Shown: positions 1-42,581 of the stretch, in pieces
Position numbering within the stretch: position 1 is the stretch's first letter
How the letters are laid out: each line of letters begins with the position of its first letter
Origin: a virus
Length of the DNA: 42,581 bases
Virus record (IMG/VR): IMGVR_UViG_3300020195_000059
Coordinates: 1 to 42,581 of that record
Strand: one strand, 5' to 3'
Position numbers and translations under genes: made by a program
The notes under the pieces: model-generated
The model's input: only the letters and a program-made list of their open reading frames with translations
Databases searched by the model: none
What the model was told of the DNA's origin: nothing

Positions 1-647
1 GCTACCCGAACACCCCGGGGAACCTTTTCGACGTCTCGGCCTTCTCGAAGCGGATCGAAGTCGGGCGGCAGAAAGGCCTCGAAGTTCCGGCCTCGGTCGA
101 AGAGTTCCTCGCGAAATGGGTCCCGGTCCGCGAACTCCTCGACGCGGCGAAGCCCCTCGTCAAGAAGGGCCGCAAGCCTTCCGAGAACCCGACCCTGACC
201 GACCCTCGGACGCTCGAATCGACAGGGACCTGCTCCATCTGCGGTCGGAACGTCAAGTACGACGACGGCGGTCGGATCGTCAACCACGGCTACGAAGTCC
301 AGTACCACTCGTTCTCGGGCGGATGCTTCGGGGTCGGCTACCGGCCTTGGGAAGTCTCGCAGGAAGGGGCCGTCGCCTACATCTCCGCTCTCGCGAACTA
401 CGTCGACTCCGAGCAGGAGATTCTCACCGGCTTCGAGCAGAAGACCCGGACGACGGTCTGGTCGGACCGGCTCCGGAAGAACCTCAACCCGGGCGACGAA
501 CACTACGAGACGACTCTCGCCTACCACGTCCGCGAACTCCGCCACCGGATCACGTCTCTCCGCTCGAACATCACCTACTTCGAGAAGAAGGTCGCGGACT
601 GGGCTCCGGCGACCTTGCCCGGGATCGCGGCGGGGTTCACGAAGTGA
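1..647 (+). CDS. Phage zinc-motif protein of unknown function (5' partial)
   Basis: An open frame enters from the left edge (codons in phase with position 3) and ends with TGA at 645-647; the start is outside the window. It holds a possible zinc site: C-x2-C with cysteine codons at 231 and 240, a histidine codon at 306 and a cysteine codon at 324, followed by a GYRPWEVS stretch. That layout resembles a family of phage hypothetical proteins with a single Cys/His knuckle. The C-terminal third is predicted helical and charged. The stop overlaps the GTG start of the next gene (GTGA). The function is unknown. The reading frame is well supported by codon bias, since the frame that overlaps it gives only arginine-rich nonsense. 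Confidence 0.75.
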   Translation, partial: YPNTPGNLFDVSAFSKRIEVGRQKGLEVPASVEEFLAKWVPVRELLDAAKPLVKKGRKPSENPTLTDPRTLESTGTCSICGRNVKYDDGGRIVNHGYEVQYHSFSGGCFGVGYRPWEVSQEGAVAYISALANYVDSEQEILTGFEQKTRTTVWSDRLRKNLNPGDEHYETTLAYHVRELRHRITSLRSNITYFEKKVADWAPATLPGIAAGFTK

Positions 648-1039
648 AGAAGCTCCTCGACCTAACGCGAAGGCTGGCGGCAGACAACCCCGGCCATAAG
701 TTCTTCGTCGACGTCGACGCTCAGGTAGCGGGCGCGAAGCATCCGGAGACCGGAGAGATCTTCCCGATCATCTCCGGTCTCATTGACGGCTCGGTCGCGG
801 CCTACCACGGAGCCCTAGTCGACGGGAAGGCCCCGGAACACGTCTGGCGGTCGCTCGGATGCTTCGAGGCCCGCTACGAGACGGTCAAAGAACTCAACGC
901 GGACCTCTCGGAGTTCGCGGCGGTAGGTCATTATCCGCTCGAAGGAGTCGACCGGATCGTGGTCGGGTCGGGAGCCTCGGAGAGAGTCTTTCTGAAACAC
1001 CTTTACGGGGACTACGGCCCCTTTACGGAAACAGAGTAG
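644..1039 (+). CDS. Hypothetical protein, 131 aa
   Basis: I chose the GTG at 644 because it overlaps the preceding stop (GTGA) and because everything upstream in this frame is out-of-frame translation of the previous gene. The product starts VKKLLDLTRRLAADNPGHKF and is a soluble alpha/beta protein with no signal peptide or membrane segment. I do not recognise a family. It is translationally coupled to the zinc-motif protein, so the two probably act in the same process. Confidence 0.65.
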   Translation: MKKLLDLTRRLAADNPGHKFFVDVDAQVAGAKHPETGEIFPIISGLIDGSVAAYHGALVDGKAPEHVWRSLGCFEARYETVKELNADLSEFAAVGHYPLEGVDRIVVGSGASERVFLKHLYGDYGPFTETE

Positions 1040-1052
1040 AGTTATCGTTAAC

Positions 1053-1415
1053 ATGAAGACCACGCTACTCCTCGTCCTTCTCGTCTCTCTCGCCCTCGCA
1101 GGATGCGGCGGCGGCTCGACCTCGACCGGCCCGAACATCTCCGGCCATTGGGTCGGTTCCTTCACCGGCGATATCTCGGGCGACCTCGACGTCCGGATCA
1201 GTCGCGGCGGCTCCCTTGCCATCTCGGGGGAGACCTTCGGCTCCGGCCCGTTCACCGGGTCCGGGACCGCGAACGTCTCGACCGGGGTTATCTCGGGGAC
1301 GCTCGACGGCCTCGGGTCCTTTACCGGCCTCCTCCGCCTCGTCGACGACCGGCTCGAAGGGACGGCGAAGTTCCCCGGCGGGAAGAACGTCGTCATCACG
1401 CTCGACCGTTCCTGA
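1053..1415 (+). CDS. Small phage lipoprotein, 120 aa
   Basis: A clear type II signal peptide: basic MKTT, a hydrophobic core, then lipobox LALAGC with the lipidated cysteine at residue 18. The mature part is Gly/Ser/Thr rich with repeated G-x-F-T/G-S-G patterns, suggesting a small all-beta fold. It would sit on the membrane of the infected or lysogenic cell. Such phage lipoproteins can act in superinfection exclusion or lysis (Rz1/o-spanin type), but the mature domain is longer than Rz1 and no partner spanin gene lies next to it, so no role is assigned. It is separated from the portal gene by terminator-like hairpins, so it may end its own transcript. Confidence 0.75.
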   Translation: MKTTLLLVLLVSLALAGCGGGSTSTGPNISGHWVGSFTGDISGDLDVRISRGGSLAISGETFGSGPFTGSGTANVSTGVISGTLDGLGSFTGLLRLVDDRLEGTAKFPGGKNVVITLDRS

Positions 1416-1421
1416 CGGAAT

Positions 1422-1481
1422 AGGCCCTTTTCGGGCCTTCTCCTGCTGTAAGAAGCCTCGGAGGGTTCTCCCGGGCTTCTT
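1422..1481 (+). terminator. Two tandem hairpins after the lipoprotein gene
   Basis: The first hairpin is AGGCCC / GGGCCT (1422-1427 with 1433-1438). The second pairs AAGAAGCC (1450-1457) with GGCTTCTT (1474-1481) and runs into a short T/C-rich stretch. Together they look like a Rho-independent terminator between the lipoprotein gene and the portal gene at 1512. Confidence 0.55.
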
Positions 1482-1511
1482 TCTACGTCTGGTCCTCTGA
1501 GAACCAGCATA

Positions 1512-3011
1512 ATGGCAGAAGACACGATGGACCTCAACAATCTTACAAGCCTTCGTCCCGGCGACCGCAAGAGGGAATACCTCTCGGGCGGATACAACCG
1601 AACGCTCTCGCCTCTCCTCGCGAACGCGATTCAGGTCCTGTCGAGGTTTCAGGACGACCTAAACAAGGAGTTCTCGGACCGGGCCTACGACGAGATGCTT
1701 CGAGACCCTGCGGTCGCGGCCTCGGTTGATATCCTCAAGTCGCTCATCCTCTCCGAGCCCCTCCGCGTCGTAGCCCGTGTCCAGGACAAGAAGGCCGCCG
1801 ACTACGAGGTCTCGACCCGGGTCGCTAAGTTCGTCGAGGACCAACTCCGAAAGATGAGGCGAAGCCCTCAGGCGATCCTCTGGGAAGCCCTCGACGCCAT
1901 CGCCTACGGCTCCTCCCTCGTCGAGATTGTCCTCGAAGACGCGGTCGAGGACGGAATCCCGATCCTGCGCCTTAAGGACCTCAAGACGCGGTCTCGCTCG
2001 AACTACGGCCTCGTCGTCGACCGCTACTTCAACGTCCTTGGCGCGGTCTGCACCGAGTCCGGCTTTCAGGCCGCAGGGGTCTATACCGGCTCCTCGAAGC
2101 CCGACCCGTCGCAGGTCATCCCTCGGGAGAAGTTCCTCCTCCTCGCCCTTCAGACGAAGAATTCCGACCCTCGCGGAGTCTCGTTCCTGCGGCCCGCGTG
2201 GAGCGCATATTACGTCAAGACTCAGGTCTGGCCCGCCTACCTCAAGTTCCTCGTTCAGTTCGCCTCGCCTTCTATCGTCGGCTTCACGCCGGAGGGCGCG
2301 GAGGACGTCGAGAATGTCGACGAGAATGGGAACTTCCTCCGGAACGACGACGGCTCTATCGCGACCATCTCCGCCGAGGAGGATATGCTCTCGACCCTGC
2401 TCGGGTTCCAGACCGGTACGGTCGCGGTCCTTAAGGGCGGAGCCCAGATACAGTTGGTCCAGTCGCAGGGTCAAGGCGAAGCATTCTCGGCGGCGGTCGA
2501 CCTCTTCGACCGCCAGATCGCGATGGCGATTCTCAAGACGGCGCGAACGCTCCTCGAAGCCCGGAACTCCTCGAAGGCGGACTCGGAGTCGGCGGCGGAC
2601 GTTACCGACGTCTTCGTCGCGGGTCTCTGCGAGGTCGTCGGAGCCGCGTTCTCGAAGGACGTGATCTACAACCTCGTCAAGATCAACCTTGGGCCGGAGA
2701 TCGCGGACGCCTACGCTCCGGACGTTACGCTTAGGTCCATGCCGAAGCAGGACTTCGCGAAGGCCGCCGACGCGGTCGGGAAGCTCTGGACGGCGAAGTA
2801 CCTCCACTCCTCGCAGGTCGAGGAGACCGACGCGATGATCGGCCTTCCGGAGCGGGACCTCGACAGTTTCCTTTCGGATATACAGGAGGACGCGGACGCT
2901 CGAACGCTCGACCAGACCGAGCGGCTTAAACTTATGAATCCGGGCGCGGGAACCACGACTCCCGCGAACGAGACGCCTACCACGACTCCCGACGATGTAG
3001 GCCTAAAATGA
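1512..3011 (+). CDS. Portal protein, DUF935 / Mu gp29-like
   Basis: A 499-residue protein with the hallmarks of DUF935 portals: a helical N-terminal part with 'DPAVAASVDILKSLILSEPLRV', then 'AIAYGSSLVEIVLED', the 'RPAWSAYYVKTQVWPAYLKFLVQFASP' segment, and a helical C-terminal region ending in a Pro/Thr-rich tail. Portals form the dodecameric ring at the capsid vertex through which DNA is packaged and ejected. The gene lies upstream of a MuF gene, as in Mu-like head modules. The length matches the family. The large terminase is expected upstream of the window. Confidence 0.85.
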   Translation: MAEDTMDLNNLTSLRPGDRKREYLSGGYNRTLSPLLANAIQVLSRFQDDLNKEFSDRAYDEMLRDPAVAASVDILKSLILSEPLRVVARVQDKKAADYEVSTRVAKFVEDQLRKMRRSPQAILWEALDAIAYGSSLVEIVLEDAVEDGIPILRLKDLKTRSRSNYGLVVDRYFNVLGAVCTESGFQAAGVYTGSSKPDPSQVIPREKFLLLALQTKNSDPRGVSFLRPAWSAYYVKTQVWPAYLKFLVQFASPSIVGFTPEGAEDVENVDENGNFLRNDDGSIATISAEEDMLSTLLGFQTGTVAVLKGGAQIQLVQSQGQGEAFSAAVDLFDRQIAMAILKTARTLLEARNSSKADSESAADVTDVFVAGLCEVVGAAFSKDVIYNLVKINLGPEIADAYAPDVTLRSMPKQDFAKAADAVGKLWTAKYLHSSQVEETDAMIGLPERDLDSFLSDIQEDADARTLDQTERLKLMNPGAGTTTPANETPTTTPDDVGLK

Positions 3012-3017
3012 GGAGCT

Positions 3018-3824
3018 ATGAAGGAACCCAAAATCATCAACGAGGCGACGAAGGTCGTCGCGGTCAAGACCATATCCGAACACCCTCGGAACCCTAATCG
3101 GAACGAACTCTCGCGGATCGTCGAGTCGATTGAAGAGGACGGCTTCTACGGAACGATCCTCGTTCAGAAGTCGACCGGCTACATTCTCGCAGGGAACCAC
3201 CGCTACCGGGCCGCGACTGCGGCAGGGCTCGACCGTGTCCCGGTCACCTTCGTCGACGTCGACGACGAGACCGCCCTCCGAATCCTCGTCAAGGACAACC
3301 GCCTCGCGGAGTTCGGGACGCGGGACGAGAAGACGCTCACGGAACTCCTAGGCGAACTCGCGGAAGGCTCCGGATTCGCCGGGACCGGCTTCACCCAAGA
3401 AGACTTCGACGAGATGGTCGCGGAGTTAAACGGGGAAGGCGGCGGCGGCGGAGAAGCGGTCGACCCGAACTACGCCCGGCAGGTCGTCGCTCCGATCTAC
3501 GAACCCCGAGGCGACCGGCCCGACGTCGCGGAGCTTGCCGACGTTACCAAGGCGGTCGCCCTCGTCGAGGAGATCGAAGCCTCGGACGCCGACGAGGAGC
3601 TAAAGACCTTCCTTCGGCTGGCGGCGGGCCGTCACGTCGTCTTCGACTACGAACAGATCGCGGAATACTATGCCCACGCTTCGGCTCCGGTCCAGCGGCT
3701 CATGGAGGCCTCGGCTCTCGTCATCATCGACTTCGAGTCGGCGGTCGAGAACGGCTTCGTTACGCTGACGAAGGCGATGGCCGACGCCTACGACGAGGAG
3801 CAGGAAGATGGCGAAGAAGCCTAA
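3018..3824 (+). CDS. ParB/Srx-fold protein in the head module
   Basis: A 268-residue protein with an AGGAG ribosome site just upstream. Residues 10-105 are a ParB N-terminal-like domain: 'ISEHPRNPN' near the start, then the signature 'LAGNHRYRAATAAGL', matching the G-x-H/R-R core that binds nucleotide in ParB/Srx folds. The C-terminal half is acidic and has no recognisable HTH, unlike plasmid ParB, so it is unlikely to be a segregation protein. ParB-fold proteins of this kind are often found near phage terminase, portal and DNA-modification genes. Here it overlaps a glycosyltransferase gene. Nuclease/NTPase activity and a link to DNA modification are inferences. Confidence 0.75.
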   Translation: MKEPKIINEATKVVAVKTISEHPRNPNRNELSRIVESIEEDGFYGTILVQKSTGYILAGNHRYRAATAAGLDRVPVTFVDVDDETALRILVKDNRLAEFGTRDEKTLTELLGELAEGSGFAGTGFTQEDFDEMVAELNGEGGGGGEAVDPNYARQVVAPIYEPRGDRPDVAELADVTKAVALVEEIEASDADEELKTFLRLAAGRHVVFDYEQIAEYYAHASAPVQRLMEASALVIIDFESAVENGFVTLTKAMADAYDEEQEDGEEA

Positions 3825-4686
3825 AAAGATCGTCTTCGGAGCCCTGATCCTAACCCACGGCCGAGCCGACAACGTCATCACGTTCAAGACGCTTCGGGCC
3901 TTCGGCTACACGGGGCCGATCCGGTTCGTCGTCGACAACGAGGACTCGCAGGTCGACCGCTACCGCGAACTCTTCGGAGCCGAGAACGTGATCGTCTTCG
4001 ACAAGGCCGCCGTCTCGGAGGGCTTCGACGAGGGCGACAACTTCGGGGACCGGCGGGCGATCATCTACGCCCGGAACGCTTCGTTCGAGATCGCGAAGGG
4101 GCTCGGCTGGACTCACTTCATTCAACTCGACGACGACTACGTCGACTGGCGATGGGTCTTCGCCTCCGACCGGACCTACGCCCACCCTCGGATTCGGAGC
4201 CTAGACCGAATCTTCGCCCTCCTGCTCGACTTCATGCTTGCGACCGGGAGCCTAACCGTCGCGATGGCGCAAGCGGGCGATTTCATGGGCGGTCAGAACT
4301 CGGGGAACATCAAGTCGATCAACCTCGGAATAAACGGGAAGCGGAAGGCGATGAACACGTTCATTTGCGACGTCGACCGGCCTATCGGCTTCGTCGGTCG
4401 TCTCAACGAGGACGTAAACACCTACGTTCGGAAGGGCTCGTTCGGGGAGCTTTTCTTCCAGATCAATCACGTCCGGATGACCCAGTTACAGACCCAGACG
4501 AACGAGGGCGGCATGAGCGAGATGTACCGGGAGTCCGGGACCTACGTCAAGAGCTTCTACTCGGTCCTCTACGCTCCCTCCTGCGTGAAGGTCTTCCGAC
4601 TTCCCTCGAACTTCCCTCGCTGGCATCACCGTGTAAGCTGGCGGAACGCGGTCCCTAAGATTCTCCGCGAGAGCGTGAAGAAATGA
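3808..4686 (+). CDS. Putative TET-associated-type glycosyltransferase (TAGT-like, GT-A fold)
   Basis: A 292-residue protein. The N-terminus 'LILTHGRADNVITFKTL' followed by 'FVVDNEDSQVDRYRELFG' and 'GDRRAIIYARNASFEIA' matches the start of a GT-A glycosyltransferase. A D-D-D motif at residues 108-110 (QLDDDY) is the metal/nucleotide-sugar site, and N200-E201-D202 in 'GRLNEDVNTY' is a candidate catalytic acid region. This layout is that of the TAGT family, described from phages that carry TET/JBP base oxidases and sugar-modified DNA. No TET or cytosine methylase lies in this window, so DNA as acceptor is inference; a capsid or other glycosylation role is possible. It overlaps the ParB-fold gene by 17 nt. 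Confidence 0.6.
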   Translation: MAKKPKKIVFGALILTHGRADNVITFKTLRAFGYTGPIRFVVDNEDSQVDRYRELFGAENVIVFDKAAVSEGFDEGDNFGDRRAIIYARNASFEIAKGLGWTHFIQLDDDYVDWRWVFASDRTYAHPRIRSLDRIFALLLDFMLATGSLTVAMAQAGDFMGGQNSGNIKSINLGINGKRKAMNTFICDVDRPIGFVGRLNEDVNTYVRKGSFGELFFQINHVRMTQLQTQTNEGGMSEMYRESGTYVKSFYSVLYAPSCVKVFRLPSNFPRWHHRVSWRNAVPKILRESVKK

Positions 4687-5015
4687 AGGCGACCCTTGCG
4701 ACCGACGGAACCCTGCTCTTCTTGCTCTTCTGCTGTCCCGGGTGCGACGACCCTCACGGGATTGCGTTCGACGGCTCTCGCGGCTTTACGTGGAACGGTT
4801 CGCTCGAAGCCCCGACCGTCTCGCCGTCTATTCTCGTTAAGGCGACCATGTACGGCCCGGACCGGCTCTCGTTCTCGAAGTACGACGGCCCTTTCCCCTG
4901 CGAGGGAACGCCCGGGGTCTGTCACTCCTTCGTCAGGGACGGTCGAATAGAGTTCCTCTCGGACTGTACTCACGCCCTCGCGGGCCAAACCGTCGACCTG
5001 CCGGAGTGGGAATGA
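4683..5015 (+). CDS. DUF6527-like small phage protein
   Basis: A 110-residue protein, ATGA-coupled to the glycosyltransferase. Features: a 'CCPGCDDPHGIAF' Cys motif near residues 18-30, 'W-N-G-S-L-E-A-P-T-V-S-P-S-I' in the middle, and a C-terminal 'CHSFVRDGRIEFLSDCTHALAGQTVDLP' block. This pattern is that of the DUF6527 family, common in phages and also reported in bacterial ubiquitin-like conjugation operons as a possible peptidase. I recognise the family by pattern only; the activity in phages is not established. It lies between the glycosyltransferase and the MuF gene. Confidence 0.6.
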   Translation: MKATLATDGTLLFLLFCCPGCDDPHGIAFDGSRGFTWNGSLEAPTVSPSILVKATMYGPDRLSFSKYDGPFPCEGTPGVCHSFVRDGRIEFLSDCTHALAGQTVDLPEWE

Positions 5016-8000
5016 ATCCAAAGGGGACGATCTACGACGTCGTCGACAAGCAGAGGGCCGCGCTCCTCGCCCGGGAGTACGACGCCGTCAAGCGGATTGT
5101 CCGGGCCTACGAGACGGCGGAGGTCCGGGTCGAAAAGTCGATCCGGCTCTTTCAGGCGAAGATCGAAGCGGCGGCAGGGCTCGAACCGTCCTTGGCTTGG
5201 TACTACCAAGAGGCCCGTCTCGAAAACATCCTCCGCGAGATTCGGGGCCACCTCGACGAGTTCTCGAAGGACGCCTTAGAGTTCGCGTCGACGGGCCGGG
5301 CGGACGCCTACCAACTCGGGGCCGTCCATGCCCTACGCCTCGCAGAAGCTCAAGTGATCGGGGACGTGGCAGGGCTCCACGCTGGCGCGTTCGAGTCGGC
5401 TTCGGCTCTCCTCGCATCGGGGTCGCCTCTCAAGACGCTCTTCGACGAGATCGGGCCGACCGCTACGGTCGCGGCTCGGGGGCTCTTCGCTCAGGCCGTC
5501 GCGGAGGGCTGGAACCCGAGGAAGCTCGGGCGGGCGATGACGAACGAGATCGACAACCTCGCGAAGCTGCGGGCGGTCCTAATCGCTCGGACCGAGATGA
5601 TCCGGAACTACCGGATCGCGAACTCGCAGGTCTACGCCCGGAACGCGGACGTCCTCCGGGGCTGGCGATGGATGGCGGCGAAGACTCCGGCGACGTGCGC
5701 GATGTGTCTCGCCCTCGACGGCGAAATCTTCCCGACGTCGACGACCCTCTCGTCTCATCCCGCCTGTCGTTGCTCCATGCTCCCGCTACCGAAGACCGAC
5801 TTCGGCGGCCCTCAGCCTCAGCTAGGGGAGGACTACTTCCAGTCGCTCTCGGAGGGCGAACAGAACCGAATCCTCGGGAAGGGGAAGGCGGCTCTCTACC
5901 GGGACGGGAAGATGACGCTGAAGGATAACGTCCGCTGGAATGACCACCCCGACTGGGGCCGGTCTCCTGCTCCGAGGCGGCTCGGAGACCTCGTCGCGAA
6001 GTCGGCCTCGGGAACGCTTCCTTCTCAGCAGGGCTACCTTAAAATCTCAACCTTCGAGCCCCTCCCGGCGACGAACCTAGCGGACCTGCTCAAGGCGGCA
6101 GAAGCTAAGGCGAACGACCCGGTCGACAAGGCTCTCGAAGCATGGTCGAACCAACAGCTTTACCCGTCCGGCCACCGGAAGATTACGTTTCCGTCGACGA
6201 AGCCTCCGCCCTACAAGAAGCTCGTCAAGAAGCTCGATGGCCTCGACTCGACGATAGAGGAAGTCGAACTCAAGGACCTCGTCTCGACGCTCCCTTCGGC
6301 CCCTGCCGACAAGGTCGAGGAGATGATCCGGGCTCTCGGGGACGGCCCCGACCTACCGGTCGTCTTCCGCTCGGGAGAGAAGCTCTACATCCACAACGGC
6401 GAATCGGTCGCCCGCCTTCAGGCGAAGGCCCTCCTAGGTCAGACCCGGGCCTCGGTCCGGCTCTTCGACGGGGACGCTATCTCGGCGGCCCGGACCCCGC
6501 TCGACGACGCGAAGGAAGCCCTCGAAGCCTTGGGAGTCAAGACTGTCAAGGTTATTACCGGCGACGACGAGGAGGTCCTGCGGGCTCTCGAATGGACGAA
6601 GGCTCGAATAGAGGCAACCGGGGTCGTCCCGAAAGAGGTCTGGGTCGCCAGAGGCTCGGGCGGAACGGTTACGGCTAACGGTGAACTTATAATCGCGACC
6701 GAAATCATCGATATCGACGCGGTCGACGTCTTGACGGCCCTCTCTCAATCCTCGTTGACCGGAACGACTCCGACCGACGTCCTCAGGCTGAAGTCGACCG
6801 TCGCCCGGGTCTCTCTCGACCCGGTCGAGAACGTCGAGGCCGGACTCCTACGGACGAAGTTCGACGTCTCGACGAAGGGCTCGGGGGACCTGCTCCGGGA
6901 ATGGGGGGAGAACCGATACGACCTATTCTCGGTTCGGGCCTTCGAGAACTGGCAGATCGAAGACGCTCTCGAAGAGGCGATCATCCTTTACCGGCGCGGG
7001 GAATACCGGCTCGGCTCCCTGCCGCAGAAGATCGAAAAACAGTTCCTCGCGGACGCGGAGAAGATCATCGGGACGAAGAAGACGCTCCCGGCCTACTCCG
7101 ACTCGGAGAACTTCCTCTTCCACCAGACCGGGACTCAGGGAGGCTCGAACCCGGGCGGAACCTATCTCGGGCGGGACGGGGTCTCCCGCTACGTCAAGTT
7201 CTACGACAACGAGGAGCGGGGAATCGTCGAGAACATCGCCAACGCCCTCTACCGGGCGAACGGAATCGCGGTCCCGGACTCGGTCGTCTTCGACAACGGC
7301 GCGAAGAAGGCATTCGCGACGACGATCCTCAAGGACGGGAGGACGCTCCAAGCCCTCGGCGGGGTCGGTCAGGCAGATATCGCGGTCCTTCAGGATGCCT
7401 TCGACGGCTACGTCCTCGACGCCTTCCTCGCGAACTGGGACGTCGTCGGCCTCTCTGCCGATAACATGATGCTCGCGGGCGGGAAGGTCTACCGGATCGA
7501 CAACGGCGGGACGTTCATCTTCCGGACTCAGGGAGGCGACAAGCCGGATTCGCTCCTGCTCCAGTTCGAGGAGTTCTTTTCGCTCGGCTCGACGTCGTCG
7601 AAGGGCCATACCGGACAGTTCAAGCCGATCCTCAACCGGCTCGGCTATCCCTCGGTCGAGAACGCGGTCGGGGAACTCGAAAAGCAGACCAAGAAGCTCC
7701 TCCAGACCCTCGACGGGATCGCGACGACCGAAACGAAGTGGGTCACCTACTTCGAGCAGACCTCGCCCGGGCTCTCGGCGGCGACGAAGGAGCGTATGGC
7801 GAAGATGATGATCGCTCGACGGTCCCTCCTAGCCGACAAGGAGGCGAAGTTCGCGAAGGACGCTATCGAAGCGGCGAAGATATCGAAGGCTCGGGCCGCC
7901 CTCCGCGCGAAGGGGAAGAAGCCCCTAACGAAGACCGCCTTCGACAAGATTGTGAAGTCGAAGGAGGCGAACTGGGCCTTCTCGGGCCGGTCGACCAGCG

Positions 8001-8887
8001 AATACGACGATTGGCTCTCGCGGTCGGGGTCCGATCAAGCCTTCCTCCGAATGTCGGAGGACGCGAAGGCGGCGGCGAAATCGTACAGCAGCGGTTCCTA
8101 CGACGAAATCTTCAACCGGCCCCAGCGGGCGCACCGAAAGACAGGTACGCCGATCCCTCCCGACAAGAAGAAACTCATCGAAGCCCTCGAAGACGCTATC
8201 GCGGCGAATACGCGAGGTATCGACGGCGATATCCTCATCTCCCGGAAGCTCTCGGGAACCTCGACGGAAGCCCAATGGCACACCTTTACCGACAAGCACG
8301 TCGGGGTTGTTATCGGGGACTCGGCATTCCAGTCTACGGCGATGCATCCGGACGTTTGGGATGGAACCGTTCAGCTTCGGATTACGCTTCGCAAGGGAGA
8401 GCGGCGGTTCATTCCCCCGGGCCGCCGAGCCGCTAACGGAAACCACGGCTCGGAGGTCGAACTCATCCTCGGGAACGACATACTCTTCATCGTCAAGAAG
8501 GTTAGAAATGAACACGGGATCGTCATCCTCGAAGTTGAGGCGATCCCGGAGGGCTACACGATCCCGAAGGGAATGACGATCCTCTACTCGGTCGCGGAGG
8601 TCTTCGCCCGCAGGAAAGAGCCCGAGCCCTACTATCCGCCGGAACCGATCAAGGTCGGCGGAACCGTTCACGACTCCGGCCTAATCGAATCGGTCGACGA
8701 CCTCGCGGTCTCCCTATGCGCGAACTGTTCGAGGAAGATCGCAGGGGCCGCGACCTGTGACGCCTTCCGCGAGGGAATCCCTCTCGCGATCCTCTTCGGC
8801 CTTGCCGACCATCGCGAGAACCTACGCGGAGACCTCGGTCTCGCCTACGATCCGATTGATCCGGATGAGGAGATGTTGACGGTTTGA
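5012..8887 (+). CDS. Giant MuF head protein fused to ParB-like, kinase-like and ADP-ribosyltransferase domains
   Basis: A 1291-residue product. I prefer ATG 5012 (ATGA overlap, GGAG upstream) to GTG 5006. Residues ~90-255 are a MuF/SPP1 gp7-like minor head domain: 'RTEMIRNYR' at 193, C229-x2-C232 in 'CAMCLALDGEIF', then H249-x2-C252-x-C254. About 448-480 is a ParB-like segment (LPVVFRSGEKLYIHNG) lacking the usual histidines. About 700-840 is a PI3K/HipA-type kinase fold: a Gly-rich 'GGSNPGG' loop, K729 in YVKFY, E740, catalytic loop N808-W-D810 to D817-N818, and metal motif I-D830-N-G-G. About 1070-1170 is an ADP-ribosyltransferase: R1078, S1108-T1109, E1148-x-E1150. The tail has a C-x2-C...C 'GIPLAILFG' motif seen in phage head proteins. 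It is probably built into the capsid and may be ejected with DNA; toxicity is inferred. Confidence 0.8.
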   Translation: MNPKGTIYDVVDKQRAALLAREYDAVKRIVRAYETAEVRVEKSIRLFQAKIEAAAGLEPSLAWYYQEARLENILREIRGHLDEFSKDALEFASTGRADAYQLGAVHALRLAEAQVIGDVAGLHAGAFESASALLASGSPLKTLFDEIGPTATVAARGLFAQAVAEGWNPRKLGRAMTNEIDNLAKLRAVLIARTEMIRNYRIANSQVYARNADVLRGWRWMAAKTPATCAMCLALDGEIFPTSTTLSSHPACRCSMLPLPKTDFGGPQPQLGEDYFQSLSEGEQNRILGKGKAALYRDGKMTLKDNVRWNDHPDWGRSPAPRRLGDLVAKSASGTLPSQQGYLKISTFEPLPATNLADLLKAAEAKANDPVDKALEAWSNQQLYPSGHRKITFPSTKPPPYKKLVKKLDGLDSTIEEVELKDLVSTLPSAPADKVEEMIRALGDGPDLPVVFRSGEKLYIHNGESVARLQAKALLGQTRASVRLFDGDAISAARTPLDDAKEALEALGVKTVKVITGDDEEVLRALEWTKARIEATGVVPKEVWVARGSGGTVTANGELIIATEIIDIDAVDVLTALSQSSLTGTTPTDVLRLKSTVARVSLDPVENVEAGLLRTKFDVSTKGSGDLLREWGENRYDLFSVRAFENWQIEDALEEAIILYRRGEYRLGSLPQKIEKQFLADAEKIIGTKKTLPAYSDSENFLFHQTGTQGGSNPGGTYLGRDGVSRYVKFYDNEERGIVENIANALYRANGIAVPDSVVFDNGAKKAFATTILKDGRTLQALGGVGQADIAVLQDAFDGYVLDAFLANWDVVGLSADNMMLAGGKVYRIDNGGTFIFRTQGGDKPDSLLLQFEEFFSLGSTSSKGHTGQFKPILNRLGYPSVENAVGELEKQTKKLLQTLDGIATTETKWVTYFEQTSPGLSAATKERMAKMMIARRSLLADKEAKFAKDAIEAAKISKARAALRAKGKKPLTKTAFDKIVKSKEANWAFSGRSTSEYDDWLSRSGSDQAFLRMSEDAKAAAKSYSSGSYDEIFNRPQRAHRKTGTPIPPDKKKLIEALEDAIAANTRGIDGDILISRKLSGTSTEAQWHTFTDKHVGVVIGDSAFQSTAMHPDVWDGTVQLRITLRKGERRFIPPGRRAANGNHGSEVELILGNDILFIVKKVRNEHGIVILEVEAIPEGYTIPKGMTILYSVAEVFARRKEPEPYYPPEPIKVGGTVHDSGLIESVDDLAVSLCANCSRKIAGAATCDAFREGIPLAILFGLADHRENLRGDLGLAYDPIDPDEEMLTV

Positions 8888-9201
8888 CGATTCTTGAGCA
8901 GGTTGAGGCGACTCTTCGAGAGTCGAGGAACCGAGCGATCCTACAAAGGGTGTCCGTCAACATCGCCAAGTTCTCCTACGTCGTCGAACGGGCCGAGCGG
9001 AACGCGGGAGAACTAGGCTGGACGGCCCACTTCTCCGCCGAGGCGGACGGGAAGACGGTCGGCGGGCTAAGGCTCGTCGTCGTCACGCCGGAGCCCCTCT
9101 CCTTCGACCGGGCCTACACTTGGCCCATGCTCTCGGTCTTTCCGTGGTGGGCCGAATACCGGCGCGAGAACGTCGTCGTCCGGGTCTCGTCGACGTCATA
9201 A
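8884..9201 (+). CDS. Small protein coupled to the MuF effector, 105 aa
   Basis: It starts at a TTG overlapping the MuF stop (TTGA), with GAGGAG at 8867-8872 as the ribosome site. The product is soluble, with a basic helical N-terminus ('TLRESRNRAILQRVSVNIAKF') and a beta-rich C-terminal half. No family is recognised. Its tight coupling to a multi-domain effector makes a chaperone or immunity role possible, by analogy with polymorphic toxins, but nothing in the sequence proves it. Confidence 0.55.
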   Translation: MTILEQVEATLRESRNRAILQRVSVNIAKFSYVVERAERNAGELGWTAHFSAEADGKTVGGLRLVVVTPEPLSFDRAYTWPMLSVFPWWAEYRRENVVVRVSSTS

Positions 9202-9216
9202 TCGAACGGATCGAAC

Positions 9217-9293
9217 GATCATCGAAGACACGAAACGTCGATCATCGAAGACACGAAACGTCGATCATCGAAGACACGAAACGTCGATCATCG
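9217..9293 (+). repeat. Three tandem 23-bp repeats containing GATCATCGA
   Basis: In the 140-bp gap between the small MuF partner and the protease, a 23-bp unit is repeated exactly three times (9217-9239, 9240-9262, 9263-9285), followed by a partial fourth copy. Each unit begins GATCATCGAA and ends ACGAAACGTC. The first nine bases are also the core of tandem repeats at 38823 and 41130. The unit is not palindromic, so this is iteron-like rather than an operator dyad. No promoter is evident in the gap. Confidence 0.9.
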
Positions 9294-9341
9294 TCGTCTC
9301 TTCATTCAGGTACTCTTCGACGCGAAAGTGGAAACTGGCTG

Positions 9342-10601
9342 ATGAAGCTATCATTCGAACAAATCCGGAACCTGCTTTACGAGGCTCTTCAGCCTCCTAC
9401 GCGGTCGTCGACGACTCCCTCCTGCTGGATTGAGAGCGTGTACGAGGACGACTTCGTCTACAACAAGGGCGGGAAGCTATTCCGAGCCCCGTATCAGATC
9501 GACGACGACTCGAAAGTCAAGCTAGGAGACCCGGTCGAGGTAAAGGCCGAGACGAAGTACGTCGCTGTCTTCTCGACCGAGCGGCTCTTCTCGGCCTTCA
9601 AGGAGAAGGCCAGTGACGGGACCGTCATCCGGCGCGGAAAGGTCTTCGAGAGCGGCGACTTTCCCGACAAGGACGTCAGCTTCGACGAGGCGGACCTCGA
9701 CCGAGCGGTCTCGACGTTCGCTCCGGTCGACAACGACCTCGAACACGCTTCGACGATCCTCGACGGTCATCTCGGGCGGTTGGAGAAGGTCTGGCGCAAG
9801 GGCGCGGAACTCTTCGGAGAGGTCCATCTACCGGCTTGGCTCGACGAAGCCATCGGGGACGAGAAGATCAAGGTCTCCCTCGCCTTCGACCGAGCGAAGA
9901 ACATCGTCGGGAACGGCCTCGTCCTGCGGCCTAGAATCGCGGACGCGGCGATAATGTCAGCCTTTTCGTCTTCTCTCCCGTCTCCAATCTCGAAGGGCCT
10001 CAAGCCCGAGGAAAAAAAGCCCATGAAACTAAAAGACGCGATCAAGCATCTCTTCGGGCTCGACACGGTTGACGACCTCGACGCGGAAGTAACGCTTCCC
10101 GGCGAGGGAACTCCTCCGGCTCCGAGCCCTGCGACCCCTGTAGCCGACGCGACTCCCGCTCCGGCGGTCCCTGTCGCAGAGCCTACGGCCCCTGCCGCGT
10201 TCTCGCAGGAGAACGACGCCCGCCTTCAAGCCCTCGAATCCGAGATCGTGAAGACCAAAAGCTTCGCGTTCGCGGACGCGATGATCCTCGGGAAGAAGGC
10301 GGTCCCGGCCCAGCGCGATTCCATCGCCCTTATGTTCGCTCAGGCGGTCAAGATGGACGCGGGAACCGGCTCGGTCTTCTCGGCGACCAAGGGAGTGGTC
10401 GAGGGTAAATCGGTAGAGGGTCTTCGGGCCTACTTCGCGGCGGCTCCGACTCATTCCCTAGTAGGCGAATCCTTCACCGACGAGGCGGTCCTGCTCTTCG
10501 GAAACAATGCGCGTTCCACGATGGAGGGCGATAAGAAAAACAACCTTCTCGCCCTCTCGGCCCTCGGGCGCAAGGCTCTGGAGGCCAACGCGAAGAACTA
10601 G
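9342..10601 (+). CDS. Capsid maturation protease with C-terminal scaffold region (Mu I-like)
   Basis: I set the start at ATG 9342 (MKLSFEQIRNLL), since the in-frame extension upstream runs through the 23-bp repeats and is arginine-rich. Residues 20-60 ('WIESVYEDDFVYNKGGKLFR') are typical of phage prohead proteases. The protease core runs about 100-205 with candidate catalytic H135 (DLEHAST) and S179 (KVSLAFD), in the order of the Mu I/herpesvirus-type serine proteases. Residues ~240-290 are a Pro/Ala linker and the rest is helical, consistent with a fused scaffold. It would drive prohead assembly and be cleaved out before packaging. Its place between MuF and the capsid gene fits. Confidence 0.75.
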   Translation: MKLSFEQIRNLLYEALQPPTRSSTTPSCWIESVYEDDFVYNKGGKLFRAPYQIDDDSKVKLGDPVEVKAETKYVAVFSTERLFSAFKEKASDGTVIRRGKVFESGDFPDKDVSFDEADLDRAVSTFAPVDNDLEHASTILDGHLGRLEKVWRKGAELFGEVHLPAWLDEAIGDEKIKVSLAFDRAKNIVGNGLVLRPRIADAAIMSAFSSSLPSPISKGLKPEEKKPMKLKDAIKHLFGLDTVDDLDAEVTLPGEGTPPAPSPATPVADATPAPAVPVAEPTAPAAFSQENDARLQALESEIVKTKSFAFADAMILGKKAVPAQRDSIALMFAQAVKMDAGTGSVFSATKGVVEGKSVEGLRAYFAAAPTHSLVGESFTDEAVLLFGNNARSTMEGDKKNNLLALSALGRKALEANAKN

Positions 10602-10614
10602 GACGAACGCGGTC

Positions 10615-10632
10615 GGAGCCCTTGCGGGTTCC
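10615..10632 (+). terminator. Hairpin between the protease and decoration genes
   Basis: GGAGCCC (10615-10621) pairs with GGGTTCC (10626-10632) around a TTGC loop, allowing one G-U pair. There is no T-run after it, so it may be an RNA-processing or partial-termination hairpin rather than a full terminator. Confidence 0.35.
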
Positions 10633-10675
10633 GGCTTCGTCGACCCCGGTCATCCATAAGACGGAGTAAACGAAA

Positions 10676-11797
10676 ATGCCACTCAACGAACAAACCTACT
10701 ACAACCTCGCGAAGCTCACTCCGCTCATTCTGGCGGATCGGGCATTCACGCTTGCTCGACGCTTTCAGGCATCCTCGACGTTTCTTAAGGGTTCGCCTCT
10801 CGGCTTAACTACGACCGGGGTCTCCGCCGTCCAGACGCTTACCGTTACGGGTACGCCGACCGGCGGAACCTTCCGGCTCTCTTTCCGTGGAATCAAGACG
10901 GCGGCTATCGCCTACAACGCGGCGGCGGCTACCGTTCAGGCGGCTCTCGAAGCGATTGTTTCGGTCGGGGCCGGGAACATCGTCGGCTCCGGCGGAGCCC
11001 TGCCGGGAACGGCGGTTATTCTGACGTTCGCGGGAACTCTCGCGTTGGGTCCTCAGCCCTTGGTCGTCTTCGAGACGGCGGACAACCTGTTCACAGGTGG
11101 GACGCTTCCGACGGGTTCGGTCGCTTCGACCACGGTCGGTATCGCGGCTGGTGCGCTGAAGGCGTGGAACGGAGCCCTACTCGCCAACCCGACGACGGGT
11201 CCGGCGGTTACGGCGGAGGCCGGCGGAACGAACGCGGTCGGCCTGTACCTCGCTCAAATGGCATGGATTACCGGTAACGGCGAGACTCTTCCGAGTCTTC
11301 CCGTCGCGGTCGTCGTCGCGAATGCCCCCATCAACCGTATTCGGTTCGCGGCTATCTCCGCAGGAAATACGCCAGCGGGCGCGACCGGTATTCGGTACTA
11401 CGTCAACGGGGCTATGGTTCGGGATGTCGCGGTTACGACCGGGATCGCTCAGACCGACGTCGACGCCATGCCGACGACCGGTGTAACGCCGAAGGGTCCG
11501 CAGACCGAGAACACGGCTTGGACGGCTTCGGACGGCTCTCACGTCCTTCGCGGATTCGCTCTTCTCGACATTACGACGGACGTCGAAGGCCGCGTGACGT
11601 TCTCGTCCGGGGACTCGACGGGTAACGATCAATCCGCGACTTTGGCGGACGCCCCGTACTTCGTCGAAGGCATCTTCCGCATGGGCGACCTTGCGGGGAT
11701 CACGGCCGCGAACGGGCCTCAACTCAGCCGCTTCGGACGCTTCTTGTCCGGGGCCTACACCGACTCGGAGGGTATCTACCGCCTCGGCCTCCTCTAA
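10676..11797 (+). CDS. Capsid decoration / head fibre-like protein with inserted beta domain
   Basis: A 373-residue protein just before the major capsid gene, the usual place of a decoration protein. The N-terminus (TYYNLAKLTPLILADRAFTLARRF) is helical. Residues ~50-160 are a beta domain, 'VQTLTVTGTPTGGTFRLSF...AYNAAAATVQAALEAI...VGSGGALPG', of a type that recurs in phage structural proteins; a close copy lies in the tail tube gene. The C-terminal part (200-373) is beta-rich and ends in 'RFLSGAYTDSEGIYRLGLL'. It has no catalytic motif. It probably sits on the capsid surface; decoration versus a minor capsid role cannot be told apart from sequence alone. Confidence 0.6.
   Translation: MPLNEQTYYNLAKLTPLILADRAFTLARRFQASSTFLKGSPLGLTTTGVSAVQTLTVTGTPTGGTFRLSFRGIKTAAIAYNAAAATVQAALEAIVSVGAGNIVGSGGALPGTAVILTFAGTLALGPQPLVVFETADNLFTGGTLPTGSVASTTVGIAAGALKAWNGALLANPTTGPAVTAEAGGTNAVGLYLAQMAWITGNGETLPSLPVAVVVANAPINRIRFAAISAGNTPAGATGIRYYVNGAMVRDVAVTTGIAQTDVDAMPTTGVTPKGPQTENTAWTASDGSHVLRGFALLDITTDVEGRVTFSSGDSTGNDQSATLADAPYFVEGIFRMGDLAGITAANGPQLSRFGRFLSGAYTDSEGIYRLGLL
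10965..11007 (+). repeat. 43-bp direct repeat, copy 1
   Basis: These 43 bases are identical to 16631-16673 in the tail tube gene. Both copies encode the same 'GAGNIVGSGGALPG' segment in the same reading frame, within homologous beta domains. Identity at silent positions exceeds that in the flanking parts of the domain, suggesting recent exchange or gene conversion. Confidence 0.9.
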
Positions 11798-11828
11798 GGA
11801 GCAGACCGAAAAGGGAGGAGCGAAAACA

Positions 11829-12845
11829 ATGAGCAACTTCGTCTATCCAACAGCGGCAGACCTTCGAGACATCGAACAGGTCAAGGCCCCTCTTCTCACG
11901 ATGACCGATCCTATCTTCGAGATCATGCCGATCCGAAATACGGAAAACTTCATCGTCATGTGGGAGCAGAAGGACAACTTCACCGGCCTTCAGGGACTTC
12001 GCGGTCTCGACGGCCAGCCCGCCCGCGTTAACGCGGTCGGCGAGAAGCGGTTCCAGATGACTCCCGGAGTCTACGGAGAGTTCTCCGCTATCACCGAAGA
12101 GGAACTGACAATTCGGCGACAGATGGGTTCGTGGGCTACGCCCATCGACCTTTCCGACATTGTGGTGGAGCGGCAGGATCAGCTACTCGGACGTCGAATC
12201 GACCGGATTCGACAGATCGGTTGGACCGTCCTTCAGGGTAGCTTCGCCGTCTCCGGTCTTCAGGGGATCGTCCACGCGGACGCCTTCCCGGTTACCCGGT
12301 ACACGGCGGGAGTCACTTGGGCGACCCGAGCGACCGCGACTCCGCTTCAGAACTTCCGCGACGTCCAACTCTTCGAGGAGGGCCGTTCGGCTTCGTTCGG
12401 TTCGGAGGCTAAGGCCTTTATGAACCGTCGGACCGCGAACGATATGGTCGCGAACCTCAACACCAACGACCTCGCAGGTCGTCGGACGTCGGGGCTCAAT
12501 AGCGTTCTTACGGTAGACGAGATCAACCGGGTTATGCTCGGGGAAGGTCTGCCGCAGGTCCGTATCCATAACGACGGCTACTTCACGGACGCCGGAACGT
12601 GGACGCCTCTCATCCCGAACAATCGGGTAATCGTGGTCGGCCACCGTCCGAACGGTACGATCATGGAATACCAGATGGTCCGGAACGCTACGAACCCGAA
12701 CATGGAGCCCGGAGCGTATACCCGAGTCTGGGACTCGGCAGAAGTCGACGCCGGTCGACCGCCTCGCCGGATCGAACTCCACGACGGACACAACGGCGGC
12801 CCGGCCCTCTTCTTCCCGGGCGATATCGTCAATATGACGGTCTAA
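11829..12845 (+). CDS. Major capsid protein (phage capsid protein E-like)
   Basis: 338 residues from ATG 11829, with GGGAGGAG upstream; the longer in-frame start at 11691 is within the preceding gene. Typical features: 'LLTMTDPIFEIMPIRNTENFIVMWEQKDNFTGLQGLRGLDG' near the N-terminus, then 'MTPGVYGEFSAITEEELT', and a C-terminal 'PNNRVIVVGHRPNGTIMEYQMVRN' beta segment. These match the HK97-fold family E of capsid proteins. It is followed by a strong hairpin, as is common after highly expressed capsid genes. Confidence 0.8.
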   Translation: MSNFVYPTAADLRDIEQVKAPLLTMTDPIFEIMPIRNTENFIVMWEQKDNFTGLQGLRGLDGQPARVNAVGEKRFQMTPGVYGEFSAITEEELTIRRQMGSWATPIDLSDIVVERQDQLLGRRIDRIRQIGWTVLQGSFAVSGLQGIVHADAFPVTRYTAGVTWATRATATPLQNFRDVQLFEEGRSASFGSEAKAFMNRRTANDMVANLNTNDLAGRRTSGLNSVLTVDEINRVMLGEGLPQVRIHNDGYFTDAGTWTPLIPNNRVIVVGHRPNGTIMEYQMVRNATNPNMEPGAYTRVWDSAEVDAGRPPRRIELHDGHNGGPALFFPGDIVNMTV

Positions 12846-12856
12846 GCCCTCGACCC

Positions 12857-12889
12857 GAGGCGGGGAGCCCTCGCAGGACTCCCCGCCTC
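12857..12889 (+). terminator. Strong GC hairpin after the capsid gene
   Basis: A perfect 11-bp stem, GAGGCGGGGAG (12857-12867) with CTCCCCGCCTC (12879-12889), and an 11-nt loop. It lacks a long T-run, so it may act as a partial terminator or an RNA-stabilising 3' end that raises capsid mRNA levels over the downstream genes. Confidence 0.6.
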
Positions 12890-12914
12890 CAAACCTAGTG
12901 GGGACCCAATATTC

Positions 12915-13409
12915 ATGAATGACACTTTTATCGTAGAAGTCGACGGCCTCGGATTCGTCGGAGGATGCGCTCGTAAGGGCGAGACCGTCACTCGGGAGCA
13001 GATCGGGACGGAGAACGTCGACCGCCTCCTCCTTCAGGCGGCTATCTCGCGAACTATTTGGGTGAACGAGACCGTTACTCCCGTAGCAACGACCCCGGAG
13101 ACAACTCCGGAGCCGGAGAAGGCGGCGGCCCGAATCGCGGTCGGTCTCGTCTGTGACTTCGAGCTATCCGAAGATGAACTCGCATGGGTCGCGGACGTAA
13201 AGGCCGGGGTCATCCCGATTCCGTTCGACCGCGATAAGGTCGAGGGCCTGACCGTCAAGGAGATCATCGCCCGAATCGAAGGACTCGGCGGTACGCCTCC
13301 TGCCAAGGCGAAGCCCTCCAAGGCGGACGCGGTCGACGCTCTCGAAGCGGCGATTGGCGAAGTCTTCACGGCTTGGGAAGTCGCGGAGATCGACGACGAC
13401 GAGGCCTAG
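12915..13409 (+). CDS. Hypothetical head-region protein, 164 aa
   Basis: The start is ATG 12915. The N-terminal 60 residues are a small beta domain ('DTFIVEVDGLGFVGGCARKGETVTREQIG') like phage head-region proteins that follow the capsid gene. A Thr/Pro linker follows, then an acidic helical C-terminal half. The position suggests a minor head or head-completion role. No specific family is recognised. Confidence 0.55.
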   Translation: MNDTFIVEVDGLGFVGGCARKGETVTREQIGTENVDRLLLQAAISRTIWVNETVTPVATTPETTPEPEKAAARIAVGLVCDFELSEDELAWVADVKAGVIPIPFDRDKVEGLTVKEIIARIEGLGGTPPAKAKPSKADAVDALEAAIGEVFTAWEVAEIDDDEA

Positions 13410-13475
13410 CCTAACTCTCGCCCATACAGGCAAACAACGGGCCTCTCCGGTGCAAGTCGGCGGGGTCCGTCGTCC

Positions 13476-13486
13476 TATAATCTGAT
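13476..13486 (+). promoter_or_regulatory. Possible -10 element next to a start codon
   Basis: TATAAT at 13476-13481 ends five bases before the ATG at 13487. The string CCTATAATC also occurs before ATG 34094. No good -35 box is seen here, and the 14-bp operator found at other promoters is absent, so this is only a candidate. Confidence 0.3.
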
Positions 13487-13879
13487 ATGGCATCGACTTA
13501 CAACTCCTCGAACCCTTCGACTCCGAACGACAAGGCCCGGCTGCTGCTCGGAGATACCGGGGTCGACGGTAGCGTCTTCCTGCTCACCGACGAGGAGATC
13601 GCGGCCTTCGTCGGCTCTCTACCCTTTAACGAAGGGGTCGCCCAGCTTGCGATGGGCCTCGCGACCCGGTTCGCTCAGTATCCGGACGAGACGACGACGC
13701 CCGGCGGAACCAAGACGAAATGGTCGGAGCGGATCGCGACTTGGAAGGCCCTCGCGAAGGACCTTCGCGAGTCTCCCGACGCCATCGCCCTCGGCGGAAC
13801 GCGACGGCGAATGGGCTACCTCGGGAATCTGTCTCACCCGGCGGAGCCCTCGACCGGAGTGAGGGGACTTAGACCATGA
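13487..13879 (+). CDS. Head-tail connector (adaptor) protein
   Basis: A 130-residue helical protein. 'NDKARLLLGDTG...FLLTDEEIAAFV...NEGVAQLAMGLATRFAQYPDE' is the pattern of small phage head-tail adaptors (gp6/gp15-like), which bind under the portal. It follows the capsid gene as expected and overlaps the next gene by 4 nt. Confidence 0.6.
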   Translation: MASTYNSSNPSTPNDKARLLLGDTGVDGSVFLLTDEEIAAFVGSLPFNEGVAQLAMGLATRFAQYPDETTTPGGTKTKWSERIATWKALAKDLRESPDAIALGGTRRRMGYLGNLSHPAEPSTGVRGLRP

Positions 13880-14478
13880 TTCTCCCTCTTGGAGTAAAGA
13901 CGATCCAGCATCCGAAGGCGATGGGGAACGCTCGGACGGCGGCTCGGGGCTTCATGGTCCCGATATTCCGCCCTAGCGTAGGCCCCGACGTCGTCACGGA
14001 CGGCTCGGCGGCGACCGACTACGGGCCGGAACGGTACGCTCCCGGGGCCGCCCACGTCGTCGACGAACTTACGCTCGACGGGATCGTCGCCTTCGGTCGC
14101 CTCGAAGCCCTCGGCGCGGACGGGGCCTCGCAGGACGTCCGGCTCACGAACAAGGAGGCCTACCGCCTCTACTGGCTCCCGGCTTCCTACTCCGGCTCCC
14201 GGACCGACCACTCCTCGAACCCGATCAACCTCGGCGCGGAGATCAACCCGTCGGCTCCGCAAGAGGTCGAACGGCTCCACGCGAATACGCGGGTCTGGAT
14301 CGTCCTCGACTCGGCCTACGTCCCGGGGAAGTCCGACCTATCCGCCCTAAATGGCGCGGTCGCGACCGAGTTCGTCGTCCTCGACGTCTTCAACGACGCG
14401 ACCGGCGACCTCGTCGAGTTCGGCGCGACCGTCGTCCGGAGCGAAGGCTCTACCCGAATGGTGGTGTCGATAATATGA
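13876..14478 (+). CDS. Putative head-closure protein
   Basis: 200 residues, ATGA-coupled to the adaptor gene. It is mixed alpha/beta with a beta-rich C-terminus ending 'GATVVRSEGSTRMVVSII'. Between an adaptor and a tail-terminator gene the expected function is head closure (stopper). This is assigned from gene order only. Confidence 0.45.
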   Translation: MILPLGVKTIQHPKAMGNARTAARGFMVPIFRPSVGPDVVTDGSAATDYGPERYAPGAAHVVDELTLDGIVAFGRLEALGADGASQDVRLTNKEAYRLYWLPASYSGSRTDHSSNPINLGAEINPSAPQEVERLHANTRVWIVLDSAYVPGKSDLSALNGAVATEFVVLDVFNDATGDLVEFGATVVRSEGSTRMVVSII

Positions 14479-14951
14479 AGGAACTCGCGGTAGTCGAACG
14501 ATACATTTGGGGGTTCTTGCGAGGTTGGGCGACGACGTACGACTGGGAGGCCCAGATCGCTCCCTTCGACGTCCCGGCGGCGGACGTTAACAACTTTTCC
14601 CCGACACCGACACCGATCCTCTACTTCCGTCTCGTCGCGACCAACGACAACCACGCTATCGGGCCGGGTCCGAGGCTCCTATCGTGGGCCGACTACGAGA
14701 TCGGGGTCTTTCATCGTGGGAACTCATTCGGGGCTCTTCTACCTACGGGCAATACGACAGTCGCCCTCCTGACCGTCCTCGGGCAGATCGAAGACGCCTT
14801 CCAGAACTACACCCCTCCGATTACGGCGGCGGGCGGGACCATCTACTCCTCCGAGCGGGTAGGGGCCGTCCGCGTCCCTGAGCGCGGCCCGGACGGGCTC
14901 GTCTACAAGCGGGACGGGGGAATCTATCGATTCCACGTCGAGGCGGCCTAA
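14475..14951 (+). CDS. Putative tail terminator / tail completion protein
   Basis: 158 residues. 'VERYIWGFLRGW' at the N-terminus and a long alpha/beta body with 'ADYEIGVFHRGNS...TVALLTVLGQIEDAF' resemble tail terminators that cap the tail tube and join it to the head. Gene order (head closure, this, gp10-like) agrees. It overlaps both neighbours or nearly so. Confidence 0.5.
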   Translation: MKELAVVERYIWGFLRGWATTYDWEAQIAPFDVPAADVNNFSPTPTPILYFRLVATNDNHAIGPGPRLLSWADYEIGVFHRGNSFGALLPTGNTTVALLTVLGQIEDAFQNYTPPITAAGGTIYSSERVGAVRVPERGPDGLVYKRDGGIYRFHVEAA

Positions 14952-14953
14952 GC

Positions 14954-15472
14954 GTGGCAATGCGGACGGCTGTTACGGTCGAAAAGAACGAACTCCCGGC
15001 CCTCGCGAAGAAGGCGGCCCGCGAGATCGTCGACGCGGCGGCCCGCGAGATCGCGGGCGAGGTCCTGCAGCGGTCGATGGTTTACCTCGAACGGCAGGTC
15101 TACACCCGTCCGAATGTGCAGGTCACAGCCGACAAGATGGGGACCGTCGACGAACCGACCGGAGCCCTCGTCAACTCCGGCTACGTGCGGACGTTCACGG
15201 GAGAGCTTCCGGCAGGGGCTCCGGACGAAGCGGCGGCTATGTCGTCGGCTAGGGCGAAGAACGAAGACGTCGTCTTCGGTCAGGCCCCTCCCGGCCCGGT
15301 CCGGCTCGGTCAAGCACAGGTCCTTTTCGCCGTCGAATACGGCCTCTACGTCGAGATGGGGACGATCCTCGGCATGGTCGACCGGCCCTACCTGCGACCG
15401 GCGGCGGACGAGGTCCAACTTTTCGCCCGCGACTTCGTCGTCGCCAAGCTCCGGGAGGCGGGCTTTTCCTAA
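14954..15472 (+). CDS. HK97 gp10-like tail assembly protein
   Basis: 172 residues from GTG 14954; ATG 14960 is the alternative, but GTG is better spaced from GAGG at 14940. N-terminal helix 'LPALAKKAAREIVDAAAREIAGEVLQRS', then 'TGALVNSGYVR' and a C-terminal 'VEYGLYVEMGTILGMVDRPYLRPAADE', which is the signature of the HK97 gp10 family ('Y..yvE.GT..m..rPFl.pA'). This family acts at the head-tail joint or in tail completion. Confidence 0.7.
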   Translation: MAMRTAVTVEKNELPALAKKAAREIVDAAAREIAGEVLQRSMVYLERQVYTRPNVQVTADKMGTVDEPTGALVNSGYVRTFTGELPAGAPDEAAAMSSARAKNEDVVFGQAPPGPVRLGQAQVLFAVEYGLYVEMGTILGMVDRPYLRPAADEVQLFARDFVVAKLREAGFS

Positions 15473-18060
15473 TGCCGCAGAAGACGCTAACCCCGACCCT
15501 CGCCGTCGACGTCGACTCGAAATGGCAGGACGATTCCCTCGCCCTAGGCTGGGACGTGAACGGCTATGGAGCCCGCTCGACCGACCATACGGGGACGCCT
15601 CTCTTCCTCGAAGCCATGACCGGTCGCTTGGACATGTCTCCGCAGGACGCGCCAGTCGGCTTCGAGGTCGAGTTCGTCGCGAGAGTTACCGGGGGAGCCC
15701 CGGCTTCGCAGGTTATTGTTACCGCGTTCTACGACCTTGGCTCTGCTAAGACCGTGACGCGGGCTCGGAAGCGGGTCGGTTGGGTCAACGGCCCCGGAGC
15801 GAACGAGTTCATCATCGAAGCCTCGAACGATGGGACGACTTGGGTCAACGCCTATACCGGCGCACCATTGTCCGCCGACCCGACGACGGGCTTCTTCCAA
15901 TGGATCGCGGAGAAGGACGAGGCAAGCTTCATCACGGCTAATCCCTACCGATACTGGCGGACGTGGGTCGTCTGCAACGGCGGGACCGACCCGGCGGAGG
16001 CTCGGATCGGGGACTTCCGCCTCTACGTCGCAGGGGTCGAGGACGCCGGGACCGAGATGCGATACGGCCACCGAAGCGGGTCGACTCCGCACAACTGGGG
16101 AGAGGGGACGGTTACGACCCTCTTCAACGACGTCGGTATTGGCGACAATACGACTTCGGTCGGCGGGACCGTCGGAACCGGAGGAACGGTCAACGTCGGG
16201 CTCGGGCTCGACGGGGTCGCGAAGGGCTCGACGAAGGCTCTGGCGATTACCAACTCTTTCGCGACCTACACGCTCGGAGATACAAACGACCTCTTCGGGT
16301 CGTCTTGGACTATTGAGCAGGTTCGCTCGGGCCGTTTCGCGGCTACTTTTCAGGCGGCTTTGAGCGGGCCAGAGGTAGAAGTCGACGCGGCTCGGGTCAT
16401 AATCTACTACGCCTACTACGGAGGAAGACGGATGCCACTACGAGAACAGGTACGACAGCAGATCATCATCGGGCGCGAGGTCGGCACAAATGCCGTCCAG
16501 ACTCTCACGGTTACGGGGACGCCCACGGGTGGAACCTTCCGCCTCACCTTCCAAGGGATTGAGACGGCGAACATCGCCTACAACGCGGCGGCGGCGGCGG
16601 TTCAGTCCGCTCTCGAAGCTATCTCGTCCATCGGGGCCGGGAACATCGTCGGCTCCGGCGGAGCCCTGCCGGGTACTCCGGTGGTCCTGACGTTCGCGAA
16701 GAACCTCGCGGCGGAGCCTCTGCCTCTTATTACGGTTACGACTGCGGCCTTTACGGGTGGTACGTCTCCTGCGGGCGCGGTCGCTACGACTACCGCCGGA
16801 GTTCGAGCGGTTGGCGCGGGCGCGACGGCGGCGGTACGACTTCGGCACACCCGGATTCAGCCTCAGCCAAATCCCGAGTTCCTTTCCCACCGTCCGGCGG
16901 GCGAGAAGCTCACGAATCATCATGTCCTTATCAAGGAGGCTTCGGACGGCCCCTTCGAGGGGAGTCCGACCTACGACGAGATGGGCTGGCTCCTTCAGGG
17001 CCTGATCGCCCGCCCGAATACGGCTACCCTTCAGGCGTCGGTCGCGTACCGGCACGTCTTCGCTCTCGACAACCGAATCCGCGACGGAATCGCGACCTAT
17101 CAGGCCGAGTACGGCGACCAGTTCGCCCGGGCTCACCGGATCAAGGGCGCGGTTGTTAACGCTATCGATATCGCTCTCCGACAGGACGGGATCGACCTAG
17201 GCGGGAGCATCTTCGCGAAGGCGGTCGAGGACGGGATCACCATGAACCCCGGGGCCGCGACCGTTCAGACGCTTACCCAGTCCGGGTCGGGGAACTTCCG
17301 GCTCCGCTGGAAGGGGCAGGAGACCTCAGATATCGCGGCCTCGGGGTCTCTTGCGGCGACGGATATTCAGACGGCTCTCCGGGCTCTCGCGGGGATCGCG
17401 TCTTCGACCGCTCTCACGGTTTCCGGCTCGGCTGGAGGCCCGTTCACGATCACATTCGCGAACACGGCTGGCGGACCGTTCCTCGGGTTCCCCCAGCCTC
17501 TCCTAGAATCCAGAACCATCTCCGGAACTCCGGTGGTGTCGATGGCGATGACGACGCGAGGCGGCTACACGGACTATCCGGGGGTGGTCGTCCTGCCGCG
17601 ACACGTCGAGTTCTTCCTCACGCCGACTCTCGCGAGTCTCGCGTCCTCGAAGCTCTCGGACGCCTTCGCTACCGGCTTCTCGGTCGGGAACAAGGCGAAC
17701 CCGGTCTTTAACCTCGACCGGGCGGAGACGTCGTGGTTCGACTACGCGGAGGGGACTGACCTTGACGTGAAGTTCTCGCTACTCGCCCAAGCCCAGAGCC
17801 CGGCTATGTCGTTCCTGACACAGGCTCGGAGCGATACGATCCTCTTCCTCCGAATCCTCGCCACGGGACCGCTGATCGGGGCTTCGGCCTTCCCTCATCG
17901 GCTCCAGATCGACTGTCCGGTAAAAATCTCGAACTTCGGGCCGTTCTCGGAGAATCAGAACGTGTACGCCTTCGAGTACGAACTCGACGGAGTGCAGGAC
18001 GACGCGACGAATACGAACCTCGTCCTCACGCTCGACAACGGGGTCGCCAACTACAACTAA
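15472..18060 (+). CDS. Tail tube protein with N-terminal discoidin-like extension and two inserted domains
   Basis: An 862-residue frame. Residues 1-320 include a beta domain with 'NEFIIEASNDGTTWVNAY' and 'YRYWRTWVVCNGG', resembling F5/8 type C (discoidin) carbohydrate-binding modules. At residue 321 there is an in-frame ATG (16432) with GGAGGA at 16420-16425, and 'MPLREQVRQQIIIGREV' is a typical tail tube N-terminus. The tube core follows: 'EASDGPFEGSPTYDEMGWLLQGLI' and a C-terminal 'FENQNVYAFEYEL'-type end. It is interrupted by two beta insertions (about 335-440 and 600-700) related to the domain in the decoration protein. The full-length and internally started (542 aa) forms may both be made. 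Confidence 0.7.
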   Translation: MPQKTLTPTLAVDVDSKWQDDSLALGWDVNGYGARSTDHTGTPLFLEAMTGRLDMSPQDAPVGFEVEFVARVTGGAPASQVIVTAFYDLGSAKTVTRARKRVGWVNGPGANEFIIEASNDGTTWVNAYTGAPLSADPTTGFFQWIAEKDEASFITANPYRYWRTWVVCNGGTDPAEARIGDFRLYVAGVEDAGTEMRYGHRSGSTPHNWGEGTVTTLFNDVGIGDNTTSVGGTVGTGGTVNVGLGLDGVAKGSTKALAITNSFATYTLGDTNDLFGSSWTIEQVRSGRFAATFQAALSGPEVEVDAARVIIYYAYYGGRRMPLREQVRQQIIIGREVGTNAVQTLTVTGTPTGGTFRLTFQGIETANIAYNAAAAAVQSALEAISSIGAGNIVGSGGALPGTPVVLTFAKNLAAEPLPLITVTTAAFTGGTSPAGAVATTTAGVRAVGAGATAAVRLRHTRIQPQPNPEFLSHRPAGEKLTNHHVLIKEASDGPFEGSPTYDEMGWLLQGLIARPNTATLQASVAYRHVFALDNRIRDGIATYQAEYGDQFARAHRIKGAVVNAIDIALRQDGIDLGGSIFAKAVEDGITMNPGAATVQTLTQSGSGNFRLRWKGQETSDIAASGSLAATDIQTALRALAGIASSTALTVSGSAGGPFTITFANTAGGPFLGFPQPLLESRTISGTPVVSMAMTTRGGYTDYPGVVVLPRHVEFFLTPTLASLASSKLSDAFATGFSVGNKANPVFNLDRAETSWFDYAEGTDLDVKFSLLAQAQSPAMSFLTQARSDTILFLRILATGPLIGASAFPHRLQIDCPVKISNFGPFSENQNVYAFEYELDGVQDDATNTNLVLTLDNGVANYN
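16420..16434 (+). promoter_or_regulatory. Internal ribosome binding site and start for the short tail tube form
   Basis: GGAGGA (16420-16425) lies 6 nt before an in-frame ATG (16432) inside the large tail tube frame. The codons from this ATG match the usual tail tube N-terminus, so this site likely makes a separate 542-residue tube protein. Confidence 0.6.
16631..16673 (+). repeat. 43-bp direct repeat, copy 2
   Basis: Identical to 10965-11007 in the decoration gene and in the same reading frame of the homologous beta domain. Confidence 0.9.
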
Positions 18061-18079
18061 TCGGCCCCTCGACCCTGCT

Positions 18080-18105
18080 CCGGCTCTCTTTCACGAGAGG
18101 GCCGG
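18080..18105 (+). terminator. Hairpin after the tail tube gene
   Basis: CCGGCTCTC (18080-18088) pairs imperfectly with GAGAGGGCCGG (18095-18105). It lies between the highly expressed tube gene and the chaperone gene and lacks a T-run, so partial attenuation is likely. Confidence 0.4.
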
Positions 18106-18128
18106 AAGCCCTCTAAAAGAAGGAACCC

Positions 18129-18518
18129 ATGCCCAGTCTAAAGTCAGTAATGAAGCCCCTCACGACGGTCGCCGTCGAGTTCGGGGCCGAGACCGTAAAG
18201 GTCGTCTACCGTCCGCAGTATCTCACGCCGAAGTTTGAGGCCCAGCTAAAGGACCTCAACGACGAGGAGAAGACGACCGAGGCCTTCCTCGCTCTCTTTA
18301 CCTCCCTTGTCGCAGGGTGGGACCTAACCAACGACGAGTTTGGAGAGGTCATTCCGCTTACGAACGAATCGCTCTGGGAGGTTCCTTACGAGATCATGGG
18401 CGAGATCATTACCAAGGTACAGGAAGACGGCCACCCAAACCCGACGACGGAACCGAACTCCGGCGATTCATCGCTACCGGCGGATGGCTCGGTTCCGTAC
18501 CCGAGTGGTACGCCCTAA
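18129..18518 (+). CDS. Tail assembly chaperone, zero-frame product (G-like)
   Basis: 129 residues, between the tail tube and the tape measure, the fixed place of gpG/gpGT-type chaperones. The N-terminal half is beta/alpha ('TTVAVEFGAETVKVVYRPQYLTPKFE') and the last 25 residues after the slippery site are Pro/Ser-rich and low complexity. The zero-frame protein is expected in excess; the frameshift product extends into the -1 frame. Chaperones bind the tape measure during tail assembly and are not part of the virion. Confidence 0.7.
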   Translation: MPSLKSVMKPLTTVAVEFGAETVKVVYRPQYLTPKFEAQLKDLNDEEKTTEAFLALFTSLVAGWDLTNDEFGEVIPLTNESLWEVPYEIMGEIITKVQEDGHPNPTTEPNSGDSSLPADGSVPYPSGTP

Positions 18519-18682
18519 TCCGGGCGGCGAAGTACCTCGGGGTTCCTCCGTGGGAACTCGCGGAACAGCACGTCTACTGGGAACGGGTCGCTCATCTTGC
18601 GGAGGCGGCGGAGAACAACGGTCAGGCCGACCTCCAGCGTTCTGCGGAGAAGCGGAGTCGACCCACTTCCTCGCAATCCTAG
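18434..18682 (+). CDS. Tail chaperone -1 frameshift extension (GT-like)
   Basis: The heptamer CCCAAAC (18434-18440) sits in zero-frame phase as C CCA AAC, a canonical X-XXY-YYZ slippery site. After a -1 shift, reading resumes at 18440 and gives 80 residues ('RRFIATGGWLGSVPEWYALIRAAKYLGVPPWEL') to the stop at 18680-18682, a typical T-domain of tail chaperones. The fusion would be about 184 residues (18129-18440 plus 18440-18679). The region has no good start of its own. Confidence 0.75.
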   Translation, partial: PKPDDGTELRRFIATGGWLGSVPEWYALIRAAKYLGVPPWELAEQHVYWERVAHLAEAAENNGQADLQRSAEKRSRPTSSQS

Positions 18683-18741
18683 ACCGGCGGTCCATTCTTC
18701 GAGGGATCGCCGTCATAATGTAGGGGAGGAGCCGAAGAAGA

Positions 18742-21681
18742 ATGTCCACCGTCGCCCGCGTCTCCGCAGAAATCAACCTCAAGGACGACCTCACTACGCC
18801 TCTTAAGAAGACCGGGAAGAACGTCTCTTCATTTGCGGACCGGGCCGGGAAGGACCTCGAAAAGACCCGGGCGACGTGGAAGAGGTTTGGCGACGAGGTT
18901 ACGAAAACGTCGAAGAAGATGCAGACCGCAGGGGTCGCCCTCTCGGCCGGGCTCACGGCTCCCATCCTGCTTGCGGCTCGGAAGGCGGTTATGGCGGCTT
19001 CGGACCTTCAGGAGTCGCTAACCAAGACCCAAGCGGTCTTCATTGACTCGACCCACGTCGTATCGAAGTTCGCGGAGACGTCTGCCGGGTCCTTCGGTCT
19101 CGCGAGACAGGCGGCTCTCGACTATGCCTCCTCCTTCGGCCTAATCCTGCAAGCGGGCGGAAAGACCGAGGCTCAGTCGGCGGGTATGAGCGTGGTCCTC
19201 GCGAAGCTCTCGGCGGACCTCGCCAGCTTCTACAACGTCGACCTCGAAACGGCGGCGACGAAGCTCAAGTCCGGCCTCGTCGGAGAGGCGGAGCCCCTGC
19301 GGGCCTTTGGCGTCCTGCTCTCCGAGACGGCGGTCGCGGCCCGAGCCCTTGCGATGGGTTTCAAGGAAGAGGGTGGGACTCTATCCGAGACGGCGAAGGT
19401 TCAAGCCCGCTACGCGATCATCCTCGAACAGACGAGGAAGGCCCAAGGCGACTTCGCGAAAACCTCGGACGGCCTCGCAAATCAGTCCCGAATCCTAAAG
19501 GCCAATGTTGCCGACCTTGCCGCCGAGTTCGGGGAAGTTCTGCTCCCATACGTTCAGCGGGCGGTTAAGGCGGTCGGAGACCTCGTCGAGAAGTTCCGGG
19601 CTCTCTCGCCGGAGTCGAAGAAGGTGGTCGTCCAGATCGCGGCGTTCGCGGCGGCGATAGGTCCGCTCCTGATCGTCTTCGGGACCGCAGGTAGTCTCAT
19701 CGGCGGCTTGGCTACTGGCTTCGCGGCGGTCGGGAAGATCGTCTCTCCGCTGGCTCCGGTCCTAGCGAACGCGGGCGGGGCTCTCGGGCTGATCCGAACG
19801 GCTCTCTTGGCTCTGACCGGCCCGGTCGGGGTCGCGGTCGCCCTCGTCGCCGGACTCGTTATCGCATGGAAGACGAACTTCCTCGGCCTTCAGGATATCT
19901 TCCTGCCGGTCCTGCGGCGGATCGCGGTCATGTTCGGGGACCTCTACAGCAACATCCGCGACACGATGACCCAAATCTACGAGACCGTCGTCGACGCATG
20001 GACCGGGGTCGTTCGAGCGGCCCAGCCGATCATCGACTTCTTCGTCGGCTTTGTTCAGTATCAATGGGCGGTCCTCGCGAACGCTATCGAAGTGACGCTC
20101 CGCTTCGTTACCGACCTGCTGAACTCCTCCCTCGCGGGCTGGCGGATTGCGTTCGGGGCGGGGTGGTCGGACATCTCGAACACGATGAAGGCCTCCCTGC
20201 TCCGTATGCGGTCTATCGCGGTCACGATCCTTGCCGACATTGCCCAGTTTGTCGTCAACGGGTTCCGGGCGATAACGGCCGTGAACGCTCTCGTCCCGGG
20301 GCTCTCCGCCCTCTCGGACAAGGTTCTATCGGCGGCACAGGCTAGAATCGACGCTCTTCGGGCCGAGGCCGGGGCCGCGAGGTATCTCGCGGGGAACTAC
20401 GACGCATTGGCCGACGCGGAGCGGAAGCGGATCGCGGCCTCCGGAGCCCCGTCCAAGCCGAACCCGTTCGTCGCAGGGGCTACGCCTCCCGGTACGCCTT
20501 TCGGCGGCGGAGCCGGATCGAAGGCGAAGAAGGCGGCGAAGGACAATGCCAATCCCGAACTCGAACGACAGAAGCGGGTTCTCGAACAGATCGCTCAGAT
20601 TCAGCGCGAACTAAACGCGGAGAAGATGAAGGCGGACGAACTCGAAGTCGACGCTCAGAAGAAGGCGGCGGAGGCGATTAAGGCGAAGCAGGACGCATAC
20701 CGCGACCTCAACCGAGCGGTAGGAGACGCGGCGGCGGGCTTTCAGAAGGAGCGGGAACAGCTTCACTTCACCACGAAGGAGGAGGCCGCCCGCTGGGAGG
20801 TTACTCACGGCGGCTATAAGGACGCCTCCGGCTTCGCTCAGGCCCTCTTCGTTCTTCAGGCCCGACTCCTCGACCAAGCGACCCGGGCGAAGGCCGCACA
20901 GGAGAAGTGGGCCGCCTTCTGGGAAGCGGTCCGCACAGGCCAGAAGGAATGGGTCGCGGACCAGCAGAAGGTCGCGAATGAACGGTACGAGGAGTATCTC
21001 CACCGGCTGACCGAGGAGATGCTCAAGCTCTCCGGCGCGACCGAGAAGGTCCTTCGAGCCGACCTAACCGAACAGTTTAAGGGCATGGCGGCAGGGGCTA
21101 AGACGGTGGAGGAGGGCGCGGCTCGGGTCCGGAAGGCGGTCGACGATATTATGGGCACGATCAAGGACCACGCGGAACTCGCGGCTCGAATCGCGATGAT
21201 TCGAGACGTCGCCTCTAAGATCGAAGATATCTTCCGTCGCTCCCTCGACAACCTCTTCGAGAACGGCTTCAAGAACTTCTTCCGCTCGGTTACGGACGGC
21301 TTCCGCGACCTCGCCCGCCAGATCGCCGTCGAGTTCGCTCAAATCCAGCTTATGAAGGCTCTCATGTGGGGAGTCGGACAGCTTTTCGGAGCAGGGACGG
21401 CGGCGGGAATCGCGGGAGCCCTGCCGAAGAAGGCGATGGGCGGGAACGTCTTCGGCAGACAACCCACTATTGTAGGGGAGAACGGCCCGGAGGTCTTCAT
21501 TCCGGGCGGGTCCGGTCGAATCATGCGGAACGACGAATCGGGCCGTGTAGGAGGCTCCTCGACAAATATCACGGTGAACCTCTCGACGCCTAGCTATCAC
21601 AGCTTCAGGCGGTCGGAGGGTCAGAGTATCGCGCAGGTATTCGGGCGGGCGGCTCGGGCTCGGGCGCGGGAGGGTCGGTAG
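18742..21681 (+). CDS. Tape measure protein
   Basis: 979 residues. N-terminal coiled coil, 'TAGVALSAGLTAPILLAARKAV', then a TMP core ('SGLVGEAEPLRAFGVLLSE'), hydrophobic segments around 310-380 ('FAAAIGPLLIVFGTAGSLIGG', 'LTGPVGVAVALVAGLVIAW'), a long coiled coil at 610-720, and the tape-measure end motif 'PTIVGENGPEVFIPGGSGRIM'. The protein sets tail length: at about 1.5 angstroms per residue the tail would be about 150 nm. A GGGGAGGAG stretch precedes the start. Confidence 0.9.
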   Translation: MSTVARVSAEINLKDDLTTPLKKTGKNVSSFADRAGKDLEKTRATWKRFGDEVTKTSKKMQTAGVALSAGLTAPILLAARKAVMAASDLQESLTKTQAVFIDSTHVVSKFAETSAGSFGLARQAALDYASSFGLILQAGGKTEAQSAGMSVVLAKLSADLASFYNVDLETAATKLKSGLVGEAEPLRAFGVLLSETAVAARALAMGFKEEGGTLSETAKVQARYAIILEQTRKAQGDFAKTSDGLANQSRILKANVADLAAEFGEVLLPYVQRAVKAVGDLVEKFRALSPESKKVVVQIAAFAAAIGPLLIVFGTAGSLIGGLATGFAAVGKIVSPLAPVLANAGGALGLIRTALLALTGPVGVAVALVAGLVIAWKTNFLGLQDIFLPVLRRIAVMFGDLYSNIRDTMTQIYETVVDAWTGVVRAAQPIIDFFVGFVQYQWAVLANAIEVTLRFVTDLLNSSLAGWRIAFGAGWSDISNTMKASLLRMRSIAVTILADIAQFVVNGFRAITAVNALVPGLSALSDKVLSAAQARIDALRAEAGAARYLAGNYDALADAERKRIAASGAPSKPNPFVAGATPPGTPFGGGAGSKAKKAAKDNANPELERQKRVLEQIAQIQRELNAEKMKADELEVDAQKKAAEAIKAKQDAYRDLNRAVGDAAAGFQKEREQLHFTTKEEAARWEVTHGGYKDASGFAQALFVLQARLLDQATRAKAAQEKWAAFWEAVRTGQKEWVADQQKVANERYEEYLHRLTEEMLKLSGATEKVLRADLTEQFKGMAAGAKTVEEGAARVRKAVDDIMGTIKDHAELAARIAMIRDVASKIEDIFRRSLDNLFENGFKNFFRSVTDGFRDLARQIAVEFAQIQLMKALMWGVGQLFGAGTAAGIAGALPKKAMGGNVFGRQPTIVGENGPEVFIPGGSGRIMRNDESGRVGGSSTNITVNLSTPSYHSFRRSEGQSIAQVFGRAARARAREGR

Positions 21682-21682
21682 A

Positions 21683-22324
21683 ATGTCTTTTCATAACGTG
21701 GTCTTCCCGGAGGATTACTCGCGAGGGGTCGTTGGGGGGCCGGAGTTCCGGACAACTGTAGTAGCCACGGGTTCCGGTTACGAACAGCGGAACGTTGATT
21801 GGGCGACAGCGCGTGGACGCTGGGACCTGTCCCGGCTCCTCTACGACCTAACAACGCGAGACGAGACTATCGCCTTCTTCCGGGCTCGGAAGGGGCGAGG
21901 TCACTCGTTCCTCTTCAAGGACTGGGCCGACTACAACGTCGGCATGGTGTGGAACCCGACGACGAAGGTTCTCGACCACTCCGGGAGCCACAATTTCGCG
22001 AACGGGACCGGGGCCGTATCGACCTTCCAACTCGTCCGAATCTACGACAGCGGCGGCTATACGGAGACGCGGAAGATCACGCGGCCTAAGACGGGCCTCA
22101 AAATCTACAAGAACGGGGCCGAACAGACTCAGCCCGGGCAGGTTACCGTCGACCTAGCGACCGGGATCGCTACGTTCGTGACGCCTCCTCCGCTCGGGCA
22201 TACCGTAGGCTGGAGCGGGGAGTTCTACGTCCCGGTCCGATTCGACACCGACAGCCTTTCGATGGAGTACATGAGCCCGACGGTCGGAGACGCTCCGCTT
22301 CCCGTCGTCGAGGTCCGAGAATGA
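21683..22324 (+). CDS. Distal tail protein, DUF2460 (GTA ORF g12-like)
   Basis: 213 residues. 'FHNVVFPEDYSRGVVGGPEF' and 'RRGH-SFLFKDWADYNVG' match DUF2460, a distal tail protein family of GTA-like tails. The following genes occur in the same order as in Rhodobacter GTA (g12, g13, g14, g15). It forms the tail tip ring attached to the tube. Confidence 0.85.
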   Translation: MSFHNVVFPEDYSRGVVGGPEFRTTVVATGSGYEQRNVDWATARGRWDLSRLLYDLTTRDETIAFFRARKGRGHSFLFKDWADYNVGMVWNPTTKVLDHSGSHNFANGTGAVSTFQLVRIYDSGGYTETRKITRPKTGLKIYKNGAEQTQPGQVTVDLATGIATFVTPPPLGHTVGWSGEFYVPVRFDTDSLSMEYMSPTVGDAPLPVVEVRE

Positions 22325-23202
22325 AGACCCTCGACGCTCCGACCCTCGCTCACTTCGCCCAAGAGACTACGACTCTCTGCTTGGCTTGGTTGGTTACGCG
22401 GCGGGACGGGGTCAGCTTCGGCTTTACCTCCCATGTTGCGGACCTCGTATGGACCGACCCGGTCTCGCCGTTTACGGTCTGGACGCTCCTCGCGAATACC
22501 GGGGCCGGGGTCTCAAATCTCGCGACGTCGGTCGGGCGCGGGATCGACAATCTGACGGCTTGGGGGACGATCAACTCCTCCGCGATCACGACCGAAGACC
22601 TACTTCGAGGGCTTTACGACGACGCCAGCGTTCGGGTCCTCGCCATCAACTATGAGGACCCGACCATCTTCGTCGAACTCGTTCGGGGTCGGCTCGGAGA
22701 AGTCAAAGCCGGGCGGCGGGCCTTCGAGGTCGAGGTCCGCTCCCTTCTCCAGCGGGCGGCCCAGAACGTCGGGAAGGTCTGCTCTCCTCTCTGCCGCGTT
22801 AAGCTCCTCGGGGACGCGGAGTGTACCGTTGCCCTCGGACCCTTTACGTTCGCGGGCCAGACGGTCGACGGGGTGACTTCGAGGTCGGTCTTTACCACGT
22901 CCTCCGCCGGGGTTATCGGGAAGGCGGCCTTCTACTTCGCCTATGGGGTCCTGACGTGGACGTCCGGAGCGAATATCGGGAAGTCGGTCGAGGTCCGGAG
23001 CCACAATACTTCGACCCCATGCCAACTAACCATAACGGAAATCATGCCGTTCGCCATCCAGATCGGGGACGCCTTTACGGTTATCGCCGGGTGCGACCGG
23101 CGGCTCGAAACCTGCCGCGATAAGTTCTCGAACGTCCTCAACTTTCGCGGTGAACCCTACATCCCCGGAGCCGATACGGTCCTAAAGGTCATCTCCGCAT
23201 GA
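22321..23202 (+). CDS. Tail hub protein, DUF2163 / BR0599-like (GTA ORF g13-like)
   Basis: 293 residues, ATGA-coupled to DUF2460. 'LCLAWLVTRRDGVSFGFTSHVADL' at the N-terminus and the C-terminal 'AGCDRRLETCRDKFSNVLNFRGEPYIPG' are family signatures. The conserved cysteines in the middle ('VCSPLCRVKLLGDAEC') suit the [4Fe-4S]-like or disulfide site known in this hub family. It forms part of the tail tip hub. Confidence 0.85.
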   Translation: MKTLDAPTLAHFAQETTTLCLAWLVTRRDGVSFGFTSHVADLVWTDPVSPFTVWTLLANTGAGVSNLATSVGRGIDNLTAWGTINSSAITTEDLLRGLYDDASVRVLAINYEDPTIFVELVRGRLGEVKAGRRAFEVEVRSLLQRAAQNVGKVCSPLCRVKLLGDAECTVALGPFTFAGQTVDGVTSRSVFTTSSAGVIGKAAFYFAYGVLTWTSGANIGKSVEVRSHNTSTPCQLTITEIMPFAIQIGDAFTVIAGCDRRLETCRDKFSNVLNFRGEPYIPGADTVLKVISA

Positions 23203-23681
23203 GAGCTATAGCCGAAACGATCATCCCTCTCGCTAGAGCATGGATCGGGACGCGGTACGTCCATCAGGCACGCGGCCCAAAGGGGCCGGAAGGCGGGGTC
23301 GACTGTGTCGGGCTCCTTATCGGGGTCGCCGTCGAACTCGGGCTTATCGAGGCCGACTATGACCCGACCGGCTACGACTGGGAGACCGACGGCTCTCAAC
23401 TCCGGCAGGAACTCTTGAAGTGGGCCGATATCGTCGCCCTGTCCGACGATCCGAAGGACGCGGACTTCTGGCTAGAAGTCCTTCAGCAGGGCGATATCGC
23501 GGTCTTCAAGATCGTCGGGCTCCCTCAGCATACGGGCTTCGTCTCTAAGATCGACTACGGAACCTCGGGGACCTACCCCGGCCTTATTCACGCCTACAAC
23601 CCCGCCGGGAAGGTCGTCGAACACAATCTCGACGACCGCTGGTTCCGACGTATGGCCGAACTCTGGAGGCTCCGTGGCTGA
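23199..23681 (+). CDS. NlpC/P60 cell-wall peptidase (GTA ORF g14-like)
   Basis: 160 residues. Catalytic Cys in 'VDCVGLLIG', His in 'QHTGFVS' and a further His in 'LIHAYNPAGKVVEH' fit the NlpC/P60 Cys-His-(polar) arrangement. In GTA-like tails this enzyme is carried in the tail tip and cuts peptidoglycan peptides during DNA entry. It overlaps DUF2163 (ATGA) and the hub gene (GTGGCTGA). Confidence 0.85.
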   Translation: MRAIAETIIPLARAWIGTRYVHQARGPKGPEGGVDCVGLLIGVAVELGLIEADYDPTGYDWETDGSQLRQELLKWADIVALSDDPKDADFWLEVLQQGDIAVFKIVGLPQHTGFVSKIDYGTSGTYPGLIHAYNPAGKVVEHNLDDRWFRRMAELWRLRG

Positions 23682-26064
23682 ACTAATGCTTGGGATCGCA
23701 GGGATCGCCGTCGCAGGACTCCCGGGTATGGGAGTAACGGCTATTACGGGCTTCCAGATCGGGGTCACGCTCGGGACGCTTCTCTTCCCTCCGCAGGGTC
23801 CGAAGCTCGACCGGGGCCGCGTCGACGAGATGAAGATTCAAGGGGCCGGGCAAGGTCAGCCGATTCCTTTGATCTACGGTCGAAACCGGACCGCAGGAAC
23901 GATTATCTGGGCGACCGGGCTCCGGGAGCGGACGTCTACGTCGAGTTCGGGAGGGAAGGGCGGCGGAGGCGGGGCTACGACCACCGACTACAGCTACTCG
24001 ACCTCCCTCGCCGTCTACATCTGCGAGGGAACGCTCTCGAAGGTCCGGCGGATTTGGGCGAACGAGAAGGTCATCTACGATTGGCGGACCGGCGGCTCTC
24101 CGACCTACGCTTCGTGGATCGACTCCTCCAAAGTCCGAATCTATCTCGGGAACCAGATGACGGCGGACGCGGCGATAGAGGCCGATAAAGGCGCGGGGAA
24201 CGTCCCGGCCTTCAAGGGTATCGCTTACGTCGTCTTCGAGGCTCTCGAACTCGCGGAGGTCGGCGGTCAAATCCCGAACTTCACCTTCGAGGTCGAATCC
24301 GATCACGCCAATCTTCAAGTCGCTTTGAACGACCTCGCGGCTCGGAGCGGCCTCGCCTCCGCCGACTACGACTTCTCGGCTCTCGCGGCCTACCCGACTC
24401 GGGGGATGGTGGTCGCGGCTCGGACCGAGGCGGCCCGGGTCATGGACGCCTACGCGAAGGCGAACTGGTTCGAGATCGTCGAGACCGGCGGTCAAATCAA
24501 GTCGGTCATTCGGACCGGGGTCTCGGTCGCTAAGATTCCGGCGGACGATATCGGCGCGGCGGAGCCCGGGGCCGAGAGTCAATCCTTCGTCCTTACGACC
24601 CGGGCGGAGGAGACCGAGCTTCCTCTGAGCTTCGCCGTCAATTACCAGTCCGAGGCTCTCGACTTCCTGCAATGGTCCCAGACGGCGCGGCGGTCGGTTC
24701 GCTGGAGCGATCAGCAGGAGAACGTAAGCTTCTCCCTCGGGCTGGCGGACGAATACGCCCGCTACCTTGCCGACTCCCTGCTCATGGAGGCTTGGGCGGC
24801 TCGGTCCTCGCACACGTTCACGCTTCCTTATAAGTACATGAGGCTCGACCCCGGCGACGTGGTCACGATCCCGGACGAGGGCGGAGAGGATCGGGTCGTC
24901 CGAATCTTGGAGATGTCGATGGGGCTCCTCGCACAGATCGAAGTAACGGCGGTCGACGATGATCCCGTCATCTACCTCGACCCGGGGCTCCCGGCATCTA
25001 TCCCGACCGGCGGCGGGGCCGGAGTCGACTCGACGACTACCGCCGACCTACTCTCCTTCGAGGCGAACGCGGTCGTCGACTCTCTCGCAGACGCTCCCCA
25101 ACTCGGCTTCGCGGCGGGCCGGACGTCGGCGGGCTGGAAGGGCGGAGAAGCCCAGATCGACCCTAGGCTACAGCGATACGCGGGCGGCTTTAATCGTCGG
25201 GTCGCCCTCTTCTACTCGTCCTCGACGTTCGGGTACTCGGCGGCTGGCGCGACCGGACTTCTCGGGAACGTCGGTGGCTTCGCCCTTCCCTACGGCCTCG
25301 ACACGGTCAATACGGTTCGGGTCGTCTTTACGAACGGGGTTCCGGAGTCGATCACCTACGCCGAAATGGTGACCGAGGGGCGGAACCTAGCGGTCCTCGG
25401 GAAGGAGATCATCCAGTTCCAGACCGCGACCCTCATCTCCGGCTCGACCTACGAACTCTCGAACCTGCTCCGCTACCGGCGCGGGAGCGATTACCTCCTC
25501 ACGCTCGAAGCGATGGGGGCGGTCGTTCACGCCTCCCTCGAAGGTTTCATTCTCATTACCGAAAAGGTAAAGAACTATCCATACTCGCCGTCGGGTATCG
25601 GGACCGTCGAGAACTTCCGGATCATCGAAACCGGGAAAGACTACAGCGGGGGCCTTCCCAGCTACGGAGAGCCTCTGACGATGGGAGGAGACAGTCGGAA
25701 GCCATACGGCCCCTGCGACCTCCGCTATAGCGGCGACAGATCGGGAGGAGACGCGGACGTCATCGTTTCGTTCAAGCGGCGGGTCCGGAAGAAGGGCGAC
25801 CTCTACTCCGGCGACGACGCTCCGCTCGACGAGAGTTCCGAGGGCTACAAGGTCGAGATTTGGGACACGGGTCTAACGGGCCTGATCGCGACCTACTCGC
25901 ACACGTCCGGGGATTGGACCTACACTATCGCGAATCAGACGACGGACGGGGTTAACGCTTCGGCCTTCGCCATCGTTTTTTACCAGACATGCTCGGAGCC
26001 CGGCATACTTTTCGGCTGGCCTTCGTTCCCGAAGACCGTATCTCTCGGCCCGGACGTCCCATAA
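23674..26064 (+). CDS. Tail hub / host-attachment protein (GTA TIM-barrel-like, Phage-tail_3)
   Basis: 796 residues from GTG 23674, overlapping the NlpC/P60 stop. N-terminal membrane-like segment 'AGIAVAGLPGMGVTAITGFQIGVTLGTLLFP', then 'GQGQPIPLIYGRNRTAGTIIWATGL' and a Gly-rich loop, typical of the GTA g15 megatron/hub family. The central 'YLADSLLMEAWAARSSHTFTLPYKYMRLDPGDVV' is the Phage-tail_3 domain. The C-terminal part is beta-rich and likely contacts the fibres. It is shorter than the 1300-residue GTA version: the N-terminal TIM barrel appears to be missing or reduced. Confidence 0.75.
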   Translation: MAELMLGIAGIAVAGLPGMGVTAITGFQIGVTLGTLLFPPQGPKLDRGRVDEMKIQGAGQGQPIPLIYGRNRTAGTIIWATGLRERTSTSSSGGKGGGGGATTTDYSYSTSLAVYICEGTLSKVRRIWANEKVIYDWRTGGSPTYASWIDSSKVRIYLGNQMTADAAIEADKGAGNVPAFKGIAYVVFEALELAEVGGQIPNFTFEVESDHANLQVALNDLAARSGLASADYDFSALAAYPTRGMVVAARTEAARVMDAYAKANWFEIVETGGQIKSVIRTGVSVAKIPADDIGAAEPGAESQSFVLTTRAEETELPLSFAVNYQSEALDFLQWSQTARRSVRWSDQQENVSFSLGLADEYARYLADSLLMEAWAARSSHTFTLPYKYMRLDPGDVVTIPDEGGEDRVVRILEMSMGLLAQIEVTAVDDDPVIYLDPGLPASIPTGGGAGVDSTTTADLLSFEANAVVDSLADAPQLGFAAGRTSAGWKGGEAQIDPRLQRYAGGFNRRVALFYSSSTFGYSAAGATGLLGNVGGFALPYGLDTVNTVRVVFTNGVPESITYAEMVTEGRNLAVLGKEIIQFQTATLISGSTYELSNLLRYRRGSDYLLTLEAMGAVVHASLEGFILITEKVKNYPYSPSGIGTVENFRIIETGKDYSGGLPSYGEPLTMGGDSRKPYGPCDLRYSGDRSGGDADVIVSFKRRVRKKGDLYSGDDAPLDESSEGYKVEIWDTGLTGLIATYSHTSGDWTYTIANQTTDGVNASAFAIVFYQTCSEPGILFGWPSFPKTVSLGPDVP

Positions 26065-26077
26065 TGGAGAACTACTT

Positions 26078-26914
26078 ATGAGCCTCACCCCGATCCTCGC
26101 CGTCACGCAGATGACCCAGAGTCAGGCGAACAAGGACGTCACCGTAAACGACCTCCTCAAGGCCCTCGAACTCTCTCGGGGCTATCTTGCGTTCTCGGTC
26201 GCGGGCGGGGCCGGGACCCAACAGGCGACGGCGGCACAGGCCCGGTACGGGGTCCTCGAACTTACTGGGGTTCTAACCGGAAACCGGACGCTCAATATTC
26301 CGACCGGCTTCGATCATTCCCTCGTCCTGCTCAACAACACGACCGGGGCCTTTACGCTCTCGGTCACATGGAACGCGGGAACGGCTCAGGGTTTGCCGCG
26401 AGGATGTGCGGTCCCGATCCGGAAGAACGCGGGCGCGACAGCCTTCGACCTTCGAGGGATGGTTAAGCTCCCGGAGGTCGTCGCTTATCGAAATACATCG
26501 ACTCAGGCTTTGACGCTGAACGCGGAGACACCAATCCAGTTCAACGCGGAGGAGCGCGACACGGCCGAGGCCTTCGACTCTACGACGAACTGGCGATTCA
26601 CGGCTCCGGTTGCTTGTCTGGTCCATGTGAACTCCGCCGTCGAGTTCGACATAACGGGGACGCTGGCGGGCCAGAATAACTCTCACATCGCGATTCGGAA
26701 GAATGGAACTGTTCTTCGACGAGGGAGCCAAACCTTCCCGGGAGCCTTCGGGACCGCCACGTTCCGAGGTACTGTTTCGGGGCTTCTTCAACTCGCGGCC
26801 TCGGACACCGTCGACGTCGTCTTCGCGAACGCATTAACCGCAGGAACGATTGTGGCGAACTTCGGAATAGAGAAGACCTACTTCGAGCTTTTCACCATTA
26901 GACTTGGGACCTAG
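26078..26914 (+). CDS. Tail fibre/tip protein with C-terminal C1q-like domain
   Basis: 278 residues. The N-terminal part ('LAVTQMTQSQANKDVTVNDLLKALEL') resembles the start of phage proteins such as DUF2793. After a beta region, residues ~130-278 ('QALTLNAETPIQFNAEERDTAEAF', 'CLVHVNSAVEF', 'ASDTVDVVFANALTAG') resemble a C1q/TNF-like jelly roll, a trimeric receptor-binding module. It follows the hub gene, as tail fibre genes do. Confidence 0.55.
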   Translation: MSLTPILAVTQMTQSQANKDVTVNDLLKALELSRGYLAFSVAGGAGTQQATAAQARYGVLELTGVLTGNRTLNIPTGFDHSLVLLNNTTGAFTLSVTWNAGTAQGLPRGCAVPIRKNAGATAFDLRGMVKLPEVVAYRNTSTQALTLNAETPIQFNAEERDTAEAFDSTTNWRFTAPVACLVHVNSAVEFDITGTLAGQNNSHIAIRKNGTVLRRGSQTFPGAFGTATFRGTVSGLLQLAASDTVDVVFANALTAGTIVANFGIEKTYFELFTIRLGT

Positions 26915-26928
26915 GAGAACGAACAGCA

Positions 26929-27324
26929 ATGAGTCGAGACAAGAACCGGAACTTTACCAGCCTAATTGATACGAACGCTCGAATCGTCGAGCTTTGGCAG
27001 TACGCCTTTAAGCGGAGCGGCTCCGTCGACGCGGTCGTTACCGGAACGAAGCTGAGTACACAGACCGGAAGTGCAACGACTTCGAGCGGAGCCTCTGCTC
27101 TCGTCTCTCCTCCTTCCGGAACGATTGTGCAGAGCGTATACAACGCCGGAGGGGTCGACGTCTTCTTAAACGTAGACGATACGGCCACAGCGGTCGCGGG
27201 CGGCTTCGTCGGGAAGCCTTTGCGACCCGGAGAATCGGTCGATATCTTCAGCGGCGGTACGATTAAAGCGATCACGGCTACCGGCTCCGCCAGCGTAGCG
27301 GTTACCGCTTGGAGGGCCTTCTAG
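26929..27324 (+). CDS. Small virion-associated protein, 131 aa
   Basis: N-terminal 'NFTSLIDTNARIVELWQYAFKR' then a beta-rich Ser/Thr/Gly body with 'YNAGGVDVFLNVDDTATAVAGG' and 'LRPGESVDIFSGGTIKAITATG', a pattern of small beta-sandwich phage tail-tip accessory proteins. Function is unknown; the structural role is inferred from its place among fibre genes. Confidence 0.5.
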   Translation: MSRDKNRNFTSLIDTNARIVELWQYAFKRSGSVDAVVTGTKLSTQTGSATTSSGASALVSPPSGTIVQSVYNAGGVDVFLNVDDTATAVAGGFVGKPLRPGESVDIFSGGTIKAITATGSASVAVTAWRAF

Positions 27325-27341
27325 AAAAGGAATAAAGAAAG

Positions 27342-28202
27342 ATGCTTAACTACACACAGACCCAACGGTCTCCGATTGTCGTCGACCCATTGCCGGAACC
27401 ATACTACCCGTACAGTCCTCAGACCTGTCCGTTCCCTACTTGGACGGCGGCCCTCGCCGGTACGGTCCTCGACGGCTCGACGGCTCGAACAGCGGTCCTG
27501 AAGTGGATTCCTTGCTATCCGAAGGTCTCTGGTTGGTATCGCGGCATCGTGCAGGGTTATATCCAAGGAGCCAGTTCCGCCCGCCCTAATGGTTCGAGTC
27601 CGTTCGGAGCGACGGATCACTATAAGAACCTGCGACAATGGGCCATGCCGTTCACGATGTTCGACGACGCTGGCTCTCAGGCGGGCTTGCCGAATAGTCC
27701 GGTCGACGGTGTCCTGACGGTTACACCTCGGACGCTCGAAGCTCAGTACACGGCTTGGCAGACCGCGAGAGGGCCGTTGGGTATTGACTACTCGACCTTC
27801 CTCTTAGAGTTCAATCAGCCGGTCTATCTCGACGCTGGTATTAGCTACGGAATCCTAATGGCTTCCGAAGTCTTTCTTACGGCGCGAACCACCCCGGCGG
27901 TCGAAGTAACCTATGACCTCGGCGGGTCTCGGGCTTTGCTCCCTGCTTGGGGGAATACGACCGTCTGGCAGAAAGAGAGGTACATGATCTATGCCCAGAC
28001 GCTCTTAAATATCTCGACGGCTATCGGAGCCACCGAGACCCTCGCGGCTCCTTCCGGGAACGCTCCGACGCTCGGGATGCTTCGGAGAGCTAATACGGGA
28101 AACTGGCCTCTAGTCGGCTCGGCTTATGCGGACGGGACGACGATTACAAGCGTGTCTGCGAACGGGTGGTGCAATACGAATCATCTTCTGGTGAGGTCCT
28201 AA
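27342..28202 (+). CDS. Hypothetical tail accessory protein, 286 aa
   Basis: A beta-rich, Tyr/Trp-rich protein with 'PYYPYSPQTCPFPTW', 'VSGWYRGIVQGYIQG' and 'DAGISYGILMASEVFLTART', plausible for a lectin-like or fibre domain. No signal peptide and no catalytic motif are seen. It sits just before the glycosidase gene, so it may form part of the same tail spike. I do not recognise the family. Confidence 0.45.
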   Translation: MLNYTQTQRSPIVVDPLPEPYYPYSPQTCPFPTWTAALAGTVLDGSTARTAVLKWIPCYPKVSGWYRGIVQGYIQGASSARPNGSSPFGATDHYKNLRQWAMPFTMFDDAGSQAGLPNSPVDGVLTVTPRTLEAQYTAWQTARGPLGIDYSTFLLEFNQPVYLDAGISYGILMASEVFLTARTTPAVEVTYDLGGSRALLPAWGNTTVWQKERYMIYAQTLLNISTAIGATETLAAPSGNAPTLGMLRRANTGNWPLVGSAYADGTTITSVSANGWCNTNHLLVRS

Positions 28203-28209
28203 ACTCCTA

Positions 28210-29712
28210 ATGGCGAAGCTAGGTCTGAATGACGATCCGCGAGACCGGTATGAACAGTCGGCCTTCGACTCAAACTACCGCCTCGCGGTACAGGCCACCC
28301 ATAACGGCCTCGGAATGACGTGGTGGCGACCGCAGGATATTGTAGTCGACACGATCCCTAACGAAGCGCAGTCCGCTCCGAGCTACACGCTGGCGGCTTG
28401 GCGGCAAAACGCGATCACGCAATACGCCCAGTACGCGGTCGCAAACAACCAGATGCTTTGCTTCGTAGTCGGCGGGAAGGCCTTTCTAAACAACGCGAAT
28501 ACGCGGGCTATCGGGACGGCGGCGGAGTGGGGGCTCGACAACCTGTGCTACTGGACCTACCGATATATTCCTCAATCGGCTTGGCTCGTCCGGATCAACT
28601 GGATGAAGGCCGCCATTCAGTTATGGTTAGACGCTCTCGTCGCGGCAGGGGCTACCAACCCGTACAATCACCTTCAGGTATCTCTAACGAATGAGCCTCA
28701 TAACTACGTCGTCCCTCCGAGCCCTTACACGCTAACGACGACCGCGACCAGTATCGCAGGGGTCAGCAACACGATCACGGTCTCGGCGGCGGACGCGGCG
28801 AAGGTTACGGTCAGCGACTTCCTAACGGTTCGGGGTCCGGTCAAGTATCAGTCTGTTCGCATCGCCTCCAAGCAGGATATCGGAGGCGGGAACTGGACGC
28901 TGACCGGGGACACGGGAACGAACCAGAAATGGTCCGACGGAATCTCGACCCAAAACACCTGTCTCGTAAACATCGGGGTCGGAGAGACGGTCGGGCAATG
29001 CGTGTACCCTGCGGCGAATCAGGACACTCTTCCTGATCACCTTCTCGACGAGATGGAGTACGAACTCCTCGCGCTAAGGGCGGCCTTCCCTTCGCTGTTT
29101 ATCTGGGGGCCGACTATCGCGGGCGGGATTCAAACGAAGCTCCAATACTGGCACGATCAGGGGAAGGGGACCGCCGTCGACGGAATCAGCTTCAACTTCT
29201 ACTCGAACGACCCGGTCGATCAGCAGGGGCTCTCCTACGGAGTAGACCCGGGACCGGCTAAGTTTTGGGACGTGTTCCTGCAAGGCCTCGAAGCTGTCCA
29301 TCGAACGACCGAAGGGTTCACGGCGAACGGTCTCGCGACGAAGCCAATCGGAATCTTCGAGACCGGTATTCGGGCTTCGAGTTGGGGGGCTGGCGTAGGA
29401 TCGGTCCCGTACTCCGAGGCGAAACACGCGAGGTATACCCGTCACTTCTTCGACGGGCTCCGGAACCTTCGGTCGAGGATATCGCACGTCGCGATTTGGG
29501 GGATGGCTCGGGGGAACTCGACGACTCCAACGTCTACGACGTGGGACCTAGGGGCTGGGCCAACGGGGAACGAGAGTACAAAGCCTAACGCCTACGCCCG
29601 GCTCGTTCGAGCCCTGCCGTCCGTTAACAACGTCGCTCCTGCCGCCTTCGCCAATGCGGGCTCGACCGGGTCTGTTCCGTCAACCGCGCCCGCACAGGAC
29701 CCACCCGTCTAA
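28210..29712 (+). CDS. Tail-associated clan GH-A glycoside hydrolase (GH5-like)
   Basis: 500 residues. A TIM-barrel pattern with 'LQVSLTNEPHNY' (N161-E162-P163, the clan GH-A acid/base glutamate) and 'KPIGIFETGIRASSWG' (E384, the candidate nucleophile). A beta domain of about 85 residues ('TITVSAADAAKVTVSDFLTVRG') is inserted after the NEP loop. The C-terminus is Pro/Ser-rich. There is no secretion signal, as expected for a virion protein. It probably degrades capsule or exopolysaccharide during adsorption. Substrate and exact GH family cannot be set from sequence alone. Confidence 0.65.
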   Translation: MAKLGLNDDPRDRYEQSAFDSNYRLAVQATHNGLGMTWWRPQDIVVDTIPNEAQSAPSYTLAAWRQNAITQYAQYAVANNQMLCFVVGGKAFLNNANTRAIGTAAEWGLDNLCYWTYRYIPQSAWLVRINWMKAAIQLWLDALVAAGATNPYNHLQVSLTNEPHNYVVPPSPYTLTTTATSIAGVSNTITVSAADAAKVTVSDFLTVRGPVKYQSVRIASKQDIGGGNWTLTGDTGTNQKWSDGISTQNTCLVNIGVGETVGQCVYPAANQDTLPDHLLDEMEYELLALRAAFPSLFIWGPTIAGGIQTKLQYWHDQGKGTAVDGISFNFYSNDPVDQQGLSYGVDPGPAKFWDVFLQGLEAVHRTTEGFTANGLATKPIGIFETGIRASSWGAGVGSVPYSEAKHARYTRHFFDGLRNLRSRISHVAIWGMARGNSTTPTSTTWDLGAGPTGNESTKPNAYARLVRALPSVNNVAPAAFANAGSTGSVPSTAPAQDPPV

Positions 29713-29735
29713 ACAGGGAAGCCCTGCCGGGACAC

Positions 29736-29765
29736 TTGCAATATTGGTAACGATAAGCGTATGCT
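29736..29765 (+). promoter_or_regulatory. Early promoter with operator (29742-29755)
   Basis: -35 TTGCAA (29736-29741) and -10 TATGCT (29760-29765) with an 18-bp spacer. The 14-bp inverted repeat TATTGGTAACGATA fills the spacer exactly after the -35. The -10 ends 6 nt before ATG 29772, so the transcript would be leaderless or nearly so. Confidence 0.65.
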
Positions 29766-29771
29766 CTCGGC

Positions 29772-30107
29772 ATGGTTACCGAACAGCCTTCCCGCGACCT
29801 CGAAGTCGCTACCGTCATTCGCCAACAGCTAGGCCACCGGGCTCATACTATGATAGGGTCCTCCAACTTCCTCTGTGGGAACGAGGACGGGCTCTCCTTC
29901 CTTCAGTTCTCGTTCAAGGGATCGAAGCGGGCGAACCTGCTCCGGATCATCCTCATGCCGGAGGACGTCTACCGGCTCCACTTCTCGAAGGTCTGGAACG
30001 GGACGGTCAAGGAGATCGTCGTTCGCGGGATGGTCTACGTCGAGGACCTTCACGACGTCATCGAATCCGAGACCGGCCTCTACCTCTCGCTCGGAGCCGG
30101 ACGATGA
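29772..30107 (+). CDS. Hypothetical early protein, 111 aa
   Basis: A basic-acidic alpha/beta protein with 'LGHRAHTMIGSSNFLCGNEDGLSFLQFSFKGSKRANLLRIIL' and 'VYVEDLHDVIESETGLYLSL'. This pattern occurs in small phage proteins of unknown function. Its start is fixed by the promoter just upstream. It is the first gene of an ATGA-coupled run reaching 30636. Confidence 0.6.
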   Translation: MVTEQPSRDLEVATVIRQQLGHRAHTMIGSSNFLCGNEDGLSFLQFSFKGSKRANLLRIILMPEDVYRLHFSKVWNGTVKEIVVRGMVYVEDLHDVIESETGLYLSLGAGR

Positions 30108-30202
30108 GTGAAGTCACTCGCCTCTCTATCGCGAGGCTCCCGTCGTCGGCACGACCGGCGGCTCGGGCCTACGTCGTCGCTCGGCTTATGGGGGACCGCT
30201 AA
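30104..30202 (+). CDS. Micro-ORF, 32 aa
   Basis: Starts at ATG 30104 in an ATGA overlap with the previous stop and ends TAA at 30200-30202, overlapping ATG 30202 of the next gene. The product (MSEVTRLSIARLPSSARPAA...) is basic and Ala/Arg rich. Coupling on both sides suggests it is translated; the function is unknown. Confidence 0.45.
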   Translation: MSEVTRLSIARLPSSARPAARAYVVARLMGDR

Positions 30203-30636
30203 TGATCGATATCTCGCTGCTCACCGAGGCCGACCGGGGCCGGATCGTCGTCTATACGGAGGAGGCCACCGGCGCGAAGCAGGATGTCGTCCTCGTCAAT
30301 TGGAACGAGAAGTTCGTCTTCGTTGCTCGTCCGGATATTTGTCCGGTCTACGGCGGCCATTGCGACCCCGACTTCCTCTCGTTCGACGACGGCTCTATCT
30401 CGACGCTGGCGACCCTCGCCTACCGCTACGGCCTTCAGCATCGGCCCGCTCAGATCGGAGCCCAGCCGCGAGGGTTCATTCCCGACGGCTCTCTCCTGCG
30501 ACCGCCGAACGCTCCCGATCACGCGAACCCTGCGACCCGGTTCGGGGTCATGGATTACCCGGAGAAGCTCTCGGACGAGGACGTCTACTCCTACGAGTTG
30601 AACTACATCGCTACCGTCTGGAGGTCTCCGAGATGA
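30202..30636 (+). CDS. Hypothetical early protein, 144 aa
   Basis: Starts at ATG 30202 in a TAATG overlap. It has 'GRIVVYTEEATGAKQDVVLVNWNEKFVFVAR', a small SH3-like beta fold pattern, then 'CPVYGGHCDPDFLSFDDGSI' with paired cysteines. Family not recognised. Part of the operon driven from 29736. Confidence 0.5.
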   Translation: MIDISLLTEADRGRIVVYTEEATGAKQDVVLVNWNEKFVFVARPDICPVYGGHCDPDFLSFDDGSISTLATLAYRYGLQHRPAQIGAQPRGFIPDGSLLRPPNAPDHANPATRFGVMDYPEKLSDEDVYSYELNYIATVWRSPR

Positions 30637-30658
30637 GGCATGGCAGGGGTCTACTCCG

Positions 30659-31168
30659 ATGAGCGTGATCCGGCAGGAGGCCGCCCTCATCGCGGAGATC
30701 ATGAAGAGAGGCTCTCTCCCGGAGGGCCTCCGCTACGCCTCTCCTCTCGACCTCGTCGTCGCTGAGGGCCGAGAGTTCGCTCCGGTCCTCGCGGAGGAAC
30801 GCGGACCGTCGACGTCGTCTTCGCGGAACGCGGGCTCGGTCGCCCTCTTCGACGATCCCGACCGCTACGCCTACGTCGAGGGCTTCGCCGTCCCTGCGGA
30901 GGTCCCTCTGCCGATGGCTCACGCTTGGCTCTGGGACCGCGTCGAGAAGCGGGCAGTCGAAACCACATGGGACAAGGTCGGGGCCGAGTATCTCGGGGTC
31001 GCCTTCCGGACCGACTGGTTCCGGGCTTGGACGAAGACGCGGGAGGTCTGGGGAGTCTTCGACGTCCGGATCATGCTCACGGTCGAGGCGAACCCTGCCA
31101 AGTACGCCGAGAGCACTTTTTTGGAGAAAATTCCCCCAACCCCTTGCATTACCTCTACGAACTCCTGA
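30659..31168 (+). CDS. Hypothetical early protein with a candidate frameshift site, 169 aa
   Basis: An alpha/beta protein with 'VEGFAVPAEVPLPMAHAWLWDRVEKRAVETTWDKVGAEYLGVAFRTDWF', matching a phage/bacterial family with a conserved 'HAW..D..v.D.TW....eYlGv' core. Near the C-terminus lies TTTTTTG (31117-31123) in zero-frame phase T TTT TTG, a classical -1 slippery site. The zero frame ends at 31168 after a low-complexity stretch; the -1 frame reads 'PLHYLYELLIEFTETSRWLARYKS' to a stop at 31267-31269. The shift may be programmed, or the zero-frame tail may be the remnant of an indel. Confidence 0.55.
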   Translation: MSVIRQEAALIAEIMKRGSLPEGLRYASPLDLVVAEGREFAPVLAEERGPSTSSSRNAGSVALFDDPDRYAYVEGFAVPAEVPLPMAHAWLWDRVEKRAVETTWDKVGAEYLGVAFRTDWFRAWTKTREVWGVFDVRIMLTVEANPAKYAESTFLEKIPPTPCITSTNS

Positions 31169-31203
31169 TTGAGTTCACCGAGACTTCCCGCTGGCTGGCG
31201 CGA

Positions 31204-31251
31204 TATAAATCCATGACCGACCAGAAACCTTTCCCGACCCGCCAGTCCGTA
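31204..31251 (+). repeat. 48-bp direct repeat, copy 1
   Basis: Identical to 32202-32249. It includes an ATG (31213) and encodes 'YKSMTDQKPFPTRQSV'. Here it leads into a stop after 'YVAGR', so this copy is a fragment of the zinc-ribbon gene found at copy 2. Confidence 0.9.
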
Positions 31252-31264
31252 TACGTAGCGGGCC

Positions 31265-31276
31265 GGTAAATTTACC
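31265..31276. promoter_or_regulatory. Perfect palindrome GGTAAATTTACC
   Basis: A 12-bp perfect inverted repeat in the gap before the 31294 promoter. It could be a repressor or partition-protein site. Only a single copy is seen. Confidence 0.4.
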
Positions 31277-31293
31277 AGTTTGCTCATAAGCCC

Positions 31294-31322
31294 TTGCTTT
31301 TTCGCGCTACCTGTGGTAGTAT
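31294..31322 (+). promoter_or_regulatory. Promoter with a different dyad in the spacer
   Basis: -35 TTGCTT (31294-31299), 17-bp spacer, -10 TAGTAT (31317-31322). CTACC-TGT-GGTAG (31307-31319) is an inverted repeat overlapping the spacer and -10. It shares the placement of the early operators but not their sequence. Confidence 0.5.
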
Positions 31323-31356
31323 ATAGGAGTAGAGCAATCCAAGGAGAAAAACCGAG

Positions 31357-31572
31357 ATGACCACCAATACTTACCGACTCAACGAGTGCGCTTCCGCATG
31401 GTTCAATGCGATCTGCAACGACAGGGACGCATTGCAGTCATTCGACCTAGACAAGGAAACAGAAGCGTTTCTGTCAGCCGATGAGGCCACACGCGAGGAG
31501 TTCGACCCCGAGGCCGTACGAACGGCACTCAAAGCCGAATGCGCGCACCTGCTCCGAAGCCTGGTGGACTAG
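31357..31572 (+). CDS. Small acidic protein, 71 aa
   Basis: AAGGAG ribosome site before ATG 31357. The product is helical and acidic ('LNECASAWFNAICNDRDALQSFDLDKETEAFL'). Codon choice is less biased than in the neighbouring phage genes and the gene and its 3' end contain CCWGG sites, so it is probably a recent acquisition. Function unknown. Confidence 0.55.
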   Translation: MTTNTYRLNECASAWFNAICNDRDALQSFDLDKETEAFLSADEATREEFDPEAVRTALKAECAHLLRSLVD

Positions 31573-31577
31573 CACAC

Positions 31578-31640
31578 CCCACCCCTCACCCGAGGGGCCT
31601 CCCGAGCCAGGCAGGCTGAGGAGGCTCAAGGGCCTAGGAG
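31578..31640 (+). terminator. Hairpin-rich intergenic stretch
   Basis: CCCTC/GAGGG and a longer GCCTC...GAGGAGGC stem occur in the 80 bp between the 71-aa gene and the next start. There is no T-run. Partial termination is possible. Confidence 0.3.
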
Positions 31641-31651
31641 AACAAACCAAA

Positions 31652-31723
31652 ATGACATACAAGATGGGTTCCTTCACGCTCACTACCGACCACTGCGGAT
31701 CGCGCTATGGCATCCCGTCATGA
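31652..31723 (+). CDS. Micro-ORF, 23 aa (possible remnant)
   Basis: ATG 31652 with AGGAG at 31637-31641; ends TGA 31721-31723 overlapping ATG 31720 of the HTH gene. The product includes 'FTLTTDHCGSRYGIPS', similar to the N-terminus of longer phage proteins ('LTTDH..s.YGiPvlv'), so it may be a truncated copy whose main effect is translational coupling of the HTH gene. Confidence 0.4.
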   Translation: MTYKMGSFTLTTDHCGSRYGIPS

Positions 31724-31968
31724 GCCTCCTCACGGTCGTCCAGGCGGCGCGCGCCCTCGGCATATCGGTGCAGAGGGTTCGCGTCCTCTGCGGCTCGGGG
31801 CAACTGCCGGCCACGCGCCACGGCAAGGCGTGGGTGATCACCGATCGCGCCGTAGCCAACCACGAGCGCGGCGTCAGGGGCAAGGACAAGTCGCCGCGCA
31901 AGGTCTCCTGCTCGAAGTGTGACCATGCGTTAGACGAGAGCCTCAAACCGGCGGAGGCGAAGCCATGA
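31720..31968 (+). CDS. Small HTH (MerR/excisionase-type) protein with zinc-ribbon tail
   Basis: 82 residues. 'LLTVVQAARALGISVQRVRVLCGSGQLPATRHGKAWVITDRAVANH' is an HTH_17-type winged helix with the 'G.W.i...dv' wing. The C-terminal 'VSCSKCDHALDESLKPAEAKP' is encoded partly by a 21-bp segment identical to one in the next gene (32346-32366), so the tail looks acquired by recombination. It may regulate local genes or act as an excisionase-like factor. Confidence 0.65.
   Translation: MSLLTVVQAARALGISVQRVRVLCGSGQLPATRHGKAWVITDRAVANHERGVRGKDKSPRKVSCSKCDHALDESLKPAEAKP
31903..31923 (+). repeat. 21-bp direct repeat, copy 1
   Basis: Identical to 32346-32366; both encode 'VSCSKCD' in frame. With the 48-bp repeat it shows that zinc-ribbon fragments have moved between these genes. 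Confidence 0.85.
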
Positions 31969-32402
31969 AGACCGCTTACATCTGGGTCGAGGTTTTTGGC
32001 TTGAAGTCGAACCTGCCCACCGTTCAGATTCGGGCGGCCTACTACCGACCGACGAAACCCGACCCGGACGCCGGTTGGCTTCTCGCCCAGACCGTGTGCT
32101 ATCCCGGGGACGTGGACGAAAAGCTACGCGACCTGCTCATCTCTGTGACCGACTTCCTCCGCTCCTCCGGGGTCGAGGTAACGGTCTTTGGCGAAGGAAC
32201 CTATAAATCCATGACCGACCAGAAACCTTTCCCGACCCGCCAGTCCGTAGAAGAACAGCCTCCGGCCTGTTACTCCTGCCTAAGACCGACGGACCCGACG
32301 ACGGTCCGGGAGTCGGGCTTCGCCAAGGGAGCGGGCGGCTACGTCGTCTCCTGCTCGAAGTGTGACTATATGACGTGGTTCGACGTCGAGGAGGCGAAAT
32401 GA
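31965..32402 (+). CDS. Fusion-like protein with C-terminal zinc ribbon, 145 aa
   Basis: ATGA-coupled to the HTH gene. Residues 1-80 are an unknown alpha/beta domain ('TAYIWVEVFGLKSNLPTVQIRAAYYRP'). From residue ~80 the 48-bp repeat sequence begins 'YKSMTDQKPFPTRQSV', then C-x2-C ('CYSC') and C-x2-C ('CSKC') form a zinc ribbon. An internal ATG at 32210 could yield a 63-residue ribbon alone. The junction at the repeat edge suggests two genes joined by recombination. Confidence 0.55.
   Translation: MKTAYIWVEVFGLKSNLPTVQIRAAYYRPTKPDPDAGWLLAQTVCYPGDVDEKLRDLLISVTDFLRSSGVEVTVFGEGTYKSMTDQKPFPTRQSVEEQPPACYSCLRPTDPTTVRESGFAKGAGGYVVSCSKCDYMTWFDVEEAK
32202..32249 (+). repeat. 48-bp direct repeat, copy 2
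   Basis: Identical to 31204-31251, in frame within the 145-aa gene, starting exactly where its zinc-ribbon part begins. Confidence 0.9.
32346..32366 (+). repeat. 21-bp direct repeat, copy 2
   Basis: Identical to 31903-31923; encodes the second CxxC of the zinc ribbon. Confidence 0.85.
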
Positions 32403-33157
32403 ACGGGGCCGATCCTAGAGGCTGTGGAGACTCCCGCGAAGTCGGCGGAATCTACATGGAGAGCGGTTCGAGCGGAGGCGAGGGAATCCCCATGTCGATG
32501 CTTATCAAGGACCCGATTTCGCTCTTCGACGTGGAGTCGGTCGGGCTCTCGCCGGTCGGGGTCAAGCTCGTCGAGATCGACGGGATTACGCACGTCTTCG
32601 ACTGGGTGGGCGCGACCCACTATCCGAACGCGGCGGACTTCCTCGAAGAGTCGATCCGGCTCGGGCTCTCGCGGCGAATCCCGAGGACGGCGGACTTCTC
32701 GAAGCTGACGGCGGAGTCGAGGCTCATCCTCGTCCACCCGAAGGCCTACATCGAAGCTCCCGACTCCTACTGGGACTGTCGCCCGATTCCCTGCCCAACA
32801 GGTTTCCATCCGGACTCGAACGAACGGCCCGGAATCTCCGAGGCCGGGAAGCTATGGGTCGTCGGAGACCCGGGCTCGACCGACGGTCTCCCGATGGAAG
32901 GAGACCTCCCTCTCTGGGCTCCTTTCCCTGTAGCGGCCTTCAACTCGGTCGGGCGGCGAAGTATGCCCGCGTTCGACTACAACCTCGGAGAACGGCCAGC
33001 CGGGTCTAAAGACGTGGTCTTCCGGCCCGGGATCGTAATGGTCGCTGCCATCGAACGGCTCTCGGTCGTAAACAACCCCTACGACGAGGTCGGAACCGCC
33101 GAAACCGTCGAATGGGTCAACTCCTCTCCGCTCCTAGTTTCCCTCGACGACGAATAA
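32399..33157 (+). CDS. Conserved phage protein of unknown function, 252 aa
   Basis: Start ATG 32399 (ATGA overlap); an earlier in-frame start lies inside the previous gene. The pattern 'RGCGDSREVGGIYME', 'DGITHVFDWVGATHYPNAADFLEESIRLGLSRRIPR-TADFSKLTAESRLILVHPKAYIE' is shared by a family of phage and bacterial proteins. Conserved Cys and His suggest metal binding. No function is known. Confidence 0.6.
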   Translation: MNGADPRGCGDSREVGGIYMESGSSGGEGIPMSMLIKDPISLFDVESVGLSPVGVKLVEIDGITHVFDWVGATHYPNAADFLEESIRLGLSRRIPRTADFSKLTAESRLILVHPKAYIEAPDSYWDCRPIPCPTGFHPDSNERPGISEAGKLWVVGDPGSTDGLPMEGDLPLWAPFPVAAFNSVGRRSMPAFDYNLGERPAGSKDVVFRPGIVMVAAIERLSVVNNPYDEVGTAETVEWVNSSPLLVSLDDE

Positions 33158-33165
33158 GGAACCCA

Positions 33166-33975
33166 ATGAAGACACAGAAACCAGAACCCAATCTCTCGTC
33201 ACTCTTTCCGGAGACCGCTCCGGACGTCGTCTCCGAGGACCTGCCGGTCGGCCTGATCGACGGGCCTCTCCTCGGGTCCGATCCCTCTCCCGACCTCGTC
33301 GAGTCGATCAAGACGGTCGGGGTCCTCGTCCCGATCATCGTTCAGCGGCTGAAGGCCGGGGCCGAGGTCTATTACATCGTCGGCGGTCGTCGGCGGCTCA
33401 AGGCGGCTCGGGCGGCGGGCCTTCAGGTGATTCCCTGCCGCGTCCTTCCGCCGGACGTCGAGAACCCCGAGGCCTTCACGCTCTCGGAGAACTTCTCGCG
33501 GTCGACGAACCCGGTCTCGGAGTACGTCGCCATCCTCGAACTGATCGGGCGCGGCTACACCCGCCAGCAGATCACGAAGACGCTCGGGGTCAAGGCCTCG
33601 GTCCTCGACCAGAGGCTCCAACTCGGTCGCCTCGTCCCGACCCTGCTCGGGCTTTTGGAGACGGGGAAGATTAAGGCCTCGGTCGGAGAGGCGGCGGCGA
33701 AGCTCCCGGAGGCCATCCAGAAGGAACTCCTGAAGACGTTCGAGAAGGCTAACGACCGGCTCACGCTTAAAGACGTCGCGGAAGCCAAGCGGGTCCGACG
33801 CGAGAAGACCTCCGCCTCGCTCGGGGACGTACTCTTTGGCGGAGGCGAGAAGAAGAGGGTCGACGTTCAGGCCGCTCTCTCCCATCTCGACGCGGCGGAG
33901 ACCCTGCTCAAGGCCCTCGGGGAAGAGGTAGACTTCGAGAGTCTTCGGGCTCGGCTCTCGGCTCTCGCCGTCTAA
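33166..33975 (+). CDS. ParB-family DNA-binding protein
   Basis: 269 residues from ATG 33166 with AAGGAA upstream. N-terminal ParB/Srx domain with 'GVLVPIIVQRL...YYIVGGRRRLKAARAAGLQVIPCRVL' (the GGRRR catalytic/CTP-binding box), then an HTH 'TRQQITKTLGVKASVLDQRLQLGRL' at about 145-175, and a helical C-terminus. This is a true ParB layout, unlike the head-module ParB-fold protein. No parA is nearby. It may bind the GATCATCGA repeat clusters or regulate transcription. A strong terminator follows. Confidence 0.8.
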   Translation: MKTQKPEPNLSSLFPETAPDVVSEDLPVGLIDGPLLGSDPSPDLVESIKTVGVLVPIIVQRLKAGAEVYYIVGGRRRLKAARAAGLQVIPCRVLPPDVENPEAFTLSENFSRSTNPVSEYVAILELIGRGYTRQQITKTLGVKASVLDQRLQLGRLVPTLLGLLETGKIKASVGEAAAKLPEAIQKELLKTFEKANDRLTLKDVAEAKRVRREKTSASLGDVLFGGGEKKRVDVQAALSHLDAAETLLKALGEEVDFESLRARLSALAV

Positions 33976-33986
33976 AGCCCGCGACT

Positions 33987-34037
33987 AGACCGGGGTCTCC
34001 TTTTGTGTTCGGCAGAAGTGAGGCCCCGGTCTTTTTT
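33987..34037 (+). terminator. Rho-independent terminator after parB
   Basis: AGACCGGGG (33987-33995) pairs with CCCCGGTCT (34024-34032), followed by a T-run (34032-34037). The loop is long but can fold further. It separates the parB operon from the promoter at 34058. Confidence 0.75.
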
Positions 34038-34057
34038 CGTCTTTTCTTCCTCAACCC

Positions 34058-34087
34058 TTGCGTTATCGGTAACAATATCCCTATAAT
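34058..34087 (+). promoter_or_regulatory. Early promoter with operator (34064-34077)
   Basis: -35 TTGCGT (34058-34063), 18-bp spacer, -10 TATAAT (34082-34087). The operator TATCGGTAACAATA fills the spacer directly after the -35, in the same geometry as at 29736. Transcription would begin about 34094, giving a 91-nt leader before the gene at 34185. Confidence 0.75.
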
Positions 34088-34126
34088 CAGATCATGGTGC
34101 GGTCAAGTACGGCATCGCCTAGTTCG

Positions 34127-34161
34127 TCCCTCCGGAGGGAGGGGTTTACGCTCCTCCCTCC
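34127..34161 (+). promoter_or_regulatory. Leader with two mutually exclusive hairpins
   Basis: TCCCTCC (34127-34133) can pair with GGAGGGA (34134-34140), or GGAGGGAGG (34134-34142) can pair with CCTCCCTCC (34153-34161). The shared segment cannot be in both. The second structure ends about 20 nt before the ribosome site of 34185. Confidence 0.4.
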
Positions 34162-34184
34162 CACGACCCTCGAAAAGGAACCCT

Positions 34185-34436
34185 ATGTTCACCCAAATCC
34201 GAAAGATAAGCCAACGCCGGAGGTACGCGAACGAAGTCCGCGTTCTCCGCTCGACTATCAGCCCGGGAGCCCGCGTCCGCGTCCAGCGCGACGATGGGTT
34301 TACTCCTGCGACCGTAATGAACGTGCGCGGCTACAGCCACGGCATGACCGAGGTCTACGTTCAGGCCGACGACTGCTCCTTCGCTGGCTGGCATGGCGTC
34401 GACGTGGTCCTCCCCCTTACGGAGGCCCCGAGATGA
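34185..34436 (+). CDS. Small basic protein, 83 aa
   Basis: AAAAGGAA precedes ATG 34185. The product is basic at the N-terminus ('FTQIRKISQRRRYANEVRVLRS') followed by an SH3-like beta core 'GARVRVQRDDGFTPATVMNVRG...TEVYVQADD'. It may bind nucleic acid or control expression. It is ATGA-coupled to the Gam-like gene, so the two may act together. Family not recognised. Confidence 0.5.
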   Translation: MFTQIRKISQRRRYANEVRVLRSTISPGARVRVQRDDGFTPATVMNVRGYSHGMTEVYVQADDCSFAGWHGVDVVLPLTEAPR

Positions 34437-35131
34437 GCGAAACCACTACGACCGAAACGGCGGAGGCCCGGGAGACCGTATACGTGGAAGGCTACGGCCT
34501 TGTCGACGCGGATACCGGCGAACTCGTCGAGATGGAAGACGTCCCATCGACGCTTTACGAGGATGAGCCCGCCTTCTCCGAGCAGGACGTCGAATGGGCT
34601 CTAAAGAAGCTCTTCGCCCTCGACGGCGAGATCGTCGCCAGCGAAGGGCGCATGAAGGCGGAGATCGCGGCGATAACGTCGAACCTCAAGCCCAAGGTCA
34701 ACCGGCTCAAGGGAGCGAAGGAGTCCTTTAAGAACTGGGTCGCGGCTCCGCTCGAAGCCTACGCTCGGGCGGCTCTGGCTAAGTCGAACTTGAAGAAGGA
34801 CGGGACCGTCAAGGCGAACCCGGAGAAGTCGGTCAAGTCGACATTTGGCGTCCTCGCGTTCACGGCCGTCAATAAGGTCGGGATCGCGGGTCCGGAAGGC
34901 GGGGTCGCGGAGACAAGGTCGGCGGTCGAATGGATGAAGGCCAACTTCCCCGGTGGCGTCGACTACGAACCCCGTCTCTCCCTCGACGCCCTCGACGCCG
35001 ACGAACGCGAGGCGATTCGGGCCGTTATAGCCGGAGAGCAGGATTGGGAAGCGGCGGGCTGGTCGGGACCGTGTCCGCTCCGGGTCACGCTTCCCGGCGA
35101 CCGCTTCGACTTCCGAACAGGGGTCCGATAA
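34433..35131 (+). CDS. Gam-like host-nuclease inhibitor (putative)
   Basis: 232 residues. A long helical hairpin ('QDVEWALKKLFALDGEIVASEGRMKAEIAAITSNLKPKVNRLKGAKESFKNW') is followed by 'ANPEKSVKSTFGVLAFTAVNKVGI', which fits the Mu Gam pattern of a helical pair plus a C-terminal beta domain with 'p-G-tlgFR'. Gam binds linear DNA ends and blocks RecBCD/AddAB. Its place before a Sak4/SSB module agrees. The call rests on pattern, not close identity. Confidence 0.55.
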   Translation: MSETTTTETAEARETVYVEGYGLVDADTGELVEMEDVPSTLYEDEPAFSEQDVEWALKKLFALDGEIVASEGRMKAEIAAITSNLKPKVNRLKGAKESFKNWVAAPLEAYARAALAKSNLKKDGTVKANPEKSVKSTFGVLAFTAVNKVGIAGPEGGVAETRSAVEWMKANFPGGVDYEPRLSLDALDADEREAIRAVIAGEQDWEAAGWSGPCPLRVTLPGDRFDFRTGVR

Positions 35132-35344
35132 ATGGAGGTTCTCTTCGTCGACGCGGACGGGAACGCCGTCGACCAGCGGTCCCTCTCCCATATTCCACGA
35201 ATGGGGGAGGGAATCCATCTCGACGACGTTCGCTTCTACGTCGGAGCGGTTCAGCACGTCATCGACCACAACGGCCAGACGGTCGTCGTCACGATTCTTA
35301 AGCATGAGGAAGCCAGACGGTTCCTCGGAGGAGGCTCACTATGA
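35132..35344 (+). CDS. Hypothetical protein, 70 aa
   Basis: Starts immediately after the Gam-like stop (TAAATG). A small beta-rich protein with 'GEGIHLDDVRFYVGAVQHVIDHNGQTVVVTILK', an OB/SH3-like pattern. Function unknown. Confidence 0.5.
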   Translation: MEVLFVDADGNAVDQRSLSHIPRMGEGIHLDDVRFYVGAVQHVIDHNGQTVVVTILKHEEARRFLGGGSL

Positions 35345-35397
35345 ACGGAGAACAGCATCATCCCGGAGGGATACATGGGATGACGGGGAGTTTGTGA
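35341..35397 (+). CDS. Micro-ORF, 18 aa
   Basis: ATG 35341 in an ATGA overlap; product MNGEQHHPGGIHGMTGSL, ending TGA 35395-35397 just before the 35410 promoter. It may be a remnant of a longer gene cut by the promoter insertion, or only a coupled tail. Confidence 0.25.
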   Translation: MNGEQHHPGGIHGMTGSL

Positions 35398-35409
35398 TTG
35401 GCGACGTGA

Positions 35410-35435
35410 TACCGTTACCAATAAGTAGGTAGAAT
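35410..35435 (+). promoter_or_regulatory. Early promoter with operator (35410-35423)
   Basis: Operator TACCGTTACCAATA (12 of 14 matches to TATYGKTAMCRATA), then -10 TAGAAT (35430-35435) ending 7 nt before ATG 35443. The -35 is poor (ACGTGA). The transcript would be leaderless or nearly so. Confidence 0.5.
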
Positions 35436-35442
35436 AAGACCT

Positions 35443-35871
35443 ATGTGGATTATCACTAACCGGGGACCGCTCTCGGTCGTTCAGGACTTCGATAACCCGG
35501 CTCTCCTACTCGTTCGGGCGCGGCAGGAAGGCCTTCTCGACGAACTTATCGGGGAGTCGAAGGTCGACGTCCCGGTCTTCTACGACGGGTCGGCGGACTA
35601 TCCCCACCGGGCTTCTATGTCGAGGTTCGAGTTCGCGGAGATCGTCTTCGAGCAGATCGAACAGATCGACTACCCGAACTTTAAGAACTCGGTCCAGAGT
35701 CACCAGCTACGAAGCCTCTTCCATCGGGTCTGGGTCGTCCTAGCGGAACTCGGCCACGGCCCGAAGTACGGTCGACGGCTCCCTCTCTCGCGAGAACCCC
35801 GAGACCCGAACAACCCCGAATCCATGCCGCGTTCCGCCTTCGACGACGACGGCTCCATACTAAGAAAGTGA
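35443..35871 (+). CDS. Conserved phage protein of unknown function, 142 aa
   Basis: 'MWIITNRGPLSVVQDFDNPALLLVRARQEGLLDEL' and 'MSRFEFAEIVFEQIEQIDYPNFKNSV' followed by 'LFHRVWVVLAEL' are the conserved blocks of a family common in phages and bacteria. Its function is unknown. The start is fixed by the -10 seven bases upstream. Confidence 0.7.
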   Translation: MWIITNRGPLSVVQDFDNPALLLVRARQEGLLDELIGESKVDVPVFYDGSADYPHRASMSRFEFAEIVFEQIEQIDYPNFKNSVQSHQLRSLFHRVWVVLAELGHGPKYGRRLPLSREPRDPNNPESMPRSAFDDDGSILRK

Positions 35872-35876
35872 ATCCA

Positions 35877-36092
35877 ATGAAGACACCCAAGACACCTAAG
35901 ACGAACCCTCGACCCTCGACCGGTCGAAAGCCGGGCCGACCCTACAAGCTCTCGGGCGACGATCATCGCGACCTGCTCCGCCGGAAGGCGGCGGGTCAGA
36001 ACGCGACCGTACTCGCCCTACGCTTCGGGGTCGGACTCCATACCGTATACGAGTACCTCAAGCTCGACCCGGACAAGATGTTGGACCGATGA
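35877..36092 (+). CDS. Small HTH DNA-binding protein
   Basis: 71 residues from ATG 35877 (a GTG at 35868 would add three). A basic N-terminal arm with TPKT repeats and an AT-hook-like 'GRKPGRPYKLS' leads into an HTH_7/resolvase-type motif 'DLLRRKAAGQNATVLALRFGVGLHTVYEYLKL'. A DNA-binding regulator or accessory factor; it is a candidate reader of the 14-bp operators. Confidence 0.65.
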   Translation: MKTPKTPKTNPRPSTGRKPGRPYKLSGDDHRDLLRRKAAGQNATVLALRFGVGLHTVYEYLKLDPDKMLDR

Positions 36093-36181
36093 CCAACCTC
36101 CGCGTCTATCCGGTCCGGGTCGCCATAGCCGTTGTTCGGGGCCTACGCTGGCTCCTACACCTCGTCCGGGGTCGTTCGTGA
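36089..36181 (+). CDS. Micro-ORF, 30 aa, hydrophobic
   Basis: ATG 36089 in an ATGA overlap with the HTH gene and a stop overlapping the GTG of the next gene. The product 'VRVAIAVVRGLRWLLHLVRG' could be one short amphipathic or membrane helix. Real translation is plausible but unproven. Confidence 0.4.
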   Translation: MTNLRVYPVRVAIAVVRGLRWLLHLVRGRS

Positions 36182-36378
36182 GGCGAACGACGAAGGCGGA
36201 GAAGGCGGAGAAGGCGGAGAAGGCGGACCGGGTCGCCCGAGAGAACCTCGCCCGGATCGTCGCTCTTCACGAAGAGTATCTGGCGAAGGTCCCGAGCCTC
36301 GACTACTCCGAGGAGGTCAAGGCGAACATTCTCCGAGGCGGGAAGGCCTACCTCGACGACCGGAGGCGGGCGGTATGA
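36178..36378 (+). CDS. Small helical protein with AEK repeats, 66 aa
   Basis: GTG 36178 overlaps the upstream stop. A 9-bp tandem repeat encodes (AEK)3 near the N-terminus ('TTKAEKAEKAEKADRVARENLARIVALHEEYLAKV'); the rest is a single long helix. Possibly a small accessory subunit of the following nuclease. Confidence 0.5.
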   Translation: MRRTTKAEKAEKAEKADRVARENLARIVALHEEYLAKVPSLDYSEEVKANILRGGKAYLDDRRRAV

Positions 36379-36899
36379 ACGGTTTCTACCCGTGGGAGGA
36401 GAACGTCCTCGTCATCGCCGTCGACCCTGCCCAAATCCGCTCGGGCTTCGCCTACCGGGGCCGGGCCGCCGACGGGCTCGTCGTCTCCGGGGTCTTCCAC
36501 GTCGACGATATCCGGTTCGCTAACGTCGTCGAGGACCGGCTCCGGGAGATCGCGGAGGAGGTCGTCTTCTCGAAGGTGATTCTCGGGGTCGAGTTCCCCT
36601 GCTGGAACGCGGGCGCGGCGGGGACCGTCCGAGCGGCGGCCCACGTCTGGATTCGGCTCGTCAAGGCCCTCTTCCCTCGCAAGGTCCGGGTCTCGACGAT
36701 CGACCCGAACCGCTGGCAGAAGGAGTACAACTACCGGGACCGCCCCTCGACGTGGTCGACGAAGGAATACTCCCGCTGGCTTGCGGAGAAGGCCTACGGC
36801 TGGCGGGTCGAGACGGACGACGAAGCGGACGCGGTCATGATCCTCGAATACCTGCGGACCCACTTCCCTCCGCCTCCGCCGAAAAAGGCGAGAAAGTAG
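36375..36899 (+). CDS. RuvC-like nuclease (Holliday junction resolvase-like)
   Basis: 174 residues, ATGA-coupled. An RNase H fold with acidic residues in RuvC order: D17 ('VIAVDPAQIRSGFA'), E73 ('VILGVEFPCWNAG'), and D149/D152 ('TDDEADAVMIL'). 'TIDPNRWQKEY' is the typical strand before the last helix. It would resolve recombination or replication junctions before packaging, and it ends the operon before the replication promoter. Confidence 0.75.
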   Translation: MNGFYPWEENVLVIAVDPAQIRSGFAYRGRAADGLVVSGVFHVDDIRFANVVEDRLREIAEEVVFSKVILGVEFPCWNAGAAGTVRAAAHVWIRLVKALFPRKVRVSTIDPNRWQKEYNYRDRPSTWSTKEYSRWLAEKAYGWRVETDDEADAVMILEYLRTHFPPPPPKKARK

Positions 36900-36916
36900 G
36901 CGGAGCCCCTTTTATT

Positions 36917-36939
36917 TATCGTTACCGACATCGTATACT
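36917..36939 (+). promoter_or_regulatory. Promoter with operator (36917-36930) for the replication module
   Basis: Operator TATCGTTACCGACA (12 of 14 matches) followed by -10 TATACT (36934-36939). The -35 by the usual geometry is TTTATT, a weak match. It lies upstream of a 50-nt leader with a GGTCC/GGACC hairpin. Confidence 0.55.
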
Positions 36940-36990
36940 AAACATCGTTCGGTCCTCCACGGGACCGGTCAAGGCAAGGAGCAAACCTCT

Positions 36991-37047
36991 AATGAAACAT
37001 CGATCCTGCGGCCTCGCGGCCCCTCTCACTTCCGGAGGCCGCCTTTA
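36991..37047 (+). CDS. Leader peptide, 18 aa
   Basis: ATG 36991 with AAGGAG upstream encodes MKHRSCGLAAPLTSGGRL and ends with TAA at 37045-37047, overlapping ATG 37048 (TAATG). Within it GGAGG (37036-37040) forms the ribosome site of the ATPase gene, so its translation may control or couple ATPase synthesis. Confidence 0.5.
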
Positions 37048-38454
37048 ATGGCCGGTCTCGTTATCCGAAAGGCCCAACGGTCTAAGTCTCATCTCAAGCT
37101 GGTCATCGACGGGGTCTCGGGCTCCGGGAAGACCTACTCCGCCCTTCTGATCGCGAAGGGGATCGGGCCGGACCCTCGCGTCCTGCTCATTGACACCGAG
37201 AATGGGAGCGGCGAACTCTATTCCCACCTCTACGAGTACGACTACATTCGCCTCTCGCCTCCCTACTCGCCCGCCAAATATGTCGCGGCTATCCTCGCGG
37301 CGGTCGACAACGGGAACAACGTGATCATCATCGACTCACTGACCCATTGCTGGAAGTACATCCTCTCCTATAAGGAGAGCCTCGACGCGGCGAACCCGAA
37401 GGCTGGGTTCACCAACTGGGCAAAAGCGAAGCTCCTCTTCGACGAGGTTAAGACCGCCCTGCTTCAATGTCCGACCCACGTTATCGCGTGTTTGCGGGCG
37501 GGTTCCGAGTACGCGGAGAGCTACGACTCGCGGGGGAATAAGAAGTTCGACAAGGTCGGGACGAAGCCTATAGCCGAGCCCGACTTGGAGTACGAGTTCA
37601 CTCTTGCTCTCCGGATCGAACGCTCCCATCTCGCGACGGCGACGAAGGACCGGACCGAACGGTTCGACATAGCGGCCCCGTTTACGCCGAGCCCGACGAC
37701 GGGGAATCATCTCTATTCTTGGCTTATGGAAGGATCGGGAGAGCTTTCCATAACATGGGCCGGAGCCCTTCACGGGGAGGAGGCTAAGAGGGCTCTATCC
37801 GAGGCGGACCGGCTTGGAATCGGGGTCGAGGGCTCGACGGACGATGACCTATCTCAGGCCGCGACCGAACTCCTGCGGCAGAAACAGCGGGAGGCGAACG
37901 CGACGATTAAGGAAATCGGTCTTGATAAGGACCGGGTTGGAATGAAGACCTTCTCAGAGAAGTCGAAGGCGGAAGGGCTCGACCCGCTCGAACTCTTCTG
38001 GGAGTTCACGAAAAAGGGGCAGGGCATGACGACGTGGGCGGAGTTCCAACTCTTGCTAGAAGCCTACGTCGCGGCGAAGAACGAGACGGAGGGGAAGGTG
38101 ACCCCTAACCCAAAGTCTCCGCCGTCGGACGTGAAGTCCTCCGACGAAGAGCCCTCTCAGACTTCGACCGATTCGCCGAAGACGCGGACCGAGCCCGAGC
38201 CCGAGACCGAAGAGTCCCGGGCTTCCGAAGCCCCGGCGAAGCAGGAAGCCCGGACCGTCTCTTCCGGTCCCTCTTCCCAGAGTTCGCTTTGGGAGGAGTA
38301 TCGCAAGTCGAAGGACAAGGAAGCCATCCTTAAGCGGGCGGACCGGGCTAAGGTCGATATCGCGGACTTAATCACGGAGATCGAAAAGGCGAACCCGAAG
38401 GCGCGTCTCGTCGATGTTGTCGCGGCCCTCGACGAAGCCGAAGGTCGAAACTAG
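37048..38454 (+). CDS. Sak4-like RecA-family ATPase
   Basis: 468 residues. Walker A G-V-S-G-S-G-K-T at 22-29 ('LVIDGVSGSGKTYSALLIA'), 'VLLIDTENGSGELYSHLYE', and Walker B 'NVIIIDSLTHCW' at about 95. This is the layout of phage AAA_24/Sak4 proteins, which anneal single strands with a partner SSB; an SSB lies 2 kb downstream. Residues ~340-410 are a disordered acidic Ser/Pro/Glu linker and the end is a helical bundle, longer than minimal Sak4. Confidence 0.7.
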   Translation: MAGLVIRKAQRSKSHLKLVIDGVSGSGKTYSALLIAKGIGPDPRVLLIDTENGSGELYSHLYEYDYIRLSPPYSPAKYVAAILAAVDNGNNVIIIDSLTHCWKYILSYKESLDAANPKAGFTNWAKAKLLFDEVKTALLQCPTHVIACLRAGSEYAESYDSRGNKKFDKVGTKPIAEPDLEYEFTLALRIERSHLATATKDRTERFDIAAPFTPSPTTGNHLYSWLMEGSGELSITWAGALHGEEAKRALSEADRLGIGVEGSTDDDLSQAATELLRQKQREANATIKEIGLDKDRVGMKTFSEKSKAEGLDPLELFWEFTKKGQGMTTWAEFQLLLEAYVAAKNETEGKVTPNPKSPPSDVKSSDEEPSQTSTDSPKTRTEPEPETEESRASEAPAKQEARTVSSGPSSQSSLWEEYRKSKDKEAILKRADRAKVDIADLITEIEKANPKARLVDVVAALDEAEGRN

Positions 38455-38456
38455 GG

Positions 38457-39431
38457 ATGGAGGCCCCGAGATACTGCTCTTGGGCTCCGGACCGCCTCCT
38501 CCGAGAGCCCGCCGTCCGTAGGATGGGCGCGGAGGCCTTCGGCGGTTACTGCTCTCTCCTCGTCGAGATGTGGCTCGACGAGAAGGGCTCCCTTCCGAAC
38601 GACCAGAAGGAACTCGCCCTTCTCTCCCGGCTCGGAAAGGCGGGCTGGGCGCGACATAAGGACGCGATCCTCTCTCTCTTTTTTATCGAAAAGGAGAGGC
38701 TTCGCTCGGAAATAATCTACGAATCCCGAGAAAGATTCGAGAAGCGGTCCGAGGCCGGAAAGAAGGCGGTCGCGGCCCGTGAAGCAAAATACCGAAAAGT
38801 CGAACCTGAGAATGGATCGAACGATCATCGACCGATCATCGACCGATCATCGACCGATCATCGACCGATCATCGACCGATCATCTAAAGAGAAAGAGAAA
38901 GAGAAAGAGAAAGAGAAAGAGAAAGAGAAACCTCCCACTCCCTTACCCTCTCCCTGCGCGGCTTCGTCTCCGCCTCCGGCTCCGACCGGGTCGGGGTCGG
39001 TCTCTCTCTTCGAGGAATACTGGTCGGCATGGAAGACCCTCGGCGGGAAGACGACGCTGAACAAGAAGGCGACCCTCGAAGCCTATCGGAAGGCTCTGCG
39101 ACGGGGAGCCTCGGAGGACGACCTCGCGACCTCGGTGAAGGTCTACGACCGCTACCTGACCTATCGCTGTAAGAACGGGAAGCCCGACTCGCGCGACTTC
39201 ATTCCCATGCCGGAGACGTGGCTCAATCAGGATCGTTGGCAGTCGGAGTACCCGGAGGACGTCATCGAAGGGATGGCCGGAGACCCGGTCTCGGGTCGGG
39301 ACTTCTACTGGCGCGAGTTTAAGGATCGCGGACAGGTAACGGTCGGACGTTACAGGCTCGACGGTGCTGGCGGGAAGACCGAGGAGCCCTTCGACCTCGG
39401 CGCATGGCGGCAGGAGCAGAAGCTATTATGA
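38457..39431 (+). CDS. Replication initiator-like protein (DUF1376 N-terminal domain)
   Basis: 324 residues. Residues 1-100 match DUF1376 (YdaU-type): 'WAPDRLLREPAVRRMGAEAFGGYCSLLVEMWLDEKGSLPNDQKEL' and 'LFFIEKERLR'. Residues 123-158 are low complexity, encoded by 11-bp repeats and a GAGAAA tract (two copies of an 11-residue DHRPIIDRSS- unit, then (KE)7K). The C-terminal 170-270 ('SLFEEYWSAWKTLGGK', 'RYLTYRCKNGKPDSRDFIPMPETWLNQDRW') is common in phage replication proteins. The gene probably contains its own origin, as in lambda O. Confidence 0.7.
   Translation: MEAPRYCSWAPDRLLREPAVRRMGAEAFGGYCSLLVEMWLDEKGSLPNDQKELALLSRLGKAGWARHKDAILSLFFIEKERLRSEIIYESRERFEKRSEAGKKAVAAREAKYRKVEPENGSNDHRPIIDRSSTDHRPIIDRSSKEKEKEKEKEKEKEKPPTPLPSPCAASSPPPAPTGSGSVSLFEEYWSAWKTLGGKTTLNKKATLEAYRKALRRGASEDDLATSVKVYDRYLTYRCKNGKPDSRDFIPMPETWLNQDRWQSEYPEDVIEGMAGDPVSGRDFYWREFKDRGQVTVGRYRLDGAGGKTEEPFDLGAWRQEQKLL
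38823..38884 (+). repeat. Five 11-bp iterons inside the initiator gene (candidate origin)
   Basis: GATCATCGACC is repeated exactly five times (38823-38877), with a partial sixth (38878-38884). Each has a GATC site and the 11-bp period is near one helix turn, so the sites lie on one face of the DNA. Clusters at 9217 and 41130 share the core GATCATCGA. Confidence 0.9.
38886..38930 (+). repeat. 45-nt pure purine tract (AAAGAG repeats)
   Basis: Seven and a half copies of AAAGAG follow the iterons. Two thirds A with all purines on one strand, it is a natural candidate for duplex unwinding, resembling the AT-rich asymmetric part of the lambda origin. Confidence 0.85.
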
Positions 39432-39745
39432 CGACCCTGCTCTTCCTGAAGTCCTTCCTCTCCCGAGATCGCTTCGAGGACGCTCTCGCATGGGTTAAGG
39501 CCCAAGACAACCGGCTTTATCTGCCGGAGGAGAAGCTCTGGGTCCTCGACCTAGACACCAACCCCGACGACCCCTCCTTCGAGGACGAACTTGACAGCGT
39601 CCGCGAGGAAGGCTGGACTATCGTCGGCTCGACACTCTGGGACCCGTCCCTTCCCCTGCGGGATCACGCGGTCGCCCTCGCCTCCCTCGCGGACCTTGCG
39701 GTCGAGTCGCAATACCGCCAACCAAATAGGAACCCGAATAAATGA
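39428..39745 (+). CDS. Hypothetical replication-module protein, 105 aa
   Basis: ATG 39428 in an ATGA overlap; a longer in-frame start at 39404 lies in the previous gene. The product ('LKSFLSRDRFEDALAWVKAQDNRLYL...WVLDLDTNPDDPSFEDELDSVREEGWTIV') is helical and acidic. No family is recognised. Confidence 0.5.
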   Translation: MTTLLFLKSFLSRDRFEDALAWVKAQDNRLYLPEEKLWVLDLDTNPDDPSFEDELDSVREEGWTIVGSTLWDPSLPLRDHAVALASLADLAVESQYRQPNRNPNK

Positions 39746-40353
39746 AAATCATCCCCGAACCATGCTCCGTCTCGAAGGCGGAAGTCTCTTGGCTCGTCCG
39801 AGCCCTAGCCCGCGACTGCAGTCCGTCCATCTTAACCTACGGAGCCTTTATCCATTTTGATGGCGCGGCGAACCTCGTCACGTCCGATACCCATCGCCTC
39901 CACGTCCTCCGCCTCGGACCGTCCAAGCCCTTCGAGACGAAGCTCGTCGACCTGCGGCGGCTCGTCTTCGAGATGAGCTACGCGAAGGCTACGACCGCTT
40001 GGGTCGACGTCCTGCTCTCGACGTTCGAGATCGAGACGTTCGTCAAGAATGTCGTGGAGTTAGGCTCGGTCTACGCCAATCTCTTCCCGACGCGGCTCGG
40101 AACCTACCCGGACGTAGAGCGGGTCATCCCGAAGACGACGCGACAGGCCTCCGACGTCTTCGCCGTAAATTCCCGCTACTTCGTCGACGCGACGGTCCTG
40201 TCTGCCGTAAACGCTTTTCGGACGCTCATCTTAGCGGAGGGTCCGAATAAACCCATCATGTTTCGACCGAACGCGGAGCCGACTCGCTGGTTCGCGGTCG
40301 TCATGCCGATGAGTCTCGAAGGGGATTGGAGCAACAAGGAGAAATCGAAATGA
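39742..40353 (+). CDS. DNA sliding-clamp-like protein (DnaN domain)
   Basis: 203 residues. 'LTYGAFIHFDGAANLVTSDTHRLHVLRL' and 'TYPDVERVIP...FAVNSRYFVDATVLSAVNAFRTLILAEGPNKPIMFRPNAEPTRWFAVVMPM' match conserved parts of beta-clamp domains ('yPdy.rviP', 'pv.f......vvMPm'). It is shorter than the 370-residue three-domain clamp, so it may be a two-domain or trimeric clamp, or a clamp-like modulator. It lies between the initiator and SSB genes. Confidence 0.65.
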   Translation: MKIIPEPCSVSKAEVSWLVRALARDCSPSILTYGAFIHFDGAANLVTSDTHRLHVLRLGPSKPFETKLVDLRRLVFEMSYAKATTAWVDVLLSTFEIETFVKNVVELGSVYANLFPTRLGTYPDVERVIPKTTRQASDVFAVNSRYFVDATVLSAVNAFRTLILAEGPNKPIMFRPNAEPTRWFAVVMPMSLEGDWSNKEKSK

Positions 40354-40769
40354 GCCTGAATAGAATCTGTCTGATCGGTCGCCTAGGCCGCGACCCGGAG
40401 CTTCGGACGACGACGACGGGGAAGTCCGTCGCCAACTTCTCCCTCGCCGTTGACAAGCGGTTCAAGCCCGACGGCGACGGCCCGACCTGCGACTGGTTCC
40501 GGATCGTCGCATGGGGGAAGACCGCCGAGTTCGTCGCCAACTACCTGACCAAGGGTCGCCTAGTCGCGGTCGACGGTCGGGTCGAGACGCGGAAGTACAC
40601 GGTAGCGGACGGGAGCGAACGCGAGTCTATCGAAATCGTCGCGGAGTCCGTTCAGGGTCTCGACCGGCCCGACGACGAAACCGGAGCCCCAAAACAGGCC
40701 GCACACGCTGACAAGGCGAAGGCCGCGACTACCGGAGGGGATGAGTACGACCCCTTCGCGGACGGCTAG
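40350..40769 (+). CDS. ssb: Single-stranded DNA-binding protein
   Basis: 139 residues from ATG 40350 with AAGGAGA upstream and an ATGA overlap. OB fold 'LNRICLIGRLGRDPELRTTTTGKSVANFSLAVDKRF' and 'WFRIVAWGKTAEFVANYLTKGRLVAVDGRVETRKY' are SSB signatures. A disordered acidic linker ends in 'DEYDPFADG', similar to the D-D-D-I-P-F tip that binds partner proteins. Works with the Sak4-like ATPase. Confidence 0.9.
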   Translation: MSLNRICLIGRLGRDPELRTTTTGKSVANFSLAVDKRFKPDGDGPTCDWFRIVAWGKTAEFVANYLTKGRLVAVDGRVETRKYTVADGSERESIEIVAESVQGLDRPDDETGAPKQAAHADKAKAATTGGDEYDPFADG

Positions 40770-41471
40770 ATGAGACACCTAGACGCCCTATCCAGCGAAA
40801 TCGAAGAGTGGACCGCCCGGAACTTCCCGGGCGGGACCATCGACGGGATCGTCTCTCATCTCTCGAAGGAACACGCGGAATTGGTCGAGTCGGTCGCGTC
40901 CTACCTCGGGCCGTGGTCGGACCTCGACGGTCCCTTCTCTCCGGCCCGAGCCGCCGAGATGGGCGACGTCCGCAGGAACGACCTGCTCGACGAGATCGCG
41001 GACAACGTAATCCTGCTCATGCGGCTCACGTCCGCCCTCGAAGCCGACTTCCTCGAAACCGTCAATAACAAATGGGACGTCGTCCGGGAGCGGGATTACC
41101 TCGCATATCCTCGGGGCCGCCCAACGGTCGATCATCGAACGATCATCGAACGATCATCGAACGATCATCGATGGGTCGTGGCGACGACGATCCAATCCTC
41201 GGGGGAGCGGGTTTACCTCGCTCGGGAGCAGGGGTCGACGTTCTATCATCTGACGAAGAAGTCCGGGTCCGCCTATCTCTTCGAGTCGGAGGCGGAAGCG
41301 GAGGAGCTTATCGGGAACCTCTTCTTCGTCGACGACGGCGGGGTTCCGAAGAAGGGGGCCCCAACCCTGCAAGTTTTCCCGGCCTGTCCGTGGGTCTATC
41401 CCGCCGAGCCTCCCGAGCCGGCCTGCGACGGGGCGAGGATGTTGGAGGAGAAACCAAATGAGCGAGATTGA
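40770..41471 (+). CDS. MazG-like (DUF550) nucleotide pyrophosphohydrolase with C-terminal extension
   Basis: 233 residues. Residues 1-115 ('EEWTARNFPGGTIDGIVSHLSKEHAELVE', 'DLLDEIADNVILLMRLTSALEADFLETVNNKWDVVRERDY') fit the DUF550/dATP-dGTP pyrophosphohydrolase fold with its paired E-x2-E and E-x2-D metal motifs. After it, residues 121-135 are encoded by the third iteron cluster, then a distinct domain ('STFYHLTKKSGSAYLFESEAEAEELI'). It may lower nucleotide pools or host alarmones. The 3' end lies in a 52-bp duplicated segment. Confidence 0.65.
   Translation: MRHLDALSSEIEEWTARNFPGGTIDGIVSHLSKEHAELVESVASYLGPWSDLDGPFSPARAAEMGDVRRNDLLDEIADNVILLMRLTSALEADFLETVNNKWDVVRERDYLAYPRGRPTVDHRTIIERSSNDHRWVVATTIQSSGERVYLAREQGSTFYHLTKKSGSAYLFESEAEAEELIGNLFFVDDGGVPKKGAPTLQVFPACPWVYPAEPPEPACDGARMLEEKPNERD
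41130..41171 (+). repeat. Three 11-bp iterons in the MazG-like gene
   Basis: GATCATCGAAC is repeated three times (41130-41162), then nine further matching bases. It shares GATCATCGA with the other two clusters and is read in the same codon phase as in the initiator gene. Confidence 0.9.
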
Positions 41472-41485
41472 ACAAGAGGCGATGG
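41434..41485 (+). repeat. 52-bp direct repeat, copy 1
   Basis: Identical to 41935-41986. It carries GGAGGAG, the ATG and the first codons (MSEIEQEAM) of the following gene, so it is a ready-made translation start module. Confidence 0.9.
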
Positions 41486-41892
41486 CGCGAGGAGAAGCAA
41501 GCGTGAAGGGGCCTGTGTGCAAAGCCGACCATATCCTCCACGTCGCCATGTTCGGCATGAACGTTGGAGTCATCCACGACCGGGAGATGTTCACCGAGGA
41601 GTGCGCCAAGGTTGGTGTCGATGAACCTCACTTCGTCGCTGACGCCTGCGCTGTGTGGCTTCACAACAAGACCAGCAACCACTTTATCGTATGGCTTCGA
41701 GTGAACGCGAAACCCAAACTCGTCTACCACGAGTTCCTCCACACGGCCTTTCATATCTTGGAGGCGTGTGGGGTACCCACCGACCACGACAACCAGGAGG
41801 CCCTAGCGCACCTGCAAGGGCACCTGGTTGATCTTTACGCATCGTCCCGCAAAGACCAGCGACGACAGGGGGGGCATAAGCGTGGAAACTAA
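41458..41892 (+). CDS. HExxH putative zinc metallopeptidase-like protein, 144 aa
   Basis: Start ATG 41458 within the 52-bp repeat. H91-E92-F-L-H95 ('VYHEFLHTAFHILEACG') is a zinc metallopeptidase motif, followed by 'PTDHDNQEALAHLQGHLVDLY', where an acidic residue may be the third ligand. Related short phage proteins ('HE.lH...dil') are of unknown role. Composition and CCWGG sites differ from the backbone, suggesting recent gain. Confidence 0.55.
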   Translation: MSEIEQEAMARGEASVKGPVCKADHILHVAMFGMNVGVIHDREMFTEECAKVGVDEPHFVADACAVWLHNKTSNHFIVWLRVNAKPKLVYHEFLHTAFHILEACGVPTDHDNQEALAHLQGHLVDLYASSRKDQRRQGGHKRGN

Positions 41893-41962
41893 GGTTCTTG
41901 CCCTGACGGCGACCGCCCAGCCGACCTGCGGACCCGAGGATGTTGGAGGAGAAACCAAATGA
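41882..41962 (+). CDS. Micro-ORF, 26 aa (low confidence)
   Basis: GTG 41882 overlaps the end of the previous gene and its stop overlaps ATG 41959 (ATGA). It has no clear ribosome site and its sequence follows the repeat region, so it may be only a coupling element or chance. Confidence 0.2.
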   Translation: METKVLALTATAQPTCGPEDVGGETK

Positions 41963-41986
41963 GCGAGATTGAACAAGAGGCGATGG
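41935..41986 (+). repeat. 52-bp direct repeat, copy 2
   Basis: Identical to 41434-41485; it provides the ribosome site and the first codons of the 129-aa gene. Confidence 0.9.
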
Positions 41987-42348
41987 ACGAGTTACTGGAA
42001 ACGGCTAACGCGAAAATGGCGAAACTCGATGCACGGGTGAAGGAGTTGGAGCGGCTTCTGGACGTTGCGTTAGAGGAAGGCAACGCAGTTTGTCGGCCAT
42101 ACGACCGATTGACCAGAACCAGAATGAACGAAACCCGAATGCCTGATGTTGATGAGTTAGCGAATGGCATCGTCTCGCTGGTGTTCGGCGAGACTTACGA
42201 TGGACTGTACTGTTACCCTTGGTGGCGAAGGTCTTACGACTGGATTCCCGATGAGGGAAAGGATGAGGTTCGGGCGGACATAGTGAAGCAAGTCGGGGAT
42301 TATCTGTTCTTGTTTGAATACCTGCGTGGGCAGGAGGAGAAACCATGA
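41959..42348 (+). CDS. Coiled-coil accessory protein, 129 aa
   Basis: Shares its first nine residues with the HExxH gene through the 52-bp repeat, then diverges. 'ANAKMAKLDARVKELERLLDVALEEG' is a coiled coil; an 18-base segment encoding 'ARVKELE' recurs in the next gene. The rest ('GIVSLVFGETYDGLYCYPWWRRSYDWIP') is not recognised. Confidence 0.5.
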   Translation: MSEIEQEAMDELLETANAKMAKLDARVKELERLLDVALEEGNAVCRPYDRLTRTRMNETRMPDVDELANGIVSLVFGETYDGLYCYPWWRRSYDWIPDEGKDEVRADIVKQVGDYLFLFEYLRGQEEKP

Positions 42349-42581
42349 GCAAACAACTAGCAACGATGACGACCTGCTGCTGTATGATCCGCATAGGCGT
42401 GCGCGACCCTGACGTCATGCACTCTGCAAACTGCGCTTTGTACTCGTCGATTTGCGAGAAACTAGGGCAAACGATTGCCCTGTGCGACATGGCGCAGGTC
42501 GTGGCACTTGAGGCGCGGGTGAAGGAGTTGGAGTCCGCCCTGGAGTTCATCCGCGACGCTAAGGACGACGGCGAGAGTGCA
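42345..42581 (+). CDS. Cys-rich coiled-coil protein (3' partial)
   Basis: Starts at ATG 42345 (ATGA overlap), preceded by GGAGGAGAAACC like the two genes before it, and runs off the window. The visible 79 residues include 'TTCCCMIRIGVRD' and a coiled coil 'LEARVKELESALEFIRDAKDD' sharing 18 bases (42516-42533) with 42034-42051. Function unknown. Confidence 0.5.
   Translation, partial: MSKQLATMTTCCCMIRIGVRDPDVMHSANCALYSSICEKLGQTIALCDMAQVVALEARVKELESALEFIRDAKDDGESA

Follow-up and report, generated by a model that had tools for sequence, protein, structure and literature searches.

We identified a tail tube gene that probably yields two proteins from one reading frame by means of two starts, in a 42,581-base stretch of DNA from a virus record (the window): a plain tube protein of 542 aa, and an extended form of 862 aa that would co-assemble with it as a minority component and be displayed on the outside of the tail as an adhesin. 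Under the favoured mechanism, ribosomes ending the upstream neck gene would reinitiate at 15472, probably through translational coupling, and make the 862-aa tube protein with its 320-aa front extension; ribosomes loading at a strong, unfolded site before 16432 would make the plain 542-aa protein. The plain form would be the bulk of the tube, and fewer extended subunits would co-assemble with it, their extensions pointing outward in an accessory adhesin role. That the two forms are both made and co-assemble, the proportion between them, the outward position of the extension, and its binding of glycans are all things that we infer, and on balance we lean toward a tail decorated by N-terminal adhesin domains on some of its tube subunits, through dual initiation in one frame.

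The genes of the window are arranged as in a siphovirus: portal, head genes, capsid, neck, tail tube, chaperone, tape measure, and GTA-like tail-tip genes. The tube gene sits between a Neck1-like gene and the chaperone and tape measure genes (a G/GT-like chaperone at 18129, and the tape measure at 18742). The neck gene (tail completion, Neck1-like; 14954-15472, plus strand) lies directly upstream of the tube frame, matches phrog_5 (E 1.9e-8), and is 70% identical to its counterpart in the related contig L002. Several other genes of the window deserve a short description. A glucosyltransferase-like protein is encoded at 3808-4686 (phrog_842, beta-glucosyl-HMC-alpha-glucosyltransferase, E 1.6e-62) beside a ParB-like gene, between the portal and the head genes, odd company for a structural block. 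The capsid frame is listed from TTG 11691 and contains an ATG at 11829 with a very strong Shine-Dalgarno (SD) match (-11.3 kcal/mol), where the major capsid protein probably begins. The GTA-like tail tip (21683-26064) includes a hydrolase-like protein and a match to megatron at E 2e-108 that nevertheless stays far under the equivalog cut-off; the INPHARED matches of the megatron-like protein are mainly to alphaproteobacterial phages, at identities of no more than about 31%.

The whole tube frame extends from ATG 15472 to 18060 on the plus strand, is free of internal stops, and has ATG 16432 in frame as codon 321; the coordinates and lengths (862, 320, and 542 residues) given in an earlier note on this DNA were all exact. 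Scans of viral contigs and genomes in the collections searched found only one close relative, L002 (IMGVR_UViG_3300049847_000068), whose homologous frame is open over 1067 codons (6001 to 9201), with the internal Met shared and no stop separating the two parts. Relatives with a stop between the two parts, which would have pointed to a separate gene, were thus not found, the sole extension-bearing relative being open across the junction. A stop lost through sequencing error is rejected as well, because this second contig is also open there. No programmed frameshift was found where the tube gene ends; both parts share one stop-free frame, so the tube gene is not of the frameshift kind, and the earlier note's proposal of an in-frame extended tube gene with an internal start, made otherwise than by SPP1-type frameshifting, agrees with this single frame and with an internal start kept by selection (see below).

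The window and L002 are 75% identical in the tube and 51% identical in the extension. Their nonsynonymous and synonymous divergences are dN 0.46 and dS 2.1 for the extension, and dN 0.19 and dS 2.6 for the tube (dN/dS about 0.2 and about 0.07, respectively); synonymous sites are saturated (dS > 2). By these values selection acts at the protein level on both parts, more weakly on the extension than on the tube, and the fusion of the two parts and the conservation of each as protein can be regarded as established at the sequence level. Since only two members are known, conservation of the junction and of the internal start rests on a single pairwise comparison. In the more distant, plain relatives the extension is absent: the tube frame closes within about 34 codons 5′ of its start, the sequence before it being just the 3′ part of an unrelated gene.

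The plain tail tube part (16432-18060, plus strand; residues 321-862 of the frame) matches PHROG major tail protein families, in part via an Ig-like domain common among phages, and gave only local matches in INPHARED, in its Ig-like regions. For comparison we used the plain proteins at the tube position in distant contigs (L006, L007, L009, L010, L011, and L027; the complete ones are about 332-343 aa long). Profile-profile alignment (hhalign) of the 542-aa part with four of these tube-position proteins gave a probability of 99.1% (E 1.5e-18), and in the MAFFT alignment the first residues of the plain tubes fall on M321 (MPLREQVRQQIIIGRE opposite MADRFLVSEVVQVGIE). The plain tubes of distant phages therefore align from residue one by both methods, which bears out the claim that the usual tail tube N-terminus begins at ATG 16432. 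The structure model of the tube is of moderate confidence (pLDDT 55) and lies nearest to the tubes of T5 (pb6) and SH-Ab15497, its best PDB matches in Foldseek (E 1.5e-4 and 3e-4), so that a duplicated, T5-like tube fold is likely. The tube also contains two Ig-like inserts on the plus strand, at approximately 16492-16815 and 17257-17571, both of which fall in gaps of the plain tubes. The first matches Ig-like regions of the Bxb1 tail and capsid; it is also homologous to the second (E 3e-5), and each half of the probably duplicated fold holds one of them. The Ig-like domain of the first insert is also found (E 3e-39) in a 373-aa protein encoded directly upstream of the capsid gene (10676-11797), and likewise in L002; this is perhaps a head decoration protein, which would give head and tail a decoration domain in common.

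The internal ribosome site (16420-16434, plus strand) consists of GGAGGA at 16420-16425, a 6-nt spacer, and ATG 16432. It had been described as near-perfect, and it is indeed the best in-frame SD of the frame, ranking first among 22 in-frame start codons; the internal Met of L002 also ranks first, among 35. The L002 counterpart is spelled differently (GGGAG, with a 7-nt spacer) and so retains the function in other letters, and the residues before the Met differ as well (YGGRR in the window, YGSSK in L002). The mRNA from -30 to +40 around 16432 has a folding energy of -5.8 kcal/mol, against a mean of -22.3 kcal/mol for the frame, an openness matched by 0.12% of codon positions; in L002 the corresponding values are -4.3 kcal/mol against -17.0 kcal/mol, with 0.28% of positions as open. 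GC3 drops directly after the internal start in both phages.

As a null model we used synonymous codon shuffles (4000 per phage) that held protein and codon usage constant. The observed openness was reached in 0 of 4000 shuffles in the window (P 0.007 in L002), and SD strength and openness jointly in 0 of 4000 in each phage. SD strength by itself gave P 0.009 in L002 and P 0.19 in the window, where it is not unusual given the amino acids; it was dropped as a stand-alone proof for the window, and the case is carried by the openness of the mRNA and by conservation. Inside the main frames of the window there are 158 in-frame ATGs, and 16432 alone combines a strong SD with an open site; in the relative's 20.6-kb stretch L014, where the limits applied were looser than in the window, one of 226 plus-strand ATGs passed, and it is the counterpart of 16432. 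Judged on these comparisons, selection on the internal start is established, because SD, spacing, and open mRNA persist in other letters despite saturated synonymous sites.

The upstream start (15453-15474, plus strand) has GGGAGG at 15453-15458 and a 13-nt spacer before ATG 15472, which overlaps the stop codon of the neck gene (TAATG). In L002 the upstream start adjoins the neck stop (TAAAATG) with an SD spacer of 10 nt, and the first residues are kept (MPQKTLTPT in the window, MPTKTLVPT in L002; consensus MPxKTLxPT). Taken together, these features make it credible that the upstream start is real. In the window its site is more folded than the internal one, which, with the long spacers (13 and 10 nt), suggests a coupled, lower-yield start. 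In L002 the upstream and internal sites differ little in openness, so that dominance of the internal start is not a given in that phage.

The N-terminal extension (15472-16431, plus strand, 320 aa) had no match above threshold in PDB, Pfam, PHROG, or NCBIfam, and INPHARED gave zero matches to the extension or to the long protein. Residues ~79-187 (15706-16032, plus strand) are discoidin-like by motif (F5/8 type C, galactose-binding), an assignment that we treat as tentative: the sole Pfam match in this region, PF22633 (a galactose-binding F5/8C family), is co-located in the two phages at 15.9 and 14.6 bits, below the cut-off of 27.8, and AlyQ is a weak PDB match (E 0.36). Residues 1-78 and ~196-317 form other segments, and a second domain (16051-16431, plus strand), 46% identical to L002 and without a family match, reaches to the Met of the tube. 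The earlier description of the extension as discoidin-like and carbohydrate-binding can thus be kept, at sub-threshold strength, for residues ~79-187; the rest of the extension is different. The discoidin assignment is weak, but consistent across two divergent phages, and we consider it plausible. An AlphaFold model of the extension, built from two sequences, reached a pLDDT of 34 and was therefore left out of the fold searches; given the sub-threshold matches and this failed model, sugar binding by the extension is a guess only, if a fair one. In L002 an insert of about 195 residues (L002:6211-6810) divides the first part of the extension; it is lectin-like by eye, and family and PDB searches with it returned no match. 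The quicker divergence of the extension and this domain-sized insert fit an exposed, host-facing module.

The closest parallel to the predicted pair of proteins is phage SPP1, in which one tube gene gives two product lengths. Its plain and extended tube proteins, gp17.1 and gp17.1*, co-assemble at a 3:1 ratio; the extension of the latter is a C-terminal FN3 domain of 87 aa, reached by a +1 frameshift at the stop codon, and has been proposed to contact cell-wall carbohydrates (PMC8718954, PMC6316719). Unlike SPP1, where the extension is C-terminal and made by frameshifting, the window would add a 320-aa N-terminal extension from a second start in the same frame. The next-closest parallel differs in the same two respects: MTP-TpeX of the 936 lactococcal phages is a longer, minority tube form made by frameshifting, with a C-terminal carbohydrate-binding module that binds host cells (PMC6669499). 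Listeria phages A118, A500, and PSA also make longer, minority tail protein forms through frameshifting rather than through a second start (PMC5009743). Ig-like domains on the tube surface are shared with lambda gpV, T5 pb6, and YSD1; there, however, a fixed C-terminal domain is carried by every subunit, whereas the tube of the window has its Ig-like domains inside the fold and its extra module at the N-terminus. In-frame dual starts are known from the phage lysis genes lambda S and SPP1 24.1 and 26, with an internal start that has its own ribosome site (PMC6316719), and the lysis gene lysA of Ms6 is reported to have an in-frame dual start too (PMC3111421). Unlike the tube gene, these precedents are all lysis genes, and the forms of SPP1 24.1 and 26 differ by only 9 or 2 residues; the open-access literature searched yielded no tube protein made from a second start.

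The subunits of the T5 tube form trimeric rings, and their N-terminus takes part in ring stacking (PMC8718954). By analogy, a bulky N-terminal extension might hinder tube assembly, so that the tail may accept extended subunits only where they are few, or only at one of its ends. The latter case is the main rival to our reading: both forms would again be made, but the extended one would be a low-copy ring or cap confined to a single site, be it the neck end, the first ring, or the tail tip, with its bulky N-terminus limiting further stacking. We give this a small but appreciable chance. In its favour, the T5 N-terminus contributes to contacts between rings, and no tubes form when it is deleted (PMC8718954); moreover, only a short linker joins the tube to the last extension domain. 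The sequence, however, carries no positional signal, and in the known mixed tubes (SPP1, 3:1) the extended form is a large share. It is distinctly unlikely that the 862-aa form alone is made, all subunits being extended and the internal ribosome site being a relic from before the fusion. The unbroken frame would allow it, and fixed decorations are known from the lambda and T5 tubes, but a relic should have decayed by now, synonymous sites being saturated, whereas each phage retains an SD, its spacing, and the open mRNA, spelled in its own letters. Cleavage of the long form near the junction, which would release the extension as a separate protein, is more improbable still: the conservation boundary is sharp and the Met of the window follows a basic GGRR, but the residues at the junction differ between the phages (GGRR and GSSK), and an internal ribosome site would be superfluous for cleavage. 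Least probable of all is a plain tube only, with the upstream frame open by chance or because a stop was lost to a sequencing error, for the junction of L002 is also open and the extension evolves as a protein (dN 0.46, dS 2.1), even if distant relatives as a rule have plain tubes.

Tube variants made through frameshifting are already known from SPP1, Listeria, and 936 phages, and in the best-studied mixed tubes (SPP1 and 936) the frameshift lies near the 3′ end of the gene and adds C-terminal domains. What would differ in the window, as predicted, is the mechanism (a second start) and the end of the protein that is extended (the N-terminus). If two starts are indeed used, a mixed, decorated tail can be reached with an ordinary translation signal and no frameshift, and the tube N-terminus, an aid to ring stacking in T5, can bear more than 300 residues; dual initiation, which we slightly favour, would then join programmed frameshifting and fixed fusion as a third way of decorating a tube. 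The gene also carries a warning for annotation, as a gene caller would report one 862-aa tube protein here and overlook the probable main product of 542 aa. Downstream of the tube gene, the frame of the tail chaperone (18129-18518) runs on in the -1 frame to 18682 (..YLGVPPWELAEQ..), and this continuation is conserved in L002. A slippery heptamer in the proper frame is present at 18434-18440 (C CCA AAC; C CCA AAA in L002). The chaperone probably uses a frameshift of the lambda G/GT type; from its sequence, this phage thus appears to employ both devices, a frameshift in the chaperone gene and two starts in the tube gene.
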